Positions 1 to 64,000 of a stretch of 64,000 nt of DNA are shown in pieces; position 1 is the stretch's first letter, and every line of letters begins with the position of its first letter. The position numbers and the translations under genes are program-made. The notes beneath the pieces were generated by a model. The model was not told the DNA's origin. It searched no databases and saw only the letters and a program-made list of their open reading frames with translations. This DNA comes from Warburgia ugandensis (taxonomy: Eukaryota; Streptophyta; Magnoliopsida; Canellales; Canellaceae), in assembly GCA_035236585.1 (NCBI GenBank), contig CP141135.1, positions 5,056,001 through 5,120,000 on the forward strand. Direction: 5' to 3'.

Positions 1-755
1 TAATTTCTCTAGCATATTTCTTTCATTTGACATTCCTCCTCTGTCCCTGCTTTCCTCCTCCTTTGCAAGCAACTTTTAACCCCCTTCCCTGTTGATCAAT
101 TTAGGGATGTTATAATTTATTCTTTTAGAAACATACTATAGACTCCTTTTAATTGCCAAGTTGATCCTTAAAGTTTTACCAGCATTTTTTTTTGGATTAC
201 CTAGAGTAGAACAATTAAAAGGTAAGAGAGACAAAAGCTATTTGCCACTTAACATCCAAGATGAGTGTGGTATGTTAGGCTTTGTTTGGCAACCTTTTTT
301 TTTTCTAGAAGCAAAAAAAATCACTTTCATATAGAAACACTTAAAAATAGTTTTTAACAAAACCTAATTTTCCATGTTTCTTTAGAAACAAAAGAAGAGA
401 AACCCCATAAATGACTTTTCCAAACACATCCTTACTTGTACATTTATCTAAATCCATTTTTGAAGCATATGATGCTCCTTAGCTTTACAATCCATATTGT
501 AGTTTCTAAATTCTACAATTCACAAAGATTCAAGTGCCTTTTATTTATTTATTTTTCATAATTTAAAGTGTTTTCATTTTCATTGGGTAGCTTTAGTAAA
601 ATTAGAAAATGAGTGTACCTTCATGGATTTCCAAATACATGCTCCAAAATATGATATAGTCATTGGAAGCGAAGGACATATTTCCTTTTTTTGTGGCTGC
701 ATTTGTCTAAATTCTAATAAATTTAGACATTAAGTCCCCTTCATGATTTTTCCTT

Positions 756-852
<97 letters not shown>

Positions 853-2930
853 ACAAGCACATGACACGAGAGAATTCTTTTCCCAACATCTCAAGCTAGA
901 GGATTTGCACAATATGGGTTGGAGGTTTTTCCCTCCACACTTTATAATCTCTTTGTTTAACTGCCTCATTGTAAGATATCTATAAAGGCATTACCTTTGT
1001 GATATGTGTGTTTAGCCTCCCATGCATGAATTCTTTCGAGGTTACATAGGCAACTATCAAAGGTATCTATTTGATTATGTGCAAAAACTCTTATTTCTTA
1101 TCTTCAAATTTTGGTGCTTTAAGCTATCATCTAGTAATAGACCTTAGAGCAGTGCTTCCCATTCTATAGCATTGTTTATTCTCTCTTTAAAAAATTTACA
1201 AAACCCAATGATGAATCCTCCCTGGTCATTTTTTATAATACCATCACAAGTAACAAGCCTACATTGCCCTCTACAACACCATTGAAATTTAACATTGTTG
1301 GGGTTTGTTCCACCTAATCCATAATCTTATTTTCTTTAATGGATACAGTAAGTTGATTCCTTCTCTGAGGTGGAGACAATTTATCACACGAAAAACAAGG
1401 TGACTTATCCAAGGTAGTAATATCTCTGACCGTTTTTTGGTTCTTCTACCAAATGATAAGAGAGGAAGTGGGTTGATTACCATGAATCACCCTATTTTAA
1501 TCAAATCGAACCATCAATTATAGATAACAACAAATGGCTATAATTAAAATTATAGCTTTGCCCTTGGGAGGAACCACCCTAAACTAGTCCTCAACAACGC
1601 CAAAAACAGAGGATCTACTCTAAGGTTCTAGTCCAGCTTCACATTTCACTCGTTTTCATATGCTTCTAGCAAAAGGCATGAATAGAAAACATGAAATATG
1701 GATTCAACCAACTCATTGCATTTCACACAATTTTTTCCTTCTTCTTCTTTTTTTTTTTTTTTTTTTTGTCAACATCTTGAAGCCATATCCAATTGTTAAA
1801 TGTTTAAAGCTTGCTATGGCAAGCTTGCTTGAGAAAAGCTTTAGGTTGTGATGTATCTTCAAGTTCCAAATCTTTTTTCACAAACTGTTCAGATGATAAG
1901 AAGCTAGTCGTTGAGGGAAGTGGAGAAAATGATAAGTTGATTTAACCAAAAAATTTTAATTTGTTGAGAACCCAACAAACTTCATCAACTGAAGAAGAAA
2001 GAAGTATCCTAATCGAGCTAATTTATAAGCAATATCTAAAACCCAAATCTAATTTGTAAGGTTGAGATCCCATCCTTTTATGTTATCCAAATTTAGGGAA
2101 CTAACTACATTGTTGCTCAAGGGTGTAACTATTTTGGTCAATCCAAGAAATCTTCAAGTAAGAGGAGTGACTATATATGTCAAATTTCACATTGTGCATG
2201 CATACATATAAACAGTCATGTAAAGGAAAGTTCAGGATCAAGTTTCCTTGAGGTTGAGTCAAGGGTTTATTATTTAATAATTGATTGTGTGATACACTCT
2301 TCCAGTTACATCAAGTGTTGAAACTACATTTTCTCAATTACCCTTGGTTTTTAATTACATTTCTTTGCCGACTGATTACTTATAAATAATCTTTTGACTA
2401 CTAAGTACATATAGATAATAGTTGATTACTAGATATGTACATAGATGTAAAGAAAAGTACCCTAATTAGAGGTCGATTGTGTATGACCAGAAACATGATA
2501 ATTTGTAGCTTTGATGGTTTTCGTAAATTAGCTTGGATCATTTTTACAACTTAATTGGGTAGTTGACTTAACTTTACAAAGTGAGTTGTTTGATAATTCA
2601 TGTGAAGCTCTTCCAAAGTATTGGGGGGCTCGATATCAATGCGTGGCCTTTAGGCCTCTCTATCAATTGTGAGGTATAACATTAACGTATCATCTTAGGT
2701 ATGTATAACATTAACGTATCCTCATAGAGATGAAAGAGTTGCATAGCATCTTAGGCATGTATATTTTATTCCTTTAGCCATTCAATGTCGAAAGTGAAGT
2801 ACATATTATTATAGACAATTAACATCAAGAGGACTTAGAGCTTAACTCTATTGGAGTTGGTGTGAAAATTTTCAAACATGGTAAGTTCCTTTGAATTTCT
2901 ATCATTCATAGTTTTTTTAATTCATGAAAC
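1..2930. other. Intergenic, no gene seen
   Basis: AT-rich sequence with short T runs (for example around 1750-1770) and one long microsatellite described separately. Open frames here are short and low in complexity. I see no conserved protein motif, RNA gene or transposon boundary. Confidence 0.6.
756..849. repeat. Compound (TA)n(GA)n microsatellite
   Basis: About 12 TA dinucleotides run directly into about 34 GA dinucleotides with no interruption. The open frames across it on both strands (Ser-Leu or Arg-Glu repeats) are products of the repeat, not genes. Confidence 0.97.
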
Positions 2931-2934
2931 CCTT

Positions 2935-4870
2935 TTGGCTAAAGTTTATTTCTTTTTGAGGCATTTTCTATTGATGGGACCTATTTGGTTGATATCCTTA
3001 ATTCCCTAGGACTCTTTGCGCTGGAGAGGCCCATCAAACTATATTTTGTGGGATACCTTAAGTTGGAGGACCCATTTGGCTAGAGCCCTTGAATTATGGG
3101 GCACTTCTACTTGCAAGGCTTATCTTTCTAGAATCTTTAATTTGTGTAACATTTTTAGTTGTAGGGCCCATTTAGCTAGTGTTAATGATTTCTAAGCCTC
3201 TTTGAGCTCGGGGCTTGTTTACTAGAGTCTTTAATTTAGGACTCTTTGAGTTATAGGGCCCATTTAGCTAGAGTCTCAATGTTTGGGACTTTTTGAGCTA
3301 CATGGCCATTAGGCTAAAGCCCTAAATTGGTGGGACTCCTCGAGCTATAATGCCTATTTGGCTAGAGCCCTTAATTTCTAGGACTCTTCAGCTACAAGCC
3401 CATTCACCTAAGTCCTTAATTTTTGAGACTCTTCGAGCTCCTAAGCTCATTTGGCTAGAGTACTTAATTTTGACTATCCGATCTACATGGCCTTTTTAGC
3501 TAAAGTCCTTAATTTGAGACTTTTTAGTTGTGGGGCCCATCTAGATACAGTCCTTCATTTGAGGGATTCTTAGAGTTGTAGGGCTCATCTGGTTAGAGCT
3601 CGTGATTTATGGGACTCTTTGAGTTGCATGGCCAATTTGGATAGAGTACATATTTTGTATGATTGTCAGTTTTCGATTCATATCATGTTTGGGTTGCCTT
3701 AGTTTTAAAAAGCTGAAGATGATTTTCATTTCTTCCTTACAAACTAATATACAACTGCATATTCATTTGCAAGCAAAAGAAGAAATAACAAAATCATCTT
3801 CAGCTTTACTTTTGCCGGCTAGCTACCTGACGCATTTTGTAGGATTGCTCAAGTTGCGAGGCTCGTCTTGCTAGAGTTTATATTTTGCGAGACTCCTCAA
3901 ACTACATGGCTCATTTGTCTAAAGTCCATATCTTTTTTAGGATTCCTTGAGCTGTGAGGCCTATTTGGCCAGTCCATATTTTGTGGGAATCCTTGAGTTA
4001 CATGGTCTATCTGTGAGGCTTGTTAAGTGGTATTCTCAAGTCATAGTGGATTTTAGCGTCCCTACGAAGAGTCTGTTGGACCCTCCGTGCTTTGTTTTCA
4101 TCCGGTACGTAAAAGACCAGTTATCTAAATTTCATAAATATGGTCGTCTGTTTAGATGTGACGACGTCGATTCGGACAAGGATAGCTCCGCTTCCTTTGG
4201 GAGATAAAGGAATTCACCATCAGATTACCATAATATACTCTCGACTATTGTGAAAATCTTCTCAGTGGTTAAATAAGATAAAAGATTGAGGAGAGCCACA
4301 GTTGAACATGCTTCGGGCAAGGAAACCTCCTCGAAGCCCCTTACTAAATAGGGCTCAATGTGGCATATAAGACTGTAAGTGCACCTGAGCGCCTTGAGCA
4401 TGAACAATTTTGCAATCTTAAGGCCTCAAGATGGACAAGGCGAAAGTGAGGCAGTCATTTTCTCCTAGCACTTCTCGCGAGTGAAGTGGCAGTCCTTATA
4501 TGGATCCTTAATTTTGTACGACTCTTAAAACTATGGGGTCGATCTGGCTAAGGTTCATATTTTATAAGACTCTTTGAGCTGTAAGGCCTGTTTAGAAAGA
4601 GTTCACGTTTTGTGGGATTCCTTAAGTTGTAACCCCCATCTAGTTAGGGTTTATATTTTGTGGATTCCTCTAGTTGAAAGACTCTATTGGCTAGAATCCA
4701 TGTTTTGTGAAACTTTTCAAGATGTGGAACCTATTTGACTACAGTTTATATTTTGCAAGACTTCTTAAGCTCTAAAGTTTGTTTGATTGGAGTTCATATT
4801 GTGGGAAGCTGCAAGCTACGAGATTTGTTTAGCTAGAGTCCTTGTCTCAGTTCTTCTAGACTTTGAATGA
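2935..4870. repeat. Degenerate tandem repeat, about 47-bp unit
   Basis: A phrase close to GGGACTCTTTGAGCT, then GGGCCCATTTGGCTAGAGTC, then CTTAATTT recurs with a period of about 44-48 bp. It is clearest from 3250 to 3660, where GGCTAGAG-like cores fall near 3312, 3360, 3408, 3452, 3500, 3545, 3592 and 3639. The array resumes near 3860 and again near 4500-4850. A foldback element (3709-3806) and about 450 bp of unrelated sequence (4030-4480) interrupt it. Copies are strongly diverged, so the array is old. I do not recognise the family. Confidence 0.75.
3709..3806. repeat. Foldback (hairpin) element, copy 1
   Basis: The ends AAGCTGAAGATGATTTT and its near reverse complement AAAATCATCTTCAGCTT are linked through further complementary sequence (TTTCTTCCTTACAAA against TTGCAAGCAAAAGAAGAAA). 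A diverged copy lies in opposite orientation at 49,177-49,276, and similarity extends beyond the hairpin on the TTTTCGATTCAT side. It is a short MITE-like repeat of unknown superfamily; no target duplication is clear. Confidence 0.65.
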
Positions 4871-4914
4871 ATTTAGAACTTCTATTATGTACATGATTCT
4901 CAATTGATTCCACT

Positions 4915-5170
4915 TTAAGAGTCGTAGGTATAGACATAGGCCAATGGGACTTGGACCATGTCTAAGAATCTCAATGATGGTTTGCTTTATAAGTTGTAGC
5001 CCGGTAGAACTTCAATTGTGTTTGAGAATCTCAATTGGAGTATGCTTTAGGATTCATAGGCCAATAAGACTTTGATTGCATTTGAAAATCTCAATTGGAT
5101 TCACTTTACAAATCGTAGGCTGATAGGACTTTCTTGTGTTCAAGAATCTCAATTTGGACTCACTAGTTTG
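4915..5170. repeat. Degenerate tandem repeat, about 62-bp unit
   Basis: About four copies of a unit of the form GGCCAATGGGACTT, then a T-rich stretch, then GAGAATCTCAATTGGA, then TGCTTTA, then a GTAGGCC-like tail. Successive 'atctcaat' cores are spaced about 60-65 bp apart. It follows the 47-bp domain directly but has a different unit. No coding potential is seen. Confidence 0.7.
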
Positions 5171-5354
5171 TCTCAAAAGTCTAATAGCTTGGGAACTATA
5201 ACGTATTCTAAAACTGGGGTGCAAAGAGAGCAAAAAGAAGGGTGCCCACTTTGGATGAAGCAGGCACCTACTCACTTCTTCTTTTTTTCATTTTTGTTTG
5301 ATTCTTGGCTCCAGGAAAATTGGTTGTCAACTAGGCCCCACTTATCTTGTTCTT

Positions 5355-5650
5355 CTTCATTTTAGTTATCAATTGGGACCCATCTTAAGACATTATTTAT
5401 TTGGGAGTCCCCAAAGATTAGGTTTACTTTTAGTAATCAAATGGGACCCACTACAAGGCTTTATTTATTTAGGAATTTGCAGAGATTTAGTCATTAAATG
5501 GGACTTACTCTAACACTATCTATTTAGGAGTCTGCAAAGTGTTAATCATAAAATGGGACCCCCTTTAAGTCTATCTATTTAAGAGTATACAAAGTTTTAA
5601 TCATCAAATGAGACATTCTCTAAGACTTGATCCATTTAGGAGCCTTCTAA
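5355..5650. repeat. Degenerate tandem repeat, about 60-65-bp unit
   Basis: About five copies of a unit containing AATCAAATGGGACCCACT, a TTATTTAT or CTATCTATTTAGGAGT stretch, and a TGCAAAGT-like stretch. The short open frame 5298-5513 is produced by the repeat. Confidence 0.7.
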
Positions 5651-5829
5651 TGGAACCCTTAATCTTAGTTGGTTACGACAGCCCATTTAGTATTCTTATC
5701 TTCCTTTCTTTTTTTTCCCTTAAAATTTTGAAAGTCCAAGTCTCTCTCTCTCTCTTTGTGTTTACTGAATTTGGATAAAAGGGTGAGGGGTCCAATTTAG
5801 TTACAACTGAAGCCCATTATAGGAGGGTC

Positions 5830-6600
5830 CTATTTGATGTTTCTTAAAAACTTAAAAAATGGGAGTCTCTCCCATTAGAGAGTCCTAGATATTTGCAAAG
5901 ATAAGAAGCCCTTGCACAGGACATTTTTATTTAGTTAGCGATGTGTCTTACCTATAAACAAGGTAGGTTCCTTTTAATGCTTCATAGAAAATCAACATGT
6001 ATAGGATTCTCTCCCACGAGAGAGTTCTTACTGTTTTAGAGGTAAGAAGCACTCATGGTTGTTTTCCATGTGGAGTGAAAATGGTCTCATCCATAAATAA
6101 GGTGGGTATTGTTTAATGCTTCATAGGAACTTAATAGATATAACTCTCTATCGTGAGGCATTTTATTTAGTTACCAATGGGATCCCATCTATAAACAACA
6201 TGGGTCTTGTTATAAGTTCCTAAGAAAACTAAACACAAAAGGACTTCTCTCTCCACGAAAAAGGGCAGCCCCAATGCATGAAGCTCCCGCCTATGCCGGG
6301 TACGGGGAAGCGGCAGACCACAAGAGCTTAAAGTACACAGCCTTACTTTGCATTTTGCAAGAGGCTGTTTCCACGCCTTGAACCCGTGACTTTAAGGTCA
6401 CATGACGACAACTTTTACTGTTGCACCAAAGCTCCCTTTCAAAGATTACTTCCCTCTCCATGAGTGAGCCCTAAATATTTTGAAAATAAGGAGCCCTTAT
6501 AGGTTTTTTATTTTTAAAAGAAATGGGTCCCACCATTAATCAAAGATTAGTTTTGTTTTTATGTCTCGTATGTATAGGAATCTCTTCAATGGGAGAGTCT
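5830..6600. repeat. Degenerate tandem repeat, about 150-bp unit
   Basis: Four diverged copies of a longer unit containing GAGTCTCTCCCATTAGAGAG, 'agataagaagccc', 'tttatttagttac', 'cctataaacaaggtaggt' and 'taatgcttcataggaa'. A minus-strand SINE at 6257-6438 interrupts the array. Confidence 0.65.
6257..6438 (-). mobile_element. Au-type SINE, full length
   Basis: Read on the minus strand it begins GGGAGCTTTGGTGCAAC. It contains the tRNA-derived B-box region GTCACGGGTTCAAGGCGTGG and the family body (AACAGCCTCTTGCAAAATGC, 'aaggctg', 'ggtctgcc', 'cataggcgggagcttcatgca') and ends GGGGCTGCCC plus a short T run. ACTTCTCTCTCCACGA and ACTTCCCTCTCCATGA on the two sides could be a 14/16 target duplication. 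The host array has similar words, so this is uncertain. Confidence 0.9.
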
Positions 6601-6757
6601 AAATTACTTTGAAATAAAATAGTTTTGTTAACTAGTGGCATTGTAGTAATTTTTTAAAAAAGTTTGATTGCCAAAATGCTTTGTTTGTTTTGAAACATTG
6701 TGATATTGGTTTGAAGCACTTAGAATTTTAAAGCATGACCTTAAAGATCCTATGAAG

Positions 6758-6940
6758 AAGGGGAGTCTTGTCATAGCATTAAAAGTTGTTGTCGTATGAA
6801 CATTGAGGTCACGGATTCAAGGCATGTAAATAGTCTCTTGCAAAAATGTAAGATAAGGCTGCGTATTATAGATTCTTGTGATTTGCCCCTTCCCGAACCC
6901 TGCATAGGTAGAAGCTTCGTGCACCGGGGCTGCCTTTTAC
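6758..6940 (+). mobile_element. Au-type SINE, full length, diverged
   Basis: It begins GGGGAGTCTTG, contains GAGGTCACGGATTCAAGGCA, and ends CACCGGGGCTGCCTTTT. It is flanked by CCTTAAAGATCCTATGAA and CTTTAAAGACCCTATGAA, an 18-bp target duplication with two mismatches, as expected for insertion by an L1-type machinery. The A-box region is mutated, so it is probably inactive. Confidence 0.9.
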
Positions 6941-7458
6941 TTTAAAGACCCTATGAATACCATATTGCATATTCATGCAAATCAACAATATGGTTGAAAC
7001 TATATAATATTACTATCGACCATTGAAAGTCTGACAATTTAGATATCAACAGTCATCTCACTTAGCTTTTTGCCTCTATAAGAACTCCTATCTCAAAAGC
7101 AGGTCTTGAAGCTCGCATTGAAACTCCTACTCATGTCAATCATCTTCTTGACTTCAGGGCCTCGAGCTACAGTCTCTCTGCCAGTCATCCAATCCTTCAT
7201 AACTTTGTGAATATTTGCGTCCAGATGCCCGAAAGTACTTTTATTCCAAGAATCTGAAAGACTTTCTCAAGCTGTCAAGTTTCCTGCAAAGTTTAAATGC
7301 AAAAGAGCCCGTAACATTAGTGGTCCAATTGGAGTTCACAAAACAAATGAAGTTAGGGTGTTGTTCCCACATATTCTCAAGCTTGAAAAATCTGGATTGT
7401 TGTTGCTCCGTTGGATCAGTGTCTATAATTAAAGGAGCATGGTCTGATGCAAGAAGAA

Positions 7459-7618
7459 GGGAGCCTTGGCGCAATGGTAAAAGTTGTCTTGTGTGACCTT
7501 GAGGTCACGGGTTCAAGGCGTGGAAACAGCCTCTTGCAAATGCAAGATTAGGCCCCTGTGGTCTACCCCTTCTGAGACCCTGCATAGGCGGGAGCTTTGT
7601 GCACTAGGGCTACCTTTT
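7459..7618 (+). mobile_element. Au-type SINE, slightly shortened
   Basis: It begins GGGAGCCTTGGCGCAATGGT, has the B-box phrase GAGGTCACGGGTTCAAGGCG, and ends CACTAGGGCTACCTTTT. Flanks GGTCTGATGCAAGAAG and GGTCCAATGCAAGAAG match at 14 of 16 positions. About 10 bp of the middle region is missing relative to other copies. Confidence 0.92.
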
Positions 7619-7942
7619 GGTCCAATGCAAGAAGTTGTAGATGAATTAACAGAGCATTAGGAAAAGTCTGCCTCCAAAAAACCAGCATCCACACATTCAG
7701 TTCATTCATTACAGAAAGTAATTCATGATTTCTATGATTGAAAGGCACTCCTCCAAAATTTTCATCTTGATTGGAAATAACATTAAGGTCACTCATAATA
7801 ACCAGGGAGCATCCAAAAAAGAAGCAATGTTTTTGAGATCATCCGACAGTTCTATACGTTCATGGCAACAAGGACTATCATACGCAAGAGATAGAAACCA
7901 TGATCCATTCACACTTAGAAGAGAATTATCATTTGGCTTCTG

Positions 7943-8011
7943 AGACCTTTGTGGTCCGCCCCTTTTCCAGATCCTGAATAGGCGAAAGTTTTGTGCACCG
8001 GACTGTCTTTT
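7943..8011 (+). mobile_element. Au-type SINE, 3' fragment
   Basis: Only the 3' third is present: CCTTTGTGGTCCGCCCCTTT, 'cagatcctgaataggcgaaag', 'ttttgtgcaccggactgtctttt'. The tRNA-related head is absent. This is the fourth Au copy or piece in 1.8 kb. Confidence 0.8.
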
Positions 8012-8019
8012 CTTTTTGA

Positions 8020-8560
8020 ACCTGCACACGTAAGAGCTTTATGCACCCGGCTCCAAAATTGGGGGTCCAAAATTTGGATCATTGCACTGGCCATCTTTGT
8101 AGTAGCTCCAAAATTCTTTCAATCATGTCATATACCTCACTTATCCTCACTCATGTAAGTACATATTTGAAGTCATTCTAAGCATTGGAATAACATTTTG
8201 GTTCTACATGTAAGGGGCTCCACTCTTTAATTAGGTTTGAAAAAAGTGGCCTAAACCAACGTGAGTAGAACATGACTTTATTGTGTAGAACCCAAATCTA
8301 CCTAATTTTTCAAAGGGTCCTACACTAGTGGTCTTAATTTATTTAAAGGGGACCATCAAATGAATGCACACAATGGGAAAGCCTAGACATTCTCTGTCCT
8401 CTTGAGCTAGACTCTTGAAGTAGAGAAGGGGACAAGTTAAAACAGGCTCTGGTGCGTCCTACCGTATGACTTGAATTAACTGTGGATTCACTTTCAGGGG
8501 TCAAGGATCTAGGATTGGCCAATCACTGGGGCCCATTTGTTAGAGAAGCAGATCCGTCAC
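8020..8560. other. Intergenic, no gene seen
   Basis: Spacer between the SINE cluster and the F-box gene promoter. AT-rich, with no clear transposon ends or conserved reading frame. Confidence 0.5.
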
Positions 8561-8586
8561 GTCCACGTTGCAGTACATATGGATTT

Positions 8587-8840
8587 GATCATGATCAAAA
8601 CTGTTCAGGATGTCTCCTACGACGAAGGATTGGACCCTTTTTTTCTTCTAAATGCCCGAACGCCATTCATCAGAGCCGTTCATTGGGAGATAGTTCGTAT
8701 TCAAGCCATGCAATCATGATCAGAAACGTTGGTGAGACTTAAAAGATATGATCAAAACGGTTCATGGCATCTCTTATCACTGTTCATCAGAATCTTTCCC
8801 TCATGAGAGCCACTCAAACATGATCACGACCGTTCATTCT
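8587..8840 (+). promoter_or_regulatory. Repeated motif upstream of F-box gene
   Basis: The phrase CATGATCA followed by AAACTGTTCA, GAAACGTTGG, AAACGGTTCA or CGACCGTTCA occurs about four times (near 8587, 8717, 8748, 8816), often followed by 'tgtctc' or 'catctc'. It lies about 1 kb upstream of the F-box start codon. It may be a promoter element cluster or a decayed repeat. The sequence does not show which. Confidence 0.35.
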
Positions 8841-9010
8841 GTACCCCCGAAGAGGAGTCACAACTGCAACATTCACGAACATACTGCCGTGTGAAAGTCC
8901 ATGCTGAAGAAATTTTCAACGCCCGTCCAAAGAAGATGTAATGAGTCGGTGGGACCCACAATTAAAGGTGTCGGTAGTGATAAAAAGTAAAATAGAAAAA
9001 GCCAAGTGTC

Positions 9011-9804
9011 ACTCTCTCTCTCTCTACAGTGCACAGTCTCTCTCTCTCTCTCTACTGTTTCTTTCTACTAACCGCCACCAAGGAAATGTGAGGATCCGCG
9101 TTTGCAGAATCGAAAATTTTGAACTCGGATTTTTGGCAGAAACCAGCTCAGGATCTCCGAAAATGGTGTAGAATCCCGTTTCTCAAAGCGAATATCTACC
9201 TTTTCCTTCTCAAAATTTCTTGATCCAGCGATTCGTGGTCTAGAAGGGGAGGAAGGCGCTGGAAAAGGCAAAATCTGGTTCTGGATTTTGATTTCATCAG
9301 TAATTTGCTTTTCCCCTTGATTTGATTTGATTTTGGTACAATTCTGCCCCCCTTTCTTTTGTTTCTCTCGGTTTGACAGTTTAGATCTGGTAATCTGGAT
9401 GTGATTTGCCTGATTTGGTTATGATTGTAGAAAAGGTCGATATTCGCGCCTTCAAATGGTTTAATTTGCTGTTCAAGGATCTAGATCTGGTGATTTTGAG
9501 AAGATATATTGTAATTCCATAAACAAACTGTTGATTGTTGCTCTTGTCAATGCTCGAGTGGCTGGATCTTGTAAAGTGGACGAGCTTAAGCTGATTTGGC
9601 AGAAAATTATTGATTTACACCATTCCGGATATGGTATCTAGTTTTACAGTGGATAAAGAGCTAAAAAAATGGTTCTTTCCTTCTTTATGATTCGTATTGG
9701 ATCTGTTAAGCTGAGAATTGATATTTGACATGTTTGATAAAGGAAGTAGTAGGCTTTAGTATTTCTTTGAGGTTTTAGGGTTTAAGGCTTTGGCTGTTTT
9801 TGAT
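9011..9804 (+). promoter_or_regulatory. Probable promoter and 5' leader of F-box gene
   Basis: Two CT-dinucleotide tracts (about 9010-9025 and 9037-9053), a common feature of plant core promoters and leaders, precede about 750 bp of T-rich, ATG-poor sequence leading to the start codon. A leader intron is plausible because the conserved frame begins abruptly at 9805, but I could not fix its ends. Confidence 0.4.
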
Positions 9805-11622
9805 ATGGCAAACCTAGGTAGTTTCCAGAGGTCAGATAGTAACGGTAAAACGGTTCTCCTTCGCAACAATTCGGAAAAACGGATGGAGAATGGTAAGGTA
9901 GTTGGAGAAGCATCGGTTCGACAAGATTTTGAGGGTTTGAGTGTGTCGAAACGGCTTGTGAGAAGTCTTAGTCAGAGATTGAGGAAGAAGACTCAGACAG
10001 GTAATGCAGAAGAAGAGAGAAACGAGAGAAGGATTTCTTCCGCCTGCCTATGTTTGGTTGGGAAAGGTGGTGGTTGTAGAGTAGGAGCCGATACTTCTGA
10101 TGAGTTTGGAGATGGAAATGGCAGAAGGAAGTCGAGTGCTGGAGAAGAATGTAGTGGGTATAATGTAATTTCAGGGTTTGAGGAAGCGAAAGCAGATTGC
10201 TTCTCGTATGCCATGGCTGAGAGATTGTGGAGGAATAGTAGAAAGAAGAAGGAAATTGAACTCCCCCCACCTAGAGATGCATTGCAGTTTTCACTCCCTG
10301 ATGAATTACTGGAAATGTGCTTGGTCAGGCTCCCGCTGACTGCTCTCATGACTGCTCGTCTAGTCTGTAAGAAATGGAGAGCTTTGACAATGTCACCACA
10401 TTTTATGCAGAAGAGATTGGAGGGTTGTCATCAGAGTCCATGGTTGTTCCTGTTTGGTGTGATAAAGGATGGTTATTGTGGTAGGCAGATACATGCATTG
10501 GATGTTTCTCTTGACCGATGGCACAGAATGGATGCCGATGTTCTTGATGGTAGATTTTTGTTCTCTGTTGCAAGTGTTGGGACTGAGGTTTATGTTGTGG
10601 GTGGTTGCTCCAGCCTGAGTAACTTTGGTAGGGTTGATAAGAGCTTGTACAAGACCCATAAAGATGTGCTGGTGTTTAGTCCCATAACCAGATCATGGCG
10701 CAAAGCTGCATCAATGAGGTCAGCTAGATCAGAGCCTGTATTAGGAGTTTTTGAGGTCGATTCTGATTGCTCAATTTTTCATAGTAGGCAGGATTGGCGA
10801 GATCAGCGTCGGACCAAGTCAAGGTTTCGTGGTGTGTCTGATATCTACGAGGATCCTCATAGACTTTCACTTAGACGTCAACTTGGGGATCCTTGTGTTG
10901 ATGGTGAATCTTCTTCAGAATCCAGAAGAAAGCCTTGCAAGTTTGTCAAACAAGAAGACAATCAGTATGGTTCAAAAGGCACTAGGAGGTTTCTTTTGAT
11001 TGTTGTGGGTGGTCTAGGATCTTGGGATGAGCCTGTAGATTCTTGTGAAATTTATGATCCTGTATCTAATAAATGGATGGATATTGCTCGATTGCCTGGA
11101 GATTTTGGAGTTGCTTGTTCTGGTGCTGTTTGTAATGGGATGTTTTATGTTTACTCGGAAACAGACAAGCTGGCAGGATATGAATTAGAAAGGGGCGTCT
11201 GGGTGAGAATTCAGACTGCTCATTCCCCTTGTCATCTTCATGAATATTACCCAAAACTCGTATCTGGCGATGGGAGATTGTTCATGCTCTGTGTGTCTTG
11301 GTGTGAAGCAAATGAACATATGGACAGTAGAAATAAAGCTGTAAGAAAGCTATGGGAGTTAGGTCTTACTTCACTTGCCTGGACTGAGATCTCAAGGCAT
11401 CCAGATGCACCTATGGACTGGAATGCTGTATTTGTTGCACATAGAGATAAAATATTTGGAGTTGAGATGTTCAAGGTATTTGGTCAGGTGTTGGACTTCT
11501 TGACTGTGTGTGATGTATCTTATCCAGGACTAAAGTGGGAACATATCTCAAGGCAGCATCTGGTGCATGAAGTGGATTCTTCTTCTTGCATGACAAAGTC
11601 AATGGCGGTGCTGCATCTCTGA
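9805..11622 (+). CDS. CFK1: F-box/kelch-repeat protein, CFK1-like
   Basis: Predicted SCF substrate receptor of 605 residues in one exon. The open frame extends 15 nt upstream but has no ATG there, so translation starts at 9805 (MANLGSFQRSD). The N-terminal region is basic and contains LSVSKRLVRSLSQRL. The F-box lies at about residues 162-205 (FSLPDELLEMCLVRLPL, VCKKWRAL), and kelch-type blades follow (VYVVGGCSS; LLIVVGGLGSWDEP near residue 400; NGMFYVYSETDKLAGYELE). The C-terminal phrases KAVRKLWELGL, HPDAPMDWNA and VEMFKVFGQVL are specific to the Arabidopsis At5g42350/At5g42360 group. At5g42350 is CFK1, reported to bind the COP9 signalosome and promote turnover of the DNA methyltransferase DRM2. 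Family assignment is firm; orthology to CFK1 rather than its paralogue is inferred. No frameshift or internal stop is present. Confidence 0.95.
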   Translation: MANLGSFQRSDSNGKTVLLRNNSEKRMENGKVVGEASVRQDFEGLSVSKRLVRSLSQRLRKKTQTGNAEEERNERRISSACLCLVGKGGGCRVGADTSDEFGDGNGRRKSSAGEECSGYNVISGFEEAKADCFSYAMAERLWRNSRKKKEIELPPPRDALQFSLPDELLEMCLVRLPLTALMTARLVCKKWRALTMSPHFMQKRLEGCHQSPWLFLFGVIKDGYCGRQIHALDVSLDRWHRMDADVLDGRFLFSVASVGTEVYVVGGCSSLSNFGRVDKSLYKTHKDVLVFSPITRSWRKAASMRSARSEPVLGVFEVDSDCSIFHSRQDWRDQRRTKSRFRGVSDIYEDPHRLSLRRQLGDPCVDGESSSESRRKPCKFVKQEDNQYGSKGTRRFLLIVVGGLGSWDEPVDSCEIYDPVSNKWMDIARLPGDFGVACSGAVCNGMFYVYSETDKLAGYELERGVWVRIQTAHSPCHLHEYYPKLVSGDGRLFMLCVSWCEANEHMDSRNKAVRKLWELGLTSLAWTEISRHPDAPMDWNAVFVAHRDKIFGVEMFKVFGQVLDFLTVCDVSYPGLKWEHISRQHLVHEVDSSSCMTKSMAVLHL

Positions 11623-12457
11623 AGTTTCTCAAGTCTCCTTGTCAACCAGCATCATTATGTACAAGTTTCATTTCTCTAGTATTCTTTTTGTTCTCATTCT
11701 TTCGATATGGAAACTCTTTTGCTTGGTAACTAATTGGGTCCCGATTGTATCAATTTAAATTATGTAATTGTAGCAGTTCTCATTGAGTTTTTCATGTAGA
11801 TCAGTTGATTTATCAATGAAAGAATTTGATTGTGTTTTTCAATTCATTTTTTTTCTCTACAGGTTTTTCATTGATCTATTTGTCTTGAGGATAATATTTA
11901 TTATGTCTATTAGTGCCAGTGTTTTCATCTCTGTGATTCAATCATCGTGGATGAGGATGATGAAAATTTGTATTCGAGTTCGTACTTTAAACAGACACTG
12001 ACATGTCATCAATTGAGTATTGAAAACCTTCTAACTATGATAGATGATCAAATGCTTTCCACAACATCCCTTCTTCAACTCTCAAGTGTCTCAGCTTTTC
12101 ATTTCCATATAGAAGTTCATGCTTATCAATTTGAAAATGAAAAGGGAACAAAAAGAATAAGTGATTCATTTGTAAAAATTATATAAGACGTGGTATATAT
12201 TGTAAACATAGAAGAATATAACCAAGTTGCAAAAGTAACCAAGGTGTCCATGAAAATCATGGTACTGAACCCATTTAAGATCTAGGGAAAATTCGGGAAG
12301 CTCAGGAAAATCTGAGTCCCTGTCCAGTCTTCTCCATGTTGTTTTAGGGCATTTACTGCATCTCAACTCCGCCATGCAGAAGACAGCTCCAAATCAACAT
12401 TTTCTTCCCACCAAGTTGATGATTGCAAATTCAAAACCACAAGTAAATTACTCTCCA
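11623..12457. other. 3' flank of F-box gene and spacer
   Basis: T-rich sequence with near-upstream-element-like stretches between about 11,690 and 11,840, suitable for a 3' UTR and polyadenylation. No canonical AATAAA is obvious. No further gene is seen before the SINE at 12,478. Confidence 0.5.
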
Positions 12458-12477
12458 CAGAATAGCACAGATAGGAA

Positions 12478-12654
12478 GGGGAGCCTTGGAGCAACGGTAG
12501 AGTTGTTGTCATGTGACCTTGAGGTCACAGGTTCAAGGTGTGGAAACAGCCTCTTGCAAAATGCAAGATAAGGCTGCGTACTATTGATCCATGTGGTCCA
12601 TCCCTTCCTGGGACCCCACATACGTTGGAGCTTCATGCACTGGGTCTGCCCTTT
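12478..12654 (+). mobile_element. Au-type SINE, full length with target duplication
   Basis: It begins GGGGAGCCTTGGAGCAACGG, has GAGGTCACAGGTTCAAGGTG and ends CACTGGGTCTGCCCTTT. It is flanked by AGAATAGCACAGATAG (12,459-12,474) and AGAATAACACAGATAG (12,655-12,670), a 16-bp duplication with one mismatch. It lies just past the 3' end of the LPA3 relic. Confidence 0.95.
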
Positions 12655-13270
12655 AGAATAACACAGATAGATATCAAGTCTAAAAACTTGTCAGAATTCC
12701 ATCTTCAACATATTTTTAGTTAATCATGTTGGACATTCCAGGCTATACATAGATAAGGAAAATGAGTCTCTAACCCTGTGACCTCTTCAAAGAAATTTGA
12801 AGGCGCTGCCTTGTTCCTCTTGGAGTCCAAGAACTCTCTGTAATTCTTCGTTGGTCTAAAATGCAGATACTTTATTAGCTAAAACCAAAATGAAAGTGCA
12901 TATACTGGATTAAAAAAATTGAGCTATGAATTGGCGGATTACTTCGCAATGTATAATGAGTTGCACTTTCAGCAACGTAGGCATAAGAGTCATCAGCTTG
13001 TTTAAGCATAACCTGCCATGGTCCTGCATGAGTACGAAGGACAGTGAAACATGGCAGAATAGCACTGAATACTGCAAGTAGAAGGATGGTGTTGCTTTCT
13101 TAGGAAAATGAATTGAAATAACAGTGTTGCTTTCTTAGAAAAAAGCGATAATTGACCAAGTTTTCTTAACTTGCTTGGTTCTGAAACATGACTACATTCA
13201 GATTGTGTACTAAGGCATGCAAATCCATTTCGAGTTCTATTTCAGACAGTGTACCGATCTAAAAACAGCC

Positions 13271-13370
13271 GTGGGTAGAAAGAATAGCAAATCTCAATCT
13301 ACTTTTTATTGGAGTAGAGTGTGGGTAGAAAGAGTAGCAACTCTCAATCTACTTTTTATTGGAGTAGAGT
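13271..13370. repeat. Tandem duplication, 2 x 50 bp
   Basis: Two adjacent 50-bp units begin GTGGGTAGAAAGA and end GGAGTAGAGT. They differ at two positions. They lie within an intron of the LPA3 relic, and the near-identity indicates a recent local duplication. Confidence 0.95.
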
Positions 13371-14569
13371 CGATTGTGAACAGCACTAGTGGACTCAGTA
13401 GGGGAAAACTCAGAAGTGAACGAGATAGCAAACATGACAAATGGTTCACACTAGAGCGTGTTGGGTAGTTATTAGAGAGTTTTAAACAGTGATTTCAAGT
13501 AAATTTTGTTACTCTGGACCATCAAAGCCATCCATTGGCATCCTCATGTGCGCCAAAGAAAAATATTATGGCATGCTTCTGGACTCATATTTCAAGAATC
13601 TTCATCTTAGTTCAATCCATGCAACTGTGTCAGTGAAGGGAGTGAAGTCCTTGGTCTCCTATGGATTGCCTGCAGAAAGATATACACAAGAAAAATGTGC
13701 TGGTAACCACTTTGAGAGCTCTACAAATTACTCCAAAGACTGTAACTGAATTGAGTATGGCAATTAGCCCAATGCATGACAAAGATGGTTTCCCTGCATG
13801 CATTACTCTTTTTCCAAATAAAATTTGGTTATTCAGTGCCATTGCAAGATGACCTTATCAAACAAGTTTATTAAGCATAAGAAAAATGACAACAAGATTG
13901 GCACTAACTTTCTTAAGCAAGCAGTCAAAGGGGTGAATGCCACGTGGCATTGGAACATGTCTTTTCTCTTGATATAGAAGAAACATTTTTTCTCTTGAAC
14001 TAAGAGAAAACACAAGTTCCAACAAAACCGCCACCTGGCAGTTCCTCATTTGACTAGCTTTCTCACCGTGTGCTATTTGAGTTGGGACAGCATATGTAAG
14101 GAGAGAATCTTTGAACTGAATGCATTATAACTTACATTTGGTTTTTTATATCTTTTATTCGCTTAATTGGTTATCTGAAGGCTAACATTACCTAATATGC
14201 TTGTTGTAACAAGTTGATTATGTCAAAACACGATGTGGATGCTAGATCTATTAGAAAGCTCCAAAACCAATAATCTTGAATAACAGATTTTGGAATTTAT
14301 GCTAACATTTCCTGCTACCACTATCTAGTGCCATAGGTCTTCAAGAATGTATTTCTCCTACCAGGATATTCACGGAATAAGGCTCCAGCATAATTTACTA
14401 TGTAAGGAGCATCTGCAACTGTCTTCAGGATGAAAAAATGAAGGGATTACTCAAGCTGAGTTGGAACTGAAGTTAGGAAAAAAGGTCAAATACATTTGAG
14501 TACTCCCTTATTCAAATTTAGATTACCGGATGAACTGAGAAACAATCTGGTATTGCACATCTTTTGGGG

Positions 14570-14790
14570 GAAACCCCAACACTGTAAAGTTGAAGAACTG
14601 CTGCTTATATATTGGAAAAAAATACAGCAAGATGGGAGGTAAATATCCATTTGAGTACTGGAAAGCAAAGCCAACATAGAAGCATACTGTAAAGCTTCTG
14701 TTTATATATTGGAAAACAAAATACGGCAAGATGAGAGGTAATTGTCCATTTGAGTACTGGAAAGCAAAGCCAAAATAGCACTGTAAAGTT
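14570..14790 (-). repeat. In-frame tandem insertion in LPA3 relic exon
   Basis: Between LLFKLELKTL and LGFPPKDVQYQ the minus frame stays open through two diverged repeats, each giving GFAFQYSNG followed by a YFxFQYI-like stretch. The DNA repeat is CATTTGAGTACTGGAAAGCA, then AAGCCAA, at about 14,651 and 14,749, with related 'tatattggaaaa' phrases between. The normal residues after the Leu are missing. The open frame is probably chance. Confidence 0.7.
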
Positions 14791-15151
14791 TTCAGTTCAA
14801 GTTTAAAAAGAAGAACTGGAGTGGTGATGACAAATTTGCCATCCACACATGGGATCTCTGTGAATATACATCAAATATTGTCTTTGATATTTGCAAATAT
14901 GAAATGATTAACTCAATGATATTATTGGTCGTCGGTTGGGATGCCACAATGCCAACTTAGATGCACTTCATCTTTCTCATCCATTATCTAAGAAAACAAC
15001 AACAGCATTTCATATAATTGATCTATTAATATGATAACAGACTTTGGTATTTAGACACAGAAATCTGTTGCTTGTAGCACCAGCCAACACAAAATCAGTA
15101 AGTTTTAGCCAAAAAGAAGAAAAGAAAAAAAGAGTTTAGATTCTTCGAACT

Positions 15152-15433
15152 GTTATATAGAGTGGTACATAATCAGTATCAGTATATATTTCTACCAAAA
15201 TCTTACTAACATACATAATCAGTGTCAGCTATATTTCTCCTAAAATTTACTAACCTATGTTATGGGAAATGGTGCGGATTACATGAATAATTGTTATATA
15301 GAGTGGTACATAATCAGTATCAGTATATATTTATACCAAAATCTTACTAACATACATAATCAGTGTCAGCTATATTTCTCCTAAAATTTACTAACCTATG
15401 TTATGGGAAATGGTGCGGATTACATGAATAATT
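15152..15433. repeat. Tandem duplication, 2 x 141 bp
   Basis: Two nearly identical 141-bp units, each starting GTTATATAGAGTGGTACATA and ending TTACATGAATAATT. Only an isolated difference is visible (tttcta against tttata). It is a recent duplication inside the LPA3 relic. Confidence 0.97.
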
Positions 15434-17312
15434 GACTTATATATCTACAGTATAAATAGCATAACAAATTAGTAGGACGCAGATAGTATGATGGAAAATT
15501 GAAAATCAGAATTCAGGCTTATTAGAGAAACAGGATTAACATTGGGACACTTCCTTATCAATGACATTAAAAGGAGCTTATAGAGAAAAGATACCATACC
15601 ACATACTTCTCTATAGTAAAAAGGTTGCGTGTGCTACAATTAATAAAGCCAAATAATGATGGCGGATCATTAGGTTTCCAGCTATCTGCATTTGAGAGAA
15701 GATGTGATCGAACTTCAGAACAGAAGCTCAGCATTTTGAAGACTGAAAAATAGCTGAAGAACTAAGAAGCAGACATGGCATAAACAAAGTATCAACTTGC
15801 AGTCCTTACAATTTTCTTGACTTTAATGCGATTAAATTTTTCCTAGAGGAGAAATGGATGGATAAATGTAATATCTGATTAAGCATGAAGAAACTATTAC
15901 CGTTGTACATAAGCAAGTAATTGGCTTCATTGTTTCTGTTCCATAATAATGCATTTAGTCGACCTAAGACTATTCAGGGACAGAAAAATAAAGCCAAGCA
16001 GCCCTGGATTAGAAGAAAGGCAAAATCCTTTGGAAGGCCTAAAACGTTACTAGTTTTTGTGGGAAAAGAAACTAACCTTCATTTTCATCTGCAAAATTGA
16101 AATCTAAGGCATTTCTGATAGATTTGAAGAAGCTGGTCACAGCCCCACTGGGTACCTCATCCAAGGATGCAACACTTAAACCATCTATCTGAATCATATA
16201 GTACCGCATTTTGCTGAATAGAAGGATGATAATGAAAAAGCTGCTACTGCAGGACCTTCCATCAAACTCAAAATCTCTATTGACCTCTGCTCTGCTTCAT
16301 TAATATAGGTACAGAACAGAAAATAGATAAACAGAAGAATTTCATATTGAAGAAGCATGAAACTTCTACCTTGTAAGATGAAATGTTGCTAGGCAAGGGC
16401 TTGGTTACGTGATTCAACATAAAAACAACAGGAAATGGAAACTTTTTGCCAGATAATACATGAACGTGCATAGATTCAATCCAAACTATGGAATCTCAGA
16501 ATCAAACCACCCGAAGAAAAAGAAACAGATAACAAAAGGGAAAAAGGAGACAAGAACTGACAAAAATAGTAGCAGAGTTAAAGAAAAACAATGTGGTTTA
16601 TGAAAAAATTCAGAAGAACAAGAAGCCAATAATGAATATGGAATTTAAATGGAAATAAAAAACAAGTAACAGAGAAAATAAAGGAAATAACAAATGGGCA
16701 TTACAAAATGTAAGAAGAACTCTCAAAGGAACTAAAATGAACATGGGCATCCTCAATTAAATTAATATTAACTCCTTAACAACAGTATGAAGTGAGTACT
16801 ATGGAAGAACTCAAATTACATATGGGTCCCATCATACAAATGAAGCATATATACACCAGATAAAAATCAAAACAAAAAGGAGTCACAGGATTAAAGTATA
16901 AGCTTTACGAAAAGACTAAGAAAAACACTCCAAAGGAAGCAAAAGTGAACATGGGCACCCTCACTTACCAGAAAATTCACTACCACTCTCCAGTATCTCA
17001 AACTAAAAATGGTTCTCAACAAAACTCCAGAAACCAATCCACTCAAACAACTCATCCAACAAGACAAAAATAAACAGAAAAAGGATGTAAAAAACTCACG
17101 GGAAATCAATTTCAAGTCCGGTCTTCCCATCTTCCAGAGCATAGATAAGAGAATTCGCAGCATCAGAAGCAAGAACTTCAGAAGGCTGGGATTTGTAGAC
17201 TGAAACTCCTTTCTTAGGATCAATACCAGAAGCTTCTCTGCTACTGTTTTCAACCTTTGAACTGATCCTTGTGAAAGCACGGAAAGAAGGAAATTCAAAG
17301 GAAGGACGATAA

Positions 17313-18814
17313 TGCCATGGAACTGAGTTTTCTCAGATAGAGAGAGAGAGAGAGAGATGGATGGAATATAAAATAAAAATGGAATTATTTTATTTTATTT
17401 TTCCAACGGATACTGCCACAAGTGCTTGTCATGAAATGCCTGGTTAGTTATGGTTCTTTCAATTACAGTTTCACGAATCTACCTTGCAACTGGCATGTAT
17501 AATTAGTTATCCTGCGCATACGTCTAAATTTATATTGATCATGCAATTTGTGTGCCTTTGTGAGTACGGATCAAGATAATTGCATACTTGGCATTAGATG
17601 GATGAAGAGGAACACTTAGGCTGGAAGCGTCCCACTTTTTGTACCCTTGGATGATTCCACCCGTTCATCTGATGTCCCGGCTTTGGATGAATAGAAGTTT
17701 CAAAAGAGTGCAGATTGGATAATTCCATATGTAGATTTGATTACGAAATGATTATTAGAACATACAAATTCGAATCCCAAAACGGGGCTTTTACATTCTA
17801 CGATAAACCAATTATTGATATATTTTCTTTACAGGATAATTGAAGCTGAAACAATCAAATGAACGGATTAGATCATCTAAAAGTTGGCTCTTCCATGCAA
17901 ATTGTCCGGAAAATTATGGCCAGGCATTTCTCATGTTTCAAGGTCTCTTAAGGGCTCGATTTCCATGTGAGGGCTATATCATAGAAAGATCATGCATTGA
18001 AATTTTATCACTGGTTGATCTTAACCACAATTATTGGGTGAAAGAATAGACGGTTCACAGGATTTTAGAATGATGGTAGTTAAGGTTCAACACACGAATG
18101 GTCAAGATGAAGCAATAGAGAAGATTTTTAGGGTTATCAGCTATTTAGAATGCGGGCCCAAAAATGAATGGTTGGCATCATAACCATCTGGATATCTCAT
18201 ATCATGGAGCTTTCTTGCTGATTCTGCACTCAAGAATTCAAGATAGATATTGTGATTCGACCATTAGGTGATCAAACCGTTCACCTGCTGGTCCCATCTT
18301 AGATAGGTGATGCTAGAAATCTTCTTTAGCGGATGGCCCCAGTTATTACTGTTCTCTGCTGTTAATGGACGGATCAGAAAGCTTACAAACAACATGACTA
18401 CAATTTTTGCAATCAAGGTATCAGGAATGTCCAATTTTGGATCCTGGGTTAGACAAGACAGGACCCAGCAGATTCAATGGCTCCGATCACCAAACCACGG
18501 CCCCCACGTTAATCCTAAGTAACTTTCATTTTATGATCGAGATAAGCATTAGTCAATAAACTACACTGCTCTCAAATCTCGATACTGCAACTGCAAACTT
18601 TCCTTCTTCTCCGTCCCCCCTCCCCCCCCCCCATCTCAGATTTCTTCTGCGACTTGTATCAACTTCAGAACCCATCTCCTTCTCTTTAATCCAACTCATG
18701 AAGACATTACCCATCTGATACTTGACCAGAAATCTCTCTCTTTCTCTCTCCATCGAAACATTGAGATGGGCATCAAAACTCCCAAATTTCCTCCACCTAC
18801 AGAGCACTAATTCA
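17313..18814. other. Spacer between two pseudogenes
   Basis: It begins with a short GA microsatellite (about 17,340-17,356) that would have been the LPA3 leader. The rest is AT-rich with scattered 'acggttca'/'tggatcag' words of the kind seen upstream of the F-box gene. A C run lies at about 18,621-18,631. No conserved frame is seen. Confidence 0.5.
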
Positions 18815-20400
18815 CAAGATGTGCTCCTTGCATCCATTCCAAACTGTACAAAAGATCCTCGAAAAAATGCCCAGCTAGATGGATTCCCCGCCTGACGATG
18901 GCACTTTCATTACCATCATTCGCGGTCTAGGCCGTGCTAGAATGCCCCAACAAGCAATCGCCACTTGATTTCAAAATTTATAGATTTCAAAAGAACCTTT
19001 AAAAATATTCAATTCCGTTCTCGATGTTCTTGTGAAAGAAGATATTGACTTGGCTAGAGAGTTTTTCAGGAAGAAAATGATGGGAAGGGAGTTCAAGGGG
19101 ACGATTATACTTTTGGGATCTTGATGAAGGGTCTTTGCAGGACAATTAGGATTGCCGAAGGCTTCAAGCTTCTTGCATTAATGAAATGTCACGGTTTTCA
19201 GCCGAATTGGGTCATATACAGTACACTGATTCACTCATTCTGCAGGAATGGGGAAGTTGAAAGGGCTAGGAGCTTGATGAGTGAGATGGTGGATCCTAAT
19301 GTTGTTACTTTCAATGTTTTGATATCTGATTCAAGTACTAGTTATGTTGGAGAAAAGCTTTGCTCTTGGTCTTCTTCCTGATATAATTACAGTCACCAAA
19401 GGATTGGAGGTTCTTTGTAGCGAAGGCCGGACAATGGAGGCAGTCGAGGTTTTGTAGTGAGTGAAGAAGAAGAAGAAGAGTATGCTTAATGTGGTTGCTT
19501 ATAATGCTGTTATCAAGGGCTTCTGTAAACTTGGAAACGTGGAGGTTGGAAAGCGTTATTAAAAGGAGCTGGAAGGTAAGGAGTGTTTTCCTAATGTGAC
19601 CGCACATAGCATATTGATCTCTGGATTCTGTGAGTCCAGGAATTTGGATTCAGCTCTCATTTTATTCAAGCATATGAGTCCAGCTGCAATTGATAAGGAT
19701 TTTGTGACATGATACTTTGATTAGAGGTTCGTGTTAGGGAGGAAGGTCTGCAGTTGCATGTAAGCTTTTGAATATGATGGAGGAGAATCGCGGGGGGCCT
19801 GAAGGTCAGATTGGTTCTTACAATATAATGGTTTGTGGTCTGTATAGGGAGAACAGATTGGAGGAAGCACAAGAGTTTCTTCCAGAGATTGGGAGATTCT
19901 TCCCTGGAGCTGTTGTAAGAGTTTGAAGATACTGGCTAAGAAGGGTGAGGTTGGGGAAGCCAAGAAGGTCTATAATCAGATGGTTAGTGAAGGAGGAATT
20001 CCTAATGCTCGTCTTTGACTGCCTCATCAAAAGGTTGTGTGAAGGAGATGTCCGTGAAGCATTTGCTCTGATGAAAGAAATGTTGGAGAATGCTTGTTTC
20101 TCGTGTGTGTGTCGATATTTAATGATTTGGTAAGTGGCTATGAAGGCAAGGGAGAGTAGGAAATGCGTCAGACCTCATGGAGGAGATGGTTGAGAAAGGT
20201 TGCTTACCTGATAGAGGTAGCTATAGGCCCCTGATTGATGCTTTTTGTACCAGAGGGCTTTTGAGCTTCTTGTGGAGATGGTAGAGAAGGGTCTTCATCC
20301 TGATAAATTGACATGGAAATCTTTGCTTCTCTAAGTCAAGAGACTGTGGATTGAGCATGTCAGCCATATAATAGATTCTATTTTGAAAGAATTAGTTAAG
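18815..20400 (+). pseudogene. Decayed P-class PPR gene (At2g17525-like)
   Basis: Intronless relic of a pentatricopeptide repeat protein, an organelle RNA-binding family. Successive motifs can be read only by changing frame. They are: [15 protein letters not shown] near 19,030; the longest intact stretch at 19,121-19,320 ([59 protein letters not shown]); [20 protein letters not shown] near 19,390; YNAVIKGFCKLGNVEVG near 19,500; ISGFCESRNLDSAL near 19,620; SYNIMVCGLYRENRLEEAQE near 19,815; and MVEKGLHPDKLTWKSLLL near 20,275. The order and the DIDLAREFF/[12 protein letters not shown] phrases match the Arabidopsis At2g17525 family. At least six frameshifts or stops exclude function. It lies 1.5 kb from the LPA3 relic, on the other strand. 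Confidence 0.85.
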
Positions 20401-20967
20401 CGCCCTTATAACATGACTACAGTGTGAACTTTGTGACTATTTCTCATTTTACCTACTGAGAATTAATATTAGCATTAATGGCAACCCTTAGGTATTAAAT
20501 TTTAGAGTCATGTATCAGGAGTTGATTCTTCTGGGTGGATGCTGGATTTCATCCCTCTTTCCTGGATAAATGTTGAGTTGATTGGATTACTTTGATAATG
20601 CATTAAAAGGAAAAACATTTACAGTACTTTTTTTCTGTATACAAGTGATGAGTGCAAGCACCAGGAATGATATTGTGGAATAAATGTAAGGGAACCGCAT
20701 AACATTCTGAGATACATCTTCACAAAAAACATATGAACATAACTCTCAAATACCGCCTATCAAATGGGAAAAGGAGTATACCATGGGGCTACAGTATTGC
20801 ACAGAGGAAGTCATGAATTTAAGGCTCCAAATTCAAACCAAAACTTAGCATCTCATCTCCTCATTAAAAGCTTACAAACGAAAAATAAAAATAAAAACAA
20901 AAAATAAGATACATTCCAATTTGCAGGCTTGAATTCAGTTTTTCATCATTCAAGCAACATGTTGAGC
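20401..20967. other. Spacer and 3' UTR of U-box gene
   Basis: AT-rich sequence between the PPR relic and the stop codon of the minus-strand U-box gene. The part next to 20,968 should be its 3' UTR. No other feature is seen. Confidence 0.5.
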
Positions 20968-23900
20968 TTACCCCATTTTATGGAAAATACCAGAGAAGTT
21001 TGGTATCTTGTCCACGTGCTTCAGTGCGCGTTCAGCTATTTGCCTGGTCTGATAGTCGCCACTTCGATAGGCATCAACAAGGGCTGTGGCCACATTCTGA
21101 TCACCAGAAATTTCATATGCTATGTCTTCAATTCTTAGGATCCTCTCCACAGCCCATATTGCCCGCTGCAGGAGAATATCTGTTCTGTTCTCGAGCAAGA
21201 TATCGAATATTGGCTTGATTCCCTGAGCATCATCCAAGACTAGTACTCCTTGCTCAGTATCGACTTCGTCATCCAACAGTGTGCATAGAGCTGCCAGCAC
21301 TGCCTCAACTACTTTCTCATTTGTGTGATCCAAGCAAGCTACCAATTTGACTACTGCTTTTCCTTCCAATAGACAAAAAGACTCCTTCAATGAGCAGAAA
21401 CCATGGTGAACCCGACAACTCCCTGTGACTGCTGGCTGCTGGCTGAAACATGGAAAGATTGAACAACAAAAGCCCTTTTCTGGCACCTCAGGCATTTTAC
21501 TGAGACGCTTAGACTCTTGGGAAAGGTTCTCTAATGCCATTGCAGACACTGTCTGAACCTTGTCAAGGCCGTTGGCCTGTAGCAGATCCATGAACAGGGC
21601 GGCAAGGTTGTGGTCACGGGCAAGTTTGATCGCTTCAGGCACATCACCCAAAACAAATGTGAGTCTTGCTAGAACTTGAACAAGCCCTCCCAGATATGGA
21701 GTGACAAAGCGGCTATGGCTGGTCTCCCCTTGCCGGATCCTTACTACTTTAGAAATGACCAATTCAAATGTGCCTTCATCTAGGAGCCTCCGTGTGAGGC
21801 CTGAATCTCTCTCTGGAAGGTCAGCTAACAGGCCGATGGCAGCTGCTTGCTCTTCTGTGATTCCATCTGTCTCAGAAATGACTTTGATCAGACTGCCAAG
21901 TTGGCCAGCAGTACCACAAAGGGAATCAGCTAGTTCTTGACCCATATGAGCTGAGAGATGGTGGAGAAGTTTTAATGAAGCTAGTCGCAGATCCTTCTGT
22001 GGAGTCTCAATAAACTGAATCAAGCTGATAGTAGCCCCAGAACTTCTAATGGCAGTAACTACGTATTGAACAGTCACAGGAGAAGCAGTTAGACCGACAA
22101 GGACCTGAAGAAGCTTGCACTCAATGGCAGGCCCAGTATTACTGATCAGATGAAATAGGTTGTGGATTATGTCTTCTGACACCAGCGTCTGGTTATTTGG
22201 ACCAATAGGAACTGATTCGAAATCACAGCCTGATTTCACTACATTGGCAAGAACTGTTGCAGAGACCTCTTTCAACTTCATAGGGAATTGATTGACACCA
22301 ACAGTGAAGAGGTCCTTGACAAGTGGTGGGAGAATTCCAGCTTCTATTAATACTTTGGCACTTGCTTCACAGGACGAAATCTGGTTCAGAGCCTTCAAGG
22401 CTGCTTCTCTTGCCTGCATGCTTCCACCTCTCATGACATCGACTAGTGATGAACCCACTGTCTGAGCTACGAAAACCTTTAAATCATTGCTCAGAACAAG
22501 CTCACCCAAGTATGATGCCATAGCCAATTTTGTTTCAGGTGAACCTGTATCAGTCCCCAGGCAAATGGTGAGATTGATAATACGATAACTAGATAACTTA
22601 GGAGAGTTTCCTTGAAATATAAAGATTACTTCCCACTGGCAAATGGTTGCTACAAAAGCTAAATATGGCGATAAACTTTTACAGTTATTCTATGATTATT
22701 GAAAGACGTTGTTCTAAATAACATATTTACAAAGAAACATGTCCATATATATAAGATGTGTTACTAAATTAGACCAGAATAGAGAATAGATAAGTAAAAT
22801 GAAGTGACATTTTCATATCCTGAACTGATATTAGTCACCATTTTGCACATCTAAGATAATAAGTTTCTAAAACGGACCTTCCCTTTTACACTCTCATAGA
22901 AGATGACTGTGACATAATATACTCGATATCTGCAACTGATATTTTCTTTAGTCCTAATTTGCAAGCAAATTAGGCAAGTATCATCACCATTATTCATAAA
23001 TTTGCATGATGTCAAGTGGCCAAAGAGGGAAAAAGATCCTCTGCCTTCTAAAATTGTGAGAGTGATTAGACCATTGCGACACGAAATGGGTACTTTGTGT
23101 ATTCCCATAGCTTCCATCTGTTCCATTAATGAGAATAAGAGGATAATCCAATTCATCCTCCCAAGAAGAAGGGGTTGGTTAAGATTCAGAGTCCCTAAAT
23201 CCAACATTCAATCATTTAAAAACAAGAACCTGTTAACTCATATTTAGAAACAAATTCATAAAAGTAGCTGATATTGATTGAAGGAAAATAAGGCATTTAA
23301 TAGTTTTACTAATGACCAATAGAAAAAGATCTCCAGGCAATATTATTGTCTATTTATTGAATGAAAACAGGTCAACAACATTGACTCAATTTTCTAAAGG
23401 AACGTAGGAGGCTAGAAGTTTAAAGGTGCTAGAGGCAAGAAGTACCTTCAAGGAGGAGATTAAGAAGAGGCTGCAGTTTACCATTTTCAGCCATCTGCCT
23501 CACATTTTTCTCACATTTCTCCAGATTCTCCAATGTTCTGTCTGCTTTCTCAACAGTCAAAATATTTTCTGATTTACTGCTAGTCATCCCAACTAATATA
23601 AGAATCGCCCCATTCACTTCACCAATCTTTTCACACAAAGATTCACACTTTGAAAGTTCATACAACAAAGACACAGCTTCCTCCCTCTCCTGTGAAAGCT
23701 CATGCGACAAGAATTTAACAATTGTGCGAATAGTGTCTCCTTCAGCCACTGCTTCCTGCAAAACAAGGAAACACCTTTAGAACAGTAAAAAGGCACACAT
23801 GTTCATGAAAAAGTGGAATATGCACAACCGAAAGAAAACAAGCAAACCTGTGAACAACCTTATTGTCAACATCCTCTTCTGCCACTATGCGAAGTGTTTC

Positions 23901-24413
23901 TAGTGCTGTGCACCGAACTTTCCTGCTGCTGCTCTTCAACATGTCAACAATCAATGGTATTAACTCTGCATTACGGACAACATGTTTATTGGATCTGCAT
24001 TTTTGGCAAATATGCTGGACATATTTTAAGGTGCACAAAACAACATTTTCTGAACTGCCTAGAGACAGAGATCTACTGGCAATATCAAGCTGAGCAGCAT
24101 CATTTCTTGCAGTCCATTCTTCAATGGTATGACGCAGAGCAATACTAGGGTTCAGATCAGTGCTCTTTAGTTCTTTCAATGTCAGTGGGCAAACAGGCTT
24201 CCTTCCACTCTCCTTGCATTCCTTGAACCACTTTTCAATTGCTTCCCGCTCAAATGTTTGCCCATTTTCTAAGGTAACAGGATCTCTCATAACTTGTTTT
24301 GTAAGAGGGCAAACAAACGAATCATAAATAGGTTCAACACGCATTCTTTCGAGCTGATAGCTCTCATCAGATTGGTTACCTGCGTCATAACTTCCTCCCC
24401 AGCTTTCAGCCAT
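20968..24413 (-). CDS. PUB43/44: U-box/ARM-repeat E3 ubiquitin ligase (PUB43/PUB44 group)
   Basis: Coding exons on the minus strand: 24,413-23,859, 23,755-23,446 and 22,544-20,968. They join in frame to 813 codons, the usual length for Arabidopsis PUB43 and PUB44 (SAUL1). Junctions are AAG/GTTGTT, GAAG/GTACTT, and acceptors TTTTGCAG/GAAGC and GATACAG/GTTCAC. The first donor choice rests on conserved protein sequence, because a nearby CAG/GTTTGC would shift the frame. The U-box is at about residues 30-103 (YDSFVCPLTKQVMRDPVTLE, CPLTLKELKSTDLNPS). Armadillo repeats fill the rest (EGDTIRTIVKFLSHELSQ, AVSLLYELSK, NGAILILVGMTSSKSENI, VRQMAENGKLQPLLNLLLEG). The C-terminus is RQIAERALKHVDKIPNFSGI. 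SAUL1 acts at the plasma membrane and suppresses premature senescence and autoimmunity. That role is inferred from the family. No lesion is seen. Confidence 0.95.
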
Positions 24414-27400
24414 ATTATCTGGGAAGTTTACTGAAAGAAAGACAAGCACGTTCAATTAGTCTTTCTCCGCAAATCATCGAATTACAACTAAGCATAACAA
24501 GCCAGCTCTACTAGAATAGCACATTTATGCATTGGAAGTCAGCATTTGGAACATAGCATATGTCCATTAACTCAGCACAACAAGTACACAACTCCATGGA
24601 ATGGAAGGTGCTTATAGAGTTATTCTACTCAAGTTCCTATAAGTTCCATTCTTGGTTGTATCTCTTGTTTTCATTTAGTTTTCTTTTTCACTGTTCCTTA
24701 AAAGAAACAAGAACAGTACGTGGCTTTGATTTTTCTGGAAACATGCTGGGTTTAGGTTGATCACACCAACAGAGACACGAAAAAGAGCATTATAATTTTT
24801 GACTATAATAACCTTATCTGTCATCCTAAAGCACCTTAACGAGGTCTTATATAAACAATCACACCATAGAGCTCAATTTAACAATACAATGTGTGGCAGT
24901 TAGCTTATTGCTAGTTAATAGCTTGCAGTGATAAGGAAGACATGATTAGTTTCATACTCTGAACTGTTGTTTGAGTAACCTGGCCTTAGCTTATATCTCA
25001 AATTAGTGACACTTGAACTAGCTGGTGCAGAGTGATTGATAACTAGAAGCTACTATGCTTGCGAGGAGGAGAAGTTTTAGGATGATAACAGAATGAAATT
25101 TTATTCTTTATGTCTTAGGCTCGTGCCACTACTTTAAGTCTGCTGTTACTGCAACAAAAACCAATGGTTAATCATAATTTCAACCTTCCACCTTGAAATT
25201 TTCAAATCAGCTGCTTTTTCTCCCTGCTGGACTACATTAAAAAAATCAAAGACATGACTAAGAGAGGTTTAAGGAATCTTATTCTAAACCGTAAATACTC
25301 TTAAGAAGCTTAAGTATTTTCAAGAATGACTGGATATCATAACAGTGAAACTATGGACAGTTTGATGATTGCTAGATGTATTTCTCAGCAGCATCACACA
25401 CAAACTTGGACCCATCACCTGTGACAATTGATTAGGGCACATTTACAATGTGCTCAGACATGTACAAGATGAGGCCATTTTCATCTCAGTCTCATTACCT
25501 AACATGCTAACAAAGAAATAAACCCTAATCATGAAAGATTGAACATTGATACAAACTGGAGGCAAGGGCTTGCCATGTTTTCTCTCATGAGTCGTCATTC
25601 TATCACTATGAATCTGAATTTATACCAACTCTGGATAGGGAATTATGGAACCTAGTCATAGAATATCAGCGCAGCAGCAATTAGAAACTTCTGTTGGAAA
25701 ATAAGATTAGATGCTTCTAGGACTTCCAAAAGGACAGGTATTGGAAATCCTACATTCCTTGAGAGAAGTCCCTAAAGAGATTTGGAGGAAACAAGGGAAC
25801 ATCAGGACTGATGACAGTGCTCAAAGAGGATCTTTCTAGCAGTAACTGCATACCTGAAGTTGCAGACCACAAAAATAAAAGGTAAAGTTTTGAAATTTTA
25901 TTTAATAATCATCCTAAAATCACCCCTTCTCAGACAATTCGTGATGTCTAAAAACAGATCTTATGCACAAAGATTCATTCAGTTTACTTGACTCATCCAA
26001 GAGACATGCTTACACGGACATTGGTGTGTTTGAAACCTTTGCACCTTAGCATTTATTGAATGAGAACTCAGAAAACTCATCAACTTCTTTTACAGAGTCA
26101 TTTGGGCTTGAGCAATTGCTTAGTTGGTGAAGACGTGAGGTGTCTCATTCCATAATCATTAGGTTGTGGGTCCAACTCTCCTTACCTAAATAAAGAAAAA
26201 GCTCATCAGCTTCATTAGTTCAGCCGGTTGATCAACTAGATTGATGTGCAAACTTTAAGCTAAACCTGAAAGCAGGTTTTTCTGATTCTCCACAATCAGT
26301 TCGTAACATAACCCCAAACCCTTTCCTTCTGATATCATTCTCCAAGACCTAGGATCACTTTACCTTTAGGTTGATGGTTCTAGCATTAAAACAGACAAAT
26401 ATCTCCACAGTTTGTTATTCTATACCATAAATTTTTTGTCTTTAGGCATAATCACGAAATCTGGAAATCAATTCTTAAAGGTTCAAAAACCAGAAAATCC
26501 AGGGCCAAGATCGTACGCTTCTTAACTCTGGGTGAAGAGTAAGCAAACCTAGATATGACCTTTCTTTTCCTAGCTTTTTCTCCTTCTAAGTAGGAAATAT
26601 GTCAAGACTAAAGGCCTCTGCAAATGAAATATTCGTGATTGTAGGGAATCATGTGTCATAAAAACAATTGGATGTAGGAAGAGTAATCTGAAACGCTTCA
26701 GATAGCAAAACAAATAGTTATGCTATCTCATTGGGACTTTGCTTGCTTGTAAGCCATCATCATAAGCTGATTGTCAAAGCTGCATCATTAAGTAGTTACA
26801 GCTGATTCAGCGTCTCAGAAATTTTCTGGCCCCTTGACATGACATGACTGAAACTAAAAGAAGTAAGGAAGAATAATAATGTGGCAAATGCAATAGCAGA
26901 GCTCTACAAAGCCAGAAAGCCCTTTGAGATGATGACCAGTCTAAGATATAACAAATTCTATGATTGCCCAATAATCCAGAAAGTTTGGTCTCTGTCTACA
27001 CTTGCTAAAAGATAGTTCGGATTCAGTTACCAACAAAGGAATCACATTACATGATAGAAGACGCAGGCAACGATTTGGATTCACAATAGAGAAAGGAATG
27101 CCATCATGGTGGCATAGTTGGCTTCTATTGTTCATATGAGAGTAGCTAAGCAAGAAAATGATTCAGATTCTCATTACAAATGCCCAAAAACATTATTTCA
27201 CATGCGATTTCTTAGTTTAGCAAGGATCAATTGAAGGCAGTCATTGCATAAAGTTCGAATCAAGTTGAATTCCAGGGGACTATCAACTATCCGGTATCGA
27301 CCTAGTCACAGTTCCCCATAATTAAGATCAAAATTATACTTCCCAATGTAATTCAGATGCAAAAACATTAAAACTTTCCCATAATAAGATCAATATTTTA

Positions 27401-27990
27401 CATCTCAATACAGTTTAGATGCAAAAACATTAAAACTGTCAACAAAACAATCAACAACCAGACTCACGAATCAACAAATGCTCTTCACCATACTGCAAAT
27501 AGTACGACCTTAACTAGTTAGGGACCAGATTCAGATAAAAACTAAGATAAGAGATGACAACAGTTCATTCCCTGCCATAATCACCACTAAGCACAAAAAC
27601 AAACATCACAAAGATAGTTGCAGAGAACGGAAACATTAAAACATACAGAAACTCTACACCTTGGAGAACAAATCAAATTTCCAAGAACCCATCAAAACCC
27701 AACAAAGTTATGCTAAGAGAAGCATACCTGTACACGATACACTCTGGAACAGAACATCAAAAACCCAAAATTAAGCGCCATGCCAGTCAACCGGCTCTTC
27801 TTATGGAACTATTACACAGAACTCAATGACCGGTCCCATGGAGGAGTGACAGCATGGAGACAGAATTTCGAAGAATTTTTCGAACTTCCTGTCTTCTGAA
27901 ACAAAAACAACGCGAAAAGGGAAGAAGGTGAAGGAAAAAGGCAACAAAACGGGAAGGAAGAGAACATCCGAAATTTTGTAGAGAGAGGAA
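24414..27990 (-). promoter_or_regulatory. 5' leader of U-box gene with 3.3-kb intron and uORFs
   Basis: The start codon exon begins at 24,430 after acceptor TTTCAG, 17 nt before the ATG. An upstream non-coding exon of roughly 260 nt ends at 27,728 with donor CAG/GTATGC. The intron is 24,431-27,727. The leader exon contains several upstream ATGs. One opens at 27,781 and reads MALNFGFLMFCSRVYRVQ up to the exon edge. Its stop, TAA, is the first codon of the next exon, so the uORF is closed by splicing. Another reads MLSLLHGTGH and stops. The transcription start is not known; 27,990 is an estimate from composition. Confidence 0.65.
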
Positions 27991-27999
27991 AAGGTTAGA

Positions 28000-30900
28000 A
28001 GAGCTAGAAGTCTGACTCAAGTGGCATGGTCGTCGTTGTCGTCTGGGACCTTGAGAGAGAGAGAGGAAAACGTAAGAGAGCGATGAAAGCTCAACCCAGC
28101 TGCGAGGTTGTTGAGGGTGGAGACAAGGAAATTGTTATGGGTCCCGCTGATTTTAATTACAAAAAAGTGAACCAACTTCCATTTCTTACTTCAAGTAGCA
28201 CCCCTTTCACACCAAGGTTGATGAAGAAGTCATGGGAAAATGATTCAAGTGAATAATGCATGCCCTCCAGACTTGGCGTATATGATTAGCAAGTAGAAGT
28301 TGATTGCTTTCTTGGCGTTCCCGTGACTGCCATTTGAGTATTGTTCTTTGAAGCCTTTGGGTAGTAATACTCTGGATGGTAGATGCATAAGCTAAATTTG
28401 TAATGGAACAAGGAGATAACATTATACTTTCTTTCTTTCTTTGATGGATACAACCTGAAAATTGTCTTTAACTGCATTCCTTATACTGTATTTGTTTGAT
28501 GGATACTGTTGTATTTAACTGCATTCCTTTGGGTACAGTTTAGCTATTCCTCTATTCAATTTGCAGCTACTGTTGGAGCACTTCCTTGTGATTCAGAAAA
28601 CACCATGAAGGCCTCAAGTGTCTGCGAGAAAGATAATGAAAAGTCCGAAGCCACTCATAATTAACGTTGGGGTTTCTATCCAAGATGATATGGTGTTTGG
28701 CATTCTATATGCACAGGCAAGGAGATAAGGTCCAGCCTAAGCACGCAGTAGGTCTTTCTATATACACAATTTCCATATACATCCTTGGCACACACCCACC
28801 CTTACTGTGTACCATTACCAAACATATCTAGGGGACATCCCCTTAACGTGCAAGCACCCTACATGCCCTCAAGGGATGCTCTGACCTATTTATAGAAAAG
28901 ACACCTCAGCCTAACTACTGGGCTATATTGGCTTACGTTCCCTTTGGGGTGGAACTAATACTCACAGATGCATGCAATTGCACCAGCAAGCCACGCGTCT
29001 TGGGGTGAGTCCAGGTAGGAGTTGAGCTTGGATCTATGGAGAGCAAAACCATGACTCTAACTCACCACAAGTCCTGCGGGTTAAACCTCTTACGGCTTCC
29101 AATTGGTTATTGATACATCTTTTTTGTCTTACAATAACTTGTGGCAGTTAATCAGCTTTGTGTAAAACAGAGTGAATAGTGCCATCATCAACCAACAAAG
29201 CCAATTTCCCTTTCAAGTAGGTAACGTTAAGAAACCGGGCAGTAAGAAGAAAAGGTATACAGAACAGAAAATGAAAAAATTATGGGGACATTAATTGGTA
29301 CAACAGTAGGGCCCTGAAACCTCGACTGTACAAGTGAATGATGTCATGAGATGACACCCCAATTCTTTTGGTTGTTTGCTCTTTGGGACCTTATGTTATA
29401 GGACTAAGTGGGAACAGACAGACAGATTCCTTGCGGACTTGATTTTTGTTGTGAGAGTGTAGACCAAATACTCCATATCAGGAAAAGATCCCTTGTGAGA
29501 ATAGACTTCTTTTGGCTACATTCCATCAGAAGTAGCTTTCTTCAAACACTTATTTCTTTTGATACCCCCATTATCATTGTCGAGTTAGAGGCAATTTTCC
29601 ATGAAGAGGACTCTTTCGGTCTAAAGGATTTTACACGGCATATTTCTCTCAACTCCCATTTGCATATAGCATAGATGATGTAATTCTAGCATGAAGAGGT
29701 CTACTAATTATTTTTCGCTCCATGGGTTGCCCATCAAAATGAAAATGACATCACTGCAAAAAAGGAACTGTGAGACTTGATAAATTTGTCATTATACGTC
29801 ATAGATAAGAGTGTTTTCATAGCCACTAAAGTCTCTAACTAATTGAATTTTTTTTAATGAAAAAATCCTACCTATTGATCCCCCTATATTTCTTCCAAAA
29901 ATTCATCAGTTCTCATATTCTATAATTTAATTCAAATTTAAAGAAATTACTTTAGTCTACCTAATAAAACTCATTTCACGAATAACTTGTCAAATTCTTA
30001 AATATTCTCTATGAGTCTAATTAAGAATCTAATTTAATTACCTAAAATTTACATCCTAGCGATGCTTGATCTTTTCCTTATTTTCACTAATGCTTGCCCA
30101 TTTTTTCAAATAATTTTCTTGCCAATTTATTCTTGAATCCTAACTTCATAACTATGAGTTTTTTTTTTTTTTTTTCTCATGAAATTTTTTTCATTGATGT
30201 ATATCTTTGGACATAATGCCATGAGGGCAGGTAAGTCATCCCTGCACAAATATAATTACATGCATATTCTGCATTTTGAGAATTGCCAGACTGGTCTGCC
30301 ATAAGGAGATCTTAAAATTTAATGATTCAAAGATGCCATAGATTTTCAATAGAAAAGCAGTCAACAACTCAGCATGGAGGGCAACATGTGGTACAAGTTT
30401 TCACCAATGAGAATCATGTTTTCACAAGTTGACTTGAGATGCGAATTCAATTCATAAGAGTCATCTGTTCAAATCCCTATTAATTCCTTGGTCCTAGGGT
30501 CAAGTCCAAGATTTATTCTATTTTGAGACCATTGACAATTAGAGAACCCCTTAAACTGGTTTTATGAGAAATTCCAGGTCCCACAGATCATTCAGTGATC
30601 TTAATTTAGCTGAAACTTAGCATACCCAATTGGGGGCTGAATCAAGACTCTTTGAATCATCCTTGGAATGGCAAGGACCTTTGCCATATATCTTGTGAAA
30701 GGTTCAAGAATCTTGACCAAACAAGAACTGCATCGTTCATCACTTCATAAAGCCAAGAATTAGCACTTACTTGGAAAGTGGCCGCCCTAATCACTGGTCA
30801 AGGAAGCAAAACAAGGAAAAAAATTATACGACAAATACTTCTTCCAAGTTCCAACAACGTAACCTCTTCCTCCACGTTTTTTTTCTTCACTGTTGAATTA

Positions 30901-31020
30901 TAAATTTTCTTCTTTTTTGAATAAGATTAGGAGTCACGAATCCACTATCCAATATTCCGTGGACAGACTGCCTGGCATCAGAAGTTTGAAGCAGATAAGG
31001 AAGAAAGAAATTATATTCAG
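28000..31020. other. Intergenic, no gene seen
   Basis: The part next to 28,000 should be the promoter of the U-box gene and has a short GA tract near 28,052-28,063. The rest is AT-rich, with a (TTTC)n tract near 28,425-28,442 and a short diverged duplication of 'tttaactgcattcctt' (28,468 and 28,515). 28,680-29,100 is richer in GC, with words such as CCACGCGTCTTGGGG, and may be part of an old repeat that I do not recognise. Confidence 0.5.
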
Positions 31021-31038
31021 ATTCTCCTTTTATAGGTT

Positions 31039-31222
31039 AAGGAAGAGGAGCCTTGGCGTAACGGTGAAAGTTGTCGTCGTGTGACCTCGAGGTCATGGGT
31101 TCAAGGCATGGAAACAGCCTCTTGTAAAATGTAAGGTAAGGCTACATACTATAGGCCCTTGAGGTCCGTCCCTTCCCCAGACCCCGCATAGGCTGGAGCT
31201 TCGTGCACAGGGGCTGCCTTTT
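31039..31222 (+). mobile_element. Au-type SINE with perfect 18-bp target duplication
   Basis: It begins GGAGCCTTGGCGTAACGGTG after a short 'aaggaaga', contains GAGGTCATGGGTTCAAGGCA, and ends GCACAGGGGCTGCCTTTT. It is flanked by ATTCTCCTTTTATAGGTT at 31,021-31,038 and 31,223-31,240, identical. It is the best-preserved insertion of the family in the window and probably the youngest. Confidence 0.97.
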
Positions 31223-31296
31223 ATTCTCCTTTTATAGGTTCTAATTAGTCATTAGTTACAATTAGATTACAAAATGCTTTCAACAGAAATTTAAGG

Positions 31297-31425
31297 CCCC
31301 ATGGACAAGGCTTGTATAATTCCGTTTATTTATTTAGATTATATAAGGATTATCTAATGTAAATTTACAAGGGAAAGTCTAGTATAATCCAACAAATCAG
31401 ATTATATAAGCCTTGTCAATCGGGG
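31297..31425. mobile_element. Small MITE-like inverted-repeat element
   Basis: The left end CCCCATGGACAAGGCTTGTA and the right end, read as reverse complement, CCCCGATTGACAAGGCTTAT are matching terminal inverted repeats of about 25 bp around about 80 bp of AT-rich sequence. No clear target duplication is seen, so the superfamily is open. Confidence 0.6.
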
Positions 31426-31872
31426 AGTTAGTAATATAAGAAGTGTCATTATCAAATACAATAGCATTGGCTAATAACACCTAGTGCAGCTGGCTACAGA
31501 CAACAAGGCATCAATCTTGGAACGTGCTTCGTTGCAGGTTCTCGTTGCTACTTTCTCATTTGGCTAGGAATTAGATTTTGGAGAGAGAATAAGTGATTTA
31601 GCCCAGCAATTTTTCATTTGCACGCACACACACACACACGAGGCATTGATATCATTTGCCTAAGGTAATACCAGAACAATATAAAAGAAAAAAAAAAAGC
31701 AGAAAATCTTAAGGGGAATTGGAGATTTGAAAATTAAATAAAAGATAATCTTAATTTGGTTAAGTCAGTCCAATCATATGCTATTTGCCTGGTTTTCTTT
31801 TGCTTTAAGTATCTCCCTACAAGATGGTTTATGAGTTGGTGGGATTAAGGTAGGGGTGGCAATTCGGGTTGG

Positions 31873-32075
31873 CGGGTCGTGTTTGTGGCGACACGAACAC
31901 GACACGAATAGTGTTACGGGTCGACACGAACACGACACGCTTAATAGTCGTGTCAAAAACCTATGACTCGTACACGACCCGGTTCTTAAAAAAATGACAC
32001 GACACGACCTGTGTAACACGATTAATTAATTGAGTCGTGTTGGATACACGACACGAAATGACACGACACGACCCG
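31873..32075. repeat. Left subterminal GACACG repeat region of hAT
   Basis: Dense direct and inverted copies of ACACGACACG, CGTGTC and CGGGTCG directly inside the left terminus. Such motif clusters are where hAT transposases bind. The mirror region lies at 44,945-45,128. Confidence 0.9.
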
Positions 32076-32195
32076 ACATATTAAAAAAACTGCCCTCTCA
32101 AGTCAAGTCCCAACTCCCAAGTGAATAGAAGTTATAGAACGGCTGCCAAGGCCCGAACGGGCCAAATCCCAAAACAACCACAATAAAATAAACTA

Positions 32196-32452
32196 ACATA
32201 TAGGTCAGTTATTTCACAACCGTTCTATAAAACCCTAACATATAGGACGGTTGTAACATAACCGTCCTATATATCATTGGTTTTATACGACGACTGTGAA
32301 ATAACTGTCCTATATATATATATTACAGATTTTATAGAACGGTTGTGAAATAACCGTCCTATATGTTAGGGTTTTATAGAACGGTTGTGAAATAACCGTC
32401 CTATATGTTAGGTTTTATAGAACGGTTGTGAAATAACCGTCCTATAGTTTAC
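32196..32452. repeat. Palindromic repeat array A (6 units)
   Basis: Six units of the form TATAGAACGGTTGTGAAATA then ACCGTCCTATA, the last three nearly identical. Each unit is itself an inverted repeat (GGACGGTT against AACCGTCC). It lies between the left subterminal region and the 3' end of the transposase relic. Confidence 0.93.
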
Positions 32453-33097
32453 TTTTTATAATTTTATTCCACTCCACCGTTATGACCGATCTTCTCGATT
32501 CTCGACCGAATCGTATCTTGAATCTTTGATCACCTCAAGCAATGACAATGAGGTTCTCGGGAGCGTAAAATCAGAATTGAATAGCATGGGTCTTTCGCTA
32601 TGAAGAACTAGACTTTCAACTCAAGTTACCAAGTACCAACCCCCACATAAATTGTTAGGAGGGAATTCATTTCTCCAACTCCTTTCATGCTCATTGTCAC
32701 TGGTCATTGCTATATCCATTGAATTACTGGTGGCCGATCCACCACACCACACGACAAGTACATAGACAACCAAATTACCAATAATGTTCCCGTAATATTT
32801 TGTTATTTTATTTAGAAGCAACACGCTTCTTTATAGTTTAGTATTACACCACTCACCACTCACCGACTCACTTCACAAGTTCACAATTCACATGATATGT
32901 GAAAAAGAAGAGACTGAAATGAATCAAATAACCATAATAGTAGTAAATAAATATGGATTAAGTAGCACATGATGGAAATATACTTCCATCAATGTATTAT
33001 GTATCAAACACAACAAATTAAAATAAGTCATGAAAATTATACAAATTAATCAAAATGAATTGATCCAGAGTCTTCATTGGTTGAAGTGATCTGCTTG

Positions 33098-35685
33098 CTA
33101 CTTATGCTTATAATGTCCTCGCAAGCTCATCCACTCAAGAATCGTAATGGTAGAGTCTACAATCATATAGAATAAACAAGCATTAGTTATTACTAAGCTC
33201 ATATAAAATATAATGTAAATATAGAATTATAAACTATTACCTTTCAATCCATATAGCCAATCTCTCACACAAATCAATGCTTGCACGGTTTCCGGTTTTA
33301 AAGTAGATCTATATTGGTCAAGAACCCGACCACCAACACTAAAAGCAGACTCCGATGCAATCAGATATAGGAATGCTCAAGACATCACGAGCCATGGCAG
33401 CAAGTTCAGATACCTAAAATCAACATTTGAATCAAATATAAATGTAAATAAGATTACGTAAAATAGTGTTTACATGAGATTATTAGTCAAACAACCTCGT
33501 ATTGATTGCCTTTCCGAGAATGCAAGAATGTCTAGCTTTGACTCTTGCAATCTTGGTTCATCTAAATAAAGCTCCAATTGTGATTTTTGCATAGCCAAAG
33601 TACCTCCTTCACCTTCAAATGAATCAAATTCCTAATGCAAATGCAATTATATTATTCAACGTACGATAAGACAATTCATACTTCATAGCAAATTTTAATA
33701 TGCTAAGTAGTAAGCGACATATAATGAAAGATACAATTATAAATAAAATCACCTTCATGACATCTAATACCTCTTGACTATATGACATGTTCTCGTCTAT
33801 CATCAAGACTCGCACCTCTAGCCACTTGTGTAGATGAGGAGGAAGGAATAGGATAAATCTTAACCTTATATTCATTGAAGAGAGAGAATAACTTTTCCCT
33901 AACTTGAGCAAACTCCAAGCAGCCACCGCCAAACAATTTCATGAACGAGAAAACCACAAAGGAGAGCTAAAACCGAGGAACCAACACACATGCAATTGCC
34001 AAAATGGTGCTGAATTCAGACCAAGACTTTGAAAACTTGGCAAACATTTGGGTGGACATACGCTTCATATAGTCATCATCACTTCTCATGTATTGTGTTA
34101 AACTCAAATAAATTACAAATGCTGCACGAAAGTAGAGATTTGCAGTGGAATATTTGGATCCAGAGAACATGCAGTGGCATCATAAAAACCGCCAAAAACT
34201 TCGAAATTTTTGTAGCCTTTTCCCATTCAATGAAAGAAGGACAATGCTTATAATTTGAGTCACTTAGTTCTAAGTGACAAAATGCACGTTGGTAACAAAG
34301 AGCACTTTCAAGCATCAAATACGTTGAATTCCATCTTGTAGGACAATCTTGTCTTAAGCCCTTTTTGTCTCAATTGACATGTGATTCACACACTCTAAAA
34401 ATTTTTGTTTTCTACTTTGTGATGCTTTGACATACTTGATACTCTCTCTAATTTTTTGAATAGCATCATCAATTTCTTTCAAACCATCTTGCACAATCAA
34501 ATTCAAAACATGACAACAACAACGTAGATGAAGGAACTCTCCACCACAAACAAGAGTGTTCCTGATGTTTAATTGATGCCTTAATGACCAACAGAATCAT
34601 TAGAAGAAGCATTGTCTAAAGTGATTGAAAAAATCTTTTTCTCAATCCCCCATTCTACCAATAATGAGTATCACTTTTCTGCTAATGATATTCCATTATG
34701 TGGAGGTGGTAGGAAACAAAAATTTAATATCCTCTTTTGTAAGACCCACTGACTATCTAGAAAATGTGCTGTGAGACTTATATAACCATCAGTAATACAA
34801 GAAGTCCACAAATCCGATGTCAAACTTATGCCGCTAGGTGCCAATTCTAACATCTCTTTTATCTTTCCTTTTTCTCTTTTATACATTCTCGAACATCCGC
34901 TTTATCGTATTTGTACTAACCAAGTGCAAATCCCACGTCCAATATTTCAATAGAGTTCTAATTCCATCATACCCAACAAATTGGAAAGGCAAATCATGCA
35001 TAACAACCGCAGTGCTACTAACTCACGATAAACTTCGTGATCAAACTTATTATCCGAAGCCGCACTTAGTGACACCGACATACTCCCGACTTTGAGATAA
35101 AAGCAACCGGCCTATATCACGAGAAGAGCTCCGTTGACAAGTCTTTATATGACGATTTAAGTTACCAGTACCAAATTTGCTATCGCAAATGTATATTGCA
35201 GAGCACTTCTTGCATTTACACCTTTGCCTTCCATCTTCTGATAGAGGAAGGTGTTCAAAAAATTCCAAACCTGAGACATTAGTTTCCTATGCTTTTTGCC
35301 TCTATTGGATTTTGAAACTAACTCCACGTTCTCCAAATCAGCAAACTCATCATCATCGTTGTTGTGGTGTAGCATATTCAAGTTATCAGAAACATCGGTG
35401 CTCCCAACTTCAACTTGTGCCTATATTGCAAAATGCAAATGACAAAAAAAATTAGTTCACACCGACAAGAAACTAAACACTTCGTAGTTCACCAACAATT
35501 ACTAATAAGTAATAAGTAATAAGGGAAGGGAGTGAGTGAGTGAGACACTGAGACTTGAGAGTTGAGACTCGAGAGTGAGGAAATTGAGAGGAATGAAAAG
35601 AGTCAGACTCATAATTTCATAGAAAAATAACAAAAACAAACACATGACATACCCGTGGTGCTATAGTAGGGGTGCCGCTGCTCAT
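33098..35685 (-). pseudogene. hAT transposase relic with BED zinc finger
   Basis: The start is ATG at 35,685 (MSSGTPTIAPR), then an intron to about 35,421. The BED finger reads CKCKKCSAIYICDSKFGTGN followed by LNRHIKTC. The core includes ISLTSDLWTSCITDGYISLT, AHFLDSQWVLQKRILNFCFL, LESALCYQRAFCHLELSDSN, EWEKATKISKFLAVF, and the C-terminal dimerisation block SESAFSVGGRVLDQYRSTLK then PETVQALIC. A last small exon ends at a TAG at 33,098-33,100. Lesions: a 1-bp loss in a T run splits VWNF from FEHLP, and the frame also changes after the BED finger, after GISLAEK, and just before SESAFS. The family is Ac/hAT, close to plant zinc finger BED domain (RICESLEEPER-like) transposases. It is not functional. 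Confidence 0.92.
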
Positions 35686-35879
35686 CGTGTTAGAACTTAG
35701 AAGGGTTGATGTTTGAACTTGAAGAAGATATCTCGATTCCGGTCCTCTGAGTCCGGAAAGGGAAATCAAACAGATGTAAAATTGTAAATTATAAAAGCAA
35801 ACAGAATCGCAAACCTGCAAGCCTTCAACTTCAACCTTGGGTTGGTAACGTTGGTTATGTTACTTATGTATTACAGTAT

Positions 35880-36115
35880 TAACGGTCCTATATATATATT
35901 TATAAAATATAGTACGGTTATGTATTAACCGCTCCTATATTTAAAAATATAGAACGGTTACTTACTAACCGTCTTATTTTTTGTAAGCTTTAACATATAG
36001 GACGGTTACGGCCTAACCGTCCTATTTTACATAATAATATAGGACGGTTACGGACTAACCGTCCTATTTTACATAATAATATAGGACGGTTACGGACTAA
36101 CCGTCCTATTTTACA
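35880..36115. repeat. Palindromic repeat array B (about 6 units)
   Basis: Units such as TAGGACGGTTACGGACTAAC then CGTCCTA. The last two are identical, with the spacer 'ttttacataata'. It lies immediately 5' of the transposase relic, where a promoter would be. Confidence 0.92.
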
Positions 36116-37194
36116 CATGGTTTATTCCTTCATTACCAATCTGTGAGTGTGACTGTGAGTCCGTGAGACCGTGATCGTGAAGTCCGTGATGTGCCGATTT
36201 TCGCTTTTCAAGTGACTACCGCCTGACAAAGACTGATAGCCTTCTTTCCTCCAATTCCAAACTGGCAAGTGGCAAGTGGAGTTAATGAAAGTTGAAACTT
36301 ACACTTCAATCATTTGTCAAATATTTTGATGCCCCTAGTTATTGTCCTTAATGTTACTTAACTAAGTTAACTTACTTGTTAGATAACTTAGATTATTAGA
36401 TAGTTAGATGTCATGAATCATGATAGATGATCCTAGGTGGGGGCGGGGGGGACCCCTTGTAGACTTGTAGTGGCGGGAAAACAAAATGAAAGTTGAAAAC
36501 TGAAAAGAACATAAAGGTTTAACTTTAACTAATTAATAATTATCTAGGTATACTAACTACTAAGTCAATCTAGAGTCTAATCTAACTGTCTAAGGCAATT
36601 GTTTTGTCTTTTGTATAATTGTATTGTATCATGTAAGTTAAGTAAGCCCAAATCCAATTATCCAACTATAAGCCTATAACTATAAGTTATAAATAACTCA
36701 GATAACCAATTTCTTATCAACCATTTTCAGTTTAGCTACACATTGTCACATGTCAATTGTTACAACTTACAAGTTACACTTAGTAGATAAGTTAACCAAG
36801 TTTTGTAAGTTGTACAAGTAAAAGTGAAGTGAGAGAGAGACTAACTAACTGTCATATATTGTTGTATAAAATTATAAATGCTAATGAATAATGATTTTCT
36901 TATGTTAATTTCACATGTCTCACCAACCAATTGATCTAATATATCTCTTTTCAATCAAATTCATGAATATCATGTATCCAACTCATATAACTCAATATTT
37001 GTTTCTCATTTCTAACTCCCAATTGATGATAATAGATTAGGAATAACTCATTCATGATTCATCCATGATCCTTTGATCCATCATTCATGTAGATATTGTA
37101 GAGTAAAATTTAGTAACTCCTTTAGTAATATCATTCAACATTTGTGTTAATTCAACACACAACTCCTATTCTCTGCTCACATTCTCACCTCACC

Positions 37195-37920
37195 TAATGA
37201 GTTAATTACAATGTTACATAACTAAATAACTAATAACTATTCCCTTGGGACCCTTCCTAGTTCCTATACTATACTCATTATCCTCTAATGAGATAATTAC
37301 ACAACTCTTTCTATACTCATTCTCAAGCTACCGAGTTAATTACATAACTCTGCTTCTATTCTAGTTCAGTTCAGTCATTCTTACCTAATGAGTTAATTAC
37401 ATGATTCTTTCTCTTTCTTTACTTATTATCATTTATCAATGTTATCATCAACATTCAACAACTTTTGAATTGAGTATGAGTTACTTACATAACTTTGCTT
37501 TTTAAGATGATCCTCAAGTGAGATCATCGACATCGATGAGTTAAATACATTATATACATAATTAACACCAACTTTAGTCATCCTCCTCGACCTCAACCTC
37601 AACAACTATGTTGAATTGAATATGATAGTATGAGTTACTTACATAAGTAACATAACTTTGCTTTTAAGCCGATAGATACTCAAGTAACTCAACTCAACCG
37701 AGAAGTCCGAGCCTCGAGATAGTGAGATGAACATAATACATATATGATATATGCCTATATGCTATTGCTCTGTCTTTTTAAGCTCATCCACTATCCTTAA
37801 CTTAAGGAAATTAAGATGAGTTAATTACATAACTCTTTCTCCACTCTATACTTAATGACTAGTTTTATTTAAGGACATCATCAACTAAGATTAATTAAAT
37901 ACATAACTCTTATAGCTTAT
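37195..37920. repeat. Dispersed short palindromes GAGTTAATTACATAACTC
   Basis: About nine copies or near copies of GAGTTAATTACATAACTC (arms GAGTTA and TAACTC), for example at 37,333-37,350 and 37,818-37,835. Variants lie near 37,199, 37,290, 37,388, 37,480, 37,540 and 37,631. They are spaced 50-180 bp apart in AT-rich sequence between arrays B and C. The rest of 36,120-37,925 shows no gene. Confidence 0.7.
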
Positions 37921-37924
37921 ACAA

Positions 37925-38397
37925 CTCCTATATTTCAATATATAGATGGTTATAAACAAACCATCCTATATTTAAATATATTATAGGACAGTTATTTTAA
38001 AACCGTCCTATATTTAAATATATTATAGAACGGTTATTTTGAAACCGTCCTATATTTAATATATTATAGAACAGCTTATTTGAAAACCGTCCTATATTTG
38101 ATTATGTTATAGAACGGTTATTTGAAAACCGTCCTATATTTAAGTATATTATAGAACGGTTATTTGAAAACCGTCCTATATTTAATTATAATTATAGAAC
38201 GGTTATTTGAAAACCGTCCTATATTTAAGTATATTATAGAACGGTTATTTGAAAACCGTCCTATATTTAAGTATATTATAGAACGGTTATTGATAATCCG
38301 TCTTATATTTAAGTATATTATAGAACGGTTATTGAATAACCGTCCTATATTAGTATATCATATAGAACGGTTATTTTAAAACCGTCCTATATGGTTC
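37925..38397. repeat. Palindromic repeat array C (11 units)
   Basis: Eleven units, mostly of 42-44 bp, of TATAGAACGGTTATTTGAAA then ACCGTCCTATATTTAA. Inner units are nearly identical, outer ones more diverged. The open frame at 38,164-38,379 is a translation of the array, not a gene. It lies 5' of the right-hand (+) gene module. Confidence 0.95.
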
Positions 38398-38436
38398 TAT
38401 ACATATAATATATCGTTTTCACTTTTCACTTTTCAC

Positions 38437-39100
38437 CTTGGTCATTCTCAGCCCTAATTTCAATCTTCCAAGTTCCAACCCAACGATCCAATCCAACCTA
38501 TACTGAGAAGTGAGAAGGTGAAAACGACCATTCCTCTTCGATCTTTCACAGATCTAAGCAAAGAAAGGTATGTATTTACGATTTTTTCATCTTTAATGTA
38601 ATTTCGTATACGCTTCACTATACAGAACCGTAAAAAGTAATAAAAGAACACAATCTGATAAAAAAAAAAAAACCTCTATCTGGTTTCTCTGATCCTTGCC
38701 TTGAACTTGTTCTGTCATTTCGTTGTCAAACACCTATTTCTCATATTTTGATTTATGTTGTCTTTCATTTGAGTCCTGAAACGGGGTTTGTTGGGAAAAA
38801 GATGGATGAGCAAAAAAACGGACCCGAAGCCTGGAAGTGGAATGGGATTATGGGAGATATCAGATATGTATGTTCCTCTGACGGAAAAACCAAACATATA
38901 AATTATAAAGGTTCTGAGTCTTCTGACTTTGCCCATAGTTCATTAGTGCTGAATCAGTGAATCCTGATAGATAGGTTCTCAGAGAACTGCATCTCTTGAA
39001 ATAGTCTCCACTCTCCACTGAAATGTAGAGCGGTGATCGAGCAAGAGAAGAAGCAGACGTATGTCGAAGATTGAGGGAGAGAGACATTAAACTAGTTCTT
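38437..39100 (+). other. Possible captured leader and exon fragment
   Basis: A stretch reading VKTTIPLRSFTDLSKER ends at a good donor (AAAG/GTATGTATTT at 38,568). The same segment, with mostly coding-like changes (VETTIPLQAFADPSEEK), sits in the 681-bp hAT-type element at 55,692-56,372. Downstream, 38,802-38,920 reads MDEQKNGPEAWKWNGIMGDI then RYVCSSDGKTKHINYKG, which also looks like host-derived coding sequence. I do not recognise the source gene. Confidence 0.4.
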
Positions 39101-39734
39101 TCTTTTACAAAATGGAAAAAAACATTACCTTTATCTAATTTATCACAAACTAGCTACACTATATCCCAATTTCTTCTTGCCTTAAGGGAGCCCTAGAAAA
39201 AGAACCAAATCAAGAAAAATCTCTCAAAAACTAAATTAACATATCTCATATCTCCATCAAACAATGTCAGATTTTCAACATTTTTGATGTGTTGGAACTG
39301 TTGAAACAAGAGGAATGATTAAGTGATAGTTGACCAAAATAAAAAATAAAGGATGAAGGAACATAACAGATTTTTTAAATTATTATTAGACTGGAATGAA
39401 TGTTTTGAGATAGGAAACTTAATGAAATGGCCAAATCAAGCTACAAATAATGAATGTTATACAAAAACAAAATATCACATTTTTTTTTTCCACTCTGCAT
39501 ACTGGAATGGCATACTTCTAGGGCTATGACACTATGCCAACATCACAAAAAATGGGAACATGCATAATTGCTTGTTTGAAGAGATAGAGGGAGCAACAAT
39601 CTGACCTTGTAGGAGGCTTCCAGTATAGTCTCCACTGACAAATGAAAAATTTGTGATGGTTTTCAAGGGTGCTACTGCTTATTATCCCTGTATAATTGTA
39701 TTCCTCTTTTCTTGTCTAACTCAGTAGTCATTTT

Positions 39735-41900
39735 TATTTTGAAGCAAACATGGAGCAAGTAGAAGAGGTAGGAGAGGTACAAGAAGAACAATTACAACAC
39801 ACAGAAGCAGAACTATCAAGGCTATCAAGCACATGTCCATCAAGAACACCACCGTGGTCGGTGTCAAGAGAAAGGTCGGAGGGGCCCAACGCAAATGGAA
39901 CATATAAATAAGAGAACCTCGCTTGGAATAAAAGAAACAAGACAATTCAACACTAAAGGCCAACCGATTGGTGGTGTTGCACATGCCTATGCTAGCTTCA
40001 TATGTTGCACTTTGTTAGAAGACTTGTGCCGATATCGTTGATCGATTGGAGACATGTATCTCCACAAGTCAAAGATTCAAGATGGGAAATGGTCAAGGTA
40101 TGTAAATTCTTCCTACATATAACATAATATGTCCTTTATATTTATATGTTTTGTTTTTGTTTGCATATGAATCACAATAAGATACACAAAGTTGCCGCAA
40201 TACTCACTAGTTAGTCACTTTAACATGCTTCTTCTTTTGTTTTGTAGTCCGCCTTTGACGTATCTCGATGAGTGCAAGAAGCAAGCCTTGCTAGAGCCGG
40301 TGAAGCTTGGAGGAAATGGAAGAGTGAGCTTGCAAGGAAGTACATACTTCCAAATTCTCATGATCCTTCTACGCTTCACATGGTCCCTCAGTTGTATTCC
40401 CGCTTCATTAACCAGAAGCATGGAAACAATTTGTACAAGATAGGCTATCTCCCGATTTTGAGGTAATCACAACTTGAACTTGCCAAGCTAAATTTTGAGT
40501 CTTGTAATTATTATAATTTATTGTATTTTGAATCTTTGATCACATTACTTTGATGTCCAGGCAAAGCGTATAAAAGGACAAAAGGCTCGTGCACAAAACC
40601 ACACGCCGCACCACCTTTCAAAGGTTGGCTATGCACGATTAGAGGCGTATGTAGTAAGTATATCATGTCACATTCCATTTTTCTAATCATATTAGATTAT
40701 TATTTTTATTAACTATGACTTAGTGTCTCTTATAATCTTATTACAAGAAAGAAGGCCGGGACAACGGATCCCATCGACCGTGCTATTCTATGGAAAATGG
40801 CACATTCGAAAGGGCGTAACTCCCGTACCTTTGCCAACGAGACAACCGCAACAATTGCTTCAAGAATTGTAAGTGGTTTAAGACTTTAAGTTTTATACTT
40901 TTACTTTATTTGCATACCGCCTAGTTAAATACTTTTATACTTTTATACCCTTGCATAGTATATTATTTAAATATTACATATATAATAGTGATTTTATCAT
41001 GATATGATCTTTATGTGTGCGGGAAGAGTTGACCCAAGAACAAGAAGAAAGTGCAACTACGGGGACTCTTAGCATCGGCTGCAAAGGGGGACATCCCGTA
41101 TAGGGCAATGGGCAACAAGAATGAGCACCCTGGCCGGTAAGGGGCCAAGGTCGGGTGTTGTTCCTTCCAAATTTTTCCCCAAACAAAAGGCTCCTACGCT
41201 ACAAGAATTGGAAGAATGGAAGAAGCAAACAGTTGTGGAGATATATAGCATGGTCAAAGATCAACTATTGAAGGAACTCCAAGGTGGCCGAAGAACCTCA
41301 TGTGAGGATGTTGGCGGCCCTCAAGCTGAAGCTCAACCTCAAGTTCAACCAGCAAGAAATAATAATAGCTGCACTCCTACTCCTACTCCTCTATCAGATG
41401 AAGAGGTGGCAGAACAAGTACTCCCAATCAGTGAGGTATGTATATTCACTTGTTTAGTTTTACAATGTTACTTATTTACTTTTGTTTTTAGTTTACACTT
41501 TACATTACATCACTAATTATTATATATATGTCATTTCTCAAATGCAGGTGGGTCAGTGCATGTTGCAGCTACATACATTTGAGAACCATGTGGCTGTGGC
41601 AACACTGTACGAGGTTCGGCCCATGACTTCCGCCACCTTGCATGGTAAGTTGATGCCTCCACACACTAAGCGTGTGTGCATCACTACTGCCATTCAACCA
41701 GATGCTCCCCTTCCATTTCCAGTCGAAGGGGATGATGTTGAAACTGTTGGGGATGCAATTGGATATCATGTGTGTTGGCCAGAGAAACACATAAAACCAA
41801 TGATATCCAATTCCAAGGTACATATATACTAACTGTAGTCATGGCTTCATTTTCTCCTACCTTTTTTTAAGTCCTCCTAAACTGTTCATTGATTAATATT
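39735..41900 (+). pseudogene. Plant En/Spm-type (transposase_24-like) relic
   Basis: Exon-like pieces: 39,750-40,098 (FNTKGQPIGGVAHAYASFI, then a frame change, then RRLVPISLIDWRHVSPQVKD and RWEMVK before donor AAG/GTATGT); 40,248-40,462 (GEAWRKWKSELARKYILPNS); about 40,561-40,655 (KRIKGQKARAQNHTPHHLSK, VGYARLEAY); 40,750-40,868 (DPIDRAILWKMAHSKGRNSR); 41,020-41,435 (LTQEQEESATTGTL, frame change, KGDIPYRAMGNKNEHPG, frame change, then VVPSKFFPKQKAPTLQELEE). The order (RGQPIG, SRW, WRKWK, GRNSRTF, LTQEQEE) is that of plant Ptta/En/Spm-type proteins. At least three frameshifts are visible. The 131-residue open frame at 41,121-41,516 is one intact piece, not a separate gene. 41,545-41,818 continues open (TLYEVRPMTSATLHGK) and may be the linker to the protease. 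Confidence 0.78.
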
Positions 41901-42289
41901 GTCTGCAACATGTCGGACAGTCGGATCACGAAAAGCAGCACAAGGGGCAATTGAAGCAAACCTTGCCGCCAAGAATTCTGGCATAGTGGCAAGTGTAGCC
42001 ACATCCCACCTTCTCGTGTAGTACTAGTTCTATGTTTTTCCATAGTCACTACTCACAAGTCATAAGTCAGTAGTACTAGTTCTTTAGTTCAAAACACTTG
42101 TAAGGTGCTCACTAGTCACTACTCACAAGTCACAAGTCAGTAGTCACAATGTTATTATTGTTATATTATAAAATATTCTAATTTTACCTCACTTTGGGTT
42201 TCTTCTTTTATATCTGCTAGTATATCAAGATATGTCGTATATATTCATTACTAATTTCTAAAATGTTACATGATTACATTTACAAGTGT

Positions 42290-43603
42290 AGGTATCGGTG
42301 GAGGTTCCACCTAACACACCTCCATTCCTAAGGGTACTGCATGTGACCGGCCAATGAAGGCAACACAAATACAATGTACCCTGTAAGGATAGAGGTAGGT
42401 GTGCTTTCAAACGATGTGGTTGAGGTTCCACTCTTCAAGGAAGACCTCATAGCCATATGTAATATGGATCAATTGGAGTACATGCACATCATAGTCTATA
42501 TAGGGTACGTCGTGTAACTGCTCTATTAGAGTTAAGACTTACCAATCAATGTAACATTACTTAATACTTGCTTTTTTAATAAAACTTAATAATTATTTGA
42601 CATTAACCCAAATTTCAAATGCAGGTATTTGCATGATAGCTTGCATAGACTAGAGGTCAAGGACATTTACAAGTTCCTTGACCCTTCTCTTATCTTTCAA
42701 TTGGCCCATTTGCCTAAGGACAAACAAAGTGAAGATATCATTCCTGGTCTCATGACTTGTGCGAAGGGGCAAGCATTACTGATTCCCTACAATAGCGGGT
42801 ACGTTGTAACATAGGTTGCTTAATTATGCCATTTTAATTTCACAATTCATAGTTTCATACACATGAATACTACATCAGTTAAGATTAGAGAAAATTCAAT
42901 TGAACTATTATTTTTATAGGTCCCATTGGATGTTGCTAGGTTAGGATATGCATGGTGGCCATGCAATTTTTTTTTATTCATGTGGAGCACACATTCGGGA
43001 ACACCTTATGGAAATTATAAACAAGTAAGTCTTTATTATTCTTTTTATTATAATATAACTACTCACCTGACAACTATAATAATATTCATAATCTAATGCT
43101 TTTCAATTATATGTGTGTAGAGCATGGTATAAATGGGATGAGAGGGAAGGCATTCACCACCCACCAAAACTCAAGTAGAAGAAGGCCAAGGTACAGTTTA
43201 CTAATTACTGCTCTTTAGACTCTTTCATATAATTTTAAACCCGAACTTGTTGGAAATTATATTTTGAAACTTTTATGTTGTCTTTGGTGGCATTGTTTTG
43301 CAGTGCCCTCAACAAAAATCAGATTGGGAGTGTGGATATTATGTTCTTAGATACATGAGAACCCTCATTCGCAATGGAGTTTCAGTCTCACAATTGAGAA
43401 AGGTAACACTTAGACTTACCGACCAAAGTTGCACTTTTGGTTTGTATATTTCTTGACTTAATTCAAGATTACATGTCTAATCTCTGAACTAAGTTATTAT
43501 ATGTTTCTTGTAGGTGGATTTTGGAACCAAGAGTTACTCCCAGTTGGATCTAGATGATATTAGAATGGAATGGACAGATCATATTATGATTTTTAATTTG
43601 TAG
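42290..43603 (+). pseudogene. Ulp1-like (C48) cysteine protease relic
   Basis: Pieces with matching splice sites: 42,625-42,800 (YLHDSLHRLEVKDIYKFLDP, KGQALLIPYNSG); about 42,920-43,025 (HWMLLG, TAG stop, DMHGGHAIFFYSCGAHIREH); 43,121-43,190 (AWYKWDEREGIHHPPKLK, then TAG); 43,304-43,402 (CPQQKSDWECGYYVLRYMRT); 43,515-43,603 (VDFGTKSYSQLDLDDIRMEW, ending in TAG). The catalytic His (HWMLL), Gln (PQQ) and Cys (DWECGYY) are kept. The Asp that normally follows the strand after HW (usually in an LDS-type motif) is replaced by Tyr (FYSCG), and two in-frame stops occur. Ulp1-like genes are commonly carried by plant CACTA and MULE elements. Here the carrier is bounded by hAT ends. Confidence 0.85.
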
Positions 43604-43759
43604 TTCAGTGATGTAAAATTGTAAATGAATGTATATTATCATTCATGTATATACATTTTACTCAAATATAATACAAAGATCAGTTCATTTCAATGAATGT
43701 GTTCTATTTTTATTTTTATTGAAGTACAACTGTATCAATGTATGTGCTTTCTTTGTTTC

Positions 43760-44080
43760 AAACTTTCAAATTTCAATGATGTGATTGTGAAGTTGGTGTT
43801 TTGATCGAGTAGATGGGTTAATCATCAATTTTCAATGATGGCTTAGATCAGCAGATGGGTTGTATTGTATCATGTATGTACATACAATCTACAAATACAG
43901 TATGGGTGGTTGATATCATATCATGTATTGTATCATGTATTGGAGAAGGAGTCATATATGGAATGGAGGTTGATGATTGAAATTACCGATATATACCGAA
44001 GTTGTAGATATGATTCATATGAATATGATACCAAAAAACTTTCAAATTTCAATGATGTGATTGTGAAGTTGGTGTTTTGA
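43760..44080. repeat. 45-bp direct repeat 276 bp apart
   Basis: An almost identical 45-bp segment containing CTTTCAAATTTCAATGATGT then GATTGTGAAGTTGGTGTTTT is at about 43,760-43,804 and 44,036-44,080, downstream of the Ulp1 relic. It could be a local duplication. The remaining sequence to 44,690 has no recognised gene. Confidence 0.85.
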
Positions 44081-44694
44081 ATGGAGACTGATGGACATCC
44101 CTGCCTATACAGCAATTTCATTCATTTGTCGAGGAATGAGGATAAAATTAAAAATGCCAAAGTTCGGAATGATTGTCTGCATTGGTGCACACTGGGCCTA
44201 TTGACAATTGGAATGATATAGTCATGGAGATGGTGCTAAGTGATTGATATGTTGGGCAATTGTGATGATTGGAGCCCATGATTCTAAGCTACCAAGTTTC
44301 GACAATCGGAACACAATTATTTGTGTGAATAGAAAGAGGGATGAGGAAGTTCCACTAGTTGTAATTATATCATGTTTGCAAGCTTTCACTTATCTCGTTG
44401 CCAATCAAATGTGTTTTATCGAAGCTTGCAACCGGAAGGTCAAGTTGCTTCGGCTTACATTTCAGAAATCCGCTTCATTCGGATCTTGAATCACAGATTT
44501 GGATTATATTTTGTGAATTCTGTTTATAGTTTGTCACTCTCATGTCTTTGCTTTCTTTTCATATTCTCTAAGATGCACCCGAACGAGAACACGGAAGAAG
44601 CTGTTCCTCAGAGAATATCTTTATAGTATATGTGTGAGAATAACTCATTAACTCTTAACAGTGGCTCTAGAAGAACCCTCCATTCTCCAATATA

Positions 44695-44925
44695 ACTTAG
44701 TAATATAGGACGGTTAGTGAATAGCCGTCCTATATAAATAGTAATATAGGACGGTTTGTGAATAGCCGTCCTATATAACTAGTAATATAGGACGGTTTGT
44801 GAATAGCCGTCCTATATATAAGTTATATTATATTTATAACTACTAATATAGGACGGTTTGTAAGTAACCGTCCTATATAATATAAATACTAATATAGGAC
44901 GGTTACTCATGAACCGTCCTATATT
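44695..44925. repeat. Palindromic repeat array D (5 units)
   Basis: Five units of the form ATATAGGACGGTTTGTGAAT then AGCCGTCCTATATA. It lies between the right-hand gene module and the right subterminal GACACG region, mirroring array A. Confidence 0.94.
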
Positions 44926-44944
44926 TTCAAGTGTTAAGGTAATA

Positions 44945-45128
44945 AGGTCATGAGTGGGTCGCGTGTCAAACAGGTAGACACGACGGGTCAAATTCATTGA
45001 CTCGAACACGACACGATTTTTGGCGTGTCAATTTCGGGTCACCCGAAAATGACACGAACACGATAAGACTCGACCCGAACCCGCTAAATTCGTGTCGGGT
45101 TCGAGTCGTGTTATCGTGTCGTGTCATA
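44945..45128. repeat. Right subterminal GACACG repeat region of hAT
   Basis: Clustered ACACGACACG, CGGGTCA, GTGTCGGGTTCGAG and CGTGTCGTGTC words next to the right terminus, mirroring 31,873-32,075. Confidence 0.9.
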
Positions 45129-45150
45129 TTTTGCCGCCCCTAGATTAAGG

Positions 45151-46228
45151 CACTGGCAGCAATAATTATGTGGTGAAAATCAGGCCTAGCAATCATGGGT
45201 TTCCCTTTAAAAATGGAAAGGTATTTGGAGGTTTAGGTGCTTGAAACTTTAAATAAATGAAAATCTTTGGATGTTTGATACTTGTTTAATTTCTTAATGA
45301 CTTTGATTATATGTAGCTGAATTTTGGGTATTATTTTGGAGGAATGATAGCATAGCATGCGACACTACAACTAGTTTCTACTATTGCGTGATAGACACAC
45401 AAAAAGTTGATCAGACATGTTCATCTAATTTGTTTAGATGCAAATACCTAGTACGCCAAAGATCGAAAACAATTATACCTCTTATTTGTTGAATATGGAC
45501 TGTTCTTTAAACAATGTTTTTTATTGTTATGTTTTCTAATCACAAGGACTCTCTTTTTTTCTTTTTTCTTTTTTAAATATAAATTTTAAATAATGTAATC
45601 TCTGTTGTTTTTGGATTAGTAATCATCCAAAATGAGAGAATTCAAATGAACGGGTGTGATCAACCTTTGACGTGGGTATCATTTAAAAGTGGGGTGCACT
45701 AGAACAAGTAGTTGCAGTATGGGCACTATGCTATCGTTTCCCATTATTTTAAGCATTTTCGTATTGGATTTGCCTTGACATCATTACCTTAATTGGAATG
45801 GCATGGAACGTCACTAAATGTGGATTAGGGCACCAATCAAATGCCATTTTTTTACTTTTTAACTATTAAATTTTCTCAAAAGGTTGCTTAATGTGGAAAA
45901 AGCATGATGTCGTTAAGTTCTTGGAATAAAATAAACAAAATAATTTTTACATTTCTATAAGCGAAAACAAATCTGCGATTCATCCCATTTTCTGCGGGTA
46001 TCATCTTTACACGCTAACACAGTGGATTGCATCAACTCCGATCATAGTTATTAATAGCGTTTAATTTCTATCACAAAATACGATATTTTAACGAAAATAG
46101 CTCATATTTTAGCGAATTTTTAGGCTAAAATTTTATAATTTTTGGTCCGAACCAAAATGATGAACGAAACAAAATTCTCAACAGCCACTTGGAGTAGCAG
46201 TTAAGCATGTTTTTGCCAAAACCTAATA
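45151..46228. other. Intergenic, no gene seen
   Basis: AT-rich sequence between the hAT element and a SINE. There are T-rich tracts near 45,540-45,590. No conserved frame or element boundary is seen. Confidence 0.5.
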
Positions 46229-46374
46229 AAGTGGCAGCCTCAGTGCATGAAGCTCCCACCTATGCAAGGTCTAGAGAAGGCGCGGACCACAAGGGCGTAT
46301 AGTATGCAGTCTTACCTTGTATTTTTACACGGTCATCTGATGACAACTTTTACCGTTGCGCCAAGACTCCCCTT
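46229..46374 (-). mobile_element. Au-type SINE with internal deletion
   Basis: On the minus strand it begins GGGGAGTCTTGGCGCAACGG and ends GCATGAAGCTCCCACC-type sequence (as plus-strand GGCAGCCTCAGTGCATGAAG). The central B-box block (GGTTCAAGGCGTGGAAACAG and neighbours, about 35 bp) is deleted. A copy without the B box could not be transcribed by RNA polymerase III. Confidence 0.9.
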
Positions 46375-47517
46375 CTTTTGGGAAAAGCTTATGTTGTTCA
46401 AAAAATTTCATTCTTGCAAAGTTTATGACGCGTTTAAATAGGTCAAAGGTGATTCACGTTGGTTCTGTGAAAGTTGAAAATTACATTTTGCACAGTACTG
46501 TAAATATATTGCTGTGCCCAAAACTAATATTATGGTAAAATTAGTCTGTCCTCCAATGCCCTTTAAACTTTGAAATCAAGTGGCAATGAAGAAGTAAATT
46601 GATTTTAACTGCCAAAGGACCACTATGCTTCTCTTTAAGCCTCTTTATTTTCACTCCAAGGTACTCAAATACACGGGCTTGGTGACTTTTGAACATCCTT
46701 ATGGCTCACAATGTTGCCCTGGACGTGAAATTCTCATCTATTAAATGATTCTTGCAAGCTTTTAGTTGTAAAATGCATGGTAAAATTATTACAACTGAAG
46801 GAAATAGTGGTAGGATCATCCAATGGAAGAAAATATAGGAACATAGCCTATTCTAAATCAAGGGCAAAATTCAGAACAACATCTTTAAAATTCTGGGCCT
46901 ACTTGGAATTACAGATATTCATGCCATTTTGTCAGAGGCTTATATATAAGAAAAAACCAAGATCTATTCTAGTTTTCCGAGCGAAAACAAAACATTCATT
47001 TTTCCAGAAAATATAGGCTGTCATCCAAATAGTGTAAAATTGCATTGTAAAGTACAGGGGATCTACCCTGTAGCACCCCTTTGGTGGCAGGCTTGAGTTG
47101 CCATTTTTCCTTTCACTGGGAACTAAATTTAGAGTGTGAGCGATTAATTTGTTTTGTAATTCTTAGCTTTTACAACAAGAAAAAGAAATAGTGGCAACGT
47201 TTATGCGTGTATTTCCAGGGAAATGACCAGCTAATTTAGGCGTAGACCAAATTTTTTCCTCATATAATAATTCTAGGCTTTCGATTTGTGGCTGTTTTCT
47301 TTATTAATGTCAGTGTCTTTGAATCAGTAACCTAATCATTTAAAAAGCAAGAAATGTAGAGGCTCACAAACCCTAGATGGAATTAAATGGCGAATTGCTC
47401 GTCTATGAAATAGCCTAACTTGCACTTGGATGCTTTAACTTGCACTTGTGGCCATTCCCGTTCTAACAAAAGCAGCTTTAGGGACCCATCATGTGAGAAT
47501 AATCCAACCAACAAACA
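46375..47517. other. Intergenic, no gene seen
   Basis: No recognisable coding sequence or element ends. Short open frames here have no familiar motif. Confidence 0.5.
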
Positions 47518-49090
47518 TCTCATCGTCATCATCATCAAGATCTTATCCCAATTAGGGGTTGGCCACATGAATCTTATTCCTCCATTCCTCTCCATTAAGT
47601 ACCATGACTTTATTCAGTTCCAACGTTATTAAATCTTTTCTCACCACTTCTATTCACGTTCTTTTGGGCCTTCCTTTTGCCCTTTTAGAACTTTCTACCT
47701 GCATTGCCTCACACCTTCTAACCGGTGCCGTCTTTAATCTCTCTTGGACATGTTCACATCATCTAAGTCTAATTTCCCTCGTCTTGTTACCCATTTGTGA
47801 TACTTCTAAGTTTCCTCTAATATTTTTATTCTTAATTTTATCCTTTCTTGTCTTGCTACTCATCAATCTCAACATCCTTATTTTTGCGACGCTCATCTTA
47901 TGAACATGATGTTTCTCAACTGCCCAATACTCTAATCCATGGAACATAGCCGACCTTATGGCCGTCCTTTTAGTTTGAGTGGCACTCGCCAATCCCACAA
48001 AACTTCAGAGCACATCTCTATTTGTCCCAACTCGCATGAATTCTTCAAGTAACCTCCCTCTCAATCTCTTCACTCTCATGAATCATCGATCCTAAGCATC
48101 GAAAGTGATCTTTTACAGGGACTTCTTGGTTATCAATCTTAACTGATGTTTCACTCCTACTCTTCTCCTTGCTAAAATTACATTATATATTGTCTTAGTT
48201 CGGCTGATTTTAAATTATTTAGATTCTAATGCTTCTCTCTATAACTCTAGCTTTGTGTTTATGCCTCCTTTGTTTCATGAAGTAAGACTATATCATCTGC
48301 GAATAGCATGCACCATACAATCTTCTTGTGCAAATGTTTTGTTAACTCATTCATAACTAATGCGAAAAGGTACGAGCTCAATACCGATTCTTAGTGCAAT
48401 CCTACAGTGACAGAAAAATCATCAATCTCATCACTAGTAGTCTTAACATTTATTACCGCTCCCTCAAACATATATTTAATTATGTCTATATACCCCAGGA
48501 AAACCCTTTTCTAGGCCAACACCTTCTATCTTAACTTTTTAAGAACTCTATCATAAGTTTTCTCTAAGTCGATAAAAATCATGTGAAGGTCTTTCCTCCT
48601 CTCCCTATATTTCTCTAGAAATTGTCTTAGAAAGAAAATAGCTTACATGGTAGACCTCCCAAGCATGAAACCAAACTGACTCTCTAATATACTTGTATCA
48701 TGCCGTAACCTCTTATCCATCACTCTTTAAAAAAGTTTCATAGTGTGGCTTATAAATTTGATCTCTCAATAAATAGTACAGCTTTGTATGTCTCATTTAT
48801 TCTTATAAATTGGTATAATAGAACTTTTCCTCCATTCATTAGGCATTTTTTTTAATTTTATAATCTTGTTTAACAACTTGGTCAACCAAACTATACTAAT
48901 ATCTCCAATATGCTTCCAAACTTCTATCGGTACACCATTAGGCCCCATGGCTTTTCCTGATTTTATCCTTTTCAAGGCCTCTTTCACTTGTATTTTAATC
49001 TTACGTTCATATCTATAATATCCAATGTCATTTAAGTTTATAGTATTTTCAATCCTTATATTCTCATAGCTATTGTCATTTAATAATTTT
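47518..49090 (-). mobile_element. 5'-truncated RTE-type LINE relic
   Basis: The reverse transcriptase is read on the minus strand in several frames: EALKRIKSGKAMGPNGVPIE, VWKHIGDISIVWLTKLLNKI, ESQFGFMLGRSTM, DLHMIFIDLEKTYDRV, FALVMNELTK, and the catalytic block WCMLFADDIVLLHETKEA. Downstream are RTAIRSAMFHGLEYWAVEK, SVAKIRMLRLMS and EEWRNKIHVANP. It ends in a GATGATGATGACGATGAG tail (47,518-47,536), the short tandem tail typical of plant RTE elements. Many stops and frameshifts are present and the endonuclease part is missing, so it is a dead copy. Target duplications were not found. Confidence 0.88.
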
Positions 49091-49176
49091 TAAAAGTAAG
49101 AAATGAAAAAAGAGGAAGGTCTAGCGTTAGGTGCCAGCCGGCAAGGAAGAAGTTGAAGATGATTTTGTTATCTCTT

Positions 49177-49276
49177 AGAAGTTGAAGATGATTTTGTTAT
49201 CTCTTTCCTACTTACAAATGAATATGCATTTGTATATTAATTTGTAAGTAAGAAATGAAAATCATCTCCATCTTCT
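49177..49276. repeat. Foldback (hairpin) element, copy 2
   Basis: AGTTGAAGATGATTTTGTTA pairs with the reverse complement of the right arm (ATGAAAATCATCTCCATCTT). It is a diverged copy, in the opposite orientation, of the 3,709-3,806 element. The left arm is additionally duplicated once (49,151 and 49,179). Similarity continues to about 49,320. Confidence 0.65.
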
Positions 49277-49320
49277 TAAAAGTATGGCAATCTTAACATG
49301 GCATGAATCGAAAACCAACA

Positions 49321-50506
49321 AACATCTACTTATGGAAAATTTCACTTGTTTAGAACTCTAAGGAATCAAAAACTTTCAAATAAAGCAAAAATAGTGCATC
49401 CAAATACCCTTAACTTTAACCTTTTAACAGGACTATGCCGACAACTACGAGAATCAAGGGGACGCAGCAAAACAAGGAACTAGTAGATAATCATGGTGCA
49501 ACCTACATGACCCTATTTCCATTCTAAGCAGGCATTTTGTCAACAAGAACAAGAGCGAGGAAAGTCAAACGAAGACGGTTTCTCATTATAAGCAACATGA
49601 CCTTTCATGGTATTTATGGGCATTCACCATCGCATCCCTAACTGTGGTTTGCTGATAAAGGGGCTGGAGAGTCTAAAAGGAGGTTCTACAGCAATGAGAT
49701 AGACTCTTCCTGGTCACCATGCTTGGAATAAAATGCAATTCTCTTCCTTAAACAAGAAGGAGAAACATTTTATTAAAACAATGAAACACATTAGCAAAAG
49801 CTGGATACCCACTTCAAAGATTGAACATATACAGTAAATCAACAACGTTTGCAAGAGAAGGCGACAATACAAATAGGTCTAAATTGAACAGATGATGCAT
49901 CAAACATATTCATGCAAAAGTAGTGTGTGATATCATTAAAATCTTGGTAACGTGGTATTGATGTCATCAGTATACTGTAACCCCATTGAGGGGTAGTGTT
50001 ACAGTGTCAAGTTTTTGGCAAGAATCCCAAATACAATCAATGAAACCTACAAAACTGTGAAAATCATATTTTTTGCCTAGATACAACAAATATTACATCT
50101 CTGCCTCCAAGCATTGTGGAAGAACCCAGGAGTTTGCATCCACAACCTATACTTTGTTGGTGTTTGATTCGTCAATTCAATACAGTTGGCTGATTTAGAG
50201 GCATATCTACGACAAGGACCAACATATTTGAGGATGATAGCAAACTCAGCAGAAAGGGAATCTTTTAGATAAAATATGTGAATCTCAGTTCTTCTGTCCT
50301 CTCATGGATTCTGTCGCCTGGATGCTTATAGCCTCCTTCACCACATAGTTCTGGAAACTAGTGAAAACAAACAAAGAAGGCCAGACTCTTACTGACTTTT
50401 ATCATAATTCTCAGTTCTTTAGACAACAGTGAACTGGAACTGATCAAAGCTAGAAATCCATGAAAAACAAGTATGAATTATGTGAGGACACTAACCTCCT
50501 CAGGTA
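49321..50506. other. 3' flank of GnTI gene
   Basis: AT-rich sequence downstream of the minus-strand stop codon. The first few hundred bases below 50,507 should be the 3' UTR. No other gene is seen. Confidence 0.5.
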
Positions 50507-53500
50507 TCAACTGTTTTCAATCCCAAGTTGCCTGAGAGAATCTGGACCAACAAGAAATATACGCCTTGGAGTCTGATATCGGAAGACGACAACTCCTTTA
50601 TATGATGTCCTTGGGATGCCATCCTGTAAATATAAAATAAAAGGAAACAAGTGGGTTTTATTTTGTGAAGTAAGTCAATGTTGAAGAAGCCAACAGTTGC
50701 AATCAACTGGAGTTCCATGTACACTCTTACAAGATTACCATTGTTCTAGGAGAATGAAATTAATGACAACAGTGGACCACAAGTGACTTTCAACTCAAGT
50801 CCTAGAAAACCTGTCTTTGTACTTCCACAAACAGAGAAAACAGAAAAAGAAACGATAATTTGGCCTGGAAACATGATGACATTGTTCTATTTAATGCAAG
50901 AGAACTGAATATCTCCTGGAGAATTTTAATTCTGAAAATAATGAAGACATTTAGAAGTCATCACTGGATTGATTCTGTTCTTTCACTAGAGGATAAAAAC
51001 GGCAATTCTTAAAAATGGGATGATATTAGTCTGGATCTTTCCAATAGGACAAGGGATAAAATTTGGGGTCTTGGATGGTCTGACAATGTGGCTTAGTTTC
51101 TTCATTTTCTGGTAGCAGGGGAAATTTTTTTCAGTAAGGCACAATATCCACAAATGGGACAAATTTGACTCATGTTCAGTGATTCCAGATCCCAAAGGCA
51201 GCATAAATATCGCACTTCCATTACATGAAAAAGCAGGTCATGTTCTCATTACTGCATCACTCAAAGGAAATTTGAATCATTGAATGCTCATTATCTAGTG
51301 CTTGCTTGCCTGGAGACTGAGAGACCTTTTTCCAAAAGTTCCTACGGACGTTTAACATCTGATCCAACAGAAATCTAGCATAATAAGAGCAGTCTACAAG
51401 AGTTTCTATTGGGTCCATGCAAGTGGGTTAATTACTTGTACTACCTGCTAGCATAGCTATGCAGTGGAAGAAATGAGATTAAATTAACTTCCTTTATTAA
51501 GTTACAGACAGTATAGTACAAGAGACTAAACTCTTGGATCAGACTAAGCACTGAACCAAAAGCAGTATAAACAGATTTGACTTCTGGATGAAGCTAAGCA
51601 GCTATCTTCCAGAGATGACCCTGTTTCTGATAAAACAGGTTCTCTGTAGTTGTAGCTTCAAGAAGCCTCTGAAATGTACTTAAATATTTTGTTATCAATA
51701 TGACAGTAAGAAACAACAGTGCGAGGCTACCTTCCATTCTTCAAAAATTCCAAACTTGCGTGCAATTTCTATAAATTGTTTCTCATCATTATACTGAATG
51801 CGCACATCACCATCAATATTGTAGGCCTTCAGAACAGCATCACTCCCTTGTATGGGCTTGGCATTTGCCACTAGGTTGGCCATGTATTTCAAAAAATTGT
51901 CCTACGAATGACAAAACAGCTCCAATATTGTAAAGTTATAATGTTGTCATCTACATAGTTAACTCAGATGAGAATCTCACCTCGCTTAGGTAGCTTAGAT
52001 CCATTGATTTCCAGTCAATCTTCAGTATGAAATCAAACAAGCATTTAAGTGAATAAACTAAATAATATACAGATAACAAAACTAAATGGATTTGATGTAA
52101 AAACAGATGTTACCTACATGAACATCATTCATCTTAATAGATTCCAGATATTGACTGAAGAACTGACCCATACTAGAGCCCTGCACAAATGGATATCAAG
52201 TAGTACAACTAAAGATCAGAAATGCTTGAGAGGACATTAAAGACACAGGGGTGCGACAAACTTCAGTGAGAAAATTGGGGTGGGTAGTACAGGCTGAGGG
52301 AGCCTCTTAAGTATATTAAGATGTTTCATGAGCAACTTAGGAAGCTATTGAACAAGAAGGAAATGAAATGCACAACTACATAGCCAACAGGTGAGATTGA
52401 CTGCATTGAGATATTATAAAGGTATAACAGAATAAAGGCGTACATGTTCACCAAAATTGTACGTCCTGCAAACCTCTGGTCGAATAAACTGCCGATCTTT
52501 GCGCGTCTCTTTCAACCTTATCCAGTCATCCCAGTAAGTATGATCTTGTCAAGGAGAAAAAACTTAACAGAGGTAGCAACATTACTGCAAACATCCAGTA
52601 ACAAAGAATATCAAATTGAAGGATATGCTTTAGGCCACTTTGGTGATAACTCATCCCACGTAGATTTTAACAGCATCCATCCAAGTCCAGGAAAGAAATC
52701 GGAACGATAAAGAACTTCTGGAGAAATCAGAAAAAAACCAAATTAACATGAGACTACTCAAAAGGCCAAACATGTGAATGATTTATCATTCAGCATGATT
52801 GCTGATCTAGAATGGCATGAAGATGATGAAAAATGCTACTTCTCTAAGAAAATACTTACTAGGATCATGCACAAATTGCTTTTGTCCATTGTCATTCCAA
52901 GAAGAAACTGCCATTATGGTCCTATAAAACAGGTGCAGAAGAGAAACATTTAGGGATGGAGGACAACAGGCCTTTGAGAAATAAAGAGGTTACATGCACT
53001 TCAATTGTCCCAATGGGCATACTCATCATTGTCAAGTAGTGAGGCAGCAGCCTCAAAATAGCTGAAAAAATCTGGTGCAATCTCCATGTCATCTGTCTTC
53101 CATTATGAGTTTGTTAATTGTACAATGTTCCAATAAGAGGAAATGAAAACCATGCAGCAATCTTAATCACCTTCCAATATAATTACTCGGTTGAATTTAT
53201 GTTTGGTAAATAATTCATCCAATGCCCATTTGTAATGACCTGCAAAAACAAATGGATGGAGTGAATTCCGGAATTAGAGAGAAGAAAGAAACTCTACTTC
53301 GGTACTCACGTGCAATCTTGTAATAGGCAATTATCTCCCCAGGGTAGGCAGTGACCACAGGCTCAAAATCCAAGTGCTGCATGGAAATAAAATTGGTCAC
53401 TAGAATCTCGAATTTGGTTGCAGTGCGTAAGTTTTGTTAAGGTGTATTTCTTTAAGGAGTTACCACATAATTAAAATGTTTCCTACATGAAAGCCAGCAA

Positions 53501-56500
53501 AACTCAACATATTGGGCTGAGATATTCTTTTCAGATAAAAGATAGGAATTGAGTTACAAATAGCTTTGACTTGTATGCAGCTGGACCAAACACCAACCTT
53601 GTGGTAATTGTCCTTAAGTTGGTTTTTACATGCTTAATTAACTCCACAAAATTCAATCACATTAATTGTTCACATTAGCATTTAAGTTCTCCTTGATAAT
53701 ATTGCTGGTTTATTTTTCTTATAAAAAGGAATACTCATTCAGTAGTCCCATAAAAAAGAAGGGCAATCCAGCTTGAGACTTGATTGCTGAAAATCAATCA
53801 AAACTGGCAAGTTGTCAACGAGATCTGATAACACAAAATGTACCTTTACCAACTATAAAATGAAATTGCCACTCCGACATTTGTAGTATTGTTTCTAGAG
53901 TCAGTATTATGTACTACTCTAACTAGATATTAAGTTAGCAATAACTCGAGCAGGTTTACTAACGTGTTTCTTAGAAAACTGACTAGACCTAAGGGCACAT
54001 ATGATCCATTATTGACATGGGTCAAAGGCCACAGCTTCATATAGGTATTGGTTTTGCCTCACATCGGGAACATGCAATAAGCAGAGAGGACACAGCATCA
54101 CAGCATGAATAGTTGCTTGTAAACACATCTGATTAGAAAGAAACATTCACAGAATTGTTAACCTGGACAAAGATCAGGAGGGTGGTCACTAAATCAACAA
54201 AGATGAAACAACTGCAGCAATTCTTGTTGCCAGCAGCTAAAGTGCAATCATATGATCAAGTTCTTCAAGCAGTATGTATTACCAAAAAATTTAGAAAAAG
54301 AAAGATTCATATCTCACCTGCATATAGGTAATCTGATTGTAGCCAAGAGCTTTGCTTTTAACACCCTGATGTGCTCCATCCTGGAAATCAGATGTGATAA
54401 TAATTGTATCAACCTTTCTGACTGTCACAATAGAGAAAGCTAAGACGCTTTATTGATTTCTGTAATGGAGATACCTGGGAAATGAAAAGTGGAAATTTTG
54501 CAGCGACAGAGCTGTGATATCTGAACAAGAAAAAGGAATTTCCAGCTTCTCAGCAAAAAACCACAAAAAGAGCCAATTTTATATTCTTCAATACAAAATC
54601 ATTCATAAGTGGTGAACACGGTCTATACTTCAAGATAGATTCTATTGTCCTCTCAAGATAGTCCGCACGGTTGCATGCCATTATTACAACAGCTGCTACT
54701 GGCATCTGATAATTTCAGCAAGCAGGCATGAGAAAAAGTTAATATATATCTTGAGCAAAACTTGAAATTAGTGATGTCTGTTCAGTCACCTCCTGTTTGT
54801 CAATCATTCCTTTGACACCCTTTCCTGCAAAGGAGTGGATCAGGTGAGTTACTGAATGATGCATCTGTATCAAACATCAGGACCTTGGCAAAAAATTTGC
54901 TGAAAGATTTCAGTCTGCTGGCAAATACTGAAAGACAGATCGTCGTATACGTATTGTTTGACCATATATAAAAGACCAAAAATAAGTACACTTTTCAAGA
55001 AAAAAATATTTAAGATCCAAAAAGCATATAGGAATTAGTAAAATTGTCTATAAGTAAAGAAATATCAAAACTTTTCGATTACAACTAACAAATTTTTTGT
55101 CATGCCATCTCTGGAAAATGGAGTTGCTATTTCTTTCTTTGTTTATTTCTGCTACATTTTTCCTCTGAAAAGCTAAACAAACACATATGGACACACAAAA
55201 CAGCCTCCAACCATAAAATATAATTGTTAAAGCTAGCAACGAAGTACAAGATTTCCATATCTATCACAATAAATGAGCAAAGTTCTAGGGGAAATTTACC
55301 TACCTCAGTATCTAAACAAGTTGGAACTAATACCCAACACAACAAAATCCATAAGCCCTAGGCTATAAATCTCAGAGAGAAGAAACATGAGTTTTGACCA
55401 AGCATGGAATTTGGGGAGTTCTTGTTCCTACTGCACATCCATTTCTTTGGAAGAAGGACAGGATATGGTTGTAATAAAGCAGACGAGAAATCGCTAGGTG
55501 GTTTTGACTTCGAGCCATCCCAAGGTAATGGGTAAGAGTCTGAATAGGATGTCCAAGTGCCAATGAGCTGTGCATATTGGATAGTATCTTTTTGACAACA
55601 AAACTCCCAAAATCAGATTACTTACAATAAGAAAATAAGTAATCATGACTAATTATAATTTAATGAATTCTTGCCAGGAACATGCCATAATCTATGTAGT
55701 TAGAGGAGCACCTAGGTGCTAGGCGCACGAACTGTGCCTGAATTTTGTAAAGTCACAGGCACAAGTGACAAGTTGTTAAAACCCCAAACTTCAATTTTTT
55801 TCATTTTTCCATCTTCCAACCCTATTTTCTTTTCACCTAAGAGCTCCTATGTGGAAACGACCATTCCTCTTCAAGCTTTTGCAGATCCAAGCGAAGAAAA
55901 GTTATGGATCCATGAATCTTCCACCTAAAACCCTATTTTTCAGTAAAAATGTAAAAATCAGTACTATTTTTTTTTTTGGCTTACTTTTTTTGATAAATCT
56001 TGATGGTTTCTCATTCTATAGGCAGAAACAAACATTCCATTAGATTTTCTTGTTTGTTTTCCATAGATTTAACTTCCTTTTAGGTTTTTTCCAATTTTTC
56101 GATTACAGAAATTTTAAATAATTTTCATTTTTTGCATTTATTCCTTAAAACTGATTTTCATTCACATATATAGCTTCCATTCATAGAAATTAGCATGTTT
56201 GAGTAATATTTCATCATAGAATTATGCTTATATGTTTTTCTTACTTTTTAAGGATTTTTATAATTTTTAAATATTTATTTTTGTGCTTCGTGATTCAGGC
56301 GTGCACCTAGGCTCTCCAGGCTCCAGGCACACCCCTTGCGCCTAGTTGTGCCTTGTGCCTCTAACTACATAGGCCATAATAGTTAATTACGGGAGATTAT
56401 ACCTCTAGAATACCACAAAAACTCTTTATACTAAATAAACTACTTCAAACTCAAGACAGATAGGAAATACCACAGCTACTCAATGTCAGGAACAAAAGAA

Positions 56501-59500
56501 CATTCAAGTTTCCAGAAAATCATAACACGTCAGAAACAGAAGAATATTTAAATTTCCAGGAATGTATCACATGTATCATTCCAATGTTCATATGACAAGT
56601 CTCAGCTATAGGCTAGCTGGAAAATGCAAATACATTTAACTCAATATATTTCCACTTGCACCTCAGTCACAGTCATTTTGATCTTTCTAAATGATTCTTG
56701 AGTTTAACATACCTTGGAAGTAATTTATTTACTTATAAAGTTATTCCATGGAGGCAGCCCATGTCTAACATGAAAGCAAAAATGCCATTAAAGTACCATG
56801 GAAATTCTGCTAACCACAGTAGAATCTGTAGCTTTCCAAAGACCAACTTCCCATAACTAAGAGCTATCCAAAGCTGCACCTAGTGTTGTTAGCAATGAAA
56901 ATTTCACTGGAAAAAGTATAAAGTACCAACATAAGGAACAAACTTGAACTGAGATTAAAGGAATTCCACATGCTGGTGGCAGTCAAGAAAAACATACTTT
57001 GAAGATCTTCAACAAGAGCTCTCAAATGCCTGCACTCTTCATCCTGATGCCTCTTTGCTTCTGAAAGTGCACCAAAACATTAGATAAGCAAATAACTACT
57101 AAGAGGACATTAACCTTCTTCTTCCAAAATATTGCTCCAAAGCAGCATTACCACAACCCCCCCCATGAGATAAAATCAAGGCTGTAACCTCCTAATAGTA
57201 AAACCAGAAAGCGCCAGCAGTCTATAAAATCAACCTCCTGCTGAAGCAAGGTTCACTTCTTGTCCCGACTTTGTATAAGATAACAGAAATAAGGTCTAAT
57301 CCTTATAGGTAGTGGTCTGTAGCACATGTGAGATTATAAACATGTTAGGGGGTACATCTCATCTCTAAAGCCTGCAGCAATCTTGAAATAGGTATAACAT
57401 TGCCTGATGTGATAAATTACACAGCGAAGGTAAGTGTTACATCAAAACTTGGGATGCCTATATCACAATAGATACCATCTTAGCACATAATAACCTGGAT
57501 ATTCTTCTAGATCTCCTGAGAAATTAGAAAGCCTTGCTATTCAAGTGGCACAACCAACCTCATCCCAGTCAGGCAAGCCTTGTTATTCAAGTGGCACAAA
57601 TGTTTGTAGAGCATTATTAGCTAATTACACTTCCAAACTAATTTTCCTAGTCCAACAGTAGGCATCATCACAATCATGCAGGAATTTAGGACTATTTATT
57701 CTGCAGAAATGACCATGTTTTTCATTCACTAATGTGAAAATGATTAAGGATGTGCAAATGTCTAAAAAACGGAAGCAAGTAATATCTTTCAAAACAATAG
57801 TGGGACTGGGAGTTAAAATGCATATTTAAGACACAAGAAAAGCCTGAGCGTGCCAAATAGCAAGTCTACACCTTCTAAGGCAACAATTTTTCCTTGTTGA
57901 ATGCTGAACTGATCAATTAGTAACCGTGTCTGACTTGTACAATGGCTCTCAGATTCCACCTGGAACAAAATTAGTGAATCCTATAAAATGTGTGAAAAGA
58001 ATTTCATATCTTCAGAGATAATATTCTATCACATAGAGTTTCCTCAACTATAAACTGAACATTAGAAATATTGACAAACATGAAGAGAAAATATAGGCAA
58101 ATGAAAAGAGCTGTCCCTATAAGGTGTATTAACGATGATAATCAGTTATAAACGGAGATAACTCAAAAGATGAAGAGTCAAATGGACTAACATGGCCATT
58201 GTTATAATAAAGGAAACAGATGGTAATGTGAAATAAAAGAATTCAAATATTTGGAAATGGATTTACTTTAACAAGGCACTACCAGGACCTACACAGCTAA
58301 GCCATGAAATGCTAATGCCATTGAGTGAAGAAAATTTACTTTCTGCTACAGTAGTCAAGAGCGTTATCCAATATAGAGCAACTTAAGGGCATTGATGTGA
58401 TGACGTTGGTAAAGTGTCCTCTAATCCACAATTTTCCTTCCTATTCAACTGATGATCAAAAAGTGATCCTTAGGACTAAAATTCCAATACTACCTAAAAA
58501 TCTCATGAAAACATGCATGTTTTCTTTTAAAACAAACCAATTTGCATGGGTAAAAAGACCGAAAAATATTGTATTTACATCACAGAAAGAAATCACTATG
58601 ATGTGATTGGATCAGGTTCCGCTCTCTGGATTGGAGATTTGACTAGAGTGATGGATCACCAATGTTGGAATGCCAAAAGCTGTACTATTATATGATGCTT
58701 CATAGAACTATATACTGGCATCCAACATTGAGATGCTTCATTCAAGGTAAAATAACAGCAGTATCATAAAGTTACAAACTGTGCATGCCCATGATTGTGA
58801 ACAATACACCTTACTCTATTAGCCAAGTCTCAGCAACCATTGCCTATAAGTCAACAAACCAAAAATTCCTTAAATGCTTACTGAAGTAAATGCTCCTGAA
58901 CTTTTTTTTTGTAGCTCATTCCTTATAAGAACCTTGAAGCAGTCGAGGCTGTTGGCCACCAGTTACAAGGTTTAGACAAGGAAACTAGTTCTTGGTAGAT
59001 CCAATCAGTTCTTAGTTGATAAACACTCTTAAAACTGGCTTGCAGAACTCGCTTGTACCATTAACTGCTCATGATTGTTTAACACTAGCATCACACACCA
59101 CCTGTTGCAGCATGTTGTTTCTTCTTAAGATTCAGATCTTCAGTAATGGATAAACGCATATCAATGCACAGTTTGTAACTTTTGTGATACTACTGTTGTT
59201 TTACCTTGAATGAAGCATCTCAATGTTGGATGCTAGTATATATGAAGCATCATATAATAGGACAGCTTTTGGCATTCCAACATTGGTGATCTATCACTCT
59301 AGTCAAATCTCCAATCTAGAGAGCGGAGTTTGATCCAATGACATCATAGTGATTTCTTTCTGTGATGTAAATTGGTTTGTTTTAAAAGGAAACATGCATG
59401 TTTTCATGAGATTTTTAGGCAGTACTGGAATGTTAGTCCTAAGGATCACTTTTTGATCACTAGTTGAATAGAAAGGAAAATTGTGGATCAGAGGACACTT

Positions 59501-61788
59501 TTACCAATGTCATCACATCAATGCCCTTAAGTTGCTCTGTATTGGGTAATGCTCTTGATCACTGTAGCAGAAAGTAAATTTTCTTCACTCAAATTGCTAA
59601 AAGCCCATTGGAGTAGAGCATCCTTTCGGCTAAAGAGGTCTACCTAGCAATGGTTTAGTCACAAACAATTTTTGCCCTTTCTATCACGATTTTTTTTTTT
59701 TTTTTTTTCAAGAAGTTGTCATTATCTTTACCTTAGAAAAATACTAGTCACTTGTTACAAAAAGCAAAAGAATGGGAAAATCTGAAAGAATATAATAGAG
59801 TTCATCAATGCTTGCATAAGAAATTGAAAAGTTCATATACAGAAACTTCACAGATATTGAGTTAAGTTGCTCATAAGAACAATGAGCTGGTTTTATAACA
59901 TACTGCAGCAGCAAGGCGATCCGCATACTCGGACTGTGTGGCATAAAGGCGCAGCTGGAAAGAAAGAAAACACAGAGCAATAGTCAAAAGGAAATGAGTT
60001 TTCTTTGAAAACAGAGATTAAGCTACCTATGATATGTAGTTAGAAACATAAAAGCAGCCTATATGTTTCCAGCCTGAACATAGTTTTGCTACGAACTTAA
60101 ATCCATAAATTACTATAATAACTCCTGCAACGCCCTTGGTGAAACTTCCACCTGCCTTTCTTTCAACTGCCTATTAACTAGAGTTGCACATAGTGAAGCT
60201 GCACTTATTCTTCTCTGATAATCAGATAAGAGAGATTGAATCTAGAATGACAAATGCATCATTAAGGAACCAAGTTGGAATAATATAAGAGTGCTTAATC
60301 ATCTTTCCCCTAATTTCCCATTGGATAAATAATAGAGTGTTCTACATCCAAACATGATAATAAATACCAAAATACAAAGACATCATCAATAGCGGAAGCA
60401 CATTACAAAACACCTCAAACACCAAAGTTGGCGTCAACCCATGCCCATGCATAAGAGCATCAGAAACCCTTATGTAGTCGAGTTATCGCTAGGACTATCC
60501 AGAACCTCCAACAATAAGAACATTTCCCTCAGCCTCATGGTTCCAACCCATGCTTACCTGAACTTATGTTGCCAGAAGGAAACAAATGAACTCAGAACTC
60601 TTCTAAGTACAAATTCCAAAATCTTCTTCAAGGTCAATTTTGATTCTACACTATTCCTCCCCTAAATAACTTGGACAAGCAGAAGCTTTATCCAAGCAAG
60701 CAAATCTAACAAACAGATACAAAAACCAAATCATAAGAAAAAGACCATCAAGCACACAAGACGATCCAATGCCATCATAAAGGAAAATATTTGAACTCAT
60801 GAAGTGGATTCTTTTCTAACTACCGATTAATATCTTCTCCAAGGCTAATTCTTGTTCTCTACAAATAACTCCAACTCAGACAAGTAACTAACCAGTAAAT
60901 GAATTTATACCAAGTAAAACTTACTAATTCAAAACTCAAACTGAAATATAGAAAGCGTTCCATTAAGCATAAGGACCACTTCAAGCCAACATAATCAAAA
61001 CATTCAATTCACAACTAGAAAATTTCTAAGTACAAATTCAATACCTTCTGCACAGCTAATCCCTATCCTCTGCCATCTTCTCTCCAGACTCACTCGAGCA
61101 TCAAAATCAATAAATGAAGCTTTTTCCAAGTAACCGAACATAACAAACAGAAATCAAAACCGAAGTATTCAAAACACTCTATCAAGCATACAGGACAAAA
61201 TTCCTTTAACAACAATCGCTCACTGGAAAAACATACCAAGTTTAGAGTCAAAATATAATCTTCACAGATGCAAATAAAACACTCCAACCACAAGCATCTA
61301 AAAACCTAATCATAAACTTCGACCACCAAAACAAGTAGAAAAGCCCTAAATTCTTCACTAAAGCTAAAGTGTTTAACAGAAGATAGTCTACGAAATTAGA
61401 GATTCAAGAATGATCAGTGAAGCAAATGAGGCTTATCAGTAAAGTAAAATTGACAAACAGATGAAAAAAAGAAGTACCAAAGCGCTAATCTGAAGCTCGC
61501 TCGCCGGAAAAAAATAGTCCAATTGCATAATTCAAGGCAGAAACTTCAGAAATGCAAGCAAACACTCCTAATCACCAACTTCCATAACTAAAACACGTAA
61601 AAAAACCCTAGATTCATGACTAGATACGAAAATTTTGTCAGCAACATGTGCAGGAAATTCGAGATTTGGGAAGGACTACTGAGGAAGAAGAAGAAGAAGA
61701 AGAAGAGAGCAAATGCTACCTGGATGAAAATGAAGGCAGCCGCGGCAGCAATGAGGAGAATTCGAACATCGCAGAAATTTCTCGCCAT
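50507..61788 (-). CDS. CGL1: N-acetylglucosaminyltransferase I (GnTI)
   Basis: Golgi type II membrane enzyme that adds the first GlcNAc to Man5GlcNAc2, opening complex N-glycan synthesis. Eighteen coding exons (-): 61788-61720, 59954-59904, 57959-57872, 57060-56998, 54824-54790, 54705-54629, 54520-54475, 54380-54318, 53376-53310, 53239-53171, 53092-53023, 52921-52860, 52717-52627, 52537-52444, 52180-52118, 52019-51981, 51901-51731, 50623-50507. They join without frame loss to 444 codons, the length of the Arabidopsis enzyme. Residues 10-23 form the membrane anchor (ILLIAAAAAFIFIQ) after a short Cys/Arg tail, then the stem LRLYATQSEYADRL. The catalytic domain starts at MPVAAVVIMACNRADYLER. The metal-binding EDD is at residues 209-211 (VIILEDDMEIAPDFF), WDDW at 286-289, and PEVCRTYNFGEH follows. 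The C-terminus is VGPDSLRQLGIENS. Introns carry an inverted repeat, a hAT-type insertion and a U12 intron. No lesion is seen, so it is probably functional. Confidence 0.96.
52538..52626 (-). other. U12-type AT-AC intron in GnTI gene
   Basis: This 89-nt intron starts ATATCCTTC on the minus strand, matching the U12 5' splice site consensus ATATCCTT. It contains TCCTTGAC (52,555-52,548), matching the U12 branch consensus TCCTTRAC with the branch A at 52,549. It ends in AC 11 nt later, within the usual 10-16 nt. Splicing AT-AC gives WPKAYWDDW as in other plant GnTI proteins. The nearest AG acceptor would give a stop within six codons, and no GT donor is available at the exon edge. Confidence 0.93.
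55692..56372. mobile_element. 681-bp non-autonomous hAT-type element in GnTI intron 4
   Basis: Perfect 15-bp terminal inverted repeats CTATGTAGTTAGAGG are flanked by GCCATAAT at 55,684-55,691 and 56,373-56,380, a perfect 8-bp target duplication. Subterminal parts are rich in CACCTAGG, AGGCGC and AGGC/GCCT words. There is no transposase frame. The inside carries a coding-like stretch (VETTIPLQAFADPSEEK) shared with the 13.3-kb element. The insertion is well inside the intron and leaves splice sites intact. Confidence 0.9.
58321..59592. repeat. Long inverted repeat in GnTI intron 2
   Basis: Arm 1 (58,321-58,788) and arm 2 (59,164-59,592) are reverse complements with mismatches and small indels. 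The outer tips are TTGAGTGAAGAAAATTTACT and the inner tips ATGCACAGTTTGTAAC-type. The loop is about 375 bp. Arm 1 has an extra segment of about 33 bp near 58,547. Arm similarity looks well over 85 percent by eye. The intron transcript could fold into a hairpin of more than 400 bp. Confidence 0.93.
61681..61708. repeat. GAA-type microsatellite in GnTI intron 1
   Basis: A run of GAAGAA trinucleotides immediately follows the first exon donor. On the transcribed strand it is a CTT-rich tract just downstream of the donor. Open frames on either strand rich in Glu or Lys come from it. Confidence 0.9.
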
Positions 61789-62460
61789 CTCCTCCTCCTT
61801 CGAGATTTCGAGGAGAAGAATGAGGACGAACGAGAGGGAAGAAGCCGATCTGCTTGTTCTCAAGTGGGTTTTTGTTCTCTATATCAGCTTTCGGGATCTT
61901 CGACTCAGTAACCAGAGGTGTTGACTAACGTGCACCGTGGCATGGACCGTGCAGTATTCTGCTTTGATTAGGAAGTGGTGATTTGGTGTAGGGCTGTTCG
62001 GCCACTTATTCACGATCACCACCGTTGCTTTCTTTCACACAATCTCAATCGTGCCAAGATTTCGTCACTACAATTTCCATGGGAAATTTGCTGGTTGCCT
62101 ATACTAGTTTGAATTGAGCTGAATTTTCTTTTCTTTTTCATTTTTGATGAATGGTAATTTTAGCTAAATTTATTATTTCTTTCAAATGACTAATGCAGCA
62201 TTTTTTATTTTTTTATTTATATTTACTGAGCTAGGAATTGCAAAAGTATGCCTGGAAATGGATTTTGCATGTGTATCATGTAAAGGCTGCTTTCTCATTT
62301 TCTTTTCCCCTTTTTTGTTTATAAATGTTGATCTTTAAATGAAAATTATTATGGAGTATAAGGAAAAGAACTAAATTAACAAATGAGTAAGAAAAATATG
62401 AAAGATTTCTATTGGAAAATATTATGGAAGTACAGAGAAAAGTTACTATTTTGCGATTTT
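61789..62460 (-). promoter_or_regulatory. Probable GnTI promoter and 5' leader
   Basis: Upstream of the ATG, minus strand, lies a purine-rich leader (AAGGAGGAGG directly before the ATG), then AT-rich sequence. I could not assign a TATA box or transcription start with confidence. Confidence 0.35.
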
Positions 62461-62597
62461 GAAGTCACGGGTTCAAGGCGTGGAAACAGTCTCTTACAAA
62501 AATACAAGATAAGGTTGGGTACTATAGGCCCTTGTGGTCTGCCCCTTCCCCAGATCCCACATAGGCAGGAGCTTTGTGCACCTGGTTTGCCTTTTTA
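62461..62597 (+). mobile_element. Au-type SINE, 5'-truncated
   Basis: It starts inside the B-box region (GAAGTCACGGGTTCAAGGCG) and continues through 'ggaaacagtctcttac', 'aaggttgggtactataggccc' and 'ggcaggagctttgtgcacctgg' to a T run. The first about 40 bp of the family are missing. It sits in the upstream region of the GnTI gene. Confidence 0.9.
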
Positions 62598-62797
62598 GAT
62601 AAAAGAAGCAAATCAACAAATAGGGAGGAAAAAGATGAAAGATTTCTTCCTTTTTTCTTTCTTTCTTGTGCGTAACAAACCATTACTCTTCAAAATGTGA
62701 GAGATAAAGGTGAATTCACTGAAAGATACTCACATGGCTTAAAGTCAGATAACTATTCAAATGATTATATTCCCACTAAGTACATTTTAATCGAGAG

Positions 62798-63017
62798 GAG
62801 TGTAAGGAGTGCATAATTCCTTTTTATGCACATAAAACTTATTTTTAGATCTAAACCATTCATCATATTTAGAATGTGAAAAATGGCAATTTATGAGAAA
62901 TTCATTTAGACGATCCTAACCACTTTTTTCTTCAGTCTACACGATCATTAATGGATTAAATCTTCAAAAAAAAAGTTTTATTGTGCACCAAAAAAGGGGT
63001 GTGCACTCCTTACACTC
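62798..63017. mobile_element. MITE with about 45-bp terminal inverted repeats
   Basis: The left end GAGTGTAAGGAGTGCATAAT and the right end, as reverse complement, GAGTGTAAGGAGTGCACACC both continue to a shared CCTTTTT, then TGCAC, then ATAAAACTT. The centre is AT-rich and non-coding. A clear target duplication was not found. Long terminal repeats suggest a Mutator-like MITE, but this is inference. Confidence 0.75.
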
Positions 63018-63948
63018 TTCTTGAGTTAGTAATCTTATCTGGACTCATGATTATATGTATTTATCTATACTTATATATACTTACTATATGTATATATATT
63101 AATCTATACTCAAATTATCTATACTTACTGTGTATAAAGAAAGCTCTCTTGGTCGAAAATTGACCAAACAAGGAAATAATTTCTATCATAGTTTAGCCAT
63201 TCAATGGCCATAATAAGATCGGTTTTGAACCTCTTTTCCTTATCTTGGGCAGAGCCTCTTTTTCTATGAAACAGTAGTTTTTGGGCATTACTCATTCTTA
63301 TGCTATTATTGGCTAGATTAACAGGTTCATCTACCATCTATTCGTGCTCCACCAAATTCCATAGCAGACTAGCCTTGCAACCCCTCTTTGGTCCATAATC
63401 ACCACTTCGGCTGCCATCAGCACCCATCATTGAAATTTTGAATGGAATGCTATACTTGTTCAAGAATCTCCACTGTGAAATAATACTCATACTTGAAATA
63501 GAGCGAACCCCATATGATGGAAATGATGAAATTTCAAAGGGTTTTTTGTTCCTTTTGATTGAATGGCATTTTCGGTTTTTCCATAGCTATTTTCTCCAGT
63601 GCCATTGATTTTTGTTCTTTTCGTTTTGGGAAAGGAATTGTCAGAAATTTCTTTCCTATGAAACAGAAGTTTAGTCTTAGCTAATTAAGAACAATACTGT
63701 TTGGTTTATTCTTGATTGCAGGTTCTGTTATGTTCTAAAAACGGATTGAGTATCAGGGAGAACTGTCTCATTTCTAGATTAATATCTTTTATTTTACTAA
63801 CTATAATTCCTTTCCAAAGGAAGAAAAGAGTGCAAACAATGGATGTGAATGAAAAGCTGAGGACAAGGGGTGGGTTTTGTTTTTATTGATGGTTTAGGTG
63901 GTGTGTCATTGCCTAGATTTGGGTACAGGACATCTCTGCAGGTAGCTA
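63018..63948. other. Intergenic, no gene seen
   Basis: AT-rich, with TATATA-like stretches near 63,050-63,100. Open frames are short and have no recognised motif. Confidence 0.5.
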
Positions 63949-64000
63949 AAAAGAGCAGCCTCAGTGCACTAAGCTCCCGTGTATGTGGTGTTTGGTGAAG
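63949..64000 (-). mobile_element. Au-type SINE, cut by window edge
   Basis: GAGCAGCCTCAGTGCACTAA then GCTCCCGTGTATG is the reverse complement of the SINE 3' end (CATACACGGGAGCTTAGTGC, then GAGGCTGC). The rest lies beyond the window. Confidence 0.8.

Follow-up and report, generated by a model that had tools for sequence, protein, structure and literature searches.

A two-gene hAT transposon family with a Transposase_24-Ulp1 gene in Warburgia ugandensis

hAT elements are generally regarded as short one-gene transposons. On contig CP141135.1 of Warburgia ugandensis, a 64-kb stretch of DNA (hereafter the window) contains a 13.3-kb unit with hAT ends that holds a hAT transposase gene together with an En/Spm-type gene bearing a Ulp1 protease domain, and the question is whether the two modules form one mobile element. 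The preliminary description of the locus left two readings, either the gain of a second mobilisation module by a hAT lineage or the nesting of an element that has since lost its own ends, and regarded both modules as relics. Copies were searched for in the 1.12-Gb genome of the same plant.

The hAT ends are the outermost features of the unit (31851..45142). The 8-bp target site duplication GATTAAGG is identical on the left (31843..31850) and on the right (45143..45150), and the termini are the 12-bp inverted repeats TAGGGGTGGCAA (31851..31862, plus strand) and TTGCCGCCCCTA (45131..45142, minus strand, ending at 45142), which differ by one mismatch and have the consensus TAGGGG(T/C)GGCAA; the perfect duplication and the ends described previously are thus borne out. 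So are the matching GACACG-rich subterminal zones (31863..32090 and 44940..45130, both of repeat family D7), as 10 of the 13 plus-strand GACACG occurrences in the 64-kb window fall within the 1-kb bins of both ends. The first 61 bp of the left end have 112 exact copies genome-wide (control: 0).

The hAT transposase gene lies on the minus strand (33150..35420, approximate limits) and is split into ORF pieces in the window copy. It comprises a C-terminal dimerisation domain (33230-33376), a hAT-like RNase-H domain (33967-34179) and a weak zf-BED domain (35053-35286), all on the minus strand. Pfam recognizes the RNase-H domain (PF14372, 9.8e-16) and the dimerisation domain (PF05699, 1.3e-11) in the window copy, and both in the pieces of a sister copy, L005 (5.3e-27 and 1.3e-22, respectively), which has longer hAT ORFs of 358 and 248 aa. 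The BED zinc finger scored 0.027 in the window copy, under its cut-off, and 7.7e-4 in a later Pfam scan (19.9 bits, where the cut-off is 20.6). The N-terminal piece of the hAT protein had 0 matches in the PDB. Across the genome, 340 places carry the hAT-gene site (control: 0).

The second gene, on the opposite strand as previously described, extends over 39750..43603 (plus strand) and consists of 13 exons (39750-40097, 40248-40462, 40567-40653, 40747-40868, 41029-41435, 41548-41817, 41921-42017, 42287-42504, 42625-42798, 42920-43024, 43121-43190, 43304-43402 and 43514-43603), the coordinates of which were transferred from a sister copy, L013. In the window copy itself, the plus strand yields the Ulp1 catalytic stretch (PF02902, 2.5e-4), while Transposase_24 (PF03004, 3.8e-10) becomes clear only after a joint reading of exons from sister copies. 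The spliced reading of 770 aa, in which Ulp1/Peptidase_C48 (PF02902) reaches 1.4e-10, hence has accessory content of the CACTA type; a VANC-type DUF1985 gave no Pfam match in it at E up to 0.1, and among the pieces scanned there was no Pfam match to a TnpD/TNP2-type transposase. The exon borders are near-canonical and the exons are open in sister copies; depending on the exon, between 4 and 18 of the 18 copies examined keep it open and in frame. The search for an intact copy, proposed earlier, found none: as assembled, 0 of the 18 sampled right genes is undamaged and each has at least one break.

Two samples of 20 copies, one chosen by the left end and the other by Ulp1, bear on whether the modules move together. 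Right-gene exons are present in 19 of the 20 left-end-selected copies (all 13 exons in 18 of them, seven in L019), and the remaining copy, L028, has no right-gene exon within the stretch taken. The right end lies within the stretch in 18 copies of this sample, 16 of which have identical 8-bp flanks; these 16 duplications are all different and the units measure 13,201-13,417 bp, while two copies have no matching flanks. Conversely, 19 of the 20 copies selected by Ulp1 have the hAT right end, and the 8-bp flanks are identical in 14 of the 15 with both ends in view. With the window copy counted, 31 of the 34 copies that show both ends have identical flanks, which is more than chance would give. 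Since the copies share ends and module order but have different 8-bp duplications, and a diverged relative is built alike, the unit of hAT transposase and Transposase_24-Ulp1 gene almost certainly moves as a whole by the hAT mechanism. The 13.3-kb unit belongs to a plant hAT family of high copy number, the usual form of which has two divergent genes. Of the two earlier readings, a hAT lineage with an acquired second module is supported, as other insertions share these ends, have 8-bp duplications and contain the two modules in an unchanged order; the preliminary description had named the absence of the right module from all other copies as an outcome that would speak against a composite element, and the exons of that module proved to be common.

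The diverged relative (C1:62,707-79,347; 16,641 bp) has its own duplication, GTGTTGGG, and stands about 8-12% apart from the family, from which it differs at both ends (92% identity at the left and at the right) and in the right gene (87.6% over 4.1 kb). It is also a two-gene element: both ends and both genes, with the hAT-gene site at C1:65,435, lie in the stretches read, which cover the middle in part and are separated by 8.65 kb. Upstream of its right gene, 1.6 kb of sequence gave no match to the window element. Shorter relatives without one or both full genes exist as well; one of 1,462 bp has no genes and retains ends and arrays between the duplication ATCTATAT.

These arrays, absent from the preliminary description, are four tandem sets of a palindrome of about 42 bp with the arms TATAG(G/A)ACGGTT and AACCGTCCTATA and a spacer of mostly 7 nt. 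A1 (32204..32446, 6 units) and A4 (44697..44930, 5 units) flank the gene pair, whereas the other two each lie 5' of one gene, A2 (35880..36115, 5 units) of the hAT gene and A3 (37958..38392, 10 units) of the Transposase_24-Ulp1 gene. Between A2 and A3, and thus between the two divergent genes, is a central A/T-rich region (36116..37957), of which 36400-37899 is wholly covered in 19 of the 20 left-end-selected copies and missing from the stretch of L019. All four arrays are kept, in the same sequence A1-A4, in 8 of 8 complete copies. The arms are constant; the spacer letters vary between arrays and between relatives. Five other array-palindrome stretches from four elements were read, a non-random set picked by eye among the matches listed of 3,561 places, and all of them are accompanied by relatives of these hAT ends. 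The arrays therefore belong with the hAT lineage, and a derivation of the arrays as CACTA remnants was rejected on the same ground.

CACTA elements have CACTA ends and 3-bp duplications, and such a structure around the right module was the other outcome that would have undone a composite hAT. No paired CACTA ends were seen in the window. A CACTA (En/Spm) element nested in the hAT, with its own ends lost and with the arrays as its subterminal repeats, is nevertheless suggested by a single CACTACAA-like end at 36465-36472 (minus strand), by the Pfam label of Transposase_24 as Ptta/En/Spm and by the Ulp1 known from the grapevine CACTA families Cactavine-2, -3, -4, -5 and -13 (in the excerpted text of PMC2528002). 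No partner of this end was seen, however, and five such 8-mers occur in the window on both strands against about two expected (our own estimate from the base count); moreover, the arrays are not confined to the right module and recur in hAT relatives, and the duplications made when the unit moves are the 8-bp ones of hAT. Nesting is therefore highly improbable and was rejected as the present state of the unit, and the earlier reading of a nested element finds no support. An old CACTA insertion could be the original route of the right gene into the hAT.

The term 'relic' calls for caution: each gene of the window copy is broken as assembled, but this appearance is due in part to noise at CG/CHG sites. 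The pairwise mismatch among copies is 5.5% near CG/CHG sites versus 0.40% away from them, the right portion of the window copy has 40 indels near such sites and 7 away, and several alleles occur among copies at a single CG/CHG site. This clustering is what noise at methylated cytosines would produce. At the family level relic status is doubtful, given a right gene legible as 13 exons and differences concentrated at CG/CHG; judging from the sequence, the modules are probably not relics there. An age from the raw divergence (2.4% pairwise) was rejected, since most differences are at CG/CHG. That both genes are truly decayed and the family was spread by a foreign transposase would agree with the break or breaks in every sampled right gene and with a common frame-breaking 1-bp length difference in five of eight hAT genes; we consider this unlikely, as breaks and substitutions crowd at CG/CHG and the shared hAT length difference is the minority form, the frame-keeping length being present in 88 of 100 places listed of 340.

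A hint of low methylation came from substitution polymorphism in the four arrays; in a second count, with gaps included, array A2 is not low, with 14.9% deviating CG/CHG cells. That both ends are free of methylation noise is a weakened claim, as in copies not picked by the end concerned the deviating CG/CHG cells amount to 52/950 at the right end (5.5%, n=19) and 37/507 at the left (7.3%, n=13); the left-end-selected set is clean partly because selection was by that end. The comparison of the family with the diverged relative gave a dN/dS of 0.68 (735 codons, p 0.034); with CG/CHG masked, the value rises to 1.02 (486 codons, p 1.0), and therefore we make no claim of selection on the second protein.

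What might the second protein do? The hAT transposase would recognise the 12-bp ends and the GACACG zones and move the unit. The second protein may be an accessory factor with the palindrome arrays 5' of both genes and near both ends as its binding sites, and, once bound, would most likely protect promoters and ends from closure by DNA methylation. We tentatively propose, by likeness to the VANC/KIU proteins of Arabidopsis VANDAL elements, linked to anti-silencing and loss of DNA methylation (excerpts of PMC13317346 and PMC5735166), and to Spm TnpA, an accessory protein linked to demethylation (excerpt of PMC10398659), that this hAT lineage might have its own sequence-specific anti-silencing system, in which the Transposase_24-Ulp1 protein binds the constant-arm arrays.

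The right gene could also be viewed as passive cargo, a transduplicated gene hitch-hiking in a successful hAT without benefit to the element, and the chance of this is not far below even. Captured sequence is described for all superfamilies of grapevine cut-and-paste elements, hAT included (excerpted text of PMC2528002), the dN/dS away from CG/CHG fits, and the gene-less relative L090 still moved; the retention of the exons in 19 of the 20 left-end-selected copies and in a relative about 12% apart, and an exon structure that is partly open in many sister copies, argue against it. It is also possible, at clearly less than an even chance, that the arrays are bound by the hAT transposase and the Ulp1 protein does something else. 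Maize Ac has repeated AAACGG motifs, and the arms here contain the similar ACGGTT/AACCGT; A1 and A4 sit within a few hundred bases of the termini, and ends and arrays alike are retained in the 1.46-kb relative that has no genes. Two of the four arrays, however, are central and 5' of each gene, which better suits regulation than end recognition.

A large hAT family that spread with an En/Spm-type Ulp1 gene as a constant component would represent a new architecture, and hAT would join the superfamilies with recurrent genes of this kind. If the anti-silencing proposal is true, hAT would be a further plant cut-and-paste superfamily, after Mutator/VANDAL and CACTA, with a Ulp1-bearing gene as a standing part, and the short relatives keeping only ends and arrays would exploit the system. 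The coexistence of the arrays, the gene and short relatives that have arrays alone within a single genome opens the idea of mobile anti-silencing to direct tests. The locus also cautions that apparent transposon 'relics' in long-read assemblies may in truth be intact genes disfigured by methylated-site noise.

The unit resembles the hAT superfamily (Ac/Tam3-like) in its 8-bp duplications, short inverted ends, and RNase-H-fold and C-terminal dimerisation domains, and departs from it in its size (13.2-13.4 kb), the second, 13-exon gene and the four palindrome arrays. KIU/VANC-bearing VANDAL MULEs likewise combine a transposase with a Ulp1-domain gene and have tandem target motifs in non-coding parts (according to excerpts of PMC13317346 and PMC5735166); their transposase is of the MULE type, whereas ours is a hAT without a DUF1985 match in its companion protein, and demethylation is described for VANDAL and is a proposal here. 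CACTA elements with Ulp1 share the presence of this domain inside a transposon, but have CACTA ends and 3-bp duplications where our unit has hAT ends and 8-bp duplications. Ulp1/C48 domains are also carried by the DNA transposons Ginger1, animal Mutator and oomycete Crypton, with a suggested role in transposition (excerpts of PMC2836005 and PMC3212892); these have other transposase types, and the Ginger1 transposase itself contains the domain. The grapevine Hatvine-6 is, like our unit, a hAT with extra sequence, which in the excerpted text of PMC2528002 is often unique or few-copy, whereas here it is one gene common to nearly all sampled copies.

By the features tested, the 13.3-kb unit at 31851-45142 is a hAT element. 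It is bounded exactly by the 8-bp duplication GATTAAGG (copies at 31843-31850 and 45143-45150) and its termini are TAGGGGTGGCAA and TTGCCGCCCCTA, as reported in the preliminary description, which also noted GACACG-rich subterminal zones; 10 of the 13 GACACG words on the plus strand of the window indeed fall within the 1-kb bins of the two element ends. The transposase had been described as BED-type: minus-strand ORF pieces of the window copy carry the hAT domains PF14372 (9.8e-16) and PF05699 (1.3e-11), but the BED finger is weak (zf-BED, 0.027, under the cut-off). The Ulp1 module was correctly placed on the opposite strand, where the catalytic stretch is recognised (PF02902, 2.5e-4, plus strand).

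The element travels as a unit, with hAT ends, 8-bp duplications and a hAT transposase gene. In the genome of the window itself (1,122,538,268 bases, 14 contigs), the first 300 bp of the element yielded 2,176 first-look candidates, 40 of which were scored, every one at 100% rounded identity; the first 61 bp match exactly at 112 places and a pattern spanning one site of the hAT gene at 340 (control 0 for both). From the first 20 of 39 non-window places listed for the left end, 10 kb were taken, 4.4-14.4 kb inward of that end. All 13 exons of the plus-strand (right) gene are present in 18 of these 20 copies; L019, with an internal deletion, covers seven, and L028 none, its match ending at window position 39367, ahead of exon 1. 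The centre, an A/T-rich region between the two divergent genes, was found in 19 of the 20, being missing from the stretch taken of L019. Among the 18 copies whose right end lies within the stretch, 16 have identical 8-bp flanks, all 16 duplications differ, and these copies measure 13,201-13,417 bp; L019 (7,978 bp) and L027 lack matching flanks. An independent sample, 20 of the 40 places matched by the Ulp1 segment and without overlap with the first 20 copies, contained the hAT right end in 19 and the left end within the stretch taken in 16; the flanks of the 15 copies with both ends agree in all 8 bp in 14 and in 7 bp in one. Other insertions sharing ends, 8-bp duplications and both modules, by which the preliminary description proposed to recognise a mobile composite, are thus documented. 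On contig 8, copy L033/L020 shows three exact left termini in succession (C8:3627921, 3628782 and 3629643), a tandem left-end structure with 861-bp steps that fits the additional 1.7 kb of L020.

Four arrays of ~42-bp units, A1 (32204-32446), A2 (35880-36115), A3 (37958-38392) and A4 (44697-44930), punctuate the element, the order being left end, A1, leftward hAT gene, A2, 1.8-kb centre, A3, rightward Transposase_24-Ulp1 gene, A4 and right end. This array order is kept in all eight complete copies (window plus seven), with 23-28 units per copy when up to 4 mismatches are permitted. The units are palindromic, with 12-bp arms, TATAG(G/A)ACGGTT and AACCGTCCTATA, on either side of a spacer that in most cases is 7 nt long; the arms are similar across the element and its relatives, while the spacers vary. 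Across the genome, 3,561 places match the strict arm pattern (control 0). A single CACTACAA-like end without a partner lies on the minus strand at 36465-36472, ~350 bp from A2.

The right module of the sister copy L013 reads as 13 exons. With exon limits set by eye to hold the frame, GT is found at 12 of 12 donors and AG at 11 of 12 acceptors, and the gene has one frame break (exon 10) and one stop (exon 6). A product joined from exons 1-9 of L013 and exons 10-13 of another copy, L018, contains Transposase_24 (3.8e-10, residues 172-304) and Peptidase_C48 (1.4e-10, residues 581-738). At what we take to be the Ulp1 catalytic triad, all 18 copies have the histidine and 16 have the cysteine (two are frame-shifted upstream of it); an aspartate stands at the expected place in five, the rest having a different residue or a shifted frame. 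Depending on the exon, 4 to 18 of the 18 copies keep it open and in frame, although gaps in the alignment at exon borders affect some of these counts. In sister copy L005, the hAT gene contains ORFs of 358 and 248 aa; a frame-breaking 1-bp length difference is common to five of eight copies, including that of the window, and absent in three, and the frame-keeping length occurs in 88 of the 100 matches listed out of 340. The window also holds long open host-like ORFs at 9760-11622 (+), 20968-22689 (-) and 23742-24455 (-), candidates, as judged by eye, for an F-box/kelch-like and a U-box/ARM-like protein.

Both genes had been called relics, and no right gene among the 18 copies is undamaged as assembled; true decay is nevertheless doubtful, since the differences, indels included, crowd at CG and CHG sites, which makes the frame breaks suspect. 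The 18 right portions differ often by multi-allelic substitutions and 1-3-bp indels at these sites; with arrays excluded, mean pairwise mismatch is 5.5% within ~5 bp of them versus 0.40% away (left portion, 6.0% versus 0.44%), and the window copy has 105 substitutions and 40 indels near them versus 10 and 7 away. Two long host-like ORFs of the window, 620 and 573 aa in length, are open. Indels are not produced by plain deamination; noisy base-calling of methylated cytosines would produce them in nanopore-type assemblies, and the clustered differences in the element and in sister copies L010-L029 look like such noise, which might then roughly trace methylation in the tissue that was sequenced. 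Away from CG/CHG sites each copy is ~0.2% from the others, which, assuming about 7e-9 substitutions per site per year, would give an order-of-magnitude age of some 0.3 million years.

Five other stretches with palindrome clusters, from four elements and from contig 1 only, all have hAT ends (82-95% identity to those of the window element). A diverged relative of 16,641 bp (C1:62,707-79,347) shares the left end (92%), the right end (92%) and the right gene (87.6% over 4.1 kb), with the duplication GTGTTGGG; the genome-wide site pattern places its hAT-gene site at C1:65,435 (8.65 kb of the element being unread), and the 1.6 kb preceding its right gene have no match to the window element. In a 5.3-kb deletion form, with ATTGGAAG on each flank, a portion of the centre (82%) and the final Ulp1 exons (88%) survive. 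These relatives imply that both genes were already together before the split. A gene-less relative of 1,462 bp (L090:591-2052; duplication ATCTATAT) has ends and arrays, while the genes of the window element find no match within it; it is likely a non-autonomous satellite of the family.

We propose that the hAT transposase would move the whole element and that the Transposase_24-Ulp1 protein would most likely have an accessory role, acting through the palindrome arrays. This prediction draws on the placement of the arrays, 5' of each gene and close to the two ends, and on their retention in the gene-less relative. In VANDAL elements, KIU/VANC proteins are reported to target motifs outside the coding sequence and to bring about a loss of methylation (PMC13317346, PMC5735166); for Spm, TnpA activity is reported to accompany demethylation (PMC10398659). 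Polymorphic CG/CHG sites are rarer in A3 (13/60 versus 311/682 elsewhere, p 3.4e-4), A4 (8/36, p 0.006), A1 (3/40 versus 116/344 elsewhere, p 4e-4) and A2 (6/42, p 0.013), counts weakened by uncertain alignment inside arrays; this is a weak sign of an accessory or demethylation role. A second count, gaps included, gave 5.3-6.1% deviating CG/CHG cells in A1, A3 and A4 and 8.4-14.4% in gene and interior stretches, but 14.9% in A2, which speaks against an array methylation sign. In the first count the element ends appeared clean, largely owing to the picking of copies. Selection on the second protein was not evident by dN/dS between the family and the diverged relative (0.68, p 0.034; 1.02 with only codons away from CG/CHG).

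In the open-access literature examined, searched for hATs with Ulp1, a SUMO protease or CACTA composites, we found no report of a hAT carrying such a gene. The hAT elements with captured sequence described by Benjak et al. (PMC2528002) frequently have captures unique to a copy. Ulp1 domains are known from plant CACTA elements (PMC2528002) and MULEs (PMC13317346), and from Ginger1, animal Mutator and oomycete Crypton elements (PMC2836005, PMC3212892), all of them transposons of other types, whereas here the Ulp1 gene resides in a hAT. The arrays, being tandem motifs in non-coding regions, resemble in this respect the KIU/VANC motifs in the non-coding parts of VANDAL MULEs.
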